Positions 1 through 64,000 of a stretch of 64,000 nt of DNA are shown in pieces. The DNA lies in contig JAIFKS010000007.1 of NCBI GenBank assembly GCA_020049465.1, forward strand, positions 62,001 through 126,000, written 5' to 3'. The notes beneath the pieces were generated by a model. That model was not told where the DNA came from. It searched no databases and saw nothing but the letters and a program-made list of their open reading frames with translations. A program made the translations under genes and the position numbers. The number at the start of each line of letters is the position of its first letter. Position 1 is the stretch's first letter. This DNA is from a bacterium. Lineage in GTDB: Bacteria; Krumholzibacteriota; Krumholzibacteriia; LZORAL124-64-63.

Positions 1-821
1 ACATCGGCCGCCGGACGGACATTCTGTTCCGGCGGATCGTCGTTCAGGCGGCACACGGACTGCGTGCCTTCGCGGAAGACGGCGAGATGGCGCCCGCCGG
101 GCGCTATGTACACGGTCCCGGCTTTCAGAATGTCACCATCCGCGGCCTCGACCACCTGCAGCGGTGATTTCGCGTCCAGGCTCCGGGCCAGCGAGAGAGT
201 GAACATCGGCGGCATGTGCTGCACGATCACCACCGGCAGCGGATAGCCGGCCGGCAGTTTCGGGATGACGCGTGAAAGGGCCTCCGGCCCCCCGGTCGAG
301 ACCGCGATCGCCGTCACCCAGAATCCGCAGGTCGGCGCGCGGCCGCCGGCGGGACGGGCGGTCACCGGGGGCGGTGCGGATGTCCGGACGACGGGGCGCG
401 ACGCCCCGCCCCCGTCGACCTGCGACCGCACGGAGGCGACCACCGGCTCCAGTTCGGCTCTGAGCATGGTCACCGACTGTTGGAATCCGCTCCCGGTCGG
501 CTTGCGCACGAACTGCTGGGCGCCCCGCGACAGCGCGGCGATCGTCAGATCGGCGCCTTCGATGCTCAAGCCGCTGACGACGACCACCTTCAACCGCGGC
601 CACCGTTTCTTCATCTGGTCCAGCACCGCCATGCCGTCCATGTCCGGCAGATGCAGATCCAGGAATACGACGTCCGGAGTGTTCTTTTCCGCGGCGGCCA
701 GTCCGTCGGCGCCCCGGCCGGCGACATCGACGGTCTCCACGCACGGCAGATCGCGCAGGACCTCGGCCATGATCTTCTGGAAGACCAGGCTGTCTTCAAT
801 CACCAGGACACGCAAACCCAT
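1..821 (-). CDS. cheB: Chemotaxis response regulator protein-glutamate methylesterase CheB (partial, runs off left edge)
   Basis: The reading frame starts at ATG 821 and is still open at base 1, so the C-terminus is missing. Residues 1 to about 120 form a CheY-like receiver (VLVIEDS acidic pocket, phospho-acceptor Asp in DLHLPDMDG, Lys in FVRKP). After a proline-rich linker the methylesterase domain shows the nucleophile loop AVSTGGPEAL and the histidine motif QHMPP; the catalytic Asp lies beyond the edge. CheB removes methyl groups from, and deamidates, chemoreceptor glutamates once phosphorylated by CheA. It begins 26 bases after the mcp stop and is the last visible gene of the cheA-cheW-mcp-cheB run. 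No cheR is visible; it may lie further left. Confidence 0.95.
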   Translation of the reverse strand, partial: MGLRVLVIEDSLVFQKIMAEVLRDLPCVETVDVAGRGADGLAAAEKNTPDVVFLDLHLPDMDGMAVLDQMKKRWPRLKVVVVSGLSIEGADLTIAALSRGAQQFVRKPTGSGFQQSVTMLRAELEPVVASVRSQVDGGGASRPVVRTSAPPPVTARPAGGRAPTCGFWVTAIAVSTGGPEALSRVIPKLPAGYPLPVVIVQHMPPMFTLSLARSLDAKSPLQVVEAADGDILKAGTVYIAPGGRHLAVFREGTQSVCRLNDDPPEQNVRPAAD

Positions 822-847
822 GCCAACCGCCCTTTCGAGGCCCCACG

Positions 848-2620
848 CTAGAGATTGAACCTGGACACCAGTTCATCCATCCGGCCCGAAAGATCCGCCA
901 GTTCGGCGGCATTGCGACGCGTCGCCTGGATGCCCTTGTCGGTCTCGTGGACCCCTTCACGCACGGCCTGGATGGTGCGTGAAATCTCCTGCGTGCCCTT
1001 GGCGCCTTCATTGACGCGCCGCGAGATCTCCTGCGCCGCCGAGTTGGCCACGCCGCCGCTCTTGGCGATCTCGTTCAGCGTGGCCGACTGCTCCTCGACC
1101 GCGCCCGCAATCGACGTCGAGATCTCGTTCACTTCGCCGATGACTCGACTGATGCCCTCCACCGCCGTGACCGCCGCGGTGGTGCGCTGTTGCATGTCGT
1201 CTATCTCGCGATGGATCTCTTCCGTCGCCTGCGTGGTCTGCCGCGCCAGCGCCTTGACTTCGCTGGCAACCACGGCGAAGCCGCGTCCGGCGTCTCCCGC
1301 GCTGGCCGCTTCGATGGTCGCGTTCAACGCCAGCAGATTGGTCTGGTCGGCGATGTCCGAGATCACCTCGAGCACGCGCCCGATCTTCTCGCTGGCGGAC
1401 TTGAGCTGCACCATGATCTCGACGGTCGACTTGCTCTGGCGGTTCGCGTTGTCCGCGATCTGGGCGCTGCGAACGCTGTTTCTGGCCACTTCCGTGATCG
1501 AAGCCGTCATCTCCTCGATGCTCGCGGCAACCGTGTTGAGCATGTCCGACATGTCCTCGGCGCTGCTGGCGATGCCCGCGATGCTGGACGACAGTTCCTC
1601 GCCCGCCGAACTGACCGTGTTGGCGACATCGGTCATCGACTCGGAATCGGACACCAGCTTGTCGCTCTGGGTGCCAAGGCTGTCGCTGGAGACCTTGAGG
1701 GTCTGGCTCCCCGACTTCATGTCGCCGATCAGCGTCCGCAGGCTGTCGGCCATCGCGTTCAACGAACGGCTCAGTTGTCCGATCTCGTCCTGACGCTCGG
1801 CGTGGGCCACGCGCGCGCCCAGGTCACCCGCGGCAAGAGCATCGGCGAACCGCACGCTCTCGCTCAGGGGGCGGATCAGGATGCGCTGCAGCGCCCACTG
1901 CAGCAGGACCGCCAGCGCCGTCAATCCCACGAGGGCGAAGGCGATCATGCGGGTCACTCCGGCCCGGAAAGCGGCATCGGCCGCATCCAGCGACTGGATG
2001 ACCTCAAGCGCTCCGTGGACCTCGCCGACCTTCCAGCCCTCCATGCGGGCGCCGGTCAGGTCCGTACCGTCCGTGGTGCCCCAGATCTGCCGGCTGGTCG
2101 CAGGGTCGCCGTGGCACAGCATGCAGTTCTCCGTCAACACAATGGGACGGAAATAGCGCAGATTGTTCGCTTCGTGATCGATCTCCCAGAACTCCGGCGC
2201 ACGGTCACGCTCGAGCGCACGCAGCGCGCGGGCCTCCGTCTCGTCGGGTTCGTTGTCGGGATTGCGCGGCGAGAACTTCGGAACCTTGAACTCGTAGTCG
2301 CCGTCTTCGGCGTGTGCCATCGCCGTCCGCCAGGCAGCCACGATGGGCACGGCGCTGATCGACAGGTCCGACTTCCCCTGGTCATGCCAGCGCCGCAGCA
2401 TCGCGACATCGAAGACCCCGTCGCGCCAGCTCTGCTCCATGTATTCCCGCGCGCCCTCGGCTCCGTAGACCACTGCGCGCGCCTTGTCCACATACTGCTC
2501 GTTGACGGAGCGGCGCTCGTCATGCGCCCAGACAACGGTCAGGATCGCGAACAGCATCGTCGGCAACAGCACGCTGGCAAGGGTCACCTTCGCGCGGATC
2601 GACAACCTTTTCATGAACAT
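848..2620 (-). CDS. Methyl-accepting chemotaxis protein with a CxxCH-containing DUF3365 sensor domain
   Basis: A 590-residue receptor. A membrane helix near residues 10-30 is followed by a periplasmic DUF3365/Tll0287-like sensor ending in CMLCHGDP, a CxxCH haem-c attachment motif. Then come a second helix (about 225-245), a HAMP domain and a long methyl-accepting coiled coil with the conserved tip region ([19 protein letters not shown]). I chose ATG 2620 because AGAAAGGA sits just upstream; a TTG 18 bases earlier would overlap that ribosome site. The haem motif suggests redox, oxygen or nitric oxide sensing, which is inference. It is co-transcribed with cheA and cheW, so it probably feeds that signalling complex. 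Normal length for a two-helix MCP. Confidence 0.93.
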
Positions 2621-2683
2621 GGACGGTTCCTTTCTCAATCGGGCCCGGCGCCGGTGGCCGCGCGAACATTCCGTCTGTCGCTG

Positions 2684-3190
2684 TCAGTTCCTGGACACCA
2701 GGCTGCGCAGACCCAGTCCCTCTTCAAGTAGGCGTTTCAGGGACAGGACGAGCAGAAGCCTCTCCTCGAGCTGTACCACGCCGCGCAGATGGTCCGCGTC
2801 GATCCCGTTGGCGTTGGCCGGCGGCGAGCCGACTCCCTCGGCACCCGGTCTGATCACGTCACTGATGCCGTCGACCAGCAGGCCCACCGCCTCGCCGACG
2901 GGTTCCTCGTCGACCAGCCCGGCGGCGACCAGCAGCGCCACCTCCTCCGGCGACTTGAGGATCAGACAGCGCGAGTCCGGACCCATTTCCCGCAGGGGCA
3001 GCCCCAGCGAAGGCGCCAGATCGAGAACCGTGATGATCTGCCCGCGCAGGTTCAGCAGTCCGCGCACCGCCAGGGGAGCCCTGGCCACGGGCGTGAAGTC
3101 GACGTTGCGGATGATCTCCCGCACCAGCAGGATATCGATGCCGAGCAGGTGCGGGCCCAGCACGAAGGAAACGAAGTGTGGCTCACGCAT
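2684..3190 (-). CDS. cheW: Chemotaxis adaptor protein CheW
   Basis: A single CheW (SH3-like) domain of 168 residues, typical of the family. It shows the conserved pattern of a short N-terminal strand, LVREIIR, and LLNLRGQIITVLDL. CheW couples receptors to the kinase CheA in the cytoplasm. The start overlaps the end of cheA: ATG at 3190 lies 9 bases after GGAAGAGG, whereas ATG 3196 would be only 3 bases away, so 3190 is preferred. The overlap points to translational coupling. A CheV-like protein is unlikely because there is no receiver domain. Confidence 0.93.
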   Translation of the reverse strand: MREPHFVSFVLGPHLLGIDILLVREIIRNVDFTPVARAPLAVRGLLNLRGQIITVLDLAPSLGLPLREMGPDSRCLILKSPEEVALLVAAGLVDEEPVGEAVGLLVDGISDVIRPGAEGVGSPPANANGIDADHLRGVVQLEERLLLVLSLKRLLEEGLGLRSLVSRN

Positions 3191-6152
3191 GGACATGTAC
3201 CTCTTCCAGCGCCTGGAGGATCGTTGCGGCCAGACGGTCCTTGTCCAGCTTGGTTTCGTAGGCCGTGACGCCGGCGGCCATCCCCGCCTCGCGGTTGCCG
3301 TCGCTTCCCAGCGAGGTCAGCGCCACCACCGGCAGCCCGGAAAGACGCGCCGATGCGCGGATGTGCCGCGTCAGTTCCAACCCGTCCATCAGCGGCATCT
3401 CGATATCCGTGACGACCAGGTCGAATGCGTCAGGGGCCTCGTTCAGGACGCGCCAGGCCTCGCGACCGTCCTTGACCGCGGTGACGGTCGCGCCCAGCGC
3501 CTCGATGTACTTCTTCACCACGGTCCGGAAGAAGGAGGTGTCCTCGGCCAGGAGGATGCGAGCCTGCCCGATCCGCCCCGTCGAACGCTCTTCCGAGCGG
3601 TAGATGTCGGGTTCGGCCGCTTCGAACAGGCCGTAGATGTCCAGGAACACCGTGAGTTCGCCGTTCACCATTCCCGAGCCCAGGATGCCCGTGCCGCGCA
3701 CGTTCTCGCGCTCCACTTCGATCCGGGCCGACACCACGTCTTCGCATTCCCAGGCGATGATCCCCAACGGGTGCTTCACCATTTTCGGAATGATCACGAA
3801 CAGCTCACGCGGCTCCTCCTGCGGTGCCTTCACGGGCAGGAAGTCCGCCAGACGCAGCAACCGCAGCGCTCCGTCCTGGAACTTCAGGAATTCCCTGCCG
3901 CCCACCCTCTGGAGATCGCCCACGGCGACCTTCTCGATGCGGGAGATCAACGACAGGTTGATCGCGAAACGCTCACCGCCGGGAGCGTTCCGGAACAGCA
4001 GCAGCGTCTGGCTCTCGGTGCGGTCGAGATAGCTGTCGGAGTGCTCGTCGGCGCTGACAGCCTTCGCCAGGTCCGTGAAGCGCAGGCCGGCCGCGTCGGC
4101 GATGCCCAGGATATCGAGAATCATCGCCACCGAACCGTCCCCCATGATGGTGGCTCCCGCGTAGCAGCGGGATTCCTTCAAGGATGCCGGCAGCTGTTTG
4201 ACGACCACTTCCTCGCTGTCCATGACTTCATCCACCACCAGGCCGTAGCGATGCGCGCCCATCTTCAGGACGGCCACATAGGTGGCCGCCCGGGCGACGG
4301 CGCCGGCGACGGGGTCGATGCCGAGAAGCGTCGAAAGGCGAACCAGCGGCAGCAGATCGCCGCGAAGGCGCATGACCTCCGCGCCCTGCACCTGTTCGAT
4401 GCGTTGATCGTCGCGTCCGTGGCGCAGCCGCACCAGCTCGTCCAGGCTGACCTGCGGAATCGCAAAGCGACGGCCGCAGACGCGCACCAGGAGCGAAGGG
4501 ATGATGGCCAATGTGAGCGGCAGCTTCAGGCGCGTGCGGGTGCCGACACCCAGCCGGCTGTCGATCTCGATGCTGCCGCCGAGGCTTTCGATGTTGGTGC
4601 GGACCACATCCATGCCGACACCGCGACCCGAGATGTCGCTCACCTGCTCGGCCGTGGAGAATCCGGGCGCGAACACCAGAAGAACGGCTTCGCGATCATC
4701 CATGCGCGCCGACTGTTCGGCGGTGATGATCCCCTTCTCGACGGCTTTGGCACGGATGCGACGTGGGTCGATGCCGCGTCCGTCGTCCTCGATCTCGATG
4801 TTGACCTGGCCACCCTCATGGAAGGCGCGCACGTCCAGTCGACCCGTTCGCGGTTTGCCGGTGGTTTCCCGCGCCAGGGGGTCCTCGAATCCGTGGTCCA
4901 GCGAGTTGCGGATCAGGTGATTGAGCGGGTCTGACAAGGCTTCAACGATGGACTTGTCCAGTTCCACCTCGTTGCCCGTCACGACCAGCTCGATCTCCTT
5001 GCCCGTCTGCTTCGCCAGTTGGCGCACCTGACGGGGCAGTTTGCCGAAGAGAGCTTCGATCGACTGCATGCGCGTGCGCATGATGTTCTCTTGGAGATTC
5101 GTCGTCACCGCGTCCAGATTCACCATGGTCGCATTCATGCCGGGAAGCTCACTCAGCCGTTTCGGCAGCGCCTGCTCGATGTGGGCGCCAAGGTCGGTCA
5201 GGATCCGTTCGATCTGATCGTCCCGATCATGGGAGGAATCATCGGGGCGACCCGACCGGTTCCTGGTTTCCACGATGTCCCGCAGACGCAGCTGCGCCTC
5301 GCCCACGGCTCCGTGCAACGCCGTGAAGATGGCTTCGCCGGCTGCGGTCTCGTTGAATTTGCGGTCCAGGGTCTGGAGCAGCTGGTTGCGCGCCAGGACC
5401 AGTTCCCCGGCCAGATTCATCAGGCGGTTGAGCAGGTCGACCTTGACCCGGAGCACTTCGGACGCGGAGTTCCGCTGCGTGTTGCCCGAACCGCTCGCAC
5501 CGACACCGGCGACCGACAGTCCCGGTTCCGCGACTTCGCCGGCTTCCCGCAGTGCCGGCAGCGAAGCCGGTTCCGGATCCAGGCCCAGCGCCATCCCCGT
5601 CAAGGCGCCGGCGAGATCGATCGCCTCGGCAGCGGCGCCATCGACACCGGTCTCCGCGGCTCTGGCCGTCAAAGGGATGTAGCCGGTACGGCCCACGGCG
5701 TTCGCGGGCGCGGCAGCCGGCGCGCTGAAGGCCGCGGAATCGTTGCCGCTCCCTTCCGGGGCCTCGGCCGCCAGGAACGGCTCCAGTCGGCGCATGATGT
5801 CGCTGGCGTCGATTTCCGCCGAACGCGAAACATCGGCCAGCATCACGCGCACGCGGTCGGTGCCGTCCAACAGCACATCGACCATGGCCCGCGAGACATC
5901 CAGGCGTCGGGAGCGGACCTTCATCAGGACGCTCTCCATCGCGTGGGTCAGATTCTGGACCGCGGTGATTCCCAGAAATCCGCAGCCTCCCTTGATGCTG
6001 TGGATCCCCCGGAAGATGCGGTTGACCAGTTCCAGGGTCTCCTCGGGCGAGACGCCCTTTTCGAGCGTGAGCAGATCGGGCTCCAGGGCGCTGAGATGGT
6101 CCTGGGATTCCACCACAAGCTCAGCCAGCAGTTCGCGATCGTCCAAATCCAT
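3183..6152 (-). CDS. cheA: Hybrid chemotaxis histidine kinase CheA with C-terminal receiver
   Basis: About 989 residues. Domains in order: an Hpt (P1) domain with phospho-accepting His51 in IFRGIHSIKGG; a low-complexity linker (about 130-220); the CheA dimerisation domain; an HATPase with N-box NHLIRNSLDHGFEDP and glycine boxes DDGRGID and GVGMD; a CheW-like regulatory domain; a second CheW-like segment (about 700-860); and a receiver with Asp in VVTDIEMPLMDG. It autophosphorylates and passes phosphate to CheB, CheY-type proteins or its own receiver. Two CheW-like modules plus a receiver are more usual for FrzE- or PilL/ChpA-type systems than for plain flagellar CheA. ATG 6152 was chosen over GTG 6170 because AAAGG lies about 10 bases upstream. 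Confidence 0.93.
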   Translation of the reverse strand: MDLDDRELLAELVVESQDHLSALEPDLLTLEKGVSPEETLELVNRIFRGIHSIKGGCGFLGITAVQNLTHAMESVLMKVRSRRLDVSRAMVDVLLDGTDRVRVMLADVSRSAEIDASDIMRRLEPFLAAEAPEGSGNDSAAFSAPAAAPANAVGRTGYIPLTARAAETGVDGAAAEAIDLAGALTGMALGLDPEPASLPALREAGEVAEPGLSVAGVGASGSGNTQRNSASEVLRVKVDLLNRLMNLAGELVLARNQLLQTLDRKFNETAAGEAIFTALHGAVGEAQLRLRDIVETRNRSGRPDDSSHDRDDQIERILTDLGAHIEQALPKRLSELPGMNATMVNLDAVTTNLQENIMRTRMQSIEALFGKLPRQVRQLAKQTGKEIELVVTGNEVELDKSIVEALSDPLNHLIRNSLDHGFEDPLARETTGKPRTGRLDVRAFHEGGQVNIEIEDDGRGIDPRRIRAKAVEKGIITAEQSARMDDREAVLLVFAPGFSTAEQVSDISGRGVGMDVVRTNIESLGGSIEIDSRLGVGTRTRLKLPLTLAIIPSLLVRVCGRRFAIPQVSLDELVRLRHGRDDQRIEQVQGAEVMRLRGDLLPLVRLSTLLGIDPVAGAVARAATYVAVLKMGAHRYGLVVDEVMDSEEVVVKQLPASLKESRCYAGATIMGDGSVAMILDILGIADAAGLRFTDLAKAVSADEHSDSYLDRTESQTLLLFRNAPGGERFAINLSLISRIEKVAVGDLQRVGGREFLKFQDGALRLLRLADFLPVKAPQEEPRELFVIIPKMVKHPLGIIAWECEDVVSARIEVERENVRGTGILGSGMVNGELTVFLDIYGLFEAAEPDIYRSEERSTGRIGQARILLAEDTSFFRTVVKKYIEALGATVTAVKDGREAWRVLNEAPDAFDLVVTDIEMPLMDGLELTRHIRASARLSGLPVVALTSLGSDGNREAGMAAGVTAYETKLDKDRLAATILQALEEVHVHA

Positions 6153-6233
6153 GCGCGGCAAGCCTTTCACAGCGTGGGAACCGCATCCGGCCCCCCGCAG
6201 GGGTCCGCAACGCCAAGACGGCTGATTGGCTTG

Positions 6234-6260
6234 TTATCGGAAGGAGGGCATTGGGCTTGA
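6234..6260 (-). promoter_or_regulatory. Sigma-28 (FliA)-like promoter for the chemotaxis operon
   Basis: On the minus strand TCAAGCCC, 11 bases, then TCCGATAA. The second element matches 7 of 8 positions of the FliA -10 consensus GCCGATAA; the first matches 4 of 8 of TAAAGTTT, with exactly the canonical 11-base spacing. It lies about 80 bases before cheA, so the predicted start would leave a short leader. Consensus knowledge comes from enterobacterial FliA; use here is inferred. Confidence 0.45.
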
Positions 6261-6280
6261 CGGGAAACGACAGGAAACGA

Positions 6281-7048
6281 TCAGGAAAGACCGGCCAGGC
6301 ACGCGGCGCCGCGAAGCGTCCACTGCTCGTCGAGATGGCGACCCGGACGGGCCAGGAACCGGGCAAGACCGCCGGTCAGGACGACCGGGAGCGACCCGTG
6401 GGCGCGTTGCAGACCGTTGATCAGCGCTTCGACGCCCCCCACGCCGGCGTGGAAGGCGCCGGCGGCCAGGGCCGATTCCGTGTCCGGTCCGGCGACCAGC
6501 GGTGCTTCCGCGAACGGCAGAGGCCGCAGGCGGGCCGCCTGCCGGCCGATCTGTTCGAGCGCGAAGGCCATGCCCGGAGCGATGAGACCGCCTTCGAAGA
6601 CGCCGTCCACCAGGACATCGCAGGTCGTGGCCGTCCCGGCATCGACGATCAGCGCCGAGTCCAGCCCCGCCGCGACGGCGGCGGCGACATTGCAGAGACG
6701 GTCGGCCCCGGTGGCCGCCGGCTCACGCAGGCGATGGCTGAACGGAAGTGCGCTGGCGTGATTGACCGGGCGCACCTCGAAGCCCGCTTCCGCGAGCAGC
6801 GCGTCCACGCGCGGGACCACCGAGACCAGGACCAGGGGCGCCCCGCGGGCGCCGGCGAGCACCGCGCGCGCCTCGTCGATGAAAGCAGCTTCGGTGGCCG
6901 CATCCCGCGGTGTGGCCAGGCTCGCCAGGGCGCGTAGAGGCTTCACCGGCGACCAGACGCCGTTCCTCTGCCTGGGCATGGCGTCGGCTGCGGTCCACGC
7001 CGCGAACGCGACCCTCGTGTTCCCTGCATCAGCGATCAACGCCTTCAA
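6281..7048 (-). CDS. coaX: Type III pantothenate kinase
   Basis: A 255-residue ASKHA-fold kinase catalysing the first step of coenzyme A synthesis (ATP-dependent phosphorylation of pantothenate). Visible motifs: ADAGNTRVAFA at the N-terminus (phosphate-binding loop, Asp7), GADRLCNVAAA in the middle and VDAGTATTCDVL (second phosphate loop). The start is TTG 7048, preceded by GAGGGAGG at good distance; no ATG gives a sensible N-terminus, and longer readings run into birA in another frame. It overlaps the birA 3' end by 20 bases, as often seen for birA-coaX pairs. Last gene of the valS-to-coaX operon. Confidence 0.93.
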   Translation of the reverse strand: MKALIADAGNTRVAFAAWTAADAMPRQRNGVWSPVKPLRALASLATPRDAATEAAFIDEARAVLAGARGAPLVLVSVVPRVDALLAEAGFEVRPVNHASALPFSHRLREPAATGADRLCNVAAAVAAGLDSALIVDAGTATTCDVLVDGVFEGGLIAPGMAFALEQIGRQAARLRPLPFAEAPLVAGPDTESALAAGAFHAGVGGVEALINGLQRAHGSLPVVLTGGLARFLARPGRHLDEQWTLRGAACLAGLS

Positions 7049-7976
7049 GGCCGCCTCCCTCGCCCGTTTCCGGGGTCGCGGGTTGCAGGTGGACATCGCC
7101 GACCCGCACGCTTTCGACCCGCTTGCCGCCGTCCGGCATCTCGCGCTCCACCAGCAGCGCGCCCTGATCATCGATGCCCACGGCCCGGCCGCTGATCTCG
7201 CCCTGCCGCGTGACCAGACGCACCCGCTGCCCGAGCAGGCTGTCGAGCAACTCCAGCGACGGGCGGTACGAGGACCAGCCCTCGTCACAGAAACGATCAA
7301 GTTCCGCCTCGACGCGCAACAGCAGACGGGCGCAGAGATCGCCAAGCCGCGGCACACGGCCGCCTTCGGCGACCACGCTTGTCGCGCCGTCGCGCAGGGC
7401 CCACGGCCATTCGTGGCGCCCCGCCGTCAGGTTGAGGCCAAGGCCGGCGACGACCTGCGCCTCTTCGGCGGAGCCGGCGCGTTCGATCAGGATGCCTCCC
7501 AGCTTGCGCCGGTCGACAACGATATCGTTGGGCCATTTCAGACGCGCGTCGAGACGCTCGCCCTCGCGCAACACCAGCGCGGTGATGAGTCCCAGCCAGA
7601 CCGAGAACCCGCGGTTGAACGCCGCCCGATGCCGCGGGACGGAAACCGACAGGTGCAGACCGCCGCAATCGACCCACTGCCGTCCCTGCCGTCCGCGGCC
7701 GGCTGTCTGCCGCCGCGCCACGACCACGGTTCCCGGGCGCAGTTCCCGCACCGGCGACTGCCGCGATCGCGTCTGCGCAACCCAGCCCCACCCGTCCCAT
7801 CGGCAGAGCCGGCCCAGCGCGTCGGGACCGCGACCGCGCAGGAAATCGTTCGTGCTGCCGACCTCATCCAACAGGTAGAGTTGTCCTCCATCGCGGGTGA
7901 AGCGCGGCCCGGGCAGGAAGGCTTCCAGCCCGAACCAGTCCCGGTCGATCGGACCGCTGCCCGTGCGCAGTTTCAT
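7029..7976 (-). CDS. birA: Biotin--[acetyl-CoA-carboxylase] ligase (class I, no HTH domain)
   Basis: A 315-residue biotin protein ligase. The catalytic core shows STNDFL, the biotinyl-AMP loop GRGRQGRQW and KWPNDI, followed by the small C-terminal SH3-like domain with EISGRAVGIDDQGAL. There is no N-terminal winged-helix repressor domain, so it is a monofunctional ligase that attaches biotin to carboxylase carrier proteins. About 20 extra residues lie between STN and the GRGR loop compared with short class I enzymes. Its ATG overlaps the nadC stop (ATGA), implying coupled translation, and its end overlaps coaX. Confidence 0.92.
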   Translation of the reverse strand: MKLRTGSGPIDRDWFGLEAFLPGPRFTRDGGQLYLLDEVGSTNDFLRGRGPDALGRLCRWDGWGWVAQTRSRQSPVRELRPGTVVVARRQTAGRGRQGRQWVDCGGLHLSVSVPRHRAAFNRGFSVWLGLITALVLREGERLDARLKWPNDIVVDRRKLGGILIERAGSAEEAQVVAGLGLNLTAGRHEWPWALRDGATSVVAEGGRVPRLGDLCARLLLRVEAELDRFCDEGWSSYRPSLELLDSLLGQRVRLVTRQGEISGRAVGIDDQGALLVEREMPDGGKRVESVRVGDVHLQPATPETGEGGGLEGVDR

Positions 7977-8848
7977 CGGAGATCCAGATCCAGGCCGATA
8001 TCCAGAGCCGGTGCCGAATGGGTCAGCCGTCCGACCGAGACCGCATCCACCCCGGTTCGCGCGTACGCGCCGATCGTCTCGAGCGTCACATTGCCGGAGA
8101 CCTCCAGCTTCGTCGCCGATCCGGCCGCCGTGCGGGCCGCCACCGCCGAGACCACCGACGCGACTTCGAAGTTGTCCAGCATGATCCAGTCCACATCCAG
8201 CGCCAGCACGGCCGTCAACTGTTCGAGTGTGTCCACTTCGACCTCGATCGCCAGCGCTGGAAAATTCCGGCGGGCCCGGGCCACCATGGCGGCGATGCCG
8301 TCGCCCGCGGCCCAATGGTTGTCCTTGAGCAGCACCCGGTCGAAGAGGCCGAATCGGTGATTGCTCCCGCCACCGCAGCGCACCGCGTACTTCGCCAGCG
8401 CGCGGTAGCCCGGCAGCGTCTTGCGCGTGTCGAGCACCAGACACCGCGTTCCGGCCACCGCGTCGACGTAGCGCGCGGTCACCGTCGCGATGCCGCTCAG
8501 GTACTGGACGAAATTCAGCACCGTGCGCTCGCCCGTCAACAGCGAAGCCGCCGGACCCGACACCCTGGCCAGTTCCTGTCCCGCTGCCACCCGGGCGCCG
8601 TCCATCAGCAGCGGTTCGACGGCCACCCCGGGGTCGATCTGGCGGTAGACCAGCGCGGCCAGAGGCAGTCCCGACACCACGCCCGGAACGCGCGCGGTCA
8701 ACGCACCGCCCGCGCGGGCACCGGGACGCACGGCCACGGCCGTGCTCACGTCGCCCGCGCCGACGTCCTCGCGCAGGCTCTGCGCCACCAGATCGTCCAG
8801 CCAATCGCCGGCCGGAAACGTCACGAGTGGTCCTTGTCCCGCTGCCAT
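7973..8848 (-). CDS. nadC: Nicotinate-nucleotide pyrophosphorylase (carboxylating), quinolinate phosphoribosyltransferase
   Basis: 291 residues, normal length. It converts quinolinate and PRPP to nicotinate mononucleotide in de novo NAD synthesis. Recognisable features are the N-terminal open-faced sandwich domain, the catalytic TRKTLPG segment, AVRCGGGSNHRFGLFD and LLKDNH, and the C-terminal barrel ending in VSVGRLTHSAPALD. ATG 8848 has GGAGG at proper distance. It starts three bases after uvrB ends and overlaps birA by four. The nadC-birA-coaX order groups cofactor metabolism genes. Confidence 0.96.
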   Translation of the reverse strand: MAAGQGPLVTFPAGDWLDDLVAQSLREDVGAGDVSTAVAVRPGARAGGALTARVPGVVSGLPLAALVYRQIDPGVAVEPLLMDGARVAAGQELARVSGPAASLLTGERTVLNFVQYLSGIATVTARYVDAVAGTRCLVLDTRKTLPGYRALAKYAVRCGGGSNHRFGLFDRVLLKDNHWAAGDGIAAMVARARRNFPALAIEVEVDTLEQLTAVLALDVDWIMLDNFEVASVVSAVAARTAAGSATKLEVSGNVTLETIGAYARTGVDAVSVGRLTHSAPALDIGLDLDLR

Positions 8849-8851
8849 GGG

Positions 8852-10861
8852 TCAGCCCTCCTGTCCGTCGAGGCCCCACTGGGCCTGCAGATCCTCGAGC
8901 CGGTCCCGCAAGGTGGCCGCTTTTTCGAACTCGAGCGCCGACGCGGCTTCCAGCATCTCCCGCTCCAGCATGTCCGCCAGATCCCGCGGCGTGAGATCGC
9001 GCGAGGTCAGATCACGCACGCCTGCGCCCGTCGCCGTGGTGTGCCGATCGCGATCACCGGCGGCGGCGGTTGCCTGCAGGATCTCCTGGCGCGTCTTGGT
9101 GATGGTGCGCGGCACCAGTCCGTGGACACGGTTCCATTCGAGCTGACGGGTGCGTCGGCGCTGCATTTCGGATATGGCCGCAGCCATGGAACGGGTGACG
9201 CGATCGGCGTACATGATGACTTCACCGTTCACGTTGCGCGCAGCGCGCCCGGCGGTCTGGATCAGCGACCGTTCCGAGCGCAGGAAGCCCTCCCGGTCCG
9301 CATCCAGGATCGCCACCAGCGAGACCTCCGGAAGATCGAGACCCTCGCGCAGCAGGTTGACCCCGACCAGCACATCCGATTCGCCGAGACGCAGATTGCG
9401 CACGATCTCGATGCGGTCGAGCGCGGCGATGTCCGAGTGGAGATACGCCACCCTGATCCCGGCCTGCCCGAGATATTCGGTCAGGTCCTCGGCCATCTTC
9501 TTGGTCAGGGTCGTGACCAGGACCCGTTCGCCCCGCGCCGTCACCACGCGGATCCTTTCCAGCAGGTCGTCGACCTGGCCGGACACCGGCAGCACGATGA
9601 CCGGAGGATCGACCAGCCCGGTCGGCCGGATGACCTGCTCCACCACCACACCACCGCACTTGTCGAGTTCGTAGTCGGACGGCGTTGCCGACACGAAGAT
9701 GGTGCTGGGCATCAGCGTTTCGAATTCAGCGAACAGCAGCGGCCGGTTGTCCAGCGCACTGGGCAGCCGGAAGCCGTGCTCGACCAGGTTCAGCTTGCGC
9801 GACCGGTCGCCCTGGTACATTGCCCCGATCTGGGGAATGGTCGCGTGCGATTCGTCGATGACCAGGAGGAAATCCTTCGGAAAATAGTCGAGCAGACAGG
9901 CCGGACGCTCGCCGGCCGCACGGTCGTCGAAGTACCGCGAATAGTTCTCGACCCCGGCGCAATGGCCGATCTGCTGGATCATTTCCATGTCGTAGCGCGT
10001 GCGCGAGGCCAGGCGCTGCGCCTCGAGCACGCGCCCGGCGCGGTCCAGTTCGTGCAAGCGATCCTCGAGATCGCGCGCGATCGCGTCCAGCACCGCGCCG
10101 GTACCGCCCTTGTCGGCCACGAACTGGGTGGCCGGATAGATGGCGGCTTCGCCCACGGCCGACAACGCGCGCCCGGTCAGCGGCTCGACCCAGGTCAGGG
10201 CTTCGATCTCGTCCCCGAAGAACTCGACCCTCAGGACCCGCTCCTCGAACGCCGCCCGCACCTCCACGGTGTCGCCGCGCACACGAAACGTGCCGAACGC
10301 GGCCTCATGATCGTTGCGCGCGTAGCGGATTCTCACCAGGGAGGACAGCAGTTCGTCACGGTCGACCGTCTGTCCGCGGCGCAGTGCGATGATACTCTCG
10401 CGGAACGTCCGCGGATTGCCGACGCCGTAGATCGCCGAGACGCTGGCCACGACGATCACGTCGGGCCGCGTCAGCAGACTGCTGGTCGCGCGCAGCCGCA
10501 GACGCTCGATCTCGTCGTTGATGCTGGTGTCCTTCTCGATGTACGTGTTGGTGGCGGGGATGAACGCTTCCGGCTGGTAGTAGTCGTAGTAGGAGATGAA
10601 GTACTCGACGGCGTTGTCCGGGAAGAACGCCTTCAGTTCGCCGTAGAGCTGCGCGGCGAGCGTCTTGTTGTGGCTGAACACGAGCGCCGGCCGGTCCATC
10701 TGCGCGATCACGTTGGCGATCGTGAACGTCTTGCCCGAACCCGTGACCCCCAGCAGCGTCTGGCACCGTTGTCCGCCGCGAATGCCGGCCATCAGCGAGG
10801 CTATCGCCGACGGCTGATCCCCGGTCGGCGCGAAAGGCGCCACAAGCCGGAACAGGCCCAC
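8852..10861 (-). CDS. uvrB: Excinuclease ABC subunit B
   Basis: 669 residues, the usual UvrB length. It is the damage-verifying helicase-like subunit of nucleotide excision repair and recruits UvrC. Motifs seen: Walker A GVTGSGKTFT near residue 38; the beta-hairpin region SYYDYYQPEAF; DEXH-type box VIDESHATIPQ; motif V/VI GVNLLREGLDLPEVSL and TAGRAARN; and a C-terminal UVR domain (MLEREMLEAASALEFEKAATLRD, shown here in part). The start is GTG 10861, in the position expected for the family. It sits 15 bases after the RodZ-like gene. Confidence 0.98.
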   Translation of the reverse strand: MGLFRLVAPFAPTGDQPSAIASLMAGIRGGQRCQTLLGVTGSGKTFTIANVIAQMDRPALVFSHNKTLAAQLYGELKAFFPDNAVEYFISYYDYYQPEAFIPATNTYIEKDTSINDEIERLRLRATSSLLTRPDVIVVASVSAIYGVGNPRTFRESIIALRRGQTVDRDELLSSLVRIRYARNDHEAAFGTFRVRGDTVEVRAAFEERVLRVEFFGDEIEALTWVEPLTGRALSAVGEAAIYPATQFVADKGGTGAVLDAIARDLEDRLHELDRAGRVLEAQRLASRTRYDMEMIQQIGHCAGVENYSRYFDDRAAGERPACLLDYFPKDFLLVIDESHATIPQIGAMYQGDRSRKLNLVEHGFRLPSALDNRPLLFAEFETLMPSTIFVSATPSDYELDKCGGVVVEQVIRPTGLVDPPVIVLPVSGQVDDLLERIRVVTARGERVLVTTLTKKMAEDLTEYLGQAGIRVAYLHSDIAALDRIEIVRNLRLGESDVLVGVNLLREGLDLPEVSLVAILDADREGFLRSERSLIQTAGRAARNVNGEVIMYADRVTRSMAAAISEMQRRRTRQLEWNRVHGLVPRTITKTRQEILQATAAAGDRDRHTTATGAGVRDLTSRDLTPRDLADMLEREMLEAASALEFEKAATLRDRLEDLQAQWGLDGQEG

Positions 10862-10876
10862 TGCCTCACCGGCCTT

Positions 10877-11803
10877 TCACTGCAGGGAAGCCGGCGGGGC
10901 CGCCCGCAGATCCAGAATGACTTCGCCGCCGTCGGCGGGCAGATAGACCGGACGCGGTTCACCGTTGACCGTCAGTTCGACCAGATCGGAGGAGCCCAGC
11001 ACCAGACTCAGTCGATCGACGGCACCCCAGTAGACGAACAGATCTTCACCCGCCCCGTAGGCGCGGCCCGCGGTGATGCCGGCGGCCGGAACCGGATCGG
11101 CCACCCGCGACGTGGGCCAGACGACGTCCCCGAACCGTTCTTCCGCGTCCCGCCGGGCCCGTGCCGTGATGGGGGCCGCAACCCGCAACCGCACGACCAA
11201 CGGCCACGTCAGACCGTCACTGAACGCCAGTCCGGGTATGCCCGCGGGCGCCTCGACAACCGGTTCGGCGGCGCGGGACTGTTCCGACGTCGGCGTCGAC
11301 GACGGAATCGTCGTCTCGGCAGCGGCCCCGACCCGGGGCCGGGCCGCTGGCCCCGTCATCGCCGCACTTCCGACCGGGGCCGCGGTCCGCTGCGCCGGCG
11401 CGTCCTGCCCCGGCCGGGTCAGGATGAACGCCGTCACCGCCACCGCGACAACGGCCAGCGCGCCGACCGACAGGCGCGCCCACGGCAGGCCCACGCGGCG
11501 TATCCGAACCGCTTCCTCCACGCGCGCCGGCTCTCCCGTCTGGCGCGGCATCTCGCCGAGGTGGCGCGCATAGAGATCCAGGATGTCCTCGGCCACCAGC
11601 CCGAGTTCCTTGGCGCAGGTGCGCAGGAAGCTCCGGGCGTACAGCGGATCGGAAAGCCGGTGATACTCGTCCGCCTCGACCGCCTTCAGCATGGTCGGGG
11701 GGATCTTGGTGCGCTCGGCAAGATCCTCGAGGGAAAGTCCGCGCTGCCGGCGCGCGCCGGCGATGACTTCGCCGGGCGTTTTCGAATCAGGAGTGCCGGA
11801 CAT
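10877..11803 (-). CDS. RodZ-like membrane protein with N-terminal HTH and C-terminal DUF4115-type domain
   Basis: 308 residues. An N-terminal Xre/RodZ-type helix-turn-helix (GEVIAGARRQRGLSLEDLAE) runs to about residue 75. It is followed by one membrane helix (LPWARLSVGALAVVAVAVTA, about 115-140), an Ala/Pro/Thr-rich periplasmic linker and a small C-terminal beta domain (GSSDLVELTVNGEPRPVYLP). This architecture is that of RodZ, which links the MreB cytoskeleton to the elongasome. The homology is clear for HTH plus helix, weaker for the tail. ATG 11803 has GGAAAGG upstream; the longer reading overlaps valS and is not needed. Confidence 0.75.
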   Translation of the reverse strand: MSGTPDSKTPGEVIAGARRQRGLSLEDLAERTKIPPTMLKAVEADEYHRLSDPLYARSFLRTCAKELGLVAEDILDLYARHLGEMPRQTGEPARVEEAVRIRRVGLPWARLSVGALAVVAVAVTAFILTRPGQDAPAQRTAAPVGSAAMTGPAARPRVGAAAETTIPSSTPTSEQSRAAEPVVEAPAGIPGLAFSDGLTWPLVVRLRVAAPITARARRDAEERFGDVVWPTSRVADPVPAAGITAGRAYGAGEDLFVYWGAVDRLSLVLGSSDLVELTVNGEPRPVYLPADGGEVILDLRAAPPASLQ

Positions 11804-11840
11804 GTCTGCCTTTCCATCACCGCCGCCGTCGACGGTCGCT

Positions 11841-14621
11841 TCAACCCAGGGATTGGATGCGTTCGGCCAGCGTGACCGCCTTGGCCTCGTTCTCGGCCAG
11901 CATCTCGCGCTGCTGCGCCACCACGTGCTCCGGCGCATTCGCCGTGAACTTCTCGTTGCCGAGTTTGGCCCGCGTGCCGGCCAGCCATCCCTCCAGCTTG
12001 TCGAGTTCCTTCTGCAGCCGCTGGCGCTCCTTATCCAGATCGATCAGCCCCTTCATGGGCAGGAAGATCTCGACAGCCCCCGCCATGCCGGCGCCCGCCG
12101 GATCCGGCGTGTCGCCGCCCACGTTCACCGTGACGCTCTCCAGCTTGGCCAGCAGGGCGATCAACGGCGCCCCCGCCCGCAGAACGGCCTGACGTTCGTC
12201 GCTGACCGTGCGCAGCACCGCTTCGCCGCGCAGCCCCGGCGCCACCCCGAGTTCCGCGCGCAGATTGCGCAGGACGCCCACGATCTCCATGACTTCGCCG
12301 AAATCGGCCGCCGCTTCGGCGAACGGCGGCTTCGCGCCGCACACCGGGAAGGCGGAGGTCATCAGGAATCCGCGGGACGACGGCAGCCAGCTCCACAGTT
12401 CCTCGGTGATGAACGGCATCACCGGGTGCAGCCACTTGTAGGAGAGCCCCAGCGTCAACACGGCAACGGCCAGGACCGGCCCGCGCCTCTGTTCGTCGCG
12501 CAGGCGAGGCTTGATCGCCTCCAGATACCAGTCGCAGAACTCGTGGCGGAAGAAATTGAACACTTCGTACGAGGCGTCGTTAAGCCGCCGACGCTCCAGA
12601 TTGGCGTCGCAGTCGGCCGCCACGCGGTGCAGCTGGGCGATCAGCCAGCGATCCGCCGGCTCGAGATCCCCGTCCGCCACCGCGAGCGGCAGCTCGCTTC
12701 CGAACACCGCCAGCCACAGGGCGCGCAACGAGTCGGCGGGCGCCGTCTCCCAATCCGCAGCCGAGGCGACCTGCGACAGATCGAGCCGGCGCGGCGCCGT
12801 CGATCCGCCCGGCGCCGCCTTGTCCACGGTCGGCGCGCCGGCTTCGTCCCAGACCCCGAGAACCAGCTTCGTGGCCTGGAAGATCTTGTTGCAGAAGTTG
12901 CGTCCGACCTCGAGCGTCGTTTCATCGAAGAACACATCCGCGCCGGTGGGCGTCAGCATGACGAGGCTGCACCGCAGCGCGTCGGCGCCGTACTTGTCCA
13001 TCAGGTCGACGGGATCCGGGCTGTTGCCCAGCGATTTGCTCATCTTGCGGCCCTGGCCGTCGCGAACGATGCCGGTGAACAGCACTTCTCCGAACGGCTT
13101 CTCGCCGCGGAATTCGTAACTGGCCATGACCATGCGGGCGACCCAGAAGAAGATGATGTCCGCGGCGGTCACAAGCACCGACGTCGGATGGTAGCGCTCG
13201 AGGTCCGCCGTCTCTTCCGGCCAGCCCAGCGGGGAGAATGTCCACAGCCAGCTGCTGAACCAGGTGTCCAGCACATCGGGATCGCGCTCGAGCTTCCCGC
13301 TCCCGCATTTCGAGCACGCGGTCGGCGTCTCCGCCGCCGCCATGTCGGCGCCGCAATCCTGGCAGTACCAGACCGGAATCTGATGCCCCCACCACAACTG
13401 CCGGCTGATGCACCAGTCGCGGATGTTCTGCATCCAGTTGTTGTAGACTCCGACCCACCGTTCCGGATACAGACGGATCTCGCCGTCGGCGACCGCGGCC
13501 AGGGCGGGCTGCGCCAGTTGATCCATGCGCAGGAACCACTGGCGGGACAGGTACGGCTCGATCACGGCGCCGCAGCGGTCGTGGTGCCCGACCTGATGGA
13601 CGTGCTTCTCGATCCTGTCGATCAGACCGTCGGCCTCCAGCGCCGCCACGACCTCGCGACGGGCCGTTTTCCGGTCCATCCCGGCAAAACGCCCCGCCTG
13701 CTCGTTCATCAGGCCCGACGGCGTCATGCAGACGATCTGAGGCAGCCCGTGCCGCTTCCCGACCTGGAAATCGTTGGGATCGTGGGCCGGCGTGATCTTG
13801 ACGAATCCCGTTCCCTTTTCAGGGTCGGCATGATGATCGCCGATGATGGGAATCTCCCGCTCCGTCAGCGGCAGACGCACCATGGCGCCGATGAAGCGGC
13901 TGCGCTCCGGATCGTGGGGATGCACCGCGACAGCCACGTCCCCGAACATGGTTTCCGGTCTCGTCGTGGCCACCGTCACGTGGCCCGAGCCGTCCGCCAG
14001 CGGATACCGCAGGTACCAGAGGCTGCCTTCGACTTCCCGGTGCTCGACCTCGTCGTCGCTGATCGCGGTCAGGTCGTGCGGGCACCAGTTCACGAGATAG
14101 ACGTCGCGGTAGATCAGATCCTTGGCGCGCAGCCGCAGAAAAGCCTCGGTAACGGCGCGGTTGCGCGCCTCGTCCATGGTGAACGCTTCGCGGCTCCAGT
14201 CGAGCGAGCACCCCAGCCGGCGGATCTGCGCCGTGATCCGGCCATGCGTATGTTCCTTCCACTCCCAGGCCCGGCGCAGGAACTCCTCGCGACCGGCCTC
14301 GCGCTTGTTGAGCCCCTGTTCGGCCATCTGCCGCGAGACCACCTGCTCCGTGGCGATGCTTGCATGGTCGGTGCCCGGCACCCACAGGGCAGGCCTATCC
14401 TTCATCCGCGCCCAGCGGATCAGGGTATCCTGGACGGAATTACCCAGACAATGGCCCATGTGCAGGATCCCGGTCACGTTCGGAGGCGGCAACGTGATGA
14501 CGAACGGGTCCCCCGCCGCTTCCGGATCCGGCTGAAACAGTCCGGCTTCCTCCCAGCGCTGATACCATTTTTCCTCCAGGCCGCCGGGGGTGTACTGGGC
14601 CATCTCGCGCAGATCTGCCAC
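11841..14621 (-). CDS. valS: Valine--tRNA ligase
   Basis: 926 residues, class I aminoacyl-tRNA synthetase charging tRNA-Val, with an editing domain. HIGH motif as HMGH at residues 54-57 (PPPNVTGILHMGH), KMSKS signature in GRKMSKSLGN, zinc-like CxxC pairs in the CP1 region, and a C-terminal coiled-coil arm rich in Leu/Lys/Glu. GTG 14621 is preferred because AGGAG lies 8 bases upstream; ATG 14603 is an alternative six codons in. An open frame extends to 14744 but its N-terminal residues do not resemble the family. First gene of the valS-rodZ-uvrB-nadC-birA-coaX operon. Confidence 0.97.
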   Translation of the reverse strand: MADLREMAQYTPGGLEEKWYQRWEEAGLFQPDPEAAGDPFVITLPPPNVTGILHMGHCLGNSVQDTLIRWARMKDRPALWVPGTDHASIATEQVVSRQMAEQGLNKREAGREEFLRRAWEWKEHTHGRITAQIRRLGCSLDWSREAFTMDEARNRAVTEAFLRLRAKDLIYRDVYLVNWCPHDLTAISDDEVEHREVEGSLWYLRYPLADGSGHVTVATTRPETMFGDVAVAVHPHDPERSRFIGAMVRLPLTEREIPIIGDHHADPEKGTGFVKITPAHDPNDFQVGKRHGLPQIVCMTPSGLMNEQAGRFAGMDRKTARREVVAALEADGLIDRIEKHVHQVGHHDRCGAVIEPYLSRQWFLRMDQLAQPALAAVADGEIRLYPERWVGVYNNWMQNIRDWCISRQLWWGHQIPVWYCQDCGADMAAAETPTACSKCGSGKLERDPDVLDTWFSSWLWTFSPLGWPEETADLERYHPTSVLVTAADIIFFWVARMVMASYEFRGEKPFGEVLFTGIVRDGQGRKMSKSLGNSPDPVDLMDKYGADALRCSLVMLTPTGADVFFDETTLEVGRNFCNKIFQATKLVLGVWDEAGAPTVDKAAPGGSTAPRRLDLSQVASAADWETAPADSLRALWLAVFGSELPLAVADGDLEPADRWLIAQLHRVAADCDANLERRRLNDASYEVFNFFRHEFCDWYLEAIKPRLRDEQRRGPVLAVAVLTLGLSYKWLHPVMPFITEELWSWLPSSRGFLMTSAFPVCGAKPPFAEAAADFGEVMEIVGVLRNLRAELGVAPGLRGEAVLRTVSDERQAVLRAGAPLIALLAKLESVTVNVGGDTPDPAGAGMAGAVEIFLPMKGLIDLDKERQRLQKELDKLEGWLAGTRAKLGNEKFTANAPEHVVAQQREMLAENEAKAVTLAERIQSLG

Positions 14622-14968
14622 GGGTGTCGCTCCTGTCGAAGGGCGGCATGCGCCCTCGGAATCGTTGGCAAGCAGGTGAATTGGCAACTTAGCACCCAGC
14701 CGCTGGGCGGGCAACGGGTTTGGAGCGCGACCGGCCTTCCTCACAAACCACGGATCTCACATATTCACTAAAATGTCACCATTGCCTCAATATGCCCCCC
14801 CCCCAGTACACGAATCGAACCCCAAAACGAGAAATTTGCTGAATCCGCTAAGAATTATGCTTCACATCGCGGATGGAATCAGGTAGTTTAAAACCTGTAC
14901 GAGCAGGAGTTCGCCCGGGCTGTCTCGTCATAGTAGAGCCACGAGACCCAACACCGTGGGGGATTGTC
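14622..14968. other. Intergenic region between valS and a secreted-protein gene
   Basis: 347 bases without a credible gene, more AT-rich than its surroundings, where the divergent promoters for valS (minus) and the secreted protein (plus) must lie. A run of ten C residues occupies 14795-14804. The stretch 14830-14900 is the most AT-rich, with TATGCT at 14856-14861 as a possible -10, but I found no convincing -35. No riboswitch or T-box core was recognised. Confidence 0.5.
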
Positions 14969-15559
14969 ATGAGGAAATTGCTACTCGCGCTGTTTATTCT
15001 GTCGGCTTTTGCAGGCGTTGGCCAGGCCCAGCTGGATCCGGATGATGATGGCATCGGCATCTACTTCGATCCCTGTGCATGCAACAACTGCATCTCGATG
15101 GATGTCGGCGCGCACCGGGGCTTCCTGGTGATCACGCACCCGACCAGTCCCGCCGGCGTGCACGGCTGGGAAGCGAAAGTCTGGACGACGGGACCGATCC
15201 TGATCACTTCCGTGGACGTGATGGGACAGAACATTAACATCGGCACCCCGCCGGAATACATGGTGGGCGTGGTGGATCCGCTGATCAACCCGTTCACGTA
15301 CCCGGCCGTGGTGATCGCGATCTTTGACTTCTACATCACGAGCACGGCTACGCCCTCGATGTTCTTCATCGACGGCATCCGGTTCCACTCGCTGCCCGAC
15401 AAGCAGCCTGCGTACCTTGATGGTTCGGACTCGAACATCATCAAGAAACTGCAGCAGTCGACCGGTGGCGTGGCGTTCCCCGTGGCCACGATCAACGGCG
15501 ATTGCGCGGTTGCGATCCAGGGCGAGACCTGGGGCGGCGTGAAGGCCCTCTTCCGCTAG
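14969..15559 (+). CDS. Secreted hypothetical protein
   Basis: 196 residues. ATG 14969 follows a GGGGG ribosome site and begins a classical signal peptide (MRKLLLALFILSAFAGVGQA, cleavage probably after AQA). The mature part starts with an acidic DPDDDGIGIYFD motif and contains two cysteine pairs, CACNNC, plus one further Cys. The rest is beta-rich with alternating hydrophobics, which suggests a small secreted beta-sandwich. I recognise no enzyme family; proteins starting similarly are, to my knowledge, common in uncultivated FCB-type genomes. Own terminator at 15591-15618, so it is monocistronic. Confidence 0.75.
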   Translation: MRKLLLALFILSAFAGVGQAQLDPDDDGIGIYFDPCACNNCISMDVGAHRGFLVITHPTSPAGVHGWEAKVWTTGPILITSVDVMGQNINIGTPPEYMVGVVDPLINPFTYPAVVIAIFDFYITSTATPSMFFIDGIRFHSLPDKQPAYLDGSDSNIIKKLQQSTGGVAFPVATINGDCAVAIQGETWGGVKALFR

Positions 15560-15590
15560 TTCCGTCGTTCGAGACCCCGATTCTGTCGAA

Positions 15591-15618
15591 AAGTGGCCCG
15601 GATCGTTCCGGGCCACTT
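15591..15618 (+). terminator. Hairpin terminator after the secreted protein gene
   Basis: Perfect 12-base-pair stem (AAGTGGCCCGGA / TCCGGGCCACTT) with a TCGT loop, followed by GCTTTCTG. It lies 32 bases after the stop at 15559. Confidence 0.8.
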
Positions 15619-15687
15619 GCTTTCTGTCGCCGGGCTTGAGCACTCCGGACCGCAGCCAGGCGCAGTCCCCCGTTTCCCAACCACTGC

Positions 15688-15715
15688 TTGGCGCAGCCCG
15701 CGATCGTGCTACAAT
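15688..15715 (+). promoter_or_regulatory. Sigma-70-type promoter for the SpoIIE-phosphatase gene
   Basis: TTGGCG, 16 bases, TACAAT (5 of 6 of the -10 consensus). It lies about 60 bases upstream of the TTG start codon at 15774. Confidence 0.6.
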
Positions 15716-15773
15716 GCGCGCGAGCGGCCGCTGAACGGCGACCGCCACCGGGCCTCATCCGCGGAGCACCATC

Positions 15774-18296
15774 TTGCCGCACCCGGCCGGCCATCGCCAG
15801 ACCCGCCTGGAACGCCTGTCCCGGAGCGCGGCGCTGCTCATGCTGGCCCCCTTGCTGCTGGCTCTGTCCCTGCCGCAGGCTTTCCACATCGTCCGGCGCG
15901 CCGACTACGGCTTCTCCACCCTGGATCTGCGAGTGCTCCGCGTCGAAGCGAACGGCCCCGCCGACCACGCCGGAGTGCGGGCCGAGGACCGGATCATCGC
16001 CGTGGATGGCCAGCCGGTCCCTCGCATGCTGGAATACTACGCCGCCACCGCCGGTCGGTACCGGCTCGAGCCCCTGACCCTCCAACTGCGTCGAGGCGAT
16101 GCGTCGCTCGTCGCATCTCTGACGCCTGTACCGCCGTCGCAGGCGCAGATGATCACGCAGTACACGCAATGGGTCAGCGGACTCGCTTTCCTGCTCATCG
16201 GCTGGTGGGTCTATGCCCGTCGCGCCGATCCGGTGGCCCGGAACTTCTTCGCGATGTGCTTCATCTTCGCCTTCTTCCTCATCGACATCCCCGACGTGGG
16301 CCGCCTCGACATCGTCAACGTCAAGTACCACCTGCGCACGCTGCTGCAACTGCTGCTCCCGGCGTATGTGCTGCGCTTCTTCCTCCAGTTCCCCGCGCCC
16401 TGGCGCCCGGGTGCCGACGGCCGGTCGCGTCTGCGGTGGCTGATGGCGCCGGCCTGGATCCTGTTCGCGCTGGCGACCGTCACCGAGGCCGTACGCGGCC
16501 AGCGTCCCGCCGGCGGCCTCGAAGCCGCGATCCAGACCGTTTCCCTGGTCTACATGCTGGCCTGCTTCCTGATCGGACTCGTGCACTTCGCGCGGGGCGC
16601 GCTGCGCCGCGACCGGCCGATCCGGCGCACAAAGATGCTGGTCATCCTGGTCGGCCTGACCGCCGGTCTGGTGCCGTTCCTGGTAACGATGGCCCTGGGC
16701 AACCTGGTTCCCGGCACCAGCGTGCCCCACCTGCACTACCTGGGACTTTCGCTCCTGCTGGTTCCGGCCAGTTTCGCACTGGCCATCATGCGCTACGGCG
16801 CACTGGACACCGCGTTCGTGGTGCGGATCGGCCTGATCTACGGCGCGCTCACGGCGCTGGTGGTCTTCGGCTATCTCCTGGTCACGGTCGCCGTGGGGAC
16901 GTTCCTGTCCACGCAGTTCGCGGTCGACTCCTCCTACGTCCTGGTTCTGCTGGTGGCAGCCACGGCACTGGTCGTGGCGCCGCTTCGGCAACGCGTCCAG
17001 CGGCTGGTCGATCTCGCGTTCTACCCCTCGCGGCGCGCCAACCGCGATGCGATCGCGCGCCTGGCCGACCGCCTCACGGGACTGATCGAAACGGAAGCCG
17101 TCCTGGAGCACCTGGGCCAGTCGCTGGGCGAACTCTTCCGCCCGCGCACCTTCGCGATCGTACTGGCCGTACCGGCGCCGGCACGCGGCTTCGTGCTCCG
17201 CGCAGCCTGGCCGTTGCCACCCGGGTCCGCCGGGCTGCCGATCCAGCACCTGCCGCCGGACGATGTCCTGACGAGCCTGCTCGATCGCGAACGGCGGCCG
17301 GTCTTCTGCGAGGAGCTCCAGGATTTCAACCCCTTCGAAAGCACCGAAGAACCCTCCTGGCAGCTGCTGCACCAGCTCCAGGCATCGCTGCTCGTGCCCC
17401 TGGTGTCGGGCAACCGCCTGCTCGGCTTCTTCGCGTTCGGACCCAAGAGCGGCGGGCAACTCTACGGTCAGGAGGACGTGGCCAACCTGCAGGCCCTGGC
17501 GGTGCAGGCGGGACCCGTCGTCGAGAGCCGTCAGCTCTACGAAGAACGGTTGCGCGGCAAACGGCTGGAGACGGAACTGGCCGTCGCGCGCGGGATCCAG
17601 TCCAACCTGCTGCCGGTGGCGCCACTCGTCACGCCGGAGTGCACGATCTGCGGCCTCAACGAACCGTGCCGCACGGTCGGCGGAGACTACTACGACTACT
17701 TCACGATGGAAGAGGGGCGGCTGGCGCTGGCCATCGGCGACGTGTCCGGCAAGGGCATCCCTGCGGCCCTCATGATGAGCTCGCTGCGCGTGGCCTTCCG
17801 CCTGGCTGTCGAGCAGGGCGTCTCGCCCCGCGAGGTCGTCGTCCGTATGAACCCGGTCGTCGCCTCCCTGGTCGGTCCCAGCCACTTCATCTGCTTCTTC
17901 TACGGCGTCTGGGAGCCGGCCAGCGGGCTTCTGCGCTACTGCAATGCGGGGATGGATCCGCCGGTGCTCCTGAGGCGCGAAGCCCCGCATCGGCAATACC
18001 TGCGCAAAGGCGGTCCCGTTCTCGGCGTGGAACCGGATTTCGCCTACCGAGAAGGGGTCGTCGCGCTGGCACCGGGCGATCGCTTGTTCCTCTATACGGA
18101 CGGCCTGACCGAACAACGGGACCCGCAGGGCGAGTTCTTCGATGCCGAGAGGCTCATCGACCTGGTCGAACACGATGCGGCCGGTGATCCCGCGGACGTC
18201 CTGGGACGCGTTTTTGCCACTGTCAATGCTTTCGGCCACCACCATCGTTCCGATGACCAAACCGCTATGATCATGCAAATCAATGAGTTGAGGTGA
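15774..18296 (+). CDS. PDZ-polytopic membrane-GAF-SpoIIE (PP2C) serine phosphatase
   Basis: 840 residues. An N-terminal hydrophobic helix leads into a PDZ-like domain (GPADHAGVRAEDRIIAVDG, about 60-80) presumably outside the membrane. About nine membrane helices follow between residues 130 and 400, then a cytoplasmic GAF domain (about 440-560) and a C-terminal SpoIIE/RsbU-type PP2C domain. The latter shows CRTVGGDYYDYF, ALAIGDVSGKGIPAALMM and LYTDGLTEQRDPQGEFF, including metal-binding aspartates. RsbU-type phosphatases dephosphorylate anti-anti-sigma factors to control alternative sigma factors. No anti-sigma partner is adjacent, so the target is unknown. TTG start with GGAG 8 bases upstream. 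Confidence 0.88.
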   Translation: MPHPAGHRQTRLERLSRSAALLMLAPLLLALSLPQAFHIVRRADYGFSTLDLRVLRVEANGPADHAGVRAEDRIIAVDGQPVPRMLEYYAATAGRYRLEPLTLQLRRGDASLVASLTPVPPSQAQMITQYTQWVSGLAFLLIGWWVYARRADPVARNFFAMCFIFAFFLIDIPDVGRLDIVNVKYHLRTLLQLLLPAYVLRFFLQFPAPWRPGADGRSRLRWLMAPAWILFALATVTEAVRGQRPAGGLEAAIQTVSLVYMLACFLIGLVHFARGALRRDRPIRRTKMLVILVGLTAGLVPFLVTMALGNLVPGTSVPHLHYLGLSLLLVPASFALAIMRYGALDTAFVVRIGLIYGALTALVVFGYLLVTVAVGTFLSTQFAVDSSYVLVLLVAATALVVAPLRQRVQRLVDLAFYPSRRANRDAIARLADRLTGLIETEAVLEHLGQSLGELFRPRTFAIVLAVPAPARGFVLRAAWPLPPGSAGLPIQHLPPDDVLTSLLDRERRPVFCEELQDFNPFESTEEPSWQLLHQLQASLLVPLVSGNRLLGFFAFGPKSGGQLYGQEDVANLQALAVQAGPVVESRQLYEERLRGKRLETELAVARGIQSNLLPVAPLVTPECTICGLNEPCRTVGGDYYDYFTMEEGRLALAIGDVSGKGIPAALMMSSLRVAFRLAVEQGVSPREVVVRMNPVVASLVGPSHFICFFYGVWEPASGLLRYCNAGMDPPVLLRREAPHRQYLRKGGPVLGVEPDFAYREGVVALAPGDRLFLYTDGLTEQRDPQGEFFDAERLIDLVEHDAAGDPADVLGRVFATVNAFGHHHRSDDQTAMIMQINELR

Positions 18297-18308
18297 TTTT
18301 CCGAAGCG

Positions 18309-18324
18309 GGGCACTGAACTTGCT
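18309..18324 (+). promoter_or_regulatory. Sigma-54 (-24/-12) promoter for a small membrane peptide
   Basis: GGGCAC, 5 bases, TTGCT: the invariant GG and GC dinucleotides are 10 bases apart, and 10 of 11 positions match TGGCAC-N5-TTGCW. It begins 12 bases after the upstream phosphatase stop codon. Transcription would start near 18335, giving a leader of about 120 bases before the peptide gene. Confidence 0.7.
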
Positions 18325-18456
18325 AAGGATTACTCGGATACGGCGGCACTCTTCCGGCCATTTCGTACAGGAAACGCTCAAGTCGGGCCGACGCCGACCG
18401 AATCCTCTGGCAAGGTTCTCCTTCAAGGCTCCAACCGGGGAAAGGGGGGGATCGAG

Positions 18457-18522
18457 ATGGAATACGGATGCATTGTCCTGGCCTTGTCGTTGCTCGATCT
18501 CTTTTGGTGGTTGAGAAAATGA
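18457..18522 (+). CDS. Small 21-residue hydrophobic membrane peptide
   Basis: ATG 18457 is preceded by a very strong ribosome site (AAAGGGGGG, about 7 bases away) and the frame ends in TGA 18522. The peptide starts MEYGC, has a hydrophobic core (IVLALSLLDLFWW) long enough to span or embed in a membrane, and ends in LRK, a positive-inside tail. It lies alone between a sigma-54-type promoter (18309) and a strong terminator (18535), so it looks like a dedicated transcript. Function unknown; candidates are a regulator of a membrane protein or a toxin-like peptide. An alternative is that the transcript acts as an RNA and translation is incidental. Confidence 0.6.
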   Translation: MEYGCIVLALSLLDLFWWLRK

Positions 18523-18534
18523 TCAGCGCTCTCT

Positions 18535-18572
18535 AACCCCTGGCTGCCGGCGAAAGGCCTCAGCCAGGGGTT
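18535..18572 (+). terminator. Hairpin terminator after the small peptide gene
   Basis: Perfect 12-base-pair arms AACCCCTGGCTG / CAGCCAGGGGTT around a 14-base loop, followed by CACTCTTT. It begins 12 bases after the peptide stop. The remaining bases to 18627 hold no other signal. Confidence 0.75.
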
Positions 18573-18627
18573 CACTCTTTCCGGTCTCCCTCAGGCTCCC
18601 CCGCTCCCGCCGGCCACTTTCCCCCGC

Positions 18628-19215
18628 TCACATCGGCAACAGGGCTTTCGCCGCGTTCTCGTAGGTCGACAGCGACTGCGATCCCACCCAGCGATGCCGG
18701 ATGACGCCGTCCGGCCCGAGCAGGAACGTCGTCGGCAACTGGTCGACGACCCCGAAAGCCGGAGTCAGGTCCCCCTGCGCTTCAAAAAGGACGATCGGGA
18801 AAGGCAGGCCCTGGCGTGCGACCACCTCGCGCACCTTGCCCTCGCCTTCCTGCCCGAGCGCGATGGCCACCACCACCACATCGCTCGGATGGTTCAGGCT
18901 CAGTTCCTTCAGATGCGGCAAAGCCCGCAGACACGGGCCACACCACGTGTCCCAGAAATCGACGATCACCACTTTGCCTTTCAGCGACGCCGGCGTCAGG
19001 GTCTGCCCGTCCAGACTGGTCAACTGGAAATCGGCCACTTTCGACCCGACGCGTCCACCCTCGGCACCGGCACCCGCTGCCGCTTCACCCGACGACGATC
19101 CACGGCAACCGAATGCCGAGAACCCGAATGCCGAGAGCGCGACCGCCAGAACGCAGACGACGGCCAACCGCACCCAGGCCACCCGTACACCCGCGGAGCG
19201 GACGGCGCCGCGCAT
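18628..19215 (-). CDS. TlpA/ResA-type periplasmic thioredoxin-like protein
   Basis: 195 residues. An N-terminal hydrophobic segment (VRLAVVCVLAVALSAFGF) ends in a possible but weak lipobox before Cys (SAFGC), so it is membrane-anchored or exported. The AhpC/TSA-Redoxin fold follows, with active site WDTWCGPC (about residue 95) and cis-Pro loop QLPTTFLLGPDG. Such proteins reduce disulphides during cytochrome c maturation or protein folding in the periplasm. ATG 19215 has GGAGGA upstream. It is divergent from a DsbD gene, its likely electron donor, which supports a shared thiol-reduction role. Confidence 0.88.
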   Translation of the reverse strand: MRGAVRSAGVRVAWVRLAVVCVLAVALSAFGFSAFGCRGSSSGEAAAGAGAEGGRVGSKVADFQLTSLDGQTLTPASLKGKVVIVDFWDTWCGPCLRALPHLKELSLNHPSDVVVVAIALGQEGEGKVREVVARQGLPFPIVLFEAQGDLTPAFGVVDQLPTTFLLGPDGVIRHRWVGSQSLSTYENAAKALLPM

Positions 19216-19320
19216 CGACGTGTTCCTCCAAGTCCCCAACTTCACCATCATCCACCCGACCTTTCCGTTGATGCCTCCACAAGCCGGCGGCGCGACCCGC
19301 ATCGCAGCGGGAACCCGGGC

Positions 19321-19348
19321 TTGTCGCGGCGACTATATCGTTTATTCT
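19321..19348 (+). promoter_or_regulatory. Sigma-70-type promoter for dsbD
   Basis: TTGTCG, 16 bases, TATTCT, about 62 bases before the dsbD start and in the divergent interval with the TlpA gene. Moderate match to both hexamers. Confidence 0.45.
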
Positions 19349-19410
19349 GGATCGACCACGACACGGACCGCCCGCCGCCCGGCGACCGGCGCTGAACCAG
19401 GGAGAACCCG

Positions 19411-21228
19411 ATGACGACGCTCCGCTCCGCCTTGGCCCCCATTCCCTCCCGCGCGCGAAACGCGGCCTGCTGGGTGCTCGGCGGTCTTCTCCTGCTGGCG
19501 GCCCCGGCCCCGGCGCTGGACATCAAGGTGACGCCGCGGAACGGGAATGTCGAGTTGGGACGCGATCTCGTCCTGGATCTCCTGGTCACGCCCGCGCCCG
19601 ACGAGTTCATGGATTCGGGCAGTCTGCGGGTCGAGGTCACGGTTCCCGACGCTGCCGGCTTTCTCGGCGCGCCATATCCGCCCCGCATCGAGCCGGCCGA
19701 AGGCGGCGCCCTCGCGGTGGAATGGGCCGCGCCGGTTCCGGGCGACGCACCTCCCGGCGCCCATCGCCTGGAAGTCCGCGTCACCGCAGCCACCGTGGAC
19801 GGCCGTCCCCTGAGCGCCTCTTGGCAGGGCACCATCGACGGCGCCTTCGGCCAGGGCTGGTCGTCGGCCCGCATCCAGAATTTCCTGGACCGCCGCGGCC
19901 TGCCGTTCTTCCTGGCTCTCGTCTTCGGCTTCGGTTTGTTGATGAGCCTGTCGCCATGCATCTACCCGATGATCCCGATCACGCTGGCGGTCATCGGCGC
20001 CCGCAGCCAGGAGAAAGGCGCGCTGCACGGTCTGGGCCTGTCCGTGACCTACGTGTTCGGCATGGCCCTGGTCTACGCCATCATGGGCGCGTTGAGCGCC
20101 TCGGTCTTCAGCGGTATCACCGCATTCATGCAGAGTCCGGTGGTGATCGTGCCCATCGCCGTGCTGCTGATCGTTCTCGCCTTCAGCATGTTCGGCGCCT
20201 TTGAACTGCAGGCGCCGGCGTTCCTGCGCGACCGTCTGGCCGGCCCCGGCGGCGGCCGCGGCGGCCTGTTCGGGGTCTTTGCGATGGGGCTGGTGGCCGG
20301 GCTGGTCGCCTCGCCCTGTGTCGGGCCGTTCCTGGCTGCGCTGCTGGTGTGGGTCGCGACGACCGGCAACTGGGTGCTGGGCTTCTTCAGCCTGTTCACC
20401 TTCGGCCTGGGCATGGGCCTGCTGCTCATCGGCGTGGGCACTTTCCCGGCCCTGCTGGGCACGCTGCCGCGCAGCGGAGGCTGGATGGACACCGTCAAGC
20501 GCGGCATGGGCCTTCTGCTGATCGTGATGGCGCTCTGGTTCGTTCGCCCGGGCGCCGTGCTGCCGGCCGCCGTGTACTATCCCCTCACCGGTGCTGCGGC
20601 CATCCTGACGGCTGTGTTCATGGGCGCCTTCGAACGTCCGCGGGAAGTCCAGGGCTGGTGGCCCCGCGCCCGGATGGGACTGGGGCTGATCACCTTCGTG
20701 ATCGGCTTGTGGCTGCTGGTCGGTTCATTCCTGACGCACGGCTTCATCCTGCCGTCTCCGCTGCAACACGCCGCCGCCGCGGAGGGCGGTTACGCGGCCC
20801 GCCCCGCTCCGGTCGCCGGTCAGGCACCCACCGCACCGGCGGTCGCTCAGGAGAAAGTCGCCTGGGAAGTCATCGCCACCGGCCCGGGCGCCAGGGATCG
20901 CCTGGAGGCCGTCCGCACCGCAGCGCGGGAAGCGGGCCGCCCGGTCCTCGTCGACTTCTGGGCCACCTGGTGCGTGTACTGCAAGAAGCTCGACAAGACC
21001 GTGTGGAACGACCCCGCCGTGGTGGCCGAGTCGTTGCGCTGGGCGACGGTGAAGATCGACGCCACCGCCACGGACGATGCGGAGATGGAAGCCATCAAAG
21101 CGGAATTCGAGGTGTCGGGGCTGCCCCGCATCGTCTTCATCGACAGTCAGGGAACGATCCTGCACGGCCGCTCCGCCGGATTCCTGCCGGCCGCGGAAAT
21201 GCTGGCCCTGATGCAGGGCGTTCGCTGA
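19411..21228 (+). CDS. dsbD: Thiol:disulfide interchange protein DsbD
   Basis: 605 residues. Signal peptide (about 1-35), an N-terminal immunoglobulin-like periplasmic domain (36-150), then eight or so membrane helices (about 165-450) carrying the paired cysteines of the transporter core (LSPCIYPMIP and ASPCVGPFLA). A C-terminal thioredoxin domain has WATWCVYCKKLD. DsbD moves electrons from cytoplasmic thioredoxin across the inner membrane to periplasmic acceptors. The N-terminal domain lacks an obvious Cys pair, so transfer may go from the C-terminal domain directly to partners such as the neighbouring TlpA protein. ATG follows AGGGAG. Confidence 0.94.
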   Translation: MTTLRSALAPIPSRARNAACWVLGGLLLLAAPAPALDIKVTPRNGNVELGRDLVLDLLVTPAPDEFMDSGSLRVEVTVPDAAGFLGAPYPPRIEPAEGGALAVEWAAPVPGDAPPGAHRLEVRVTAATVDGRPLSASWQGTIDGAFGQGWSSARIQNFLDRRGLPFFLALVFGFGLLMSLSPCIYPMIPITLAVIGARSQEKGALHGLGLSVTYVFGMALVYAIMGALSASVFSGITAFMQSPVVIVPIAVLLIVLAFSMFGAFELQAPAFLRDRLAGPGGGRGGLFGVFAMGLVAGLVASPCVGPFLAALLVWVATTGNWVLGFFSLFTFGLGMGLLLIGVGTFPALLGTLPRSGGWMDTVKRGMGLLLIVMALWFVRPGAVLPAAVYYPLTGAAAILTAVFMGAFERPREVQGWWPRARMGLGLITFVIGLWLLVGSFLTHGFILPSPLQHAAAAEGGYAARPAPVAGQAPTAPAVAQEKVAWEVIATGPGARDRLEAVRTAAREAGRPVLVDFWATWCVYCKKLDKTVWNDPAVVAESLRWATVKIDATATDDAEMEAIKAEFEVSGLPRIVFIDSQGTILHGRSAGFLPAAEMLALMQGVR

Positions 21229-21245
21229 GAGCGAGCCGGGCGCGA

Positions 21246-22067
21246 TTACTGGAACCGCACCTCGCGACGGCCGCCGATGTCGAACACCTTCAACGGACCG
21301 TCCTCGGGATCTTCGGTGACCACTTCCAGGACGCCGTTGCCGTCCAGATCGAGCAACTCGATCTTGCCGAAGAACGGCTCGTCCTCCCACTCCACGTCGC
21401 CCGAACTGGCGTCGACGACCTTGCCCGAGTTCAGGACGATCTCGGCCCGGCCGTCCCCGTCCACGTCGCCGCAACGCACGCGGGTCGCTGCGTATTCGCT
21501 GATGCTGGTGAACTGCTTGGTGAACGACCCGCCGTCGATATAGACCAGACGCCCGTCGGCCACCATCACGATCTCGGCGACCGGATCCGCATCGACGTTC
21601 GCGGCCGTGAAGCAGCTGACGATCTGATAGTCCCCCGACAGCGACTCCCACAGCGGCGAGAAATCCTCGAGGCTCCAAGCGTAGATGCGCGCGCCGGCCG
21701 TCCGGCACAGCAACGTGTCGTCCAACCCGTCACCGCTCAGGTCGGCCACCAGGACCTCGACCGGAATGCCCGCCAGCTGGTTGCTCTTCCAGACCGTGCG
21801 CACGCCGCGTCCGTCGGCCTTGAGCACCTGCACCGTGCCGAAGCGCTCGGCAACCGCAAACAACATCCCCGGCTCGCCCTGCATGGGTTCGAACTGCGCG
21901 ACGTGGTCGAAGCCGTCGGCCAGGCGCGCCAGGTCGCGATACTGTCGATAGCTCAGTTCGGACTGGGCCCACAGCGGCGACGCGCCGGCGACCAGTGACA
22001 GCAACGCCAGCCCGAAGACGCCTGAACGCGTGAACGAAGGGATCCTGGCGATCAGCAACTGCATCAT
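21246..22067 (-). CDS. Secreted FG-GAP/VCBS-like repeat protein
   Basis: 273 residues. Signal peptide of about 35 residues ending in LWAQ. The rest is a repeat protein with calcium-binding-type Asp-rich loops: LSGDGLDDTL, VDGDGRAEIV and LDGNGVLEVV, and weaker copies in between, the pattern of FG-GAP/integrin-alpha or VCBS beta-propeller blades. Likely periplasmic or surface exposed; function unknown. ATG 22067 is preceded by GAGG six bases away. It stops 17 bases past the dsbD stop on the opposite strand, so the two genes converge with almost no space for separate terminators. Confidence 0.75.
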   Translation of the reverse strand: MMQLLIARIPSFTRSGVFGLALLSLVAGASPLWAQSELSYRQYRDLARLADGFDHVAQFEPMQGEPGMLFAVAERFGTVQVLKADGRGVRTVWKSNQLAGIPVEVLVADLSGDGLDDTLLCRTAGARIYAWSLEDFSPLWESLSGDYQIVSCFTAANVDADPVAEIVMVADGRLVYIDGGSFTKQFTSISEYAATRVRCGDVDGDGRAEIVLNSGKVVDASSGDVEWEDEPFFGKIELLDLDGNGVLEVVTEDPEDGPLKVFDIGGRREVRFQ

Positions 22068-22137
22068 GCGGCACCTCGATGCGCGCCGTCGGCGGGCGCG
22101 GTGGTCTGGCGTAGCTCGATTGATTCGGCACCGCGAA

Positions 22138-22143
22138 AGTATA
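22138..22143 (-). promoter_or_regulatory. Probable -10 element for the FG-GAP protein gene
   Basis: TATACT on the minus strand (5 of 6 of TATAAT), 70 bases upstream of the ATG. No clear -35 at 16-18 bases, so this is a tentative call. Confidence 0.35.
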
Positions 22144-22185
22144 GCCCATCCGGTTCCGGGGGCCACATCTTTGCGGACGGGACAG

Positions 22186-22848
22186 TCACCAGGGAAAAGG
22201 CAGGCCGACCCCCGCGAGCAGCGACCAGGTCGACCAGTCGCGGCCATCCTGCCGGAGCACGCGCAATTGTCCTTTGACCAGGACCAGATAGCCGCGTGCG
22301 AACCGCCACTCCTGGCCGCCCTCCAGAACGAGCGACCAGTACTTGAGCCCGGGCACCGAACCGCCGCTGCCGGGCCAGGCGCTGCTGGCGCCGATGCCAC
22401 CGCCGAAAAACGGCGTCACCGACGTGCTCGTGCTGCCGCGCTCCGCCAGATAACGGCGCAGGAGGAGGTCAGCCGACAGAACCCGGCCGCCGTCGCCCAG
22501 CGACAGCCAGTCGGCCTGCAACACCAGTCCGGTGTTCCAGGCCGCCAGGAAATCGAGGAAATCGGCGGACGCCGGCGGGCGGAAAATGATCGAACCGCCA
22601 TACCCGGGCAGGCCCTGATCGTGGGAGAACGCCCCGCCGAAGGAAAGGTGCCCGCAGATATACGGAGCCTCCGCTTCGGGCCGATTCAGCCGACTGGTCG
22701 GCACTGTCAGCCGCGGATTCGTCGAAGCCGGGGTCCCGGCAGCGGAAGCGGCACAGGCCACAGAGGTCAGCAGCAGCACCAGCCCCATGATGGTTCGGGC
22801 AGCGGGCGCAAAGCAGCTTGCGGCCGGCGATCCAGGCAAGATCGGCAA
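22186..22848 (-). CDS. Outer-membrane beta-barrel-like protein, unknown function
   Basis: 220 residues. The start is placed at TTG 22848, preceded by AAAGGA seven bases away and 43 bases after the predicted sigma-54 transcription start; ATG 22788 is an alternative with no ribosome site. The N-terminus carries a signal-like segment (MGLVLLLTSVACAASAAG). The mature part has alternating hydrophobic strands, glycine-rich turns (FFGGGIGASS) and ends in an aromatic residue (GVGLPFPW), as in small OM barrels. It vaguely recalls PagL/acyloxyacyl hydrolases, but I see no catalytic His-Ser pair, so no enzymatic call is made. Confidence 0.65.
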   Translation of the reverse strand: MPILPGSPAASCFAPAARTIMGLVLLLTSVACAASAAGTPASTNPRLTVPTSRLNRPEAEAPYICGHLSFGGAFSHDQGLPGYGGSIIFRPPASADFLDFLAAWNTGLVLQADWLSLGDGGRVLSADLLLRRYLAERGSTSTSVTPFFGGGIGASSAWPGSGGSVPGLKYWSLVLEGGQEWRFARGYLVLVKGQLRVLRQDGRDWSTWSLLAGVGLPFPW

Positions 22849-22902
22849 GGCGGGATCCTTTCGCCTCGAAGCGGTCCCCGATTGGGTTGACCGGCGCTCC
22901 GT

Positions 22903-22918
22903 TGCAAGCAAAGTGCCA
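22903..22918 (-). promoter_or_regulatory. Perfect-consensus sigma-54 promoter
   Basis: Minus strand TGGCAC, TTTGC, TTGCA: identical to the consensus TGGCAC-N5-TTGCA. It faces the barrel-like protein gene, with predicted start near 22891. An 8-base palindrome TTGCGCAA at 22937-22944 lies just upstream but is close for an activator site. Confidence 0.85.
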
Positions 22919-22948
22919 GCCGCAACACGCCGTGCTTTGCGCAACCTC

Positions 22949-22977
22949 TTGCCGTATAAGCGAATGCATGGTAGAAT
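22949..22977 (+). promoter_or_regulatory. Sigma-70-type promoter for the YigZ-family gene
   Basis: TTGCCG, 17 bases, TAGAAT. It directs transcription toward the ATG at 23044 and lies back to back with the sigma-54 promoter of the divergent barrel gene. Confidence 0.6.
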
Positions 22978-23043
22978 CCGAAGGCCTGCGTCGCCGAACA
23001 CCCACCCTTGAGCGGAATCGGACCAGTTGGACAGAGGTCGCTG

Positions 23044-23691
23044 ATGGCGGACCCGGAAGACCGGACGGGGTTGCCCCCGGACAGCGTGGACATCCTCGGC
23101 GGCCCTGGCCGGAGCGATCTGACCGAACAGCGCTCGCGATTTCTCGGCTTCGCGCTGCCCGCCGCCGAAGAAAGCGCGGCGCGCGAAGCCATCGCCGGCA
23201 TCGCCGAGCGCTACCACGACGCCCGCCACGTGTGCAGCGCCTGGCGGCTCGGCGCCCCCCCGCCCCCCCGGGAATTCAGGCACGACGACGGGGAACCGGC
23301 CGGGACCGCCGGCGAGCCGTTGCTGGCCGCCATCCGCCGACAGGATCTGACCAACACGGTGGTCGTGGTCGTCCGCTATTTCGGAGGCGTCAAGCTGGGC
23401 ACGGGCGGGTTGGCCCGCGCCTATGGCGCCGCCGCGGCCGAGGCCCTCCAGGACGCGCCGCGGGCCCGGCTCGCGCTCGGACGCCGCTACCGGGTGCGGT
23501 TCCCCTACGCGCTGCGGCGCGCGGTCGAACACGTGGTCGTGGCCCGTGGTGGAAAACCCACGTCCGAATCCTACGGCGAGCAGGTCGACTGGGAAGTGTG
23601 GCTGCCGCATTCCGGTTGCCCCGGGTTCGCCGAAGCCGTCACCGAATCCACGGCCGGAATCGTGTCCGTCCAGGTGATCGGCACCGACTAG
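23044..23691 (+). CDS. YigZ/IMPACT family protein
   Basis: 215 residues, the normal size. The N-terminal UPF0029/Impact domain shows RSRFLGFALP, DARHVCSAWRLG, DDGEPAGTAGEPLL and VVVVRYFGGVKLGTGGLARAYG, the family signature. A C-terminal ferredoxin-like DUF1949 domain follows. The bacterial role is not settled; eukaryotic IMPACT regulates the Gcn2 kinase. ATG 23044 has AGAGG about 8 bases upstream; the TTG at 23008 would add 12 unlike residues. Stand-alone gene with its own promoter. Confidence 0.9.
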   Translation: MADPEDRTGLPPDSVDILGGPGRSDLTEQRSRFLGFALPAAEESAAREAIAGIAERYHDARHVCSAWRLGAPPPPREFRHDDGEPAGTAGEPLLAAIRRQDLTNTVVVVVRYFGGVKLGTGGLARAYGAAAAEALQDAPRARLALGRRYRVRFPYALRRAVEHVVVARGGKPTSESYGEQVDWEVWLPHSGCPGFAEAVTESTAGIVSVQVIGTD

Positions 23692-23715
23692 ACCGGCAAC
23701 AGGTACCCGAAAGCA

Positions 23716-23747
23716 GCGGGGACCCCGGCATTGACCGGAGTCCCCGC
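23716..23747. terminator. Hairpin between convergent yigZ-like and sigma factor genes
   Basis: Arms of 13 bases (GCGGGGACCCCGG / CCGGAGTCCCCGC) with one mismatch and a 6-base loop. There is no T-tract, so it may act as a bidirectional or RNA-stabilising hairpin. A second hairpin CCGGAC-TTTC-GTCCGG lies nearer the sigma factor stop (about 23833-23852). Confidence 0.5.
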
Positions 23748-23901
23748 GCGTCGCTCGTCGAACCATGCCCTCGACCGTTCGCCTGATCGATTGCTGGTCG
23801 TTTCGTTCGCCCGTATCCTCGTCCGTCCATTCGCCCGGACTTTCGTCCGGCGGCGCCCCGGTCAGCCTCACCGGATCCGGCGCCGCCCGACAGCCACCCG
23901 G

Positions 23902-25098
23902 TCAGACCTGATGGTCCTCAGCGTAGTCCTGCATGTACTTGAACGTCTTGCTCGTGCGGATCTTTTCGAACGCCTCTTCCTTGATCTGGCGGATGCGCTC
24001 GCGCGTCAGGCCCATGATCTGGCCGATCTCCTCGAGCGTCAGCTCATTGTCGGTGCCCAGCCCGTAGTACAGCTTGAGGACCTTCGCTTCGCGATCCTTC
24101 AGATCGGCCAGCATGCGCCCGATGCTCGAGTTCAGATCGTCGTCCATGACCTTCGAGTCGGGACCCTCGCTCGCGGTGTCCTCCAGGAAGTCGAGGTACG
24201 TGCTGTCCTCGTCGTTGCCGACGAAATCATCCAGGAAGAAGTTGTCCTGCATGAGGGGCAGCGTGTCCTTGACCTCTTCCACCGATAGGCCCAGGAACTT
24301 CGCGATCTCTTCCGGCTCCGGCTTGCGACGCAGCTTCTGCTGCAGTTCGCTGCTGGCTTTCTTGATCTGGTTCAGCACGCGCGCACGGTTCAACGGCATG
24401 CGCACGATCTTGCTGTGATTCGCCAGCGCGGCCAGGATCGACTGGCGGATCCACCACACCGCGTAGGAAATGAACTTGAAGCCGCGCGTCTCGTCGAAAC
24501 GCTGGGCCGCCTTCAGAAGGCCGAGATTGCCTTCGTTGATCAGATCCTCCAGGGGCACGCCGTAGTGCGCGTATTCCTTGGCGATCGAAACGACGAAACG
24601 CAGGTTGGCTTTTACCAGCCTGTGGAGACTCTCGTTGTCGTTGGCGTGGATGCCGCGCGCCAGTTCGCACTCCTCGTCGCGCGTGAGCAGCGAGTAGGCT
24701 TTGACTTCCTGGAAATAGAGGTCGAGGTTGCTCATGAGCTGTGCGGCGGGAGCAGCCTGTTCCTGTGCGGCGCGGGTTCCCCGGCGCGCCTTGGCGCGCG
24801 GGCGACCTGCGGGCTTGCCGGCGGCGGCAGTTTTGCTCGCGGCGGCAGGCTTGCCGCCGGCCGCAGTCTTGCTGGCGGCGGCAGGCTTGCTCGCAGCGGC
24901 AGGCTTGCCAGCGGCGCTAGACTTGCTCGCAGCGGCAGGCTTGCCAGCAGCGGCAGGCTTGCCAGCGGCAGCAGACTTGCTCGCAGCGGCAGATTTGCCG
25001 GCGACAGCGGTTTTGCCCGCGACCGCAGGCGCGGACTTGGCGCCGAGCGCGACGGCCGCCTTCTTCACCGTCTTGACCTGAGTGACCGATTTGGCCAT
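23902..25098 (-). CDS. Primary-type RNA polymerase sigma factor with histone-H1-like N-terminal tail
   Basis: 398 residues. Residues about 124-398 are a sigma-70 family protein. Region 1.2 begins LDLYFQEVKAY. Region 2 carries LVKANLRFVVSIAKEYAHYG, LEDLINEGNLGLLKAA, the -10 melting/recognition part FKFISYAVWWIRQSIL and ANHSKIVRMP. Region 3 follows, and region 4.2 has LTLEEIGQIMGLTRERIRQI. In place of region 1.1 are about 120 residues rich in Ala, Lys, Ser and Pro, with 12 exact-period hexapeptides. It resembles RpoD/RpoS-class factors; which is not decidable from sequence alone. ATG 25098 has GAGGAGAG upstream. No other RpoD-like gene is in the window. Confidence 0.93.
   Translation of the reverse strand: MAKSVTQVKTVKKAAVALGAKSAPAVAGKTAVAGKSAAASKSAAAGKPAAAGKPAAASKSSAAGKPAAASKPAAASKTAAGGKPAAASKTAAAGKPAGRPRAKARRGTRAAQEQAAPAAQLMSNLDLYFQEVKAYSLLTRDEECELARGIHANDNESLHRLVKANLRFVVSIAKEYAHYGVPLEDLINEGNLGLLKAAQRFDETRGFKFISYAVWWIRQSILAALANHSKIVRMPLNRARVLNQIKKASSELQQKLRRKPEPEEIAKFLGLSVEEVKDTLPLMQDNFFLDDFVGNDEDSTYLDFLEDTASEGPDSKVMDDDLNSSIGRMLADLKDREAKVLKLYYGLGTDNELTLEEIGQIMGLTRERIRQIKEEAFEKIRTSKTFKYMQDYAEDHQV
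24802..25017 (-). repeat. Twelve 18-base in-frame tandem repeats inside the sigma factor gene
   Basis: Encode residues 28-99 of the sigma factor as hexapeptides of the form [GS]K[PST]AA[AG], with Lys at exactly every sixth residue (29, 35, 41 up to 95). The copies are similar at DNA level, so copy number could vary by slippage. Confidence 0.9.
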
Positions 25099-25449
25099 GG
25101 TCTGTCTCTCCTCATTCTTGCCTGGTGGGGGCCCGACGACCGGCGCCGGAGTGCATTTGCCTGTTGTGACTTGCCCTCCCATTAACAAGTTGTATACCAG
25201 CCGCCCGATTTCCGGGAGCGATTGTTCGGTTTCTTAATCGTCCGTTTACCAATACCTTACACGCTACAGGCGAAGGCCCTCGGCACCGAGGGGAGGCCAC
25301 CTGCCGTCGATTTTGACATTCTGTCAAAACCGCCTCTGTCGCGGACGCCAGAATGTCAACGTGCCATTGAACGCAGGGCGACTTTCTGGTGCGCGGCCGC
25401 CCCCTCTGTTAGTGTTGTCCCGGGTTTCCCTGACCAAGGCGGCGGATCC
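25099..25449. other. Divergent intergenic region between sigma factor and TPR membrane protein genes
   Basis: 351 bases with no gene. The half nearest the sigma gene is AT-rich (TATACA and TTAATGGGAGG on the minus strand) and should hold its promoter, but no clear -35/-10 pair stands out. The other half contains the palindromic sites listed at 25311-25359. Confidence 0.5.
25311..25359. promoter_or_regulatory. Operator-like inverted repeats
   Basis: A perfect palindrome TTTTGACA-TTC-TGTCAAAA at 25311-25329. In addition TTGACATTCTG (25313-25323) recurs inverted as CAGAATGTCAA at 25349-25359, an 11-base match. Three half-sites of TTGACA type in 49 bases look like a binding site for a dimeric regulator controlling one or both divergent genes. 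Confidence 0.55.
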
Positions 25450-27630
25450 ATGCGACCGGTCCCGGTCTCGCGAGCGACATCCATCCTGCAGACCATCACC
25501 GTGGCGACCGTTCTGGCCGCCACCCTGATGCTCGCGTGGCATCCGCTCGAGGACCTCGACATCTGGTTCCATCACCGCGCCGGCCAGGAGATCCTGGCCA
25601 GCGGTCCCCTGCCGAACACCAATCAGTTCAGCTTCACCGAGCCGAACCACCCGTATCTCAACCACGAATGGTTGTTCCAGCTTCTGGTGAACGCCTGCGG
25701 ACCGCGCACGCCACCGCCGCTCATCGACGTGAGCGGGTGGAACCTGCTGCGCTGCGCGCTGGCCGGCGCCCTGATGGTGCTCCTCGTGGTCGGCGACGGA
25801 GGGCTGGCCCGACTGCGCGGCCGGAACTCGGCTCCGGCCGCCGGCGGCGCCGGACTGCTGCTGCTGGGTACGCTCGGGCTTCTCTGGCCCCGTCTCATGC
25901 TCCGGCCGGAACTGATCTCCTATATCGCGCTCGTGCTGCTCGTCCGCTGGACAGAAGCCCTGCGGCGAACCATCGGGCAGGACGGCGCGGCCGCTGTCCG
26001 CGGGCACCGACTCCTGGACCCGCGTTCGTCTGCCGGTCGCGTGGTGTGGTTGATCTGGCTGTGGGCGCAGATCCACGGCTTTTCCGCCGTGGCTCCGGTT
26101 GTCGTCGGCATCGGCCTTCTCGCGTTCGCTCCCGACGGTCCGCTCGGATGGCCCACGAAACACCTCTGGCGCGCGGCGGGCACGGTGGTAGCCGTCTCGC
26201 TGGCGGCGCTTCTGGCCACACCCAACGGCTGGCAGGGTCTGGTGTTCCCCGTGCGGGCCCTGGGGCAGTTCCGGGGAGAAGCCGCGGACCTGCGACGCAC
26301 GGTCGCCGAACTGGTGCCCCTGCTGCGCAGCCCCGACTCGTTGCAGGTCACGATCCTGCTGTTCAAAGCGAGCCTGGTCGCCGGCCTGGCCATGGCCGTG
26401 GTCAGTTGGCGCCGAATCGGTGCGCTGCGCCTGACTCTGTGGCTGGCCATGGCAGCCGCCGCCCTGGTCAGCCAGCGTGCGCTCGGCCCGTACGCGGTCG
26501 CGTTCGCTCTCCTCGGACTGCGCTCCGGCCTGCCGAAAATGCTGCAGCACCGCCTCCAGGTCGACAGCCGGTTGTCCGCTGCGCTGACTGTCGCCGGCGC
26601 CGCCGCCGTGCTGGTCCTGGGGACCTGGTGGATCGCCAACATCGCCAACGACCGTTTCTACCTCTCCGAAGGCGTGGGACGCCGATTCGGCTCAGGTGCG
26701 GCCACGGCTCAGTATCCGTTGACGGCCGCGGCGCAACTGGCCACGGCTCCGAACGCGCGGGTCTTCGCGAACCTCGGCGCCAGCGGACTGCTCCTGGGTA
26801 CGACCCGCGCCACGGTCTTCATCGATGGCCGTACCGAAGCGTATTCGTCTGCGCTGTGGCGCGAGTACCTGGACATCAAGGGCGCCGGCGATCGTGCCCT
26901 GGCTCTCCTGGACGCGCGCCGCGTCGAAGCGGTCTGTCTGGCCTCGCCCGGCGGATCATTCACCGCGCTCGCGGCGGACCTCCTCGCTTCGCACCGCTGG
27001 AATCTGGCCGTGGCCGAGGGCGCCGGTCTGCTCTTCCGGCGCGAGCACCTCGAGCCCGGGCCGGAGACGGCCCCGCGACAGGAAGCCGCCAAGCGCGACA
27101 TCCTGACCAAGGCGGCCCGCACCCAGGAGCAGGTCGCCGCCGCGCCGGGCCTCAGCACCGCACGCGCCGCGGACGCCCTCCTGGCGGCGGCCACGCTGCA
27201 CCGCCTGGCCGGAAACGGGGAAGCCCGGCGCTCCTGCCTGGAGCAGGCGCTCGCCCATTCGGCGCGGCATCCTCTGGCACACCACAATCTGGGCAACCTG
27301 CTGATGGCCGACGGCAGCTTCGATCGGGCCCTCGACCACTTCCGCGCCGCGGCCGACATCAACCCGCGGCTGGCCGGATCATGGCTCAACGGTGGTGTGT
27401 GCCTGATGCGCCTGAACCGCGCTTCGGAAGCCGCCTCGTGGTTCAGGAAAGCCGCCGGCCTGGATGCCGCATCCCCGGAAGCCTGGGCCAATCTGGCCGT
27501 CGCCCTCAAGGCAACAGGGGACACGACCGGCGCGATCCAAGCGATCGAACGCGCCCTGGCCCTGTCCCCCGGCAATGCCCGGCTGGTCGGCCTGCGCGAC
27601 AGCCTGCGCAGACAAGGACCACCTCAGTAG
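25450..27630 (+). CDS. Polytopic membrane protein with C-terminal TPR domain
   Basis: 726 residues. Roughly ten hydrophobic helices spread over residues 10-470; early on, a conserved-looking DLDIWFHHRAGQEIL and FSFTEPNHPYLNHEWLFQ recall GT-C/ArnT-like glycosyltransferases, where acidic residues in the first outer loop are catalytic. A soluble portion follows (FIDGRTEAYSS), then at least three TPR units (about 590-720: HPLAHHNLGNLLMADGSFDRAL and similar). Possibly a membrane glycosyltransferase or assembly factor; the sequence does not settle this. ATG 25450 has only a weak GGCGG site. Its end overlaps the convergent DUF4139 gene by 7 bases. Confidence 0.72.
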   Translation: MRPVPVSRATSILQTITVATVLAATLMLAWHPLEDLDIWFHHRAGQEILASGPLPNTNQFSFTEPNHPYLNHEWLFQLLVNACGPRTPPPLIDVSGWNLLRCALAGALMVLLVVGDGGLARLRGRNSAPAAGGAGLLLLGTLGLLWPRLMLRPELISYIALVLLVRWTEALRRTIGQDGAAAVRGHRLLDPRSSAGRVVWLIWLWAQIHGFSAVAPVVVGIGLLAFAPDGPLGWPTKHLWRAAGTVVAVSLAALLATPNGWQGLVFPVRALGQFRGEAADLRRTVAELVPLLRSPDSLQVTILLFKASLVAGLAMAVVSWRRIGALRLTLWLAMAAAALVSQRALGPYAVAFALLGLRSGLPKMLQHRLQVDSRLSAALTVAGAAAVLVLGTWWIANIANDRFYLSEGVGRRFGSGAATAQYPLTAAAQLATAPNARVFANLGASGLLLGTTRATVFIDGRTEAYSSALWREYLDIKGAGDRALALLDARRVEAVCLASPGGSFTALAADLLASHRWNLAVAEGAGLLFRREHLEPGPETAPRQEAAKRDILTKAARTQEQVAAAPGLSTARAADALLAAATLHRLAGNGEARRSCLEQALAHSARHPLAHHNLGNLLMADGSFDRALDHFRAAADINPRLAGSWLNGGVCLMRLNRASEAASWFRKAAGLDAASPEAWANLAVALKATGDTTGAIQAIERALALSPGNARLVGLRDSLRRQGPPQ

Positions 27631-29027
27631 CGCACGTCCACCGTGTAGGTCAGCACCGTCTGCCCGTTGGCCGCGACCGGCACGGTGAAGGCGAGCGTCG
27701 ACGCATCGATCTTGCGCGGCGGCAGCGACGAGGCATTGATCTCCCAGAATCCGCCCACCGGCTCGATGACCTCGACCGCGACTGCCTCGTTCTTGTGGTT
27801 GCGCAGGGTGATCGCGAAACTGTGCCGGTACAGATCGTCGGCCAGTTTGCGACTGTCCGTGCGCACCCGCTCGGCCTTGATGTCGAAGGCATTGCCGACG
27901 CGCAGTTCGACCGTCTCGTCGACCGGCGTGTGGCCGATGCGGTCCTCGCCCAGAAGCTGACGTCCACCCGCCGAGGAACGCCCATAGACCCGGACCACGC
28001 CGGCCGGCAGCGGCTTACCCAGCGCATTCTTCGCGGTGTTCTCCCAGCTGTAGGAGACTTCGACGTCCGGCTTGTCGTCCAGACGCCCCAGACCGCGGAA
28101 GAAATGCGTTTGTCCCGAGAGCCGGTAGTGGCGCTCCACCTTCAGGCCGGACGCATCGAAGAGCGCAATCTGCTTGATCTGGTTGTCCAGAAGCGTGGTC
28201 GGCCGTTGCAGCGTGTACAGATGGTAGTCGTAGAGCGACTCCTGCACGAAGCCGTCGGCGGCGCCCGACTTCATCACCCGCTCCATGGACATCAACATCG
28301 CCGGCTCGGGCCGCACCTGATTGACATCGCCGGCGACCAGCAGCAGGCGCGCGTTCGCGAACGAGCCGCCGCTCCGGTTGTCGACCGACACCCAGGCCTG
28401 CAAATCGGCGCGCTTGCCCGCTTCATCGAGTTGCAGCACGTAGTCGGCCTGCCACGACATCCCCTGCGTCACGTAAGACGCCTCGAGTTCGGCGGCGCCG
28501 CGACGGGCGCTGCGCGCCAGCCAGGCCAGCGTGGGGCGGTCGCGCAGATTCGCCGGCAACGCGGGCAGCGCCATCCTGCCGGGCACGTCGAACACGACTT
28601 CGCCCCCGACCCGGAACACGGGACCGCCGTTCATGCCCAGCAGCGTTCCCTGGATGCGCGAGCCGTCCTCCTGGATCCAGGCGATGTCCTGGCCGACATA
28701 TTTCTCGAGGATGCGCTCGCGCGACATCAGGTCGAACTCGTAGTTCTGCTCGAGCAGCTCAAAGCGACCGTCATTGCCGGCGGTCACCAGCAGCGTGACC
28801 GGATTGATCCGCGCCGGCACATCCCGGAACTCGATCCGGAACTCACCCTCGGGCATGTCCATGGCACGCGTCTCGCGGACCAGGGCCAGATCGTGATTGT
28901 AGACCGTGACATCGACACCCTTCCGGGCGCTTTCGCCGCTGACCACGGGACCCGGTTCGGCGGCGGCGGCGGCGGCGGCCGTCGCCAGCCCCAGGGCGCA
29001 CCCGAACACCGCTAATTTGCGCAACAT
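27624..29027 (-). CDS. Exported DUF4139 domain-containing protein
   Basis: 467 residues. Signal peptide of about 23 residues with a run of eight alanines (GLATAAAAAAAE). The body matches the DUF4139 family: VTVYNHDLALVRETR, RINPVTLLVTAG, SYVTQGMSWQADYVLQL, and the C-terminal mucoidy-inhibitor-like part LRNHKNEAVAVEVIEPV. These beta-rich proteins are periplasmic or surface-located with no assigned reaction. ATG 29027 has GGAGG eight bases upstream. The gene stands between convergent and divergent neighbours, so it is probably monocistronic. Confidence 0.8.
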   Translation of the reverse strand: MLRKLAVFGCALGLATAAAAAAAEPGPVVSGESARKGVDVTVYNHDLALVRETRAMDMPEGEFRIEFRDVPARINPVTLLVTAGNDGRFELLEQNYEFDLMSRERILEKYVGQDIAWIQEDGSRIQGTLLGMNGGPVFRVGGEVVFDVPGRMALPALPANLRDRPTLAWLARSARRGAAELEASYVTQGMSWQADYVLQLDEAGKRADLQAWVSVDNRSGGSFANARLLLVAGDVNQVRPEPAMLMSMERVMKSGAADGFVQESLYDYHLYTLQRPTTLLDNQIKQIALFDASGLKVERHYRLSGQTHFFRGLGRLDDKPDVEVSYSWENTAKNALGKPLPAGVVRVYGRSSAGGRQLLGEDRIGHTPVDETVELRVGNAFDIKAERVRTDSRKLADDLYRHSFAITLRNHKNEAVAVEVIEPVGGFWEINASSLPPRKIDASTLAFTVPVAANGQTVLTYTVDVRY

Positions 29028-29215
29028 GAGGCAAACCTCCTGAAAAAGCGGGCACCTGCCGGCGCCGGCGGACCATTCGGACGTAAAGTCGGGTCCCATT
29101 CCGTCGAAGATGGGGATGCCCGCAGATGATCATGCCGGACGCGCCGATCCGCAACCAGCGGGAATCGACAGCCGGTGAACAGCGGAACGCCTGGCGCGTT
29201 CCCGCGGAGGGTCCA

Positions 29216-29602
29216 GTGAGCCACGCCGTCCTGATCGTCGATGACGCTGAATTCATGCGCGCCATGCTGCGCGAGATCGTCCAGGACCTGGGCTGGTCGG
29301 TTGCCGGCGAAGCGGGCGACGGCGCCGAGGCCGTCGAGCTCCACGCCGTGCTGCAACCGGATCTTGTGCTGCTGGACATCACCATGCCCACCATGGACGG
29401 CAACGAGGCGCTGGCCGCGATCCTGGCCCGCGACCCCCAGGCCAAAGTCGTCATGATTACGGCGCTGGGACAAAAGGAGCAGGTGCTGGCGGCCATCAAG
29501 CTCGGCGCCCGCGATTTCATCATCAAGCCCTTCGACGCCGAGCGCGTCGCCGCCACGCTGACGCGTCTGCTGAGCGCCACGGAACCCGTCGGCGCGGCCT
29601 GA
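29216..29602 (+). CDS. Single-domain response regulator (CheY-like)
   Basis: 128 residues, a lone receiver domain: acidic pair Asp9-Asp10 (VLIVDDAEFMR), phospho-acceptor Asp54 in LVLLDITMPTMDG, Thr in VMITALG and Lys in FIIKPFD. No output domain, so it acts by protein-protein contact as CheY or a relay protein does. GTG 29216 is preceded by GGAGG six bases away; the open frame upstream lacks a ribosome site. The partner kinase could be the hybrid CheA at the left end, or a kinase outside the window. Confidence 0.93.
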   Translation: MSHAVLIVDDAEFMRAMLREIVQDLGWSVAGEAGDGAEAVELHAVLQPDLVLLDITMPTMDGNEALAAILARDPQAKVVMITALGQKEQVLAAIKLGARDFIIKPFDAERVAATLTRLLSATEPVGAA

Positions 29603-29644
29603 CCGGCACCATCCCTGACATTCGGAAGTCGGACGGAAGAGCGC

Positions 29645-30520
29645 TCAGGCGCTCCCGCGCTGCTCGCGGGCGGCGCGGGCCTGACTGTAATGCAGGCGGG
29701 CCTCCTGGGGCATGCCCAGGGCGTCGCAGGTCAGGGCCAGCTGGTAGTGCAGCCGGCCGTCTTCGGGTGTGAATTCAAGCGCCTGTTCGAGCGAGAGCCG
29801 GGCCTCTTCGTAGCGCTGGAGCTTGTGCAGACACGTCCCCAGATAGAAGGGCACGCGCACCAGACGGGGGTCCAGCCTCCAGGCCGCTTCGAACCGCCGG
29901 CAGGCGTCGGCGTACATCCCGCACTTCATCTGGCACAGGGCGGCGTAGTACTGGCCCCGCATGAATCCCGCATCGCAGGCAAGGGCGCGCTCGAAACACT
30001 CCAGGGCGCGGGTGTACTCGGAAGCGCCGTAGTGGACCAGACCAAGGTTGTGGTAACCCTCGGCGTCCGGTTCGATCGCGATGGCCGACTCGAAAGCCCG
30101 GATCGCCTCCTGCGAACGCCCGGCTTCGGCGTAGATGGCCCCAAGATTGTGGTAGGCGACCGCGCTGCCGCTGCCCTTCTGCGTCGATCGCTTGTACCAG
30201 AGAACCGCCTCGTCGCGCCGTCCCTGCCGGTCGCAGCAGACACCGAGGTTGGTCAGGTAGGCCGCCGCATCGGGCTGGAGTTCGACCGCCCGCCGCAGGG
30301 CCAGTTCCGCCTCGCCCGGCAGATCCAGCTTCAACAGCACGCAGCCCAGCCGGTACAGCCAGTCGTGCCGGCCGGCATCCAACTCCAGGGCCAGTTCATA
30401 GGCGCGCCGCGCCTCGTCGAGATGCCCGGCATTCTCTGCCTGGCGCCCATTCTCGAAGAGCGCGGCTCCGGCCGGGATCTCGTTGCCCTGGGGCATGCTG
30501 TCGTTATCACGGGGTGTCAT
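29645..30520 (-). CDS. Cytoplasmic tetratricopeptide repeat protein
   Basis: 291 residues made of about seven TPR units (for example LDEARRAYELALELDAG, YLTNLGVCCDRQGRRDEAVLWYK, AYHNLGAIYAEAGRSQEAIRAFE, and YHNLGLVHYGASEYTRALECFE). No signal peptide or membrane helix. TPR proteins are scaffolds. ATG 30520 has no ribosome site but sits 8 bases after a -10 element, so the mRNA appears leaderless. It follows the MglA-like gene in the same direction with an 82-base gap and its own promoter. Role unknown; context suggests the MglA-like module. Confidence 0.8.
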   Translation of the reverse strand: MTPRDNDSMPQGNEIPAGAALFENGRQAENAGHLDEARRAYELALELDAGRHDWLYRLGCVLLKLDLPGEAELALRRAVELQPDAAAYLTNLGVCCDRQGRRDEAVLWYKRSTQKGSGSAVAYHNLGAIYAEAGRSQEAIRAFESAIAIEPDAEGYHNLGLVHYGASEYTRALECFERALACDAGFMRGQYYAALCQMKCGMYADACRRFEAAWRLDPRLVRVPFYLGTCLHKLQRYEEARLSLEQALEFTPEDGRLHYQLALTCDALGMPQEARLHYSQARAAREQRGSA

Positions 30521-30527
30521 GGGCGGG

Positions 30528-30556
30528 AATCTAGCGGCACGGCGCGCTGAGGTCAA
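30528..30556 (-). promoter_or_regulatory. Sigma-70-type promoter giving a leaderless TPR mRNA
   Basis: TTGACC, 17 bases, TAGATT on the minus strand. The -10 ends 7 bases before the ATG at 30520, so transcription would begin at or next to the start codon. Confidence 0.65.
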
Positions 30557-30602
30557 TTGCCTTCGCGCCGGGAGGAATTCCGGATGGACGGGATCCCGCG
30601 GA

Positions 30603-31445
30603 TCAGAGCGGGGAGTCGTCGTCGATCTCGACTTCCAGCAGCAGACGGACCGGCGTCGAGCCTTCCAGCAAACGTCGCGGAATGCGCACCGGAACGATGA
30701 CGGTCGGCCTCAGTTCATGGTAGATCGCGTCGCTCAAGGCCCGTGTGCTGGCCCCGAACTCCGAACCCGGCAGGGGCGGTCCGTAATCCAGTCCGAGCGG
30801 GCTGGAAGGTTCCTTCCGCGCGGGCGCCGGCCGTTCCGGGGCCGCCGGCGGCGGCGGCGCCGAAGCCAGGGCGGCGGCGGCAGGGTTCGAAGCCAGGTGA
30901 TTGACCGTCAACCCGAGAATCGCCTTCAACGTCTCCCGGGCCCCGTCGCCGTTGGCGGCGTTGGCCGGAAACGACAGAAGTCCCCAGGGATTGAGCAGGC
31001 TCTCGAGGCGATCGACCGGCAGCGTGTCGGGCCGGTCGCGGCGGTTGTACTGGATGACGATCGGAATCCGCATCAGATCCAGATCCCACGACTCCAGGAA
31101 CGTCTTCAGCGATTCGAGGGCCGCCAGACTCTGGTCCAGCATCGCCGCGGACGAATCGACGACGAACACGACCCCGTCGAACGGTGGCCGCGGATCCCGT
31201 CCCGCCGAATGCAAACGCTCACGGCCCGCATCGACGGCCTGCACGAGCACCTGCCAGTCGCCCTGCGCCCCGTGCCGCACCCGGAACGCGATCTGCCGTT
31301 CCGGATCGTCGGTGGCCAGCGTCAGGCGCTGTTCCGGCGGGATCGATCGATGGATCACCCGCAGGTTGGCCCGCTTGCCGGCGCTGGCGGGCCCGTAATA
31401 GAGCACGCGGCATGTCCGGGTTGCTGTCAGCTGGGAGGTGCCCAC
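30603..31445 (-). CDS. MglA-like small GTPase homologue with degenerate nucleotide-binding motifs
   Basis: 280 residues. Residues 1 to about 190 follow the MglA/Arf-like fold: VLYYGPASAGKRANL (P-loop), FDGVVFVVDSS, LDLMRIPIVIQYNRRD (G4). In MglA these read roughly GPGLxGKTTNL and QYNKRD; here the Mg-binding Thr is Arg and the G4 Lys is Arg, and the G3 segment (VQAVDAGRERL) lacks the usual Pro-Gly. A Pro/Ala-rich linker and a C-terminal tail of about 60 residues follow. GTG 31445 has AAGGA 8 bases upstream. MglA sets cell polarity and drives motility in Myxococcus; here binding without hydrolysis is possible. Confidence 0.78.
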   Translation of the reverse strand: MGTSQLTATRTCRVLYYGPASAGKRANLRVIHRSIPPEQRLTLATDDPERQIAFRVRHGAQGDWQVLVQAVDAGRERLHSAGRDPRPPFDGVVFVVDSSAAMLDQSLAALESLKTFLESWDLDLMRIPIVIQYNRRDRPDTLPVDRLESLLNPWGLLSFPANAANGDGARETLKAILGLTVNHLASNPAAAALASAPPPPAAPERPAPARKEPSSPLGLDYGPPLPGSEFGASTRALSDAIYHELRPTVIVPVRIPRRLLEGSTPVRLLLEVEIDDDSPL

Positions 31446-31549
31446 GGCTTCCGTCCTTGCTCGTCGCCGGCTCAAGTCACCCACAAGCCGCCCGCTCGGG
31501 CGTGCGTGCGGTCATCGACCAGTTCCAAGCAAGGGATGTGCCACGAAAC

Positions 31550-31567
31550 GACAAGCATCTTCTTGTC
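31550..31567. promoter_or_regulatory. Inverted repeat, candidate enhancer site for a sigma-54 activator
   Basis: GACAAG-CATCTT-CTTGTC, a perfect 6-base inverted repeat with outer partial symmetry (AAC/ATT), about 34 bases upstream of the -24 element of the sigma-54 promoter at 31601. Confidence 0.45.
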
Positions 31568-31600
31568 ATTTCATCAGATCACGAGGCCTTGCGGGGAACA

Positions 31601-31615
31601 GGCAAGCATTTTGCA
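31601..31615 (+). promoter_or_regulatory. Sigma-54 (-24/-12) promoter
   Basis: GGCAA-GCATT-TTGCA: GG and GC separated by exactly 10 bases, TTGCA perfect, GGCA perfect. Predicted start near 31626, 73 bases before the ATG at 31699. Confidence 0.7.
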
Positions 31616-31698
31616 ACATCGCGGGGAAAGAACAGGGCAGTCCGGCACACCGACCGCCCCTTCCAGAGCGCGCAGAAACCACCGGGCGGGAGTCCTCC

Positions 31699-32139
31699 AT
31701 GACCACGAACACCGACAAGATCCTCAAGACCATGTTCGCGCGCCTGTTGCAGGTGGAGATCGAGGAGCCGTTGCTGCAAAAGCTGTGTGCGGTGATCGAC
31801 AGCGTCACCGAACGGGTGGGCGGCAATTTCGACCTGGAGACCGTCCAGGGCCAGAACACCTTCCGGGCACTGCTTTGCTCCATGGTGGTCCACGGCTGGG
31901 GCAACGGGATGCACCCCTACCACAATCCCCCGTCCAACCAGGACGGCAATCCGGTCGAGGTGCGCGTCAGCAAGGACATCCTGATGTCGATGCTCGACCT
32001 GCAGGCCCTGCGCTATGTCAAAAAGGACGCGCAGGGACGCGTCAAGCAGGCGCTGTTCGAACCGGATCACAATGCACGGGTGCGGCAGCAGATCGACGAT
32101 ATCCTGGCGGAAATCAGCCACGACAAGTGGAGTTCCTAG
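31699..32139 (+). CDS. Hypothetical cytoplasmic protein under sigma-54-type control
   Basis: 146 residues, no signal peptide, helical pattern, with a central MHPYHNPPSNQDGNP loop rich in Asn/Pro/His. I do not recognise a family. ATG 31699 follows GGGAG at seven bases. It is divergent from the MglA-like gene and precedes, on the opposite strand, the zinc-ribbon gene. The sigma-54-type promoter and upstream inverted repeat imply activator-dependent expression. The GTPase and zinc-ribbon neighbours suggest, but do not show, a shared process. Confidence 0.75.
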   Translation: MTTNTDKILKTMFARLLQVEIEEPLLQKLCAVIDSVTERVGGNFDLETVQGQNTFRALLCSMVVHGWGNGMHPYHNPPSNQDGNPVEVRVSKDILMSMLDLQALRYVKKDAQGRVKQALFEPDHNARVRQQIDDILAEISHDKWSS

Positions 32140-32212
32140 GCAGGGGCCGCCGTACTGCCGAATTCCGCGCCCCTCTCCCGGCCCGGTGCCGGCTCCGCAG
32201 TCCGAAACGAAA

Positions 32213-32245
32213 AACCGGCCGCGTCCCACGGGAACGCGGCCGGTT
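32213..32245 (-). terminator. Rho-independent terminator of the zinc-ribbon gene
   Basis: Arms AACCGGCCGCGT / ACGCGGCCGGTT (12 base pairs) followed on the minus strand by TTTTTCGTTT. It lies 21 bases past the zinc-ribbon stop and can also stop the convergent plus-strand gene. Confidence 0.85.
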
Positions 32246-32266
32246 GCGCATGGGCGGCGGCGGCGC

Positions 32267-32824
32267 CTAGAAGACGTTGCGGCCTTCGGCGAGGATCTCG
32301 TTCAGGGCATCCCGGAAGTACTCCGTGGATCCGGCCACCTCGGGCGTGACCTTTTCCTTGTACAGTTCCCAGGACTTCTTGATCTCCGGCCCCAGTGCGT
32401 CCAGCAAGTTGCCTTCGGCCAGGGCACGCTCGTAGACCTCGCGATTGTAGACCTTGATGTCGGAAACCAGCGCGCGCGCCAGCATCTCTTCCTTGCTGCG
32501 GCGGCGACGCGCGGCCGCCGGCTGGTCCATGACCGCGGTGCCGGCCGGAGCAGCCGAACGGACCACTTCGGCGGCGGGCGCACGGGTGGCGGCCGGCGCC
32601 GGCTGGTACCGCGGAGCGGACGGCATGGTATGCGTCGGCGTGGGCTCGGGGCGCGCGGGTTGACGGGTCTCGGCAACGGGAGCGACCGACTCCTCGGTGC
32701 GGGAAGTGCCATCCAGAACGAACACGCCCCGACATGCCGGGCAACGGACGCGGATCTTGCGGTGGGGAACACGGTCGGACTCCAACCGGTACCGCGCCTG
32801 GCAATCGGTGCACGTGGTGATCAT
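32267..32824 (-). CDS. MJ0042-type zinc-ribbon protein with conserved C-terminal helical domain
   Basis: 185 residues. The N-terminus is the MJ0042/zinc-ribbon fold: CTDC at 5-8, ARYRLESDRVP, and CPAC near 28 followed by GVFVL, giving four Cys ligands. A Pro/Ala/Thr-rich flexible linker (about 45-100) leads to RRRR and a helical C-terminal domain (LVSDIKVYNREVYERAL ... EIKKSWELYKEKV ... FRDALNEILAEG). ATG 32824 has AGGAG seven bases upstream. In Myxococcus the gliding protein GltJ uses a similar zinc ribbon to bind MglA; given the MglA-like neighbour a comparable contact is possible but unproven. Confidence 0.82.
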   Translation of the reverse strand: MITTCTDCQARYRLESDRVPHRKIRVRCPACRGVFVLDGTSRTEESVAPVAETRQPARPEPTPTHTMPSAPRYQPAPAATRAPAAEVVRSAAPAGTAVMDQPAAARRRRSKEEMLARALVSDIKVYNREVYERALAEGNLLDALGPEIKKSWELYKEKVTPEVAGSTEYFRDALNEILAEGRNVF

Positions 32825-32978
32825 GAACCCGCTCCTTTGGGTGGCTGAGAACCCATCACGATGCACGGTAGGTTTCGGCCGCGGGCGGCGGGCATTTAGC
32901 GGAGATTCGGCGGGAGCCGCGACGCCCGGCCGTCGCCGGCCCCGGAAGGCAGGGCACGCGACCGGCAGACGCCGGAAT

Positions 32979-33950
32979 TCAGGGTCGGTAGACCAGGTCC
33001 GTCACCAGGCGACCGACCTGGCCCAGGGTTGCCGCCGAGCACCTGTCCGGGGTGTCCCCGCTGGTGTGCCACTGCGGGTAGTCGAAGTCGATCAGGTCGA
33101 CCGCCGGGACGCCTGCGAGCAGGAACGGCACGTGGTCATCGTAGACCTGGCGGCCGGGCACCGCCTCGAAAACGGTCAGGCCCAGATCGGCGGCCCGCGC
33201 AAAGACGGCAGCCGTCCAGGCCGGGGCCAGTTCCAGCGAATAGCCCTCCTGCGGGATGCGGGCCCCGGCCTCGCCCACCATGTCCAGCAGGATCAGGCCC
33301 CGGGGGGTACCGGCCGAGAGCGGATGGCCGAAGTCGCCCATGGTGCCCACCAGATGCCGGCTGCCCAGGCAGAAGCCGGCCGCATCGTGCGCCTGGCCCG
33401 AATCCTCGGCGTCGAAGAACAGCAGATCGACGCCCTGCGGCGGCGGCGAGGAGCCGAACAGTTCGATCAGATGCAACAGCACGGCTGTTCCGCTGCCGCC
33501 GTCATTGGCTCCGGCGATCGGCAAATTCCGGCGACCAGGCGAGGCATCGCGGTCGGCCCAGGGTCGCGTGTCGAAATGCGCGCCCAGCCACAGGCGCTCG
33601 CCACCCGGCGGCCCTGCCGACACGACGATGTTGCAGGCTTCGATCGGCGTTCCGTCGGGGCCCAGCGGCACCTGGAAGCACAGAGGGATCGCCTGCAGCC
33701 CGGCGCCTTCGGCGGCCTTCATGATCATGCGGCGTACCGCAGCATTGCCGGACGATCCCGGCGTCCGGGGTCCCAGCGCACACTGTTCAACAATCAGTTC
33801 CAGCGCGCGCTCACCGGAGAAAGCGGGAATCGCGCCGGCCTCCACCGGAGCGGCCGCGAGCACCGTCCCGCCCGCCAGCAGGAACAACGTCACCGGAAGT
33901 GCCCGGAGCCGAAAGGGCCGGAGCCCCAACCCGATCCGACTAGAAGACAA
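32979..33950 (-). CDS. Exported M28-family zinc peptidase (or glutaminyl cyclase-like)
   Basis: 323 residues. Signal-like N-terminus (LRALPVTLFLLAGGTVLAAA). Zinc ligands as in M28: GAHFDTRPW (His, Asp), GANDGGSGTA (Asp), FFDAEDSG (Glu-Asp), LDMVG and a final PQWHTSGDTPD (His). The family holds aminopeptidases and glutaminyl cyclases; the W/H pattern near the end fits the latter too. Start chosen as TTG 33950 because GGAGG lies six bases upstream. It overlaps the sprA stop by 11 bases, so translation is coupled and the enzyme may act on surface or secreted proteins. Confidence 0.85.
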   Translation of the reverse strand: MSSSRIGLGLRPFRLRALPVTLFLLAGGTVLAAAPVEAGAIPAFSGERALELIVEQCALGPRTPGSSGNAAVRRMIMKAAEGAGLQAIPLCFQVPLGPDGTPIEACNIVVSAGPPGGERLWLGAHFDTRPWADRDASPGRRNLPIAGANDGGSGTAVLLHLIELFGSSPPPQGVDLLFFDAEDSGQAHDAAGFCLGSRHLVGTMGDFGHPLSAGTPRGLILLDMVGEAGARIPQEGYSLELAPAWTAAVFARAADLGLTVFEAVPGRQVYDDHVPFLLAGVPAVDLIDFDYPQWHTSGDTPDRCSAATLGQVGRLVTDLVYRP

Positions 33951-36900
33951 AGGTGGCCTCCACTCCCAGCCCGAGCGTCGTGCCGGTCTGACCGGTGGCG
34001 ATATTGCTCGTGTGGGCGAACTTGAAACGGAGCGCCCCGCTGAGGTTCCGCGAAATCTGGTAGGAAAAGCGGGGATCCACGCTGATCCGCTTGGTTCCGG
34101 TCGGCGCCGTGGCGGCCGACCCGGGATTGCTGCGGTCGGTGCGGTCGGAAGTGTAGGAAAGGTCGACGTCCATGCTGACATTCTGGCTGGCGCCCGGCTT
34201 GTAGAGGCCCAGTTTCGCCAGGAACTTCTCGGCCCGGAACTGATGCCGCACCTGGAGTCCGTACCGGCTCTGCGTGGTCTTGGTCGTGACGCCGTTGCCC
34301 TTGACGTCGTCCCACTTCAGGTTCGCGTTGAGATTCGCTGTCAGGCCGCTCGGGAAGGTGAACGACCAGCGCGGCTGCAGGGCCGTCGTCAACGTCGGGT
34401 TGTAGACGGTGGCCGTGAAGTTGTTGACGATAAGTCCATGCTTGTAGCCGACGTTGATGCTCGACGCGCGGAACCAACCTTCGCCTTCCTTGCGGCCGCC
34501 ACCCAGAACGCGCCACTTCTCGATGCCCGTCAACGATACCTGGACGTCCGGCCAGTCCTCACGACGGCTGCGCGACTCAGAGCCCACCTGCTCACGCCAG
34601 GAGTCGGACTTCGAGTACTTGAGATCCAGCGAGATCTGGCGCGTCAGCTTCGACGTGGTCGACAACGAAATCGATTCCTGACGATCCAGGGAACTGGCCG
34701 AATAGCGGGACGGGTCGGAGTCGATGTCGCTCGTGAAGCCGGCCTGGTACCAGAATGAAGCTGTATCCAGCAGGCGCGCATAGCTGCTCTGGGTGCGGGT
34801 GGTCATCGTCAGCTTCAGCGGCGTCGTGTTGCGCAGGACCGAAATGAACGGCTCGAACAACGTCCGAGGCCCGAAGCCTGGACCACCTTCGGCCGCGGGT
34901 TCGACGCTGGCAGGGGGCGCCACACCCAGGCGCTGCTGCTCTTCCAGTTCCAGCGCCAGGCGCTCCTCGGCCGCCTCGAGCAGCCGCTCATCTTCACGGC
35001 GCTGCCGTTCCTCGGGCGTCAGGAGTTCACCGTCGTCCGACGGCGTCGGCAGATCCGGCGGGACGATGGTCCCGGTCCCGGTGCTGTCGACGGGGGCAGG
35101 CGCCGGGCCGCCGGCGGGAGGCGTCACCGGCGTATCTCCCGGCTGACGCCGGGCATCGCGCCCCTCGAGTCGCCTCTGGGAAGCCAGCAACTGCTCCCGC
35201 TGTCCCGCGCTGTACTGGCGTTCAGGGAAGACGGCCTTCACCATCTCGCCGATCGGCAGCCCCAGACGCAGATCCCAGCTCGCCGAATTGCTGATGCTCC
35301 GGATGTTCTCCGGGTCGCCTGATTGCCTGAGAGCCGGGTCGTGCACGTCACCGAACCCGCCGCTGTACTGGAGCGAAGGGTTTATCCGGTCCAGCCCGCG
35401 CAGGGCCAACCGCACCGGCGCGAAGATCATGCCGGCGGGAATCTTCGCACCCTTGGGCGTCGAGAACGTGATGCGCAGATCGTAGGTTCGCCGGTTCTCC
35501 TGCCCGATGTTCACGCCGCCGACGTACTTCTCCCGCAGCAGATCGCGGTCCGACGTGGCGCCGAACGCCATGTCCATCACCGGCAACGGAGCATAGTCGA
35601 ACGCCCCCGTCAGCTTGCCGATCCTCTTGCGATCCACCGGCCGCGCCGTCACGAGGCCGGATTCGGCGATCGTCGTCAGGGCGCCTTCGGTCGAACTGAA
35701 GCTGGCTCCGAGCGCGATCTTTCGAGGGACGAGCGACAGGCTCCGGACCAGCGGGATCCGCCCGATGATCGGGTAGGAGGCCAGCTTGTAGGCGCCGGCG
35801 ATGCGCAGGTCGTAGTTCAGGCCGCCCTGCAGGCTCTTGCTTCGGCTTCGCTGGAGTGGTCCCTGGGTCGATTCCTGGGAGCCGTTCAATTGCACGGACC
35901 ACGGATCGACGAGGTAACGCAAGAGTACGGCCTTGGCCGGCGTGTGATTGAGGCGCGCCGAGAACTGCTCACGGGTGGCCACGGTCGACATTTCGCCGAG
36001 CATGTCCGGGTCGATGATCTCGATGTCGCTGTTGGTGACGTATTTCGGCCGGTCGATCGTCTGCCGGCGGCTGCCGCTCACCGGCAGGCGGAAACCGGCC
36101 AGTGGCACGAAATCCTCGATGTTCAGGCTGTTCTGGACGCTCCACTCCTCGTGGTCGATGCCGCTCCCTGCACGCTTGTCCAGACCGTGGAATTCGTCGT
36201 CGTTGTGCTTCCAGTCGAAGTCCACCTTGAACACGTCCGCCATGTTCAGGCGCAGACCGGCTCGTTGGGCCATGCCGAAGTCGCGTTTGACGCCTTCCAG
36301 ACGCACATCGTTGATGTAGAGATAGCCTGTCGCCGGCTCCGTCAGCGCATTGTTGGCCACGCCCAGATAGTAGCGACGCACGCGGCGCAGATCCGGTCGT
36401 CCGACCACGCGCACCCTGTACTCGTCGCCCGTATCCAGATCGTTGATCGTGGCACGCACGCTGCCGTCGTCGGCCAGTTCCCCGTTCTTCACGTTCGACA
36501 ACTCAGCCAGTCCGACCGACATGCGGTGCCAGCCCACCTTGGCGTCGCCCTCGCTGAACCGGTAGGCGACTTCGTAGTAGTTCAGCGAATCGGCGCCGAC
36601 CCGGAACAGGAGATCCAGGTCTGCCGTGTCGTGCGACGGGTTGAACCAGTACCAGGACATGTTCCGATATCCCGTATAGTCGTCGCCGCGGGGGGAAACC
36701 TGCTTGCTGACGCGCAGCAGATGCCCGCGCTCGAGGTCCTGGAAGTTCAGGACCAGCGACTGTTCCTTGTCCGGGATGTTGTTCTCGATGTGCACGGCGA
36801 AGGGCGGCGCATAGTCGGGGTTCTCCTTGTTGTTGACTTCGCCCAGGAAGAAAGCCTCGTCCGGCAGGCGTTCGCCCGGACTCAGAAGCTGCTCGCCCTC

Positions 36901-39900
36901 GGCGCGGCGGACGCCCTCGCGCTCCCAGCGACTGCCGAGGAAACGCAGTTCTGAGAGCTGCAGATGGACCGTCGAGGGAGCGCCCGTCGCCTCGTTCTCG
37001 TACCAGATGCGCGCATGGGTGACGGCCTTGATGTTGGCCGAACCGCCGGCCGACACCGAGTCGACGGCCGCGAGGGGGATGCGGTACTTGCGCCAGGCAA
37101 TCCTGCCGTCGACCAGATCCTGGACGTTGTCATAGTCATACACGACATCCACCAGCGGCGTGGTTTCCTTCAGGTCGATCGTGACCGTGAAGTAGCCGTC
37201 GATCTGGTCGAGCCGACCGTTCGCGTTCAGGTCCTCGGTGTCCTCGCGGTTGTTGCGCGCCGTCTTGTTGATGCGGGGGAAAGGAGAGTCCCCCTCGTAC
37301 TCGAGATCGGCCTTGTAGTGGTTCGATTCCGAGTCGTCGCCTTCCAGGCCGATGTCCTCGTCGTAGATCCAGACGCCGTCCGGCGTGCCGCTGAGGATCC
37401 CGTCCTCCTGCTCGAACCTTCCGATCGTCAAGTCGCCCACAGCGTCCTCTGGCCAGAAGCCGTCCTCGTTGATGTAGCCGAAATCGATATGGAGCCGGCC
37501 CGAACGGAGATCAGCCTCCGGCACCCGATCGTTGACCCAGACCTCGACGAACTGCGATTTCGACAGGTCCAGACCGGTGCGACTGATGCCCCGCATGATG
37601 CCGCCCCAGTTCTCGGGGGACCACAAGCCGTCGGTGCGCAGGTACAGATCCATGGCCGTCTGCGTCTCGTCGCGTTCCTGGTTGACCAGATCGGGGTTCA
37701 GATAACGCCTCAGCACGCGGTCGTTCGGCAGGAACCACCGCAGTGTCTCGACGCGGTTCTGCGGCGAAAAAGCGCGGGAATCCGGGTTGTTCAGCAGATA
37801 GCCCTCGCCGAGTTTCGGCGCGCTCGCCCACGACCAGCCCAGCCGGTTCAGTGTGACCATGTCCGAGGCGTCGACGCCCTCGAAGTCCTCCAGGTAGACC
37901 TGGCCCTTGGTGTTGGGGTTCGGAAGGCTGAGCGCCAGTTCGCCCGAGAACTGGACCGAACTCTCGCGCTCGGAGTCGTTGCGGCTGAGAAAGTTGGCCA
38001 CCTTGGTCAGGAACGTCGGCTTGAAGGTGTGCTGCAGGTTCATGTTGCCGACCAGGTTCTTGCTCGGCTCCTCTCCCAGCTTGGCCTTTTCGCCGACGAT
38101 CGACTCGCTCTGGTACAGCCAGGTCGTGGCCAGTTTGCTGTCGCGCCCCAGGTCGTAGCCCAGGCTGAATCCCGTCAGGCTGGTGTTGCCGCCGCCCAGG
38201 AACGGGGCGTACTGGTAATCGACGGCGATCTTGCTGTCGGCGGTCAGGTTCGCCGCTTCGCCCTTGAGCTGGATCTCGCCGAAGGTGTAGTCGATCTCGT
38301 AGTCCACGTCCCGGGCGAGCGTCCGGCCGTCGAGGGTGACGACTTCCGAACCCTCCTCGATGTTCGAGGCGCCCAGGTTGAAGTTGCTGCTGGCGGCGGC
38401 GTGCCTGGCGACGATGCGGAAGCGCGCGTACTGCGCGTACTCGCTCGGCAGCACCTTCGGGTCGTAGAGTTTCGGGGCGAGATTCCCGGCCAGGAACGAA
38501 TTGTCCCAGACGAAGGCGGTGGTGTCCGCGTAGGCTACGTACTGGGCCTGTTCGCCGTTGAACGGCTGCGGGAAGTCGAGCGGGAATTTCAGCAACCCCT
38601 TGGTGAGATCGAACAGCAGTTCGTCGTCGGCGTCGACCAGGCCGTCGGGCCGGTTGCCGCCCTGGGCGCTGCGGCGGTCGAGCCCGAAGATCCGGACATA
38701 GACGAGTCCGCTGTCGTCCTGCGCCGGCTGCAGCGAGTTGTCGATGCGCTCGATTCTCAGCTCGAACGTCGTCGGGTCGATGTTGGCGCCACCGAGGGAG
38801 TAGATGTTCCGCAGCACGTATTTGAACACGTGCGAATGCGTCCTCGTGGAGACGGCCTTCAGGAGCTTCATCCGGTAGAACTTCCCGTCCACCCCCGGCA
38901 GGTCCTGCACGGGGGTGGGATCCACATCGGGATTGTCGCCGACCGTGCCCACCGCCTCTCCCGCCGCGTTCTCCACGGTGTAGACGACCGCCAGGACGTC
39001 GGAGTCATCCATGCGGGTGCGCATGTCGATGGCGACGAGGCCGCCGGCGGAGTCCAGGATCGGATCGAACGAAGTGACTTCGCGCCAGCGCGGGCCGTAG
39101 TCGTGCGGCTCCGTGAAATCCATGCCGCCCGCGTTCCAGGCGCGGTAGCCGAGCGAGTCGACGTACACCGCCACGTTCGCGATGTCACCGGGCTGGAACT
39201 GGCCCGAGGGCATGATCTGGAAGATCTTCACCGAACTGTACCGGATGCGCTCGCCCGGAACCCGGCCGGACAGTTCATCGTTCGGCAGGTCCAGCTGGAA
39301 GAAACGGTTGTTCAGGTAGTCCGACGACAGGATGATGTTGTCGGAAACCTGACCGCCCTTCGCGTTGAACGATTTGGAACTGGACTCGGCCTTCTGCTTG
39401 GAGGCCACGACCGTGAAGTCGGCGCGCCCGACCTGGCCGGTCACCTTGATGCCGAACAGACCGGACTTGTTCGAACTGTAGCCCAGCAGCTGGCTGCCGG
39501 GGAGGGTCAGGCCGACGTCGCCGGTCTCGATCGTCTTGATGATCTCGTCCTCGAGACCCCGGTACATCAGCTTGATCTTGGTCGCCTCGGGACCCAGCTG
39601 CTCGCTGTTGTGGTCCACCTCGAGGATGATCTTCTCGCCGATCGTGCCCGACAGGTTGATCTGCAGCTGCTGCTCCATGTCCAGGGTCGGGAACAGCGAC
39701 TGGCTCGAAACGCGCTCGTTGGCGATGAAGGGCTTGTTCACCGTGCTCTCGCCGCTGAGGGCGATGTGCTCGCGGCCGGTGATCTTGATGCGGGTCTTCT
39801 CGCCCTTGCCGATGATCTTTTCCAGGGTCCGCGGCAGCTTTACCGGGATCGTCAGGTTGATCAGGCTCGTTTCCTGCGTCTTCTTGCCGCCGCCGGTCAG

Positions 39901-40416
39901 GTCCAGCGCGTCGGTCCTGGTCAGCACCGCACCCACCGCATGGCGCCGGGCCATGGCCACGTCGATTTCGTCGACGAAGAGCTCGACCGAAGGGTCGCCC
40001 AGCGGACGCGGCGGGTACCAGGTGAAGCCCCCCGGCAACGGTTCGGCATTCGTCAGCAGGATGAAGAATTTCGGGTGCGAGATCTCCGTCACCACGCGCA
40101 GGGGACCGTTGTACTCCAGCAGCTTCTCGCGGCGCTCGAGATCGACGTTCGCCCGCTGATCCCACTGGCGGCGCAACGTGGTCGACAGGTCCGGGCGCCG
40201 GCCCGGCATGCGCAGCGGGTCCACGCCCTGGCGCAGGAGCCGCTCGCGCATGACGAGCCTGTCCGCCCCCAACAGGCGCGGGTCGGACGTGGTTTTCAGC
40301 AGCGGATCAAGACCGTACAGGGGCGGCCCATAAGCAGGGTCGGCGGCGGCTGGCAGCGCCGCGCCGCCGAGCAGGAGCGCCAGGAGGACGGATCGGATGA
40401 CGGCACGAAAACCCAC
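33940..40416 (-). CDS. sprA: SprA homologue, giant outer-membrane protein of the type IX secretion translocon
   Basis: 2158 residues, close to the Flavobacterium protein of about 2400. GTG 40416 (GGGGAGG nine bases upstream) begins a signal peptide (VIRSVLLALLLGGAALPAAA). SprA-family landmarks include ITGREHIALSGES, EVDHNSEQLGPEATKIKLMY, TGDVGLTLPGSQLLGYSSNKSGLFG, GQVYLEDFEGVDASD and SWYWFNPSHD, then many amphipathic strands and a C-terminal aromatic (VEATFVF). A Pro/Glu-rich spacer (around residues 1750-1850) interrupts the barrel. In Bacteroidota SprA is the 36-strand channel for T9SS cargo and is required for gliding. No other T9SS gene is in the window. Confidence 0.92.
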   Translation of the reverse strand: MGFRAVIRSVLLALLLGGAALPAAADPAYGPPLYGLDPLLKTTSDPRLLGADRLVMRERLLRQGVDPLRMPGRRPDLSTTLRRQWDQRANVDLERREKLLEYNGPLRVVTEISHPKFFILLTNAEPLPGGFTWYPPRPLGDPSVELFVDEIDVAMARRHAVGAVLTRTDALDLTGGGKKTQETSLINLTIPVKLPRTLEKIIGKGEKTRIKITGREHIALSGESTVNKPFIANERVSSQSLFPTLDMEQQLQINLSGTIGEKIILEVDHNSEQLGPEATKIKLMYRGLEDEIIKTIETGDVGLTLPGSQLLGYSSNKSGLFGIKVTGQVGRADFTVVASKQKAESSSKSFNAKGGQVSDNIILSSDYLNNRFFQLDLPNDELSGRVPGERIRYSSVKIFQIMPSGQFQPGDIANVAVYVDSLGYRAWNAGGMDFTEPHDYGPRWREVTSFDPILDSAGGLVAIDMRTRMDDSDVLAVVYTVENAAGEAVGTVGDNPDVDPTPVQDLPGVDGKFYRMKLLKAVSTRTHSHVFKYVLRNIYSLGGANIDPTTFELRIERIDNSLQPAQDDSGLVYVRIFGLDRRSAQGGNRPDGLVDADDELLFDLTKGLLKFPLDFPQPFNGEQAQYVAYADTTAFVWDNSFLAGNLAPKLYDPKVLPSEYAQYARFRIVARHAAASSNFNLGASNIEEGSEVVTLDGRTLARDVDYEIDYTFGEIQLKGEAANLTADSKIAVDYQYAPFLGGGNTSLTGFSLGYDLGRDSKLATTWLYQSESIVGEKAKLGEEPSKNLVGNMNLQHTFKPTFLTKVANFLSRNDSERESSVQFSGELALSLPNPNTKGQVYLEDFEGVDASDMVTLNRLGWSWASAPKLGEGYLLNNPDSRAFSPQNRVETLRWFLPNDRVLRRYLNPDLVNQERDETQTAMDLYLRTDGLWSPENWGGIMRGISRTGLDLSKSQFVEVWVNDRVPEADLRSGRLHIDFGYINEDGFWPEDAVGDLTIGRFEQEDGILSGTPDGVWIYDEDIGLEGDDSESNHYKADLEYEGDSPFPRINKTARNNREDTEDLNANGRLDQIDGYFTVTIDLKETTPLVDVVYDYDNVQDLVDGRIAWRKYRIPLAAVDSVSAGGSANIKAVTHARIWYENEATGAPSTVHLQLSELRFLGSRWEREGVRRAEGEQLLSPGERLPDEAFFLGEVNNKENPDYAPPFAVHIENNIPDKEQSLVLNFQDLERGHLLRVSKQVSPRGDDYTGYRNMSWYWFNPSHDTADLDLLFRVGADSLNYYEVAYRFSEGDAKVGWHRMSVGLAELSNVKNGELADDGSVRATINDLDTGDEYRVRVVGRPDLRRVRRYYLGVANNALTEPATGYLYINDVRLEGVKRDFGMAQRAGLRLNMADVFKVDFDWKHNDDEFHGLDKRAGSGIDHEEWSVQNSLNIEDFVPLAGFRLPVSGSRRQTIDRPKYVTNSDIEIIDPDMLGEMSTVATREQFSARLNHTPAKAVLLRYLVDPWSVQLNGSQESTQGPLQRSRSKSLQGGLNYDLRIAGAYKLASYPIIGRIPLVRSLSLVPRKIALGASFSSTEGALTTIAESGLVTARPVDRKRIGKLTGAFDYAPLPVMDMAFGATSDRDLLREKYVGGVNIGQENRRTYDLRITFSTPKGAKIPAGMIFAPVRLALRGLDRINPSLQYSGGFGDVHDPALRQSGDPENIRSISNSASWDLRLGLPIGEMVKAVFPERQYSAGQREQLLASQRRLEGRDARRQPGDTPVTPPAGGPAPAPVDSTGTGTIVPPDLPTPSDDGELLTPEERQRREDERLLEAAEERLALELEEQQRLGVAPPASVEPAAEGGPGFGPRTLFEPFISVLRNTTPLKLTMTTRTQSSYARLLDTASFWYQAGFTSDIDSDPSRYSASSLDRQESISLSTTSKLTRQISLDLKYSKSDSWREQVGSESRSRREDWPDVQVSLTGIEKWRVLGGGRKEGEGWFRASSINVGYKHGLIVNNFTATVYNPTLTTALQPRWSFTFPSGLTANLNANLKWDDVKGNGVTTKTTQSRYGLQVRHQFRAEKFLAKLGLYKPGASQNVSMDVDLSYTSDRTDRSNPGSAATAPTGTKRISVDPRFSYQISRNLSGALRFKFAHTSNIATGQTGTTLGLGVEATFVF

Positions 40417-40733
40417 GGCGGGGAACCTCCCCTGCCGGCACGGGTTTCCGGGCCTGCCATACGACCGGGACAAAACGGGGAAACTCCTTGCTGGGGCGGG
40501 GCTGGCCGCCGAAATACTGCTGGTCCGGACGGCATTCGTCTACGAAAATGGTCAGGTTGTGCCCGGTTGGCGTCCAGCGCGCCGAATCCGGCTCGGGCGG
40601 CCAGCCGCCGCGCCCGGGTCCGCCGCCGTTCAGGAACCTGATCGCCCGGCCCCGGCAACGGTTCCGACCAACGGGCCGACTACGCGCGCACGGCGCCATC
40701 CGGGCGTGGCCCGTTCAAACCCGAAAGCCTCTA
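40417..40733. other. Divergent intergenic region between sprA and lptF
   Basis: 317 bases with no supported gene. A weaker sigma-54-like element on the plus strand (GGGGAA-ACTCC-TTGCT, 40477-40492) has correct GG-N10-GC geometry but lies 240 bases from lptF. A small palindrome TTCGTCTACGAA is near 40545. No convincing sigma-70 pair was found for either gene. Confidence 0.4.
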
Positions 40734-42143
40734 ATGCACTTGATTAACAGGCACTTGCTGACCGCGACCGCGGGACCATTCCTCTTCGGCTGGTTCGTCA
40801 TCACGTTCCTGCTGATGATAGATGTGCTGTTCCGGTACGTCGATCTGTTTGTCAGCAAGGGGGTCCCGTTCGTCCTGGCTACGCGTGTCCTGCTCCTGAG
40901 CCTGGGGCACACATTTGCATTATCCGTACCAATGGCGGTGCTGGTCGGGGTCCTGATGGGAGTCGGGCAACTCGCGGCCGATCATGAAATTACGGCAATG
41001 AAGGCCAGCGGCCTGAGCCTGTGGGCGCTGGCCCGCCCCCTGTTCGTGGCGGCCGCCCTGATCGCTGTCACGCAGACCGCCTACAACCACTACGTCTACC
41101 CGCGGTCGAACCATACGCTGGTGAATCTGCTGCAGGATATCGGGCGACAGAAACCGATGCTGGAGATCCGCGAGCAGCAGTTCACCGACCTTACCGACCG
41201 CCTGACCATCTTCGTGCGCACCAAGGACGACCTTACCGGTGTCATCGGCGACGTTTCCATTTTCGAGAAGGCGCAGCCCGGCGACGCGTCGCCCCGCTTG
41301 ACCATCGCCGAACGCGGCCGCATCGTGCCGGACCACACCAACAACCTGCTGCGGATCGAACTCGAAGACGGCGAGATCCACGAGGTGCCCGATCCCGAGG
41401 ACCCGGACACCTACCAATTGACCCGGTTCCGGCAACACAACATGGTGCTTGAGAACATGGAGCAGGACTTCCAGGTCTCTGAAAGGTCCGCGCGCGGGGA
41501 CCGTGAGATGGATCTCAAGGAGTTGGGAGCCGCCGCCGCCGTCGAACGCGGACACCAGGCCGACGTGCGGAGCCGCGTGCGTGAACTGTCAGCCACGGTC
41601 CTGGACGGCCAGTGGCGCGTCCTGGATCCGACCGGAAGGGGCGAGATCGTGGACAGCGCCACCGGCTCGGACCGTTCCCGCGTCGAGGTGGCGGACAGTT
41701 TCTTCCGCTCGACGCGCCAGCTCGTCGAACGCGCGCTGGAGCAGGATCGCTACCAGTCCAGGCTGCTGGAGAGCTACCGCGTCAAGGAGAACAAGTACCG
41801 CGTGGAGTACCAGAAGAAGTTCGCCATCCCTGTGGCCTGCATCGTGTTCGTGCTCCTGGGCGTGCCGATGGCGGTGGCCGGCTCCCGCAGCGGCCGCGGC
41901 ATCAGCGTGAGTCTGGCGCTGGCCGTCTACCTGATCTACTACGCGTTCCTCATGGGCGGAGAAAAGCTGGCCGATCGCGGGCGGCTGGACCCGGTGGTCG
42001 CGATGTGGGCCGCCAACGTGGTTCTGACGGCGATCGGCATCCCGTTGTTCGCGCGCACCGTGCGCGAAGGCAGCCTGCCCGACCTGTCGAGCTTCTTCAA
42101 GCGGCGCGGCGCGCGCGCGTCGGCTCCGACCGGGGCGGCGTGA
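40734..42143 (+). CDS. lptF: LptF/LptG family permease, LPS export ABC transporter (LptF)
   Basis: 469 residues. YjgP/YjgQ topology: three membrane helices at the N-terminus (FGWFVITFLLMIDVLFRYVD, about 17-120), a large periplasmic beta-jellyroll domain (about 135-370, longer than usual with a charged insert RSARGDREMDLKELG) and three C-terminal helices (IPVACIVFVLLGVPMAVAGS and following). With LptG it forms the inner-membrane channel that extracts LPS, powered by LptB. ATG 40734 lacks a clear ribosome site; an open frame continues upstream without a better start. Its stop overlaps lptG (TGATG). Confidence 0.88.
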   Translation: MHLINRHLLTATAGPFLFGWFVITFLLMIDVLFRYVDLFVSKGVPFVLATRVLLLSLGHTFALSVPMAVLVGVLMGVGQLAADHEITAMKASGLSLWALARPLFVAAALIAVTQTAYNHYVYPRSNHTLVNLLQDIGRQKPMLEIREQQFTDLTDRLTIFVRTKDDLTGVIGDVSIFEKAQPGDASPRLTIAERGRIVPDHTNNLLRIELEDGEIHEVPDPEDPDTYQLTRFRQHNMVLENMEQDFQVSERSARGDREMDLKELGAAAAVERGHQADVRSRVRELSATVLDGQWRVLDPTGRGEIVDSATGSDRSRVEVADSFFRSTRQLVERALEQDRYQSRLLESYRVKENKYRVEYQKKFAIPVACIVFVLLGVPMAVAGSRSGRGISVSLALAVYLIYYAFLMGGEKLADRGRLDPVVAMWAANVVLTAIGIPLFARTVREGSLPDLSSFFKRRGARASAPTGAA

Positions 42144-43216
42144 TGACCATCATCCACCGGCTGCTGCTGCGGACGTTTCTGCGCTATCTCCTCTACGCGC
42201 TGGTGGGCGCGCTCATCCTGTTCACGCTGGTGGACCTGCTCGAGCACATGGGGAGTCTGGTCGACAACAATGCCACCACCGACGAAGTCCTGCGCTACTA
42301 CCTGTACAAGGCTGCCTGGATCATCGATATCGTGCTGCCGATCGCCATGCTCATGGCGACACTGTTTTCGGTGGGCCAGATGGCGCGCTACCTGGAGCTG
42401 ACGGCCCTGTTCGCCGCCGGTTGGTCGCTGCTGAAGGTGACCCGTCCCCTGGTCGTCCTGGCGGTCGTCGTCTCGCTGCTGTCGTTGTCCTGGCGCGAAT
42501 TCGTCCTGCCGAAGGCGAACATCAACCGCGAGCGCGTCTGGGAAGTCGACATCCACGGGCGTCCCGAGACGATCCGCCCCACGCAGAACATCGCCCTGAC
42601 CGGGCCGGACGGACGCCTGTACTACGCCCGCCGGTACGACCCGGCCACCAGCCAGTTGACGGGACTGAAGATCGTCTCGCGGCAGGGTTCACGCGTGACC
42701 GAACGCGTGGACGCGGCGAGAGCCGAATGGGACGGCTCCCACTGGACCCTGATCGACGGCACCCGGCGCGTCTTCGACGACGAGGCCGAGCGGCTGACCA
42801 CATTCGAGCGGCTGACCGCCGAGGACCTGACGATCGAACCGCGCGGCTTCGAACGGGACCGTGTGGCCCAGGAGGACATGAACATCCGGCAACTGCGGGA
42901 GCACGTTGCGCTGGTGCGGCAGACCGGCGGGGATCCGCGTTCGGCCGAAGTGGACCTGCAGTTCAATCTGGCCTTCCCGCTGGTCAACCTCATCGTGGTC
43001 CTGATGGGCCTGGTCCTGGCTTCGGGACCCCGCAAGACAACCGTCGCCTCCGGATTCGGTCTGACCATCGCGGTCAGTTTCGGCTACTACCTGTTCATGA
43101 ACTTCGGGCGGGCGCTCGGACATGCGGGCGCGGTGCCGCCGGTACCGGCCGCCTGGTCCGGCAACGTGTTCTACGGCCTGATCTTCGCCGGCCTGTTCAT
43201 CCGGGCCCGGCGCTGA
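42143..43216 (+). CDS. lptG: LptF/LptG family permease, LPS export ABC transporter (LptG)
   Basis: 357 residues, normal for LptG. Three N-terminal helices (YALVGALILFTLVDLLEHMG and IIDIVLPIAMLMATLFSVGQM), periplasmic domain (about 110-265) and three C-terminal helices (LAFPLVNLIVVLMGLVLASG and onward). The pair order F then G is the canonical one. ATG 42143 overlaps the last base of the lptF stop, so translation is coupled. LptB and LptC are encoded at 54-55.6 kb on the opposite strand. Confidence 0.88.
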   Translation: MTIIHRLLLRTFLRYLLYALVGALILFTLVDLLEHMGSLVDNNATTDEVLRYYLYKAAWIIDIVLPIAMLMATLFSVGQMARYLELTALFAAGWSLLKVTRPLVVLAVVVSLLSLSWREFVLPKANINRERVWEVDIHGRPETIRPTQNIALTGPDGRLYYARRYDPATSQLTGLKIVSRQGSRVTERVDAARAEWDGSHWTLIDGTRRVFDDEAERLTTFERLTAEDLTIEPRGFERDRVAQEDMNIRQLREHVALVRQTGGDPRSAEVDLQFNLAFPLVNLIVVLMGLVLASGPRKTTVASGFGLTIAVSFGYYLFMNFGRALGHAGAVPPVPAAWSGNVFYGLIFAGLFIRARR

Positions 43217-43246
43217 CCCCGTCCGCCGGTGATTTGGCTGGACTCC

Positions 43247-43275
43247 TTGCCCGCGCCGTCCTAGCTTGGTAAATT
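43247..43275 (+). promoter_or_regulatory. Sigma-70-type promoter for the PKD lipoprotein gene
   Basis: TTGCCC, 17 bases, TAAATT. Predicted start near 43282, about 110 bases before the ATG. Confidence 0.5.
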
Positions 43276-43391
43276 GAAGTGCCTTCTTTAGGTGTGTTGA
43301 AATGACCAGGCGGATCGGTCCCGGGACGGGGTTTTCGGGACCGCTGATCGGCACCCCCCCACGCGACCCCACAGGGAGAGCAGACAAGCTC

Positions 43392-44075
43392 ATGAAACGC
43401 GTTACCATCCTCCTGGCGATCTGCCTCGCCACCGTCCTGATGGTCCTGGCGGCCGCAGGCTGCAAGGAAGACAGCAAGCCCCGGATCACCCGCATGAATG
43501 TCAGCCCGGCCTGCGGCGTGGTCCCGGTCGAGGTGATCGCCACCGCCTACGTGTCGGGCGGCGACGAATCCGGAGATCCCCTCGGCGGCAACAACAACCT
43601 GGAAATGGCCTGGAACTTCGGCGACGGCGGCACCGGGGGCACCTCGGTCGCCTACCACACCTACAATGTGGCCGGGGAGTATAACGTCGTGGTGACGGCG
43701 ACCGATCCCGCCGGCGAGACGGCCAGCGCCACGGTCCCGGTGACCGTCCTGCCGGACAGCCTGGTGCTCGACATCAGCACCAACTTCCCCGGCGGCACGC
43801 TGACGACCGCCGACACGGTCGAATTCGACGTGGTCGCGACCTCCTGCGACGTCAACTACCCCGCTGTCCAGGGCGACGCCGTCAAACTGACCTTCCGCTG
43901 GGATATGAACGACCCCACGAACCGGGTCACCAGCAATCCCACTCCCGCCTTCCGGTTCGCGACCGCGGGCGAATACGACGTCGAACTGACGGTCACCTAC
44001 GCTGCGTGGGCCGTGACCCGCCGCGAAACGGTGCACCTGATCGTGACCGCGCCTCCCGGTGGCGCGCAGGACTAG
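43392..44075 (+). CDS. PKD-domain lipoprotein
   Basis: 227 residues. Signal peptide with a good lipobox, LAAAGC (Cys about residue 24), so it is lipid-anchored. Two PKD-like beta domains follow: the first shows WNFGDGGTGG and YHTYNVAGEYNVVVTATD, the second FRWDMNDP and FRFATAGEYDVELTV. PKD domains mediate protein or carbohydrate contacts at the cell surface. No catalytic domain. Preceded by GGAGAG and flanked by its own promoter and terminator. Function unknown. Confidence 0.85.
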   Translation: MKRVTILLAICLATVLMVLAAAGCKEDSKPRITRMNVSPACGVVPVEVIATAYVSGGDESGDPLGGNNNLEMAWNFGDGGTGGTSVAYHTYNVAGEYNVVVTATDPAGETASATVPVTVLPDSLVLDISTNFPGGTLTTADTVEFDVVATSCDVNYPAVQGDAVKLTFRWDMNDPTNRVTSNPTPAFRFATAGEYDVELTVTYAAWAVTRRETVHLIVTAPPGGAQD

Positions 44076-44120
44076 GTGCGAACGGTCGGTTCCCCCGGAA
44101 ACGGCCTGGACGGAAAATCG

Positions 44121-44151
44121 AGCGGCGGGACTCTCCGGGAGTCCCGCCGCT
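44121..44151. terminator. Bidirectional terminator between the PKD lipoprotein gene and metK
   Basis: Perfect 13-base-pair stem AGCGGCGGGACTC / GAGTCCCGCCGCT with a 5-base loop. It is followed by TCTTCG on the plus strand and by GATTTTCC on the minus strand, and lies between convergent genes. Confidence 0.85.
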
Positions 44152-44192
44152 TCTTCGTGTCATTCGGCTTCAAGCCCCGCCCGCGGGCAGGG

Positions 44193-45338
44193 TCAGCGGA
44201 TCGCCGCCTTCAGCTTCTCGACCAGGTCACGCCGCTCCCAGGTGAAGTCCTGGTCCGCGCGACCGAAGTGGCCGTAGGCCGCCGTCGGCAGGAACACCGG
44301 CCGGCGCAGATCCAGGCGCGTGATGATGCCCTTGGGCGTCATGTCGGCGACCTCGCGGATCGCCGCGACAATTTTCGGTTCGGCCACCTTGGCGGTGCCG
44401 AAGCAATCGACGTTGATCGACACGGGCTCGGCCACGCCGATGGCGTACGCCACCTGCACCTGGCAACGGTCGGCCAGTCCGGCCGCCACGACGTTGACCG
44501 CCAGATGGCGCGCGGCATAGGCGCCGGAACGGTCGACCTTCGTGGGATCCTTGCCGCTGAAGGCGCCGCCGCCATGGCAGGCGCTGCCGCCGTAGGTGTC
44601 GACGATGATCTTGCGGCCGGTCAGGCCGCAGTCGCCCTGGGGACCGCCGACGACGAAACGACCAGTCGGATTGATGTGTTTCTTGTAGCCCGAGTGATCG
44701 ACCTTGAACTCCGTGAGCACGGGTTCGATCACATGGGCGGCGATGGCCGCCTGCAGGTCGGCCAGTTCGATTTCCGGGGCGTGCTGGGTCGAGACGACCA
44801 CGGTTTCGACCTTCACCGGACGGCCGTCCTCGTACAGGCAGGTCACCTGGGTCTTGCCGTCGGGCCGGGCCCAGGGCAGCGTCCCGTTCTTGCGCATGAC
44901 GGACAGGCGCTGGGCCATGCGGTGCGCGAGGGTGATCGGGAGCGGCATCAGCACGTCGGTCTCGCGGCAGGCGTAGCCGAACATCAGACCCTGGTCGCCG
45001 GCGCCGCCCGTGTCCACACCCATCGCGATGTCCGGCGACTGCTTGTCGATCGACACCAGGACCGCGCAGGAATCGGCGTCGAAACCCGTGGCCGACGAGG
45101 TGTAGCCGATGCGGCGGATGGTGTCGCGCACCAGGCTCGGGATGTCGACGTAGGTGGACGTCGTGATTTCGCCGGCCAGGCAGGCCATGCCGGTGGTGAC
45201 CAGTGTCTCGCAGGCGATGCGACCGGTCGGATCGTTGGCCAGGATGGCGTCCACGACCGCGTCGGAGATCTGGTCGGCCACCTTGTCCGGGTGACCTTCG
45301 GTCACGGACTCGCTCGTGAACAGGTACTGATTGCTCAT
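44193..45338 (-). CDS. metK: S-adenosylmethionine synthetase
   Basis: 381 residues, normal length. It forms S-adenosylmethionine from ATP and methionine. Signatures: [21 protein letters not shown] (catalytic His16, shown here in part), [12 protein letters not shown] and the P-loop-like [19 protein letters not shown] 45338 has AAGGA eight bases upstream. Last gene of the long minus-strand run; only 52 bases separate it from pgi/pmi and no SAM riboswitch is visible, so it is likely read from the upstream operon or a nearby weak promoter. Confidence 0.98.
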
Positions 45339-45390
45339 GTCGACGATCCTTCCCCTCGTGTCCAGGCCGTCCCGCCGGCGGCCGCCGTCA

Positions 45391-46470
45391 TCAAATGCTT
45401 TTCGCCCTTGCGAGCGCTTCCTTGAGCCTGACGATCCGCTCCACCGGGACCGGGTCGACACCCTTCACGGCCGCCAGATGGCAGCTCAGATAATCACCGT
45501 ACTGCACCAGCGACATGACCCGCGTCAGGGCATCGGCTCCGCCGCCCCGCAGTTCGACCACACGGGCGAACTGGTCCGCCAGCAGATCGCGGGTCAACCC
45601 CACACGCACGGATGTCCGCGGGTGCTCGTCGGCCGCACGCAGGATCAGCAGGACGAACCGGTCACGGTCCGCCTGATCCAGGCACCAGCCGACCAGGTCG
45701 TTGTGGTCCAGTTCCGGGAAAGCCGCCAACAGGGCCGGCACCTTGCTGTTCTCGTTCAACTGAGCGCGCAGGCGCAGTCCGGCGGCGTGGCTTTCGCCTC
45801 CGCAAGTGTAGATCACCGGCACGCGGCCCGCCAGTTCGCGGGCGAGCGACTCGACCGCGGGATTGCCGTCCGGGTCCGGTTCGGCCGGGTCCGCTCCCGG
45901 CCCCCACGGCCGGCAGCGCACAGCATGGGTACGCTCCAGCGCCGAAGCCGCGCTGGCGACCGCGACATCGCCAGCCGCCACCAGGCCGAGACGCCCCAGC
46001 ACGCGCACCAGCGCACCCAGTCCGAAGCCCAGACTGGCCCGGGGCGGCAGGCCGCCGGGCAGCCGGACGACCGGCACACCGTCGGCGCCCGCGCGGCCGT
46101 CCAGCTCACCGCCGCTGGCGATGGCCAGACGCGAACAGCCCCGGGCCGTCGCCGCCGCGTAGGCCGTCAGGGTCTCCTCTGTGTTCCCGGAATAGCTGGC
46201 GGCGATGACCAGGTCGCCCGCCGTCACCCAGTGGGGAAGCTCATAATCGCGCCAGACGGTGAGGGAAACCGTTCCACCTGCGAGCAGCGGCTGCACCAGG
46301 TCGCCGGCGATGGCCGACCCACCCATGCCGCACAGGACCACCCGCCGGATGTCCGGCAGGGGGCCGACCTCCGCCAGACCTGACAGACCGGCGCTGGCCC
46401 GCAACTGGTCCGGCAGCGCCGCGACCAGCCGGAACATCTCACCGCTGCCGCCTTCGGGCCAAGTGCTCAT
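45391..46470 (-). CDS. Bifunctional phosphoglucose/phosphomannose isomerase-type SIS protein
   Basis: 359 residues. Two SIS halves: the first has [16 protein letters not shown] and [16 protein letters not shown], the second [21 protein letters not shown] and [12 protein letters not shown], the archaeal-type PGI/PMI signature. It interconverts fructose-6-phosphate with glucose- or mannose-6-phosphate. ATG overlaps the ptsI stop (ATGA). Placement directly after EI and a mannose-family PTS fits processing of the imported phosphosugar, although the enzyme is also general central metabolism. Confidence 0.88.
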
Positions 46471-48224
46471 CCGTTCACTCCCTCGGTAGCCCTCTCGCGC
46501 TTGCGAGTGGCGATGTAATCGGCCAGCCAGGCGTCGGCCTCGTCCGCGGTGGACGTTGTCAGCAGGTGCTCGACGACGGCGCAGGCCTCAGTATAGGGCG
46601 TCCAGCGGATGACCTGCTTGATCTTCGGCAGCGCCGCCCCATGCGTGCTGATCTCGTCCAGGCCCAGCCCGAACAGGACTTCGGCAAGACGGGTCTCCGC
46701 GCTCATCTCGCCGCACAGCCCGACCCAGATGCCCTGCTCGTGGGCCGCCTCGACCGTCCGACGCAGGGACCGCAGCACGGCCGGGTGCAGCGGTCGGTAG
46801 AGATAGGACACGCGGCTGTTGCCGCGGTCCATCGCCAGCGTGTACTGGATCAGATCGTTGGTGCCGATGCTGAAGAAGTCGCACTCACGGGCCAGAAGAT
46901 CGGCCGCCAGGACAGCCGACGGCGTTTCGATCATGATACCCACCGGCAGATCCGGCGTGTGCGGCTGGCCTTCGGCCGTCAACTCAGCCACCGCTTCGGC
47001 GCAGACTTCGCGCGCCTGGCGGAGTTCGTCGAGGCCGGTGATCATCGGGAACATCAGCTTGGCCTGTCCGGCGACCGCGGCACGGTAGATGGCCTTGATC
47101 TGGGTCTTGAACAGGGCCCGGTTGGCCAGCGAGAAACGGATCCCGCGCCAGCCGAGGAACGGGTTGTATTCGCGCTTGGCGCCGAGATAATCGGAGACTT
47201 TGTCCCCACCCACGTCCAGCGTGCGGAAGATGACGGGGCGGCCGCCCATCCTGCGGACGATCTCGGTGTAGACCCGGACCTGATCGTCCTCGGTGGGGAT
47301 CGTCCCGTGCTGGAAGAACAGGTACTCGGTGCGGAGCAGGCCGATGCCTTCGGCGCCGCGGGCAAGAGCCTCTTCGACCTCGATCGGCAGCTCGATGTTC
47401 GCCATCATCTTCATGCGGCGGCCATCGGGCGAGATCGCGGGCAGGTCGCGCAGGTAGGCGAGTTTCTCGTTGACGACCACCTGCTGCCGCGTCAGAAGGC
47501 CGATGCGCTGCAGGGTTTCCTCGTCCGGTTCGACCTGCACCTGACCGCCCGTGCCGTCGACCGCCACCATCTGGCCCGGCGCCAGCGCGGCCGCCGCGCC
47601 GCGCAGGCCGACCACCGCCGGCACTCCGAGCGAACGCGCGAGGATCGCGACGTGGCTGGTGTTGCCGCCTTCGTCCATGACGAATCCCAGGACGTTGTAG
47701 CGGCCCAGCGCGGCAGTGTCCGAAGGAGTCAGGTTGCGGGAAGCGATGATGCTGGGCACCGACGGCGGCACGGGACCGGCCACCGCGCCGTCGGTGAAGC
47801 CGCGCAGGACACGCTGCTCGACGTCACGAAGGTCGTTGACCCGTTCGCGGAATGTGGCGTCCTCGATTTCCAGGAACCGGCCGGCCAGGTCGCCGACCGT
47901 CCGGGCGAAGGCGGCTTCGGCGTTGATCCGCTCGAGACGGATCGCCGCGAGCGTCGCGTCCCAGATCATCTCGTCTTCGAGCATCAGCAGCTGGCTGGAG
48001 AGGATGGCGCCCTCTTCGGCTCCGAGTTCGCTGCTCATCCGATCGCTCAGTTCGCGGATCTGTTCGCGCGCGCGGTCGACCGCGACGCGGAAGCGTTCGA
48101 TCTCGACCGGGACGTCCTTGACCGCGACCGCGCGGCGGCGGGGCACGATGGTGGCCAGTCGGATGGTATGAATGGGGCCGAGCGCATAGCCGGGCGAAGC
48201 GCCGATACCCGTGAGGGTCCGCAC
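46467..48224 (-). CDS. ptsI: Phosphoenolpyruvate--protein phosphotransferase, PTS enzyme I
   Basis: 585 residues, normal length. It takes phosphate from PEP and passes it to HPr. N-terminal HPr-binding helices, active-site His191 in DEGGNTSHVAILARSLG, and the C-terminal PEP-binding barrel with LLRTEYLFFQ, FRTLDVGGDK, NPFLGWRGIR, FFSIGTNDLIQYTLA and GLCGEMSA. GTG 48224 follows GGAG in the HPr 3' end and starts one base after its stop. With HPr, HprK and EIIABCD the whole phosphorelay is present in one operon. Confidence 0.97.
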   Translation of the reverse strand: MRTLTGIGASPGYALGPIHTIRLATIVPRRRAVAVKDVPVEIERFRVAVDRAREQIRELSDRMSSELGAEEGAILSSQLLMLEDEMIWDATLAAIRLERINAEAAFARTVGDLAGRFLEIEDATFRERVNDLRDVEQRVLRGFTDGAVAGPVPPSVPSIIASRNLTPSDTAALGRYNVLGFVMDEGGNTSHVAILARSLGVPAVVGLRGAAAALAPGQMVAVDGTGGQVQVEPDEETLQRIGLLTRQQVVVNEKLAYLRDLPAISPDGRRMKMMANIELPIEVEEALARGAEGIGLLRTEYLFFQHGTIPTEDDQVRVYTEIVRRMGGRPVIFRTLDVGGDKVSDYLGAKREYNPFLGWRGIRFSLANRALFKTQIKAIYRAAVAGQAKLMFPMITGLDELRQAREVCAEAVAELTAEGQPHTPDLPVGIMIETPSAVLAADLLARECDFFSIGTNDLIQYTLAMDRGNSRVSYLYRPLHPAVLRSLRRTVEAAHEQGIWVGLCGEMSAETRLAEVLFGLGLDEISTHGAALPKIKQVIRWTPYTEACAVVEHLLTTSTADEADAWLADYIATRKRERATEGVNG

Positions 48225-48225
48225 C

Positions 48226-48504
48226 TCAGCTCTCCGACTCGGGCAGTGCCAGACCGACTTCGATCAGGTGCTTCAGGGCCGCCAGGGCGGCGTCCTCGTC
48301 CGCCCCCTGCGCTTCGACCTGCACCAGCGTCCCGAACTCGGCGGCCAGGCTGGCCAGCCCCATGATGCTCTTGGCGTTGGCTACACGACCCTCGTAGCGG
48401 ATGGTCACCTCGGAGGCAAACGACTTCGTCAGCTTGACAATGCGTCCAGCTGCACGCAAATGGAATCCGACCGGATCGGACACTCGTGCCGTCGCCGACT
48501 TCAA
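48226..48504 (-). CDS. ptsH: Phosphocarrier protein HPr
   Basis: 92 residues. Counting from TTG 48504 puts the phospho-acceptor at His15 (VGFHLRAAG) with Arg17, and the HprK target at Ser46 (NAKSIMGLASL), exactly the standard numbering, which supports this unusual start. There is no ribosome site before the TTG; instead it overlaps the stop of a 16-residue leader frame (TTGA). Pro18, usual after Arg17, is Ala. His15 accepts phosphate from EI and passes it to EIIA or EIIB; Ser46 is phosphorylated by HprK, encoded in the same operon. Confidence 0.93.
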   Translation of the reverse strand: MKSATARVSDPVGFHLRAAGRIVKLTKSFASEVTIRYEGRVANAKSIMGLASLAAEFGTLVQVEAQGADEDAALAALKHLIEVGLALPESES

Positions 48505-48551
48505 GGTTCGCGCTTTCTGTGATCGTGGAGATTCAAGGTCAGGTCCAGCAT
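48501..48551 (-). CDS. Possible 16-residue leader peptide coupled to HPr
   Basis: ATG 48551, two bases after the EIID stop, with AAGGGGAG about six bases upstream, encodes MLDLTLNLHDHRKREP and stops in TTGA, overlapping the HPr start. HPr itself has no ribosome site, so translation of this frame would deliver ribosomes to it. Two His, two Arg and a Lys near the end. Seen only as an ORF with good signals; not known to be conserved. Confidence 0.45.
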   Translation of the reverse strand: MLDLTLNLHDHRKREP

Positions 48552-48552
48552 A

Positions 48553-49374
48553 TTAACTCCCCTTCGTCCCGAGCGCAAAGGTCAGGACCACGCCCAGGAC
48601 CGCTGCCGCCAGGATGATGAACTCGCCGGCCCAGCGCCGCCGCAGCAGCGTCGGCAGGACCATGATTCCGCCCAGGACCAACAGACTTATCCAGGTCGTC
48701 ACGCCCGTCCGCGGCGCATGGTCCCAGCCTGCCTTGAGAAACCAGCCGGCCAGCACGCCGGCCAGCACCAGCGTGGCGCGCTTGGCGCCGCCGATCGCCC
48801 GGTGCCAGCGCGCGTCACCCAGCAGGTTCACGATGTCGTAGCCCGCGGCATAACCCCGGCCGATCGCCTGCCAGCGCCAGACCAGCTGACCGACGATGAC
48901 GAGCAGCGCCAGTGACCCCAGCGCCACGATCCCCGCCCCGCCGGCGGCCAGTGCGAGCACGCAGCCCAGCAGCGCCACGGCCGGCCTGAGGCCCAGCCAG
49001 AACAACTGATCGCCGAGCGAAGCCAGCGCCCGCGCCAGGGAATCGCGGAACGTCTGGGCCTGCCCGCGGGGCAGCCCCCCGGCACCATCGCGTTCCTGCT
49101 CGAGCCGCAGGAGCCCACCCATCACGTAGCCGGCCAGATACGGGTTCGTGTTGAAGAACTCGAAATAGCGGCGGCAGAACAGGCGGTCGCGCTCGGCATC
49201 GCGCGTTCGGCGCCGCAACCACGGCAGCAGGCAGAACAGCAGGCCGAGATTCTGCATGCGTTGGTGGTTCCACGAAGCCTGCAGCACCAGCGAACGCACG
49301 TACACCGACCAGCGCACCCACCGCGGGAGGCCGGCCGTCGGACTCCCGGCTCCGGGCTGGAACGGAGCGCTCAC
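48553..49374 (-). CDS. PTS mannose-family EIID component
   Basis: 273 residues. The EIID signature is clear: LVLQASWNHQRMQNLGLLFCL and FFNTNPYLAGYVMGGLLRLEQE. Hydrophobic helices follow at about 120-165 and at the C-terminus. EIID with EIIC forms the inner-membrane sugar channel. The start is GTG 49374, overlapping the EIIC stop by four bases (GTGA). Sugar specificity cannot be read from sequence. Confidence 0.92.
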   Translation of the reverse strand: MSAPFQPGAGSPTAGLPRWVRWSVYVRSLVLQASWNHQRMQNLGLLFCLLPWLRRRTRDAERDRLFCRRYFEFFNTNPYLAGYVMGGLLRLEQERDGAGGLPRGQAQTFRDSLARALASLGDQLFWLGLRPAVALLGCVLALAAGGAGIVALGSLALLVIVGQLVWRWQAIGRGYAAGYDIVNLLGDARWHRAIGGAKRATLVLAGVLAGWFLKAGWDHAPRTGVTTWISLLVLGGIMVLPTLLRRRWAGEFIILAAAVLGVVLTFALGTKGS

Positions 49375-50111
49375 GCGGCTACCCCCAGCAACCAGCCCGC
49401 CGCTACGCCGACGGTCACCCAGCGCCAGTGCGGGGACAGGCCGTAGCGTTCGAAAACCGCGCCGAGACCCAACGCCCCCGCCAGCCACGGCAGCCAGGAC
49501 AGGGCCGGGGAGAGGCCCGCCGGCATGGCGTCGTACACCGGCACCCAGAGGCCCGCCACGGCCAGGGTGCCGGCGGCACCGAAAACGGCGCCACGCAGCA
49601 CGGTCGCCAGCACGCACCGCAGGTGTATCCGCTCCAGGCGCCCCAACCGGCCATCGCGCAGCGTGCGGCGGCCCTGCAGCATCCACACCAGATGCAGCCG
49701 ACGCTCGGCCTGGATCAGGGGGTGCCCGCACAGACTGATCAGAGCCGCCCCCAGGAGCAGCCACCCGGTCAGGGCCGGGTCCCCGGATCCGGCGCCCAGA
49801 ACCGCCGGGAGGCGACCGGACAGCACCGCGCCCCCGACCCCGGCGACAGCCGCGCCGGAGGCATCCCCGGTCACCGTCTGTCCCACGGGCAGGTTCATGG
49901 TCAGCGCCAACTGCAGAGGCAGCCCCACGGCCAATCCGGCCATCGGCGAGCCGCAGACCAGACCGGCCAGGAGCGCCGCCGGCAGCGGCTGACTGAGCCA
50001 GGTCTGGGCCCCCGACGTCTCGTCCAGGGCCAGGCAGCCGGCCAGGAGCGCCAGCCAGCCGACCAGGCCCCACTCCGCGTTCCCCGGCGCGAACGCCAAT
50101 TCCGGCAGCAT
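49371..50111 (-). CDS. PTS mannose-family EIIC component
   Basis: 246 residues with about seven hydrophobic helices, matching EIIC of the mannose/sorbose class (LALDETSGAQTWLSQPLPAA, GLAVGLPLQLALTMNLPVG). It is the sugar-translocating membrane subunit partnered with EIID. ATG 50111 overlaps the last base of the EIIB stop; a GTG one codon earlier is an alternative. Sequence drift is high, so the call rests on position and the N-terminal motif. Confidence 0.82.
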   Translation of the reverse strand: MLPELAFAPGNAEWGLVGWLALLAGCLALDETSGAQTWLSQPLPAALLAGLVCGSPMAGLAVGLPLQLALTMNLPVGQTVTGDASGAAVAGVGGAVLSGRLPAVLGAGSGDPALTGWLLLGAALISLCGHPLIQAERRLHLVWMLQGRRTLRDGRLGRLERIHLRCVLATVLRGAVFGAAGTLAVAGLWVPVYDAMPAGLSPALSWLPWLAGALGLGAVFERYGLSPHWRWVTVGVAAGWLLGVAA

Positions 50112-50608
50112 CACAGGCGTGACTCCATGTCCTCGACCTGATCCAGGCCCACGGCGTGTTCGCGGCCGCCGGGAACCTGCTGCGCCACCAGGGACAGTCC
50201 GGCCGACAGCATCCGCCGCATGGCGTCCAGATCCCCCCGATCGACGAAGACGAAAGGCAGCATCTCCACCTTTCCGGCGCCGAAATGCATGCCGCCGATG
50301 TTGACCGCCGGCAGCGGCGCCCCCAGATGGGCCAGATCGCTCATTTCGGCGGCAGATCCGGTCAGCACGATGACCCGCTCGGCTGCCGTTTCCGGAGCTT
50401 TCAGAGCCGCCGCGGCGCGCGCCAGCGAAACCACCGACACCGCGATGGCCGGAGGCACGGAACTGGCGTAGACGCGGCTTTGCCAGGGGTCGGCGGCAAT
50501 CGCGTTGCTGGCCAGGATGATCCGGTCCGGACGCAATCGTTCGCTCCAGCCGACGGTGACCTGGCCGTGGATCAGACGATCGTCGACGCGGGCCAGAACC
50601 ACCGGCAT
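50111..50608 (-). CDS. PTS mannose-family EIIB component
   Basis: 165 residues. The N-terminal MPVVLARVDDRLIHGQV places the phospho-acceptor at His14, as in the EIIB-man family (R-x-D-x-R-x-x-H-G-Q). Later GGMHFGAGKVEMLPFVFV contacts the active site. EIIB receives phosphate from EIIA and phosphorylates the entering sugar. It is a separate protein rather than an EIIAB fusion. Its ATG overlaps the EIIA stop (TGATG). Confidence 0.94.
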   Translation of the reverse strand: MPVVLARVDDRLIHGQVTVGWSERLRPDRIILASNAIAADPWQSRVYASSVPPAIAVSVVSLARAAAALKAPETAAERVIVLTGSAAEMSDLAHLGAPLPAVNIGGMHFGAGKVEMLPFVFVDRGDLDAMRRMLSAGLSLVAQQVPGGREHAVGLDQVEDMESRL

Positions 50609-51003
50609 CAGCGGCCCCCGACCAGCGTGATGGCCTCGCGCCCCTTGCGCACCAGACGACCGACCAGTTCGGCGAACTCGTCGTTCTCGCGCCATGTGAG
50701 GAAGCCCAGCAGCATCGCCAGATTGACCCCGCTCAGAATGGCGCGGTCGGGCTCGTGGCCGCAGGCCAACTGAGCCGCGGTGGCGCAACTGCCGCCGTAA
50801 TCGTCGACGAAGATCACCGCGCCGGTGGCCCCGCCCGCGGCCCCTTCAGCCAGCCAGGCGGAAATTTCCGCACGCAGGTCGGCCAGCGACTTGCCGCTGT
50901 TGCTCAGCGCCGACAGGCCTTCGACCGGACCCAGGATGAGGCCGGTGACCCGCACCAGTTCCGCGCCGATGTTCCCGTGCGTGATGACCAGAGCCCGGAT
51001 CAT
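50608..51003 (-). CDS. PTS mannose-family EIIA component
   Basis: 131 residues, a single EIIA-man domain with active-site His9 in VITHGNIGAEL and the VDDYGGSCATAAQLA loop. It accepts phosphate from HPr. In many Gram-negative bacteria a lone EIIA-man near rpoN serves regulation only; here EIIB, C and D follow, so transport is possible. ATG 51003 with GGGAAGGG upstream, 25 bases after hprK. Confidence 0.94.
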   Translation of the reverse strand: MIRALVITHGNIGAELVRVTGLILGPVEGLSALSNSGKSLADLRAEISAWLAEGAAGGATGAVIFVDDYGGSCATAAQLACGHEPDRAILSGVNLAMLLGFLTWRENDEFAELVGRLVRKGREAITLVGGR

Positions 51004-51028
51004 TCCGCCGCCCTTCCCGCAGCCCGCG

Positions 51029-51997
51029 TCACTCGCGGTCCTGCTCGAGGTAGTCGCGCAGCCGCGTGCTCGAACGCATGGATTCCAGAATCCGCTCGTT
51101 GAGCACCTGGGCCGCGTCGTAGCCGTAGATCTTGAGCATGAAATTCAGGGCGATCACTTCCGAGATCACCGTGATGTTCTTGCCGGGGAACAGGGGCACC
51201 GCGACCTGCGGGATCCGCACGCCCAGGATCTCCGTGGTGCGGTTCTCGAGGCCCATACGCTCGTAATCGGCGGCGTCGTCCCACTCCTGGAGCTGTACCT
51301 CGAGTTCGACGCGCTTCTGCATGCGGATGGCGCGGATGCCGAAGATCGCCTGGACGTCGATGACGCCCACGCCGCGGATCTCCAGATGGTGCCGCAGGAC
51401 CTCGCGGTGGCCGCCGATCAGGACATCCTCGGTCGAGCGCCGTATTTCGACGATGTCGTCGGCCACCAGACGGTGGCCGCGCTCGATCAGATCCAGCGCG
51501 CATTCGCTCTTGCCGATGCCGCTGCGCCCGGTGAACAGCAACCCCACGCCGTAGACGTCGACCAGGGTTCCGTGCACCTCGGTGCGCGGCGCGAATCGGC
51601 GCTCCAGGTGGTGCGACAGTTCGGTCATGAACTCGACGGCGGGCAGGGCTGTGCGCAGAAGAGGGAAATCACGCTCGCGAGCCAGCGCCAGCACGCCTTC
51701 GGGAACGGACTGGTCCATGGCGATGATGATGACCGGAGGGTCGAGACTGAGCACGCGCTCGACCGCCACACGCTGTTCGGCGGCAGAGAGCGTGGCCAGA
51801 TAGGCGGTCTCCGCTTCCCCGAAGACCTGGATGCGCGACGGCAGGAAATTCTCGGCAAAACCCATCAGGGCCATGCCGGGTCGATGGACATCCGGCGCCA
51901 GCACGGGCACCGGGCGCTCCGGCAACTCGACCAGAGGTTCGAGCAGCAGCGATTCCCGCAGCTCCTGGTAGAGCCCCTGGACGGTCACCTTCGTCAT
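51029..51997 (-). CDS. hprK: HPr kinase/phosphorylase
   Basis: 322 residues, typical. N-terminal DRTGG-like domain, then the kinase core: catalytic His142 (EVHGTLVDVYGVG), Walker A GRSGIGKS (157-164), LVADDIVEI and the signature GVGVIDVQAIFGI. It phosphorylates HPr at Ser46 with ATP or reverses this with phosphate, coupling PTS activity to energy state. ATG 51997 has AGGAG upstream. It lies between hpf and the PTS genes, an arrangement also seen near rpoN in several Gram-negative phyla. Confidence 0.97.
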   Translation of the reverse strand: MTKVTVQGLYQELRESLLLEPLVELPERPVPVLAPDVHRPGMALMGFAENFLPSRIQVFGEAETAYLATLSAAEQRVAVERVLSLDPPVIIIAMDQSVPEGVLALARERDFPLLRTALPAVEFMTELSHHLERRFAPRTEVHGTLVDVYGVGLLFTGRSGIGKSECALDLIERGHRLVADDIVEIRRSTEDVLIGGHREVLRHHLEIRGVGVIDVQAIFGIRAIRMQKRVELEVQLQEWDDAADYERMGLENRTTEILGVRIPQVAVPLFPGKNITVISEVIALNFMLKIYGYDAAQVLNERILESMRSSTRLRDYLEQDRE

Positions 51998-52058
51998 CGG
52001 GCCTTCTCCTGCCGTCACGCGGCCGGGCGGAATCCGCCCGGTTCCCGACGGAGTCCAA

Positions 52059-52586
52059 CTAGTTTCCCTCGGACTCCATGTGGCCGAGCACACCGTCGGA
52101 TCGACGGTAGATCACGCCCAACCGCAGGTTCTCGGCATTCCGGAAGACCAGGAAGGGCAGGGTGCCGGTCGTGAAACGGACCTTGGCCTCGTCCACGTTC
52201 AGGTCGGGCAGCACCAGACCCTCGATCGCCTCGTCGCCGCTGGCCGCCGGTTCGCCGTCCAGCATCACCCGGCCCAGACCGCCGTCCTCGCCCTTCTGCC
52301 GGTCGGTCAGCCGACCCTTGAATTTGGCGAGCTGCTTCTTGAGGCTCTCGAACATCGCGTCCACGGCGAATTCGGGTTCGCGGGCCTCGCCCGTGGCCCG
52401 GAACTCGTGGTTCTTCAGGTGCAGCACGCCGTCCGCCGTGAACCGGCCCGCTTCATGGTCGATATTGATCTTGAAGCCCTGAATCGGCCGCGGAATGAAT
52501 TTCTCCAGTTTTTCGAGCGCCGCCTCCACGATTTCCCGCTGGTCGTCCTTGAGCGTGAAATGGCGGGTCTTGATTTCCATCTCCAT
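52059..52586 (-). CDS. hpf: Ribosome hibernation promoting factor (long form)
   Basis: 175 residues. The N-terminal S30AE domain (MEMEIKTRHFTLKDDQREIV, IDHEAGRFTADGVLHLK) is joined by a linker to a C-terminal dimerisation domain (VRFTTGTLPFLVFRNAENLR), so this is the long form that forms 100S ribosome dimers by itself. ATG 52586 has GGAGGA at five to six bases. Classic neighbour of rpoN. The C-terminal part shows the usual IYRRSDGVLGHME ending. Confidence 0.95.
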   Translation of the reverse strand: MEMEIKTRHFTLKDDQREIVEAALEKLEKFIPRPIQGFKINIDHEAGRFTADGVLHLKNHEFRATGEAREPEFAVDAMFESLKKQLAKFKGRLTDRQKGEDGGLGRVMLDGEPAASGDEAIEGLVLPDLNVDEAKVRFTTGTLPFLVFRNAENLRLGVIYRRSDGVLGHMESEGN

Positions 52587-52653
52587 GGCGTCCTCCTCGC
52601 TGGCTGGCGAATTCTCCGCGTTCGGGCCCGCGAACCGCAGGCCCGCCTTGATA

Positions 52654-54147
52654 CTAGAACTGCTTGCGCATGCGCGCACTCAAAATCCCCATCTGTTCGC
52701 GGTACTTGGCAACCGTCCGCCGGGCAATTTTCAGGCCGCTCTCCTGCAGCATGTCGACTATTTTCTTGTCGGACAAGGGCCTGGCCGTGTTTTCGGCGTC
52801 GATGATCTGGCGGATCATGATCTTGACGGCCTTCGCCGAGACATCCTCGCCGCTGTCGGAGTCCAGGCCGGCGCTGAAGAAGAACTTGAGCGGAAACACC
52901 CCACGCGGGGTCTGCACGTACTTCTGGCGGGTCACCCGGGACACCGTCGATTCGTGCATGCCGATCGTGGAGGCCACCTGCTGCAGCGTCAGGGGACGCA
53001 GCGCGATGGCGCCCTTCTCGAAGAACTCCCGTTGCTCGCCGACGATCGCCTCCATGACCTTGATCATGGTTCGGCGCCGCTGCTCGATCGTCTTGATCAC
53101 CCATTCGGCGTGGCGCTTGCGCTCGTCGATGAACTTGACCGCGTCCTCGCTGGTCTGGACCGTGCCCTCGTAGGCCTGGCTGACCCGCAAGCGGGGGATA
53201 TTGGAGTCGTTCAGGTAGACGGCGTATTCGAGTCCGTCCTCGTCGACCTTCACCACTTCGAGGTCCGGCACGATGGCGCGGGCGCCCACGGTGTTGAGCG
53301 ACAGACCCGGACGCGGATCCAGTTCGCCGATGCGCTGGGCGATCTCCTGCACTTCCTTCACCGGCAGGTGCATATCGCGCGCGATGTCGTTCAGTTTACG
53401 GTTCTTCAGGGCTTCGAAATGGTGCCGGATCACATAGGCCTCTTCCGCCTCGGCCAGACCGCGCGCTTCCAACTGCAGCAGCAGGCACTCCTGCAGATCG
53501 CGCGCCGCGACGCCGGCGGGATCGAAGCCCTGCACGATGCGCAATACGGCCTCGACCGCGGCTTCCGACACTTCGAAATAGGTCGCGATCTCGGCCACCG
53601 TGCAGCCGAGCAGGCCGTCCTCGTTGAGGCTGCCGATGATGTAGTCGCCGATGGCTCGTTCGAGCCCCTCGGGGATCGCCAGGTGCAGCTGGTCGGTCAG
53701 ATCCTCCTGGCCGCTGGGGACGTACTTCTGCGGCCTCTCGAGCTCGTCTTCTTCGTCCCAACCCTGTTCCAGCGACACGGACTGGTAGCCGTCGTCGAAG
53801 GTGTCTCCCCAGTCGCGCCGATCGTCGGGACCTTCGCCGACGCTTTCGCGCGCATCGTCGTCCATGTCGGCCGTTTCCTCGTCGCGCCGGATATCGGCGT
53901 CCAGTTCGGAGTCCGAATCGTCGGAAGCCTCGCCGGCAGCAGACTCGTCGGCCAGTTCCGGGCCGTCGACCTCGTCGTCCGCCTCGATCTCCTCGAGCAG
54001 CGGATTGCCCTGCAGCTCCAGACGCAGGATCTGCTCGAGTTCCAGGGTCGGTACCTGCAGGAGCTTGAGCGCCTGCTGCAGCCGTTGCGTCATGACCAGC
54101 TGCTGGCGCAGCTGCATGCTCTGCCGCAATCCCAGGTTCGGTGCCAT
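52654..54147 (-). CDS. rpoN: RNA polymerase sigma-54 factor
   Basis: 497 residues. Region I begins LGLRQSMQLRQQLVMTQRLQQAL (shown in part) and is glutamine/leucine rich; region II is unusually acidic (about residues 55-130, long Asp/Glu tracts). Region III has the core-binding and HTH parts, with QQVASTIGMHESTVSRVTRQKYVQTPRG, and the C-terminal RpoN box reads ARRTVAKYREQM, close to the family ARRTVAKYRE. It directs transcription from -24/-12 promoters and needs an AAA+ activator; none is in the window. ATG 54147 with GGAAGG upstream. Confidence 0.97.
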   Translation of the reverse strand: MAPNLGLRQSMQLRQQLVMTQRLQQALKLLQVPTLELEQILRLELQGNPLLEEIEADDEVDGPELADESAAGEASDDSDSELDADIRRDEETADMDDDARESVGEGPDDRRDWGDTFDDGYQSVSLEQGWDEEDELERPQKYVPSGQEDLTDQLHLAIPEGLERAIGDYIIGSLNEDGLLGCTVAEIATYFEVSEAAVEAVLRIVQGFDPAGVAARDLQECLLLQLEARGLAEAEEAYVIRHHFEALKNRKLNDIARDMHLPVKEVQEIAQRIGELDPRPGLSLNTVGARAIVPDLEVVKVDEDGLEYAVYLNDSNIPRLRVSQAYEGTVQTSEDAVKFIDERKRHAEWVIKTIEQRRRTMIKVMEAIVGEQREFFEKGAIALRPLTLQQVASTIGMHESTVSRVTRQKYVQTPRGVFPLKFFFSAGLDSDSGEDVSAKAVKIMIRQIIDAENTARPLSDKKIVDMLQESGLKIARRTVAKYREQMGILSARMRKQF

Positions 54148-54208
54148 CGCGTGTTGCCTTCCTTGGCCCGGGCGTCCGGCGGCGGACGCGCGGCGCGGGC
54201 CGCGGCTC

Positions 54209-54949
54209 CTAGAGCCGGAATTTCTCGCCCAGGTAGATCTCACGGGCTTTCGGTGAAGATACGATTTCCTCGGCGCTGCCCGCCAGTTCGATGCGCCCCT
54301 CGAACAGGATGTAGGCGCGGTCGGTGATGGTCAGCGTCTCGCGGACATTGTGGTCGGTGATCAGGACCCCCAGGCCCCGGTCCCGGAGCGTCGACACGAC
54401 ATTCTGCAGATCGGCCACCGCGATCGGATCGATGCCGGCGAACGGCTCGTCCAGCAGCATGAATTTCGGTTCGCTGACCAGGGCCCGCGCGATCTCGACG
54501 CGGCGGCGCTCGCCGCCGGACAACTCGTAGCCGCGGCTGCGGCGGATGTGCGTGACGCCCATCATCTCGAGCAGGGTTTCCAGGCGCTTCCTGCGCTCGG
54601 GGCCCGACAGCCGGCGGCTCTGAAGGATGGCCATGACGTTCTGTTCGACGGTCAGCCGGCGAAAGATCGACGACTCCTGCGGCAGGTAGCCGATTCCCAG
54701 CCGCGCCCGCTTGTACATGGGCAGCCGCGTCAGTTCGCGGTCGTCCAGATGCACACGTCCGCGATCGGGAGTGATGAAGCCGACGATCATGTAGAACGAA
54801 GTCGTCTTGCCGGCGCCGTTCGGACCGAGCAATCCCACGACCTCGCCCTGCTTCAGTTCGAGATCGACGCCATCGACCACCGCGCGTCCGCGGTAGACCT
54901 TGCGCAGGCCGACGGCTCTCAACACGGAGGTGGCGCCCGGCGTGCTCAC
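54209..54949 (-). CDS. lptB: LPS export ABC transporter ATP-binding protein LptB
   Basis: 246 residues. Walker [10 protein letters not shown] (42-50), Q-loop GYLPQES, signature [16 protein letters not shown], Walker [14 protein letters not shown] and H-switch TDHNV. The sequence is typical LptB rather than a branched-amino-acid LivF/G. It hydrolyses ATP to drive LptF/LptG. GTG 54949 overlaps the lptC stop by four bases. Immediately upstream of rpoN, the conserved lptB-rpoN-hpf order. Confidence 0.96.
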
Positions 54950-55575
54950 GGCTGCTGTCCTCCGGGCGCCGGAACGTCGAGGACTTCGGCCGCGACCTCG
55001 CGCTTGATCTCCACGTATTCCAGATCGGGCGTCGCGTCCAATCCGATGCCCGTCAGCACGTCCGTTCCGCGCGTGAACCGGTTGAAAACGTCGTTCGTGA
55101 TGCGGCCGGTCTGGTTGTCGAAAGTCAGGTCCTCGGTCTGCAGGCGACGACCGTCGTTGGTCGTCACGTCCACCGCGCCCCAGACATGGACCGCGCGCGT
55201 GCGTGGATTGACGCGGCCGCTGTCCGCCTCCAGCACCGAGAAATGTTCGCCGGCGCGGTAGAAATCCATGTGCACGTCGTTGAGTTCGACCTCTTCGCGT
55301 CCAGCGAACTTCAGCATGCGCGCGCTGACCAGGACCCACTGGCGCACGCCCTTGGCGGTCTCGGTCAGGCGGTAGTCGAAGAACTCCTGCTGGGGACCAC
55401 CAGGACCCGGCGCCGGCGTTGCGGCGCCCGCTGCGGGCGCGGGTGCATCGGCCCGCTGGCAGGCACCCAGGAGCGGCAGACACAGGATCAGCAGGCCCAG
55501 GGCATGCCGGCCCGGGGTCAGCCGAACTTCGGGCCGCGGAGCCGTCCTGAACCTCATGCCCTGCCTTTTCGTCAT
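54946..55575 (-). CDS. lptC: LPS export protein LptC-like lipoprotein
   Basis: 209 residues. Signal segment ending in a lipobox LLGAC, then an Ala/Pro linker and a LptC/OstA-type beta-jellyroll: [65 protein letters not shown]. LptC carries LPS from LptFG to the periplasmic bridge. ATG 55575 overlaps the preceding stop (ATGA); ATG 55557 is an alternative. No separate lptA follows, although lptC-lptA-lptB is the usual order. Confidence 0.88.
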
Positions 55576-56660
55576 TCCCGACCTTCGGTTTCGCCGCGCA
55601 CGGCGCCATCGACATCGTTCCAGCGACGGTGGTACCAGACCCACTCGGCCGGGTTCCGCCGCACGCGTTCCTCGAGCTGCGCATTCGTCCAGTCCAGGCA
55701 GGCCGCGACCTGTTCGTCGCGAGGGCCGGCCGGATCGGCGCGCCACACGGGACCGTGCCCGACCAGATGGCCGCGGCCGTCGGCGGTCCGCGCGATGCTC
55801 GCCACCACCACCGGCACACCCAGGCTGACGGCCAGCCGTGCAGCCCCTGTCGGCGTCGGCGCCGGGCGGCCGAAGAACGGCACGGGCGCGCTGTCGACAC
55901 CGGTGTTCTGGTCGACCAGCACGGCGACCACGCCGCCGCCCCGCAGGCAGCGCAGAAGCGGAGCCACGCCTTCCCGGCGCGGCAGCAGACACAGGCCCAG
56001 CGCGTGACGCCGGGCGGTCAGCCAGCGGTCGACCGCCGGATTGCGGACGGTACCGGTCACCACATGCAACGGGCCGACGCCCGCATCCGCCAGCCCGCGG
56101 GCCAGCCAGGCGCCCATCAGTTCCCAGCAGCCCAGATGCCCCGACAAGACCAGCACACCCTGCCCGGCCGCGGCTTCGGCCACGATGAGGTCCACCAGGC
56201 CGCGATCATCGGGGCCGGCCTCGTCCCGCACCACGCCGGGCGTGGCCAGCAGGCGGGCTGCGGCCAGCGTGTCGAACAGATTCTCGCCGGCGGAAGCGAC
56301 GGCCCGCCGCAGCAGGCGCTTGCGATCGCGCGCATCCTGTTCCGGGAACGCCAGCGCCAGATTGGCGACCGCCAGGCGCCGCTCACGTCCGCGCAGAAGC
56401 CATCCCAGACGCGCCAGCTGCCGACCGGCGCAGCGCCCGCCCGCCACCGGCATCCGCCCGGCGACCGCCGCCACCGTCAGCAGCACGAGCCACCATAACC
56501 TGCGGCGGATCCGGCGCCAGAGCGGCAGCCCGGAAGAAGCGGCCGGCGGCGGAATGGCCGAACCGCCCGCGCCACCGCCGTCTCCCCCAGCTAACGGCGG
56601 CTGGGGGTCGAGCGTCAAGCAGGAAATGTGCCAATGTTTTAAATGCTTTTTCCAGAACAT
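55572..56660 (-). CDS. LpxL/HtrB-family lipid A acyltransferase-like protein
   Basis: Up to 362 residues. One N-terminal membrane helix ([13 protein letters not shown]), then the lysophospholipid-acyltransferase fold with H-x4-E motif [40 protein letters not shown] and the C-terminal WVWYHRRW, all typical of late acyltransferases that add secondary fatty acids to Kdo-lipid A. The true start is uncertain: ATG 56660 has no ribosome site and lies in an AT-rich stretch that may be promoter, while the first 40 residues are unlike the family. A TTG about 14 codons in is another option. Confidence 0.85.
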
Positions 56661-56729
56661 TTTAGAAGCTCAACCGAACGGCCTAAACGTCCACCGGAGT
56701 TGGCGTCCGCCGGAGTTGGCGTTCACCGC

Positions 56730-57755
56730 TCACAGCAGCCCCGCACGCAGGATGTCGTGGATGTGCAGCAGGCCGATCGGGCGTCCGGCATCGTCGGCGA
56801 CGATGAGCAGGGTGACCGCGCCGCCCTCGCGGCGCTCCATCAGACGCAAAGCGCGGATCGCCAGTTCCCCGGCGCCGATGGTGGTCGGACGCGGGTTCAT
56901 CGCCTCGATGATCGGCAGATCGAGCGCCTGCTCCCGGTCCAGCAGCACGCGCTTGATGTCGCCGTCCACGCACAGCCCCACCAGGAGCCCGTCGTCGTCG
57001 ACCACGCAGGCGCCACCGAGTCGCTTGCGCACGATTTCGGGCAGCGACTGGCGCAGGGTCAGACGGTGCGAGACGATCGGCAACTCGTCCCCCGTGTGCA
57101 TGAGTTCGCTGACCTTCAGCAACAGGCTGCGGCCGAGCGCCCCGCTGGGGTGGAACATCGCGAAGTCCTCGGCCGCGAAGCCGCGCAGACGGATGAGCGC
57201 CACGGCCAGGGCGTCGCCCATGGCCATGGCCGCGACGGCGGACGTCGTCGGCGTCAGGTTGAGCGGGCACGCTTCGCGGTCGATCGGCGTGTGCAGCACG
57301 AGATCGCCGGCACGCGCGGCATCACTGGCCGGATCGGCGGTGATGACCAGGGTCTTCATGCCGAAGGTGCGGCAGAAGGCCAGCAGGGCCGTCACCTCGG
57401 GGTTGGCGCCACTGCGCGAGATGGCGATGAGCACCTCGCTGCCGGTGACGATGCCCAGATCGCCGTGCGCGGCTTCCACCGGGTGGATGAACTGGCTCGG
57501 CGTGCCCGTGCTGGTCAGCGTCGCGGCCAGCTTGCGGGCGACGAATCCGCTCTTGCCAAGGCCGGTGACCAGCACGCGCCCCCGCGCCTGCAGCAGCATC
57601 CGCACCGCGCCGGCAAACGAAGCGTCCAGCGTCCCGGCCACCTGCCGCAGCGCCTCGGCTTCCTGGAGCATGGCGTCGCGTCCGAGCCGGATCAGGTCGG
57701 CGTCCGGCGCGTCCGGGCGCATGTCGTCGGTATCCTCCGCGGGTAAACGGCTCAT
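56730..57755 (-). CDS. kdsD: Arabinose-5-phosphate isomerase (KdsD/KpsF)
   Basis: 341 residues. SIS domain (about 40-190: GRVLVTGLGKSGFVARKLAATL, IAISRSGANPEV, the Kdo-family CPLNLTPTTSAVAAMAMGDALA) followed by two CBS domains. It interconverts ribulose-5-phosphate and arabinose-5-phosphate, the first step to Kdo. ATG 57755 overlaps the kdsC stop (ATGA). Together with kdsC, kdsA and kdsB it completes the Kdo pathway in one cluster. Confidence 0.95.
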   Translation of the reverse strand: MSRLPAEDTDDMRPDAPDADLIRLGRDAMLQEAEALRQVAGTLDASFAGAVRMLLQARGRVLVTGLGKSGFVARKLAATLTSTGTPSQFIHPVEAAHGDLGIVTGSEVLIAISRSGANPEVTALLAFCRTFGMKTLVITADPASDAARAGDLVLHTPIDREACPLNLTPTTSAVAAMAMGDALAVALIRLRGFAAEDFAMFHPSGALGRSLLLKVSELMHTGDELPIVSHRLTLRQSLPEIVRKRLGGACVVDDDGLLVGLCVDGDIKRVLLDREQALDLPIIEAMNPRPTTIGAGELAIRALRLMERREGGAVTLLIVADDAGRPIGLLHIHDILRAGLL

Positions 57756-58420
57756 GCGGACTCCGGGCCGTGGTCGGAAGACAGTTCGCGGCGGGTGGGC
57801 TGCCAGGCCTTGTCCCGCAGGCGCTCCAGGGCCATTCCATAGAGGCCGGCGCTCTTGAGCACCAGGTCGACGACTTCGCGGACCGCGCCCTCGCCCCCTC
57901 GCGCCTGCGTGACGTACAGGGCGTGGTGGCGCACTTCCTGCGGCGCGCAGGGAACCGCCACCGGCAGGCCGACCTGGAACATGGCCGGCAGATCGATCAC
58001 GTCGTCGCCCACATAAAGCGTGTCGGCGGCGGTGCAGCCGGTTTCCTGCAGGATCTCGCCGAGCGCGTCGATCTTGTCGAAGCGCCCGAGCTTGATGACG
58101 TCGAATCTGAGTTCCGTGCAGCGGCGGGCCACGATGTCGCTCTGGCGCCCGGTCAGGACCGCCAGCTTGAGCCCCGCGGCGCGCGCCAGAACCAGACCGA
58201 GCCCGTCCCGGCTGTGGAATTCCTTGTAGGCCTCGCCCTGCGCGCCGTAGATCATGTGGCCGGAAGTCAGCACGCCGTCGGCGTCGAGCACCACCAGACG
58301 CACTTTCGCCAGGCGGTCCGCCAGGTCGCCGCCCGCGCGGATGACCGCTTCCTGCCGGTAGTCCTCGTCGCTCGAAGGCGGCCACGCGAAGTCGATCGGG
58401 AACGTTTGCGCGGGTTTCAT
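57752..58420 (-). CDS. kdsC: 3-deoxy-D-manno-octulosonate 8-phosphate phosphatase KdsC
   Basis: 222 residues, HAD family. Catalytic LVVLDADGVLTSG (nucleophile Asp), GLKLAVLTGRQS, IKLGRFDKIDAL and TLYVGDDVIDLPAM. It removes phosphate from Kdo-8-phosphate. About 40 residues of N-terminal and 30 of C-terminal extension beyond the usual 180-residue enzyme. ATG 58420 shares one base with the kdsA stop (TGATG); a GTG one codon earlier is possible. Confidence 0.94.
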   Translation of the reverse strand: MKPAQTFPIDFAWPPSSDEDYRQEAVIRAGGDLADRLAKVRLVVLDADGVLTSGHMIYGAQGEAYKEFHSRDGLGLVLARAAGLKLAVLTGRQSDIVARRCTELRFDVIKLGRFDKIDALGEILQETGCTAADTLYVGDDVIDLPAMFQVGLPVAVPCAPQEVRHHALYVTQARGGEGAVREVVDLVLKSAGLYGMALERLRDKAWQPTRRELSSDHGPESA

Positions 58421-59271
58421 CACGCCTCGCTTTCGAGAAACAGTTCGCGGCCCCGGGCCAGTTGCGCCAGCAGCGGCGCGGCCGCTTCAAGCGGAAGCTG
58501 GCTGGCGGCGTCCGAGCGCGCCCGCGACGGTTCGGGATGGACCTCCAGGAAGACCGCGTCCGCACCGGCAGCCACGCCGCAACGGGCCAGCAGCGGGATC
58601 ATCTCCGGCTGGCCGCCCGTGACCTGGCCCGTGCTTCCGGGCGACTGCACCGCGTGCGTGGCGTCCATGACCACCGGCAGGCCAAGACCGCGCATGATCG
58701 CCAGGCCGCGGAAATCGACCACCAGATCGCGATAGCCGAAGAACGAGCCGCGTTCGGTCAGCAGCACGCCGCCGCCGCCGGCATCCAGGACCTTGCGCGC
58801 GGCATGGCGCAGATCGCCGGGTGCCAGGAACTGGCCCTTCTTGACGTTGACCACGCGGCTGGTGCGGCCGGCCGCCTCAAGCAGCGAGGTCTGCCGGCAC
58901 AGGAAGGCGGGGATCTGCAGCACCGTGGCCACCTGCGCCGCCGGCGCCGCCTCTTCAGGCTGGTGGATATCGGTCAGCACGGGCACGCCGGTTTCCCGGC
59001 CGATGCGCTCGAGCAGGGCCAGGCCGGCCTCGGCACCCGGGCCGCGGTAGCTGTCGCCGCTGGTGCGGTTGTCCTTCGCGTAGCTGGCCTTGAAGCAGTA
59101 CCCCAAACCGAGCCGGCGGCAGACGTCCGCCAGATGCCCGGCGACCGCCATCATCTCGTCCGGGTCTTCCAGCACGCAGGGGCCGGCGATCACGAACAGC
59201 GGCTGGCCACGGCCCACACGGTGGGTTCCGATCGCGACCGGTTCGGCGATGCGCGGGGTCGTCTCGCTCAC
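58420..59271 (-). CDS. kdsA: 3-deoxy-8-phosphooctulonate synthase KdsA
   Basis: 283 residues. DAHP/KDO8P-synthase barrel with IAGPCVLED, FKASYAKDNRTS, TDIHQPEEAAPAA and RGSFFGYRDLVVD. Condenses arabinose-5-phosphate with PEP to Kdo-8-phosphate. The Cys in AGPCVLED corresponds to the metal-ligand position, hinting at a metal-dependent form. GTG 59271 with AAGGA seven bases upstream, 19 bases after pyrG. Confidence 0.97.
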   Translation of the reverse strand: MSETTPRIAEPVAIGTHRVGRGQPLFVIAGPCVLEDPDEMMAVAGHLADVCRRLGLGYCFKASYAKDNRTSGDSYRGPGAEAGLALLERIGRETGVPVLTDIHQPEEAAPAAQVATVLQIPAFLCRQTSLLEAAGRTSRVVNVKKGQFLAPGDLRHAARKVLDAGGGGVLLTERGSFFGYRDLVVDFRGLAIMRGLGLPVVMDATHAVQSPGSTGQVTGGQPEMIPLLARCGVAAGADAVFLEVHPEPSRARSDAASQLPLEAAAPLLAQLARGRELFLESEA

Positions 59272-59290
59272 GGCGATTCCTTTCGGCGGC

Positions 59291-60946
59291 CTAACCGGCC
59301 GCCTTCTCGTGCGTCTGACCCGACGCGACGTCCCGGTGGCCGAGAGCCGCCGCCACGAAGGCGCGAAACAGCGGATGCGGACGACGGGGACGCGACTTGA
59401 GTTCAGGGTGGAACTGCACCGCGATGAAGAACGGGTGCCCGGGCAGTTCCATGATCTCGACCAGTTGCCCGTCCGGCGACGTGCCCGAGAACACGACGCC
59501 CGCGCGCGTGAACACGTCGCGGTAGTCGTTGTTCACTTCGTACCGATGCCGATGGCGCTCGGAAATCTCGGCCCGGCCGTAGCAGCGATGGGCCAGGGTG
59601 TCGCTCGCGATCTGGCAGGGGTAGGCGCCCAGGCGCATCGTCCCGCCGAGATTGACGATCCCCTTCTGCTTCTCCATCAGGTGGATGACCGGATGCGGCG
59701 TGCCCGGGTCGAATTCGGCGCTGCCGGCGCGTTCGAGCCCCACGACGTCGCGCCCGATCTCGATCATCGCGCACTGCAACCCCAGGCAGATGCCCAGGAA
59801 CGGGATGCCCTGTTCGCGCGCGAAGCGGATCGCGTTCACCTTGCCGGGGATGCCGCGGTCCCCGAAACCGCCCGGCACCAGGATGCCGTGGCAGCCGGCG
59901 AAGATCTCGCGCAGGCGGGCATCGCCGACATCCGGCGCCTCGAGCGATTCCGAATCGATCCACACCTGGTCGACACCCGCATGGTTGGGAATGCCGGCGT
60001 GGATGAACGCCTCGCTGATGCTCTTGTACGCGTCCTTCAACTCGATGTACTTGCCGACGATGGCGATGCGCACGCGGTCCGGCGGATTGAGGATCAGCCC
60101 CACCATGCGCCGCCACTCGGTCAGGTCGGGCTCGGGCGTGACCAGACCCAGCCGCTTGCAGAGCAGGCGGTCGAAGTCCTGCTCGTGCATCGTCAGCGGC
60201 ACTTCGTAGATGCTGGCCACGTCGCGGCCGTCGATGACGTTAGCATACGGCAGATTGCAGAAGAGGGCGATCTTGCGACGCGCTTCCTCGCCGATCGGCT
60301 GGCTGGTGCGGCACATCAGGAAGTCGGGCTGGATGCCGATGCTGCGCAGTTCGCGCACCGAGTGCTGCGTGGGCTTGGTCTTGATCTCGCCCGCGGCCGC
60401 GATGTAGGGCACCAGCGTCAGATGCAGCGAGGCCGAGTCTTCCGGCTCGCTCTCGAGGCGGAACTGGCGGATGGCTTCCAGGAACGGCAGACTCTCGATG
60501 TCGCCGACGGTGCCGCCGATCTCGGTGATGACCACATCGACCGTCGGATCGCTCTGCGCCGGCAGCAGGATGCGCCGCTTGATCTCGTCGGTGACGTGCG
60601 GGATGACCTGCACCGTGCGCCCGAGGTACTCGCCCTTGCGCTCCTTGGCCAGGATGGTCTCGTAGACGCGGCCGCAGGTCAGGTTGTGGATCTGCGCCAG
60701 GTTGGTGTCGGTGAAGCGCTCGTAGTGTCCGAGGTCCAGGTCGCACTCGGCGCCGTCGTCGAGCACGAACACTTCTCCGTGCTGGAACGGGCTCATCGTG
60801 CCGGGGTCGACGTTGAGGTAGGGATCGAACTTCTGCAACACGACCTTCAGGCCGCGCGCTTTCAGCAGGTTGCCCAGCGAAGCGCTGGCGATGCCCTTGC
60901 CCAGGGCCGAGACGACACCGCCGGTCACGAATACGTACTTAGCCAT
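59291..60946 (-). CDS. pyrG: CTP synthase
   Basis: 551 residues, normal length. N-terminal amidoligase domain (YVFVTGGVVSALGKGIASAS, LNVDPGTMSPFQHGEVFV, EIGGTVGDIESLPF) and a C-terminal glutaminase domain with nucleophile Cys in FLGICLGLQC and the His-Glu pair near the end (AVQFHPELKSRP). It makes CTP from UTP and glutamine. It lies between kdsB and kdsA: KdsB needs CTP to activate Kdo, so the position makes metabolic sense and is common in other Gram-negatives. Confidence 0.98.
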   Translation of the reverse strand: MAKYVFVTGGVVSALGKGIASASLGNLLKARGLKVVLQKFDPYLNVDPGTMSPFQHGEVFVLDDGAECDLDLGHYERFTDTNLAQIHNLTCGRVYETILAKERKGEYLGRTVQVIPHVTDEIKRRILLPAQSDPTVDVVITEIGGTVGDIESLPFLEAIRQFRLESEPEDSASLHLTLVPYIAAAGEIKTKPTQHSVRELRSIGIQPDFLMCRTSQPIGEEARRKIALFCNLPYANVIDGRDVASIYEVPLTMHEQDFDRLLCKRLGLVTPEPDLTEWRRMVGLILNPPDRVRIAIVGKYIELKDAYKSISEAFIHAGIPNHAGVDQVWIDSESLEAPDVGDARLREIFAGCHGILVPGGFGDRGIPGKVNAIRFAREQGIPFLGICLGLQCAMIEIGRDVVGLERAGSAEFDPGTPHPVIHLMEKQKGIVNLGGTMRLGAYPCQIASDTLAHRCYGRAEISERHRHRYEVNNDYRDVFTRAGVVFSGTSPDGQLVEIMELPGHPFFIAVQFHPELKSRPRRPHPLFRAFVAAALGHRDVASGQTHEKAAG

Positions 60947-60978
60947 GCTTGCCTTCCACTCTTGCCTTTCCCGTGTCC

Positions 60979-61030
60979 CGGGATCACTTCACCGGATCAT
61001 CCGTCCGGATCACTGCTCCGAATCAACCGC
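60979..61030. repeat. Four 13-base direct repeats between kdsB and pyrG
   Basis: Consecutive units CGGGATCACTTCA, CCGGATCATCCGT, CCGGATCACTGCT, CCGAATCAACCGC share a CCGGATCA core at exact 13-base period. They fill half of the 107-base gap upstream of pyrG. Confidence 0.6.
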
Positions 61031-61053
61031 GGAAGGCCGCGCGCGCTTTCCGC

Positions 61054-61878
61054 TCAGCGACCGGCAGGCCAGGCCGCGCGCACGCGCTCCAGATCCTCCG
61101 GAGTGTCCACGCCGACGGGACCGGCTCCGATGGTCACCACTCCGATGCGCATTCCGTTTTCCAGCGCGCGCAGCTGCTCGAGGCCCTCGGTCTGTTCGAG
61201 CGGTGTCGGGGCCAGCGCCGCGAACCGCAGCAGGGCCTCGCGGCGGTAGGCGTAGATGCCGACGTGCCGCAGCGCCGCCGCATGCCCCGACAGGCTGCCG
61301 CCCGGGAACATACCGGGTATCGGCGCGCGCGAAAAGTACAAAGCCCGGCCGTGGTTGTCGGTGACGACCTTGACGACGTTCGGCTGCCGCCAGGAATCCG
61401 GTTCGGTGAAGGCGTGGCCGCAGGTTCCGATGTCCCAGTCCGCTTCGGCCTGCATCCGCCGGATCAGGGCGTCCACGTCCGTGGGCGGCAGCAACGGCTC
61501 GTCCCCCTGCAGGTTGACCACCAGGGCGGCCTCATGGCGCAGAGCCACTTCGGCGATCCGGTCGGTTCCCGTGGCGTGGATTCCGGTCATCTCGCAGGAA
61601 AACCCCGCGGCGGTCACGGCAGCCTGGATGCGGGCGTCGTCGGTGGCCACCAGAACGCGGTCGGCGCACGTCACGCCCATCGCGTTTTCCGCCACGCGGA
61701 CGATCAACGGCCGGCCCCCGATGTCGGCCAGCGCCTTTCCGGGAAAGCGCGAGGAGCCGAAACGGGCGGGGATGACGATCAGGACGCCGCCGGTCGGGGC
61801 GTCTTCGCGGCGGGATCCGCCGCCAATGGAGAAGCCCACCCCAGGCGGGGTGGGCTTGATGTCCCGTCCGCGGTTCAT
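61054..61878 (-). CDS. kdsB: 3-deoxy-manno-octulosonate cytidylyltransferase KdsB
   Basis: About 274 residues. Catalytic core shows VIPARFGSSRFPGKALADI, RVLVATDDARI, ATGTDRIAE, VVNLQGDEPLLP, YFSRAPIPG and HVGIYAYRREAL, all typical. It activates Kdo as CMP-Kdo. The start is a problem: the family begins close to LIVIPARFG, but between there and ATG 61878 no ATG, GTG or TTG occurs. ATG 61878, three bases past the rpmA stop, gives about 30 extra residues and places a strong hairpin (61832-61857) inside the coding region. A non-standard start is the alternative. Confidence 0.93.
   Translation of the reverse strand: MNRGRDIKPTPPGVGFSIGGGSRREDAPTGGVLIVIPARFGSSRFPGKALADIGGRPLIVRVAENAMGVTCADRVLVATDDARIQAAVTAAGFSCEMTGIHATGTDRIAEVALRHEAALVVNLQGDEPLLPPTDVDALIRRMQAEADWDIGTCGHAFTEPDSWRQPNVVKVVTDNHGRALYFSRAPIPGMFPGGSLSGHAAALRHVGIYAYRREALLRFAALAPTPLEQTEGLEQLRALENGMRIGVVTIGAGPVGVDTPEDLERVRAAWPAGR
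61832..61857 (-). terminator. Perfect hairpin after rpmA, inside the 5' part of kdsB
   Basis: Stem AAGCCCACCCC / GGGGTGGGCTT (11 base pairs) with a 4-base loop, 25 bases past the rpmA stop, followed by CTCCATT on the minus strand. It looks like a ribosomal-protein operon terminator with a weak T-tract, possibly allowing partial readthrough into kdsB. Confidence 0.6.
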
Positions 61879-61881
61879 CAC

Positions 61882-62136
61882 CTACAGCGGCAGGATGCAG
61901 ACCCGCTTCTTGTCGCCGCGGAAGTCTTCGAACTCCACGGTCCCGTCGACCAGGGCGAACAGCGTGTCATCGCCACCCTTGCCCACGTTCCGGCCCGGGT
62001 GGATGCGGGTGCCGCGCTGCCGCACCAGGATGGTGCCGGCGCTGACCGTCTGTCCGCCGAAGCGCTTGACCCCGAGATTCTGGGGGCGTGAGTCGCGCCC
62101 GTTCCGGGTTGATCCGCCAGCTTTCTTATGAGCCAT
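61882..62136 (-). CDS. rpmA: 50S ribosomal protein L27
   Basis: 84 residues, complete. Starts [19 protein letters not shown] without the short cleaved N-terminal extension seen in Firmicutes, and contains the signature [18 protein letters not shown] 62136 preceded by GGGAAG. Located 70 bases after rplU, the universal pair. Confidence 0.98.
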
Positions 62137-62206
62137 GTCGCTACTTCCCTTGTCTGAATCGCTTCATCTCGTCCAAGATCCAGGGCGTACCTGGATCCGG
62201 TTCGAC

Positions 62207-62518
62207 TCAGCCGGTGATGCCGGTGATGCGGATCTGCGTGAACGGCTGGCGGTGGCCGGTCTTGCGCCGGTAGTTCTTCCGCCGCCGCTTCTTGAAAATG
62301 ACGATCTTGCGGCTCAGCCCGTGCGCAACCACTTCGGCCTTGACCACGGCACCGGCCACGACCGGATTGCCGACCTTGACCGACGCGCCGTCCGAGACCA
62401 TCAGGACTTCGTCGAAATTCAGCAGCGCCCCGACTTCGTCCGCCAGCAGCGGCACCTGCAGGGTCGTGTCCGGCTCGACCCGGAACTGCTGCTTCTTGAT
62501 TTTCACTACAGCGTACAT
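62207..62518 (-). CDS. rplU: 50S ribosomal protein L21
   Basis: 103 residues. MYAVVKIKKQQFRVEPD at the start, IFKKRRRKNYRRKTGHRQPFT near the end (shown as landmarks), standard L21. ATG 62518 has TAGGAA upstream. First gene of the long minus-strand run, behind a good sigma-70-type promoter and a 120-base leader. Confidence 0.97.
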   Translation of the reverse strand: MYAVVKIKKQQFRVEPDTTLQVPLLADEVGALLNFDEVLMVSDGASVKVGNPVVAGAVVKAEVVAHGLSRKIVIFKKRRRKNYRRKTGHRQPFTQIRITGITG

Positions 62519-62638
62519 CGTGTTCCTACCCGTTGGGTGGGCAAAAGGGCGCGCGGCGCACGACAGTGCCCCGCCGGTAGGCCCGGCCACATTGGCGAAA
62601 AATCTCACCCAGGCCCGCCGCCTTCGACACAAGCGGCA

Positions 62639-62668
62639 ATAATAGTGCCGGCCGAGGCCGATCGTCAA
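62639..62668 (-). promoter_or_regulatory. Sigma-70-type promoter for rplU-rpmA
   Basis: TTGACG, 18 bases, TATTAT (5 of 6 of each consensus hexamer). Predicted start near 62632. Confidence 0.7.
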
Positions 62669-62715
62669 GGCCGAGCCCCGGGAATTTTCGCCGGCGGGCG
62701 ACGGCGCGCCACGGG

Positions 62716-62743
62716 TTGACATCGCGCCGGCCGGCCTTAATCT
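62716..62743 (+). promoter_or_regulatory. Sigma-70-type promoter for trxB
   Basis: TTGACA (perfect -35), 16 bases, TAATCT. Predicted start near 62750, about 60 bases before the trxB ATG. Confidence 0.6.
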
Positions 62744-62811
62744 GAAGACATGTTGTCACCCGTCATCGTGGCCGGCCGCGGCCGTTTCCGTATTCCGGGA
62801 GCCGAACCAGC

Positions 62812-63753
62812 ATGAGCGAGTCCCCCGCTTTCAAGGCCATCGTCGTGGGTTCCGGCCCGGCCGGCCTGACCGCCGCCATCTACCTGAGCCGGGCCAATGT
62901 CCCCAACCTGCTGTTCGAGGGCCAGCAGCCGGGCGGCCAGCTGACGATCACGACCGATGTCGAGAACTACCCCGGCTTCCCCGAAGGGATCACCGGACCG
63001 GAACTGATGGTGCGGATGCGCGCGCAGGCCGAGCGCTTCGGGACCGTCATCAAGGGCGAATCGGTCGAAGAGGTCGACCTCTCGGCACGCCCCTACCGGG
63101 TCCGCACAAATGCCGGCGAATATACGGCGCCGGCGGTGATCATCGCATCGGGGAGCACCGCGCGCTGGCTGCACCTGCCGGACGAGGAATCGTTCCACGG
63201 CAAGGGCCTGAGCGCCTGCGCCACCTGCGACGGCTTCTTCTTCCGCGGCCAGGAGATCGCCGTGGTCGGCGGCGGGGACACGGCGCTGGAGGAAGCGAAC
63301 TACCTGACCAATTTCGCCTCGAAGGTGACCCTGATCCACCGGCGCGACGAGTTGCGCGGGTCGAAGATCATGCAGGACCGGGCGCTGGCCAACCCGAAGA
63401 TCACCGTCGCCTGGAACAGCGTGCCGTCGAAGTACCTGAGCGACGACAACGGGAACCTGCGCGGCCTCCTCCTGAAGGACACCGCCGGCGGTCCCGACCG
63501 CGAACTGGCGGTCACGGGCTGCTTCATCGCCATCGGGCACACGCCCAACACCGCGTTCCTGAACGGTCAACTGCCGACCGACCCGTCGGGCTACCTGGTT
63601 ACCACGCCGGGCACCACCTCGGTCGGCGTTCCCGGCGTCTACGCCTGCGGGGACGTCCAGGATCATGTCTACCGGCAGGCCATCACATCGGCCGGAACCG
63701 GCTGCATGGCGGCGATTGAAGCCGAACGCTGGCTGGGCGAACACGGGCTCTAG
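62812..63753 (+). CDS. trxB: Thioredoxin reductase
   Basis: 313 residues, normal length. FAD-binding GSGPAGLTAAIYL near residue 13, redox-active CATC at 136-139 (SACATCDGFF), NADP-binding VVGGGDTALEEANYL, HRRDELRGSKIM, and the C-terminal FAD motif GVYACGDVQDH. It reduces thioredoxin with NADPH and so is the likely ultimate electron source for the DsbD at 19.4 kb. ATG 62812. Confidence 0.97.
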   Translation: MSESPAFKAIVVGSGPAGLTAAIYLSRANVPNLLFEGQQPGGQLTITTDVENYPGFPEGITGPELMVRMRAQAERFGTVIKGESVEEVDLSARPYRVRTNAGEYTAPAVIIASGSTARWLHLPDEESFHGKGLSACATCDGFFFRGQEIAVVGGGDTALEEANYLTNFASKVTLIHRRDELRGSKIMQDRALANPKITVAWNSVPSKYLSDDNGNLRGLLLKDTAGGPDRELAVTGCFIAIGHTPNTAFLNGQLPTDPSGYLVTTPGTTSVGVPGVYACGDVQDHVYRQAITSAGTGCMAAIEAERWLGEHGL

Positions 63754-63767
63754 AATGAGGACCGGGA

Positions 63768-63801
63768 CCCGTCCGGTCGCATCTTTCGGCGCCCGGACGG
63801 G
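63768..63801 (+). terminator. Hairpin after trxB
   Basis: CCCGTCCGG / CCGGACGGG, 9 base pairs around a 16-base loop, 15 bases past the trxB stop. No T-tract, so its role as a terminator is tentative. Confidence 0.4.
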
Positions 63802-63808
63802 ACCGCAA

Positions 63809-63837
63809 TTGATTCCAGACCTCTTTCATGGTATCGT
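63809..63837 (+). promoter_or_regulatory. Sigma-70-type promoter near the right edge
   Basis: TTGATT, 17 bases, TATCGT, directing a transcript into the last 160 bases of the window. Confidence 0.5.
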
Positions 63838-63843
63838 TATCGA

Positions 63844-64000
63844 GGGGAATACCTTAGGTCATCGCGTTCATAACTTGCACAAGGTGTGATGTCCGCGGGC
63901 GATCCCGAGTGGGCCGGCAAAGCCGGGCGGCACTCCCGGCGCCGGGGTGCGGATGAGACGGCCGAAGGACGATCGGCCGGGGTTCGGGCAGGATGCCCAC
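63844..64000 (+). ncRNA. Possible structured RNA or leader with GGA-loop hairpins (cut by window edge)
   Basis: Three hairpins in a row: a long one with GAGTG/CACTC base and CCGGC-AAA-GCCGG tip (63907-63935), CGGCCGA-AGGACGA-TCGGCCG (63959-63979) and GGGC-AGGAT-GCCC (63986-63998). The last two expose GGA in the loop, as CsrA-binding RNAs do. A short open frame from ATG 63888 also crosses the region. Non-coding nature is inference. Confidence 0.3.

Follow-up and report, generated by a model that had tools for sequence, protein, structure and literature searches.

A phylum-wide MglA-type polarity cassette, with a predicted switch-dead GTPase in one clade and an apparently later junction to a SprA block

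The gene cluster described here has at its core a cell-polarity cassette found throughout its bacterial phylum, in which an MglA paralogue (MglA2) appears to have become switch-dead in one clade of a single family and to which a block carrying sprA was joined later; we give this reading a probability of about 0.6. Genes for a zinc-ribbon–RomX fusion protein, for MglA2 with a conserved tail, for a TPR protein and for a 146-amino-acid (146-aa) protein are linked across the phylum, and homology identifies the cassette as the MglA polarity module in a variant that is well conserved. The cluster lies in a window of 64,000 nucleotides (67% G+C), the whole stretch of DNA analysed, from a 3.9-Mb genome that is 94% complete. 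It was compared across 80 genomes of the phylum covering one class and eight families (f1–f8, f1 being the window's own), a sample in which absence from a fragmented genome is not proof.

An earlier, sequence-only reading had listed a receiver, a TPR protein, an MglA-like GTPase, an MJ0042 zinc ribbon, an M28 peptidase and SprA, and each was confirmed by a domain, profile or structure match within 29126–40473 (Table 1). That reading did not include the RomX domain of the zinc-ribbon protein or the conserved plus-strand gene at 31699–32139. The cluster is not a single operon, because the receiver and the 31699 gene lie on the opposite strand and the zinc-ribbon gene is followed by a strong hairpin resembling a terminator.

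Table 1 Features of the cluster, in window coordinates
Feature	Position	Strand	Evidence
Single CheY-like receiver	29126–29602	+	Response_reg 3e-29
TPR protein	29645–30556	−	TPR_2 3e-40
Predicted pseudo-GTPase, MglA family	ORF 30603–31484; likely GTG start about 31445 (alignment)	−	Sequence and fold
146-aa protein	31699–32139	+	Conservation; zero family matches
Terminator-like hairpin, 15 pairs, 3′ of the zinc-ribbon–RomX gene	32213–32245	−	Pattern scan only
Zinc-ribbon–RomX fusion	ORF 32267–32866; conserved start Met15, about 32824	−	Zn_ribbon_4 7e-11; 8zna; 7zok
Zinc ribbon of the fusion protein	about 32720–32824	−	
RomX domain of the fusion protein	about 32285–32497	−	
M28 peptidase	32979 to about 33940; ORF 32979–34181 overlaps the sprA end, start uncertain	−	Peptidase_M28 5e-27
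SprA/Sov	33940–40473	−	TIGR04189 502 bits
lptF and lptG, divergent from sprA	40488–43216	+	LptF_LptG 3e-83 for lptF

Gene order within the cassette is conserved in f1, and the same order recurs in f2–f8 with MglA2 as the syntenic gene. Outside f1 the block runs from recG through (HD), zinc-ribbon–romX, HATPase_c_2 and the convergent 146-aa gene and, further on, to MglA2, (receiver) and the TPR gene, beyond which lie (Wzi-like), (UbiA), (UppP) and valS; the presence of the genes in brackets varies. The HATPase_c_2 gene, which is RsbW-like and separates romX from the 146-aa gene in those families (L048:3537–4364, L047:14332–15231 and L039:11471–12292), is missing from the f1 cassette. Among the most conserved genes of this neighbourhood is that of the 146-aa protein, which has 50 invariant columns across 20 sequences and a dN/dS of about 0.06. 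It lies beside the zinc-ribbon gene in 71 of the 80 genomes, convergent with that gene and divergent from the GTPase gene. Searches of its product against Pfam, NCBIfam, PHROG and PDB returned zero matches, and its AF2 model is poor (pLDDT 55).

A gap of 47 bases separates the GTPase gene from the TPR gene, which lies downstream of MglA2 in other families too, and the TPR protein is probably a co-transcribed partner of the GTPase. In Myxococcus, the TPR protein SgmX is an effector of MglA-GTP, which recruits it for pilus assembly at a pole (PMC7519303). The position of the window's receiver is conserved in f1. It shares 27–28% identity with the receivers that neighbour MglA2 outside f1, a value on which we set aside its equation with the receiver that intervenes there between MglA2 and the TPR gene, and its membership in the cassette is uncertain.

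By profile comparison, the zinc-ribbon protein is a clear RomX homologue in its C-terminal half. A profile of 22 orthologues matches the solved RomX chain 8zna with an E value of 3.7e-14, and the window's single sequence matches it at 6.4e-9, with 24 of 71 residues identical. Across f1 and four outside sequences, 28 residues of the domain are invariant; 26 of these are comparable with 8zna, and 17 of the 26 are identical. The protein is not a stand-alone RomX: a Pro/Ala-rich linker joins the domain to an N-terminal zinc ribbon of the MJ0042 type (TIGR02098, 7.6e-8), the four cysteines of which are invariant among the orthologues compared and which, in the 22-orthologue profile, matches that of 7zok, a gliding protein (E value of 1.7e-6). 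Pfam and NCBIfam searches of the 199-aa protein detected no GYF or gliding-complex domain beyond the zinc ribbon. The zinc ribbon of GltJ binds MglA, and we know of no description of RomX-type regulation in this phylum. RomX of M. xanthus binds MglA and stimulates nucleotide exchange, acting together with RomR, which enhances this activity (PMC9481161).

No Pfam family scores above cut-off in the MglA-like GTPase of the cassette. By sequence it matches M. xanthus MglA (5ymx) at 1.5e-19, and the 14 best PDB matches of its predicted fold (pLDDT 84.5) are all MglA, the best at 3e-15. The protein comprises a G domain followed by a linker and a conserved tail. The sequence-only reading had called this GTPase degenerate, a description that the orthologues bear out. 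The P-loop motif GxxxxGK[ST] is lost through replacement of GKT by GKR in the window and in 23/23 f1 orthologues, and in switch I the same 23/23 carry Gln, Glu or His in place of Thr54; in switch II the glycine alone of TVPGQ is fixed, and the lysine of NKxD is mostly replaced (NRRD in the window). G..GK and Arg53 are still present, and GKR, DP before Arg53 and Pro in place of the G5-region Glu are replacements fixed clade-wide. Five intact MglA2 sequences aligned in full (from f2, f5, f6 and f8) hold GKT, the switch-I threonine, TVPGQ and NKxD, and they have the long linker and a tail, PV.IPR...L..R.LLE, in common with the f1 protein. Judged by these residues, the GTPase of the f1 clade is a pseudo-GTPase that has lost its switch; to our knowledge, no switch-dead MglA family has been described.

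The 23 f1 sequences form one clade (support 100/100), but its branch is very long and support for an MglA2 group in the tree is weak (55/96); the case for descent from MglA2 is therefore made by position and the common tail more than by the tree. A GTPase-based search of named genomes returned three near relatives and no more. The reading frame is open in all 23 sequences, and dN/dS is about 0.12 (0.09–0.19; 0.12–0.13 between the window and its genus mates), values that are approximate because dS is high and that point to maintenance under strong purifying selection.

The cassette GTPase is not the genome's ordinary MglA. Looking beyond the window for MglB, as the sequence-only reading had suggested, located it together with a second and intact MglA (MglA1), the two genes lying side by side elsewhere in the genome (C59:48028 and 48561), and an intact MglB–MglA1 pair is likewise encoded elsewhere in pseudo-GTPase genomes. 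In f1 genomes with a completeness of 90% or more and contamination no higher than 5%, the presence of MglB and that of the pseudo-GTPase agree except in G047, where MglB was not found, and in G067, a fragmented genome in which the whole cassette was not found. Four f1 genera, g2, g5, g9 and g14, are without both proteins. Elsewhere in their genomes, g2 and g14 encode a strongly divergent MglA-like protein that carries GK[ST] and TVPG or TTPG motifs (L071:9394–9990, minus strand; L072:9123–10199, plus strand). PilT-family ATPases occur in 77 of the 80 genomes, with matches at 1e-140 or below in most pseudo-GTPase genomes of f1 and at 4e-139 or weaker, or none, in g2, g5, g9 and g14; because these genera form one clade (90/85), the pilus association amounts to about one loss event and is not a statistical association. 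In f3, MglB is absent, PilT is kept and MglA2 is kept in three of four genomes.

The intact MglA1 and MglB of pseudo-GTPase genomes would also suit an arrangement in which the zinc-ribbon–RomX protein serves MglA1 only and the pseudo-GTPase is unrelated or inhibitory, for example a decoy titrating RomX or the TPR protein. Such an arrangement would fit the RomX-domain residues, which are invariant despite the lost nucleotide contacts of the neighbouring GTPase. We nevertheless regard it as unlikely, while granting it more weight than any other alternative, given that the pseudo-GTPase gene adjoins romX and the TPR gene in all sampled holders where the contig allows and that its product has the tail of intact MglA2.

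The window's SprA scores 502 bits against the TIGR04189 cut-off of 200 and matches the F. johnsoniae SprA structure at 1e-33, matches that mark it as a genuine SprA/Sov, the outer-membrane translocon of type IX secretion. A search for the remaining type IX genes, likewise suggested by the sequence-only reading, recovered, from the window's own genome, 10 matches to the PorV family, 6 to C25 and at least 62 to sorting domains. PorV, a C25 (PorU-type) peptidase and C-terminal sorting domains are present in 80/80 genomes, and type IX secretion is probably live in the genome of the window. The GldM motor model (TIGR03517) gave zero matches anywhere, controls included, in a search that was without a positive control. 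An M28 gene follows sprA in f1, f2, f5, f6 and f8. The pair sprA–M28 and the divergent lptF–lptG are kept together across families (window 33940–43216; L063–L068), an arrangement that hints at a link between M28 and SprA.

This block, lptG–lptF divergent from sprA–M28, occupies a locus separate from the cassette in f2, f5, f6 and f8 and in the f1 genera g2 and g3, and recG remains upstream of the cassette in g2, g3, g5 and g14. In f1 genera g1, g4, g7, g8, g10, g11 and g13, M28 is followed directly by romX; contigs of g6 are too short for the full junction, and the contig that carries SprA in g6 also holds a zinc-ribbon fragment. In a tree built from the 146-aa protein plus RpoD, holders of the pseudo-GTPase form a clade (95/95) in which g3 branches first and the SprA-linked genera form a nested clade (97/91). 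This distribution places the ancestral site of the SprA block at a locus apart from the cassette, and a single rearrangement inside f1, with the SprA block as the later arrival, explains the junction. The DNA through rpoD is also co-linear in the SprA-linked clade, so the fact that the junction has persisted is little guide to function.

Transcription may nevertheless cross the junction. The spacing between M28 and romX is 60–150 bases and in the window is without a terminator-like site, such that sprA–M28–romX may form one minus-strand transcription unit ended by the hairpin at 32245–32213. The GTPase and TPR genes would make up another transcription unit, which diverges from the 146-aa gene. 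With this layout, any transcriptional coupling of SprA is with romX and not with the GTPase, and since romX was ancestrally co-directional with recG, it appears to have swapped its upstream partner and not to belong to a designed unit.

The sequence-only reading had proposed one system, a machine in which SprA is placed or gated by the MglA-like protein, acting by way of the zinc ribbon and the TPR protein, so that secretion or gliding comes under spatial control. The closely spaced, co-directional sprA, M28 and romX of at least seven f1 genera, the lack of a terminator-like site between M28 and romX in the window and the probably live type IX secretion speak for it. Set against these are the separation of the blocks in families other than f1 and, within f1, in g2 and g3, the sufficiency of one rearrangement and the slow decay of gene order in this clade generally. 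SprA moreover persists in the four f1 genera without MglB and the MglA paralogue, the exception being G045 (75% complete), so that the comparison does not demonstrate a dedicated polarity–secretion machine. What stands of the proposal is the MglA-like, zinc-ribbon and TPR cassette, kept in relatives phylum-wide and strengthened by RomX homology; the membership of SprA is not supported. Comparative evidence does not support the SprA machine, which we consider improbable. Equally improbable is a switch-dead MglA that serves as a nucleotide-independent polar scaffold, bridging the RomX–zinc-ribbon and TPR proteins and also positioning SprA in the linked clade; if true, it would mean spatially controlled type IX secretion. 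Finally, that the GTPase gene is a decaying pseudogene is scarcely credible, for its lost nucleotide contacts and its absence from g2, g5, g9 and g14 are outweighed by the open frames, the dN/dS range and replacements that are clade-fixed and not random, selection and fixation both contradicting decay.

Under the favoured reading, a polarity cassette that the SprA block joined later, the zinc-ribbon–RomX protein of most families would, like Myxococcus RomX, bind MglA2, MglA1 or both and act as their adaptor and exchange factor. The TPR effector would then be recruited to a cell pole by MglA-GTP, in the way that SgmX is recruited by MglA, and the likeliest outcome would be the placement of type IV pili or another polar structure. 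In the window's clade, the non-switching MglA2 might act as a fixed scaffold for RomX and the TPR protein, with switching left to the intact MglB–MglA1 pair. SprA would serve as translocon in a type IX secretion system distinct from the cassette; no functional cause is needed for its position next to the cassette, although transcription shared with the romX gene may link the dosage of the two. Elsewhere in the window, a minus-strand chemosensory operon (1–6170) encodes CheA with a receiver, CheW, an MCP with a Tll0287-like sensor, and CheB; by analogy with Frz in Myxococcus, it is a possible input to polarity. A plus-strand gene at 15774–18296 encodes a membrane protein with PDZ, 7TM-like, GAF and SpoIIE phosphatase domains.

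Throughout the whole phylum, the fusion of a RomX homologue with a GltJ-like zinc ribbon is found beside an MglA paralogue. The natural series from intact MglA2 through a maintained pseudo-GTPase to complete loss asks what role MglA plays without its switch, and the SprA part illustrates how one rearrangement can yield a striking gene cluster.

The closest known counterpart is the Myxococcus xanthus MglA/MglB/RomR/RomX system with SgmX, which likewise combines an MglA-family protein, RomX and a TPR protein and has an MglB–MglA pair in the genome. The window differs in that its RomX is fused to a zinc ribbon, its TPR protein has 303 aa compared with 1,060 for SgmX, and the linked MglA paralogue of its clade is predicted to be switch-dead and does not lie beside mglB. 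With GltJ (AglX) of the Myxococcus gliding complex, the window protein has the MJ0042-type zinc ribbon in common (7zok), but its partner domain is RomX, and Pfam and NCBIfam detected no GYF or other GltJ domain. MglA-family proteins uncoupled from mglB are known in SofG of Myxococcus and MglA of Bdellovibrio (PMC4316618), and Bd2492, a TPR protein with a link to MglA in Bdellovibrio, is homologous to SgmX (PMC7519303); unlike SofG and Bdellovibrio MglA, which are not reported to be switch-dead, the window protein is without GTP-site residues. Compared with SprA/Sov of Bacteroidota, the window's SprA is a full-length member by TIGR04189, encoded in a genome that also holds PorV, C25 and sorting-domain cargo.
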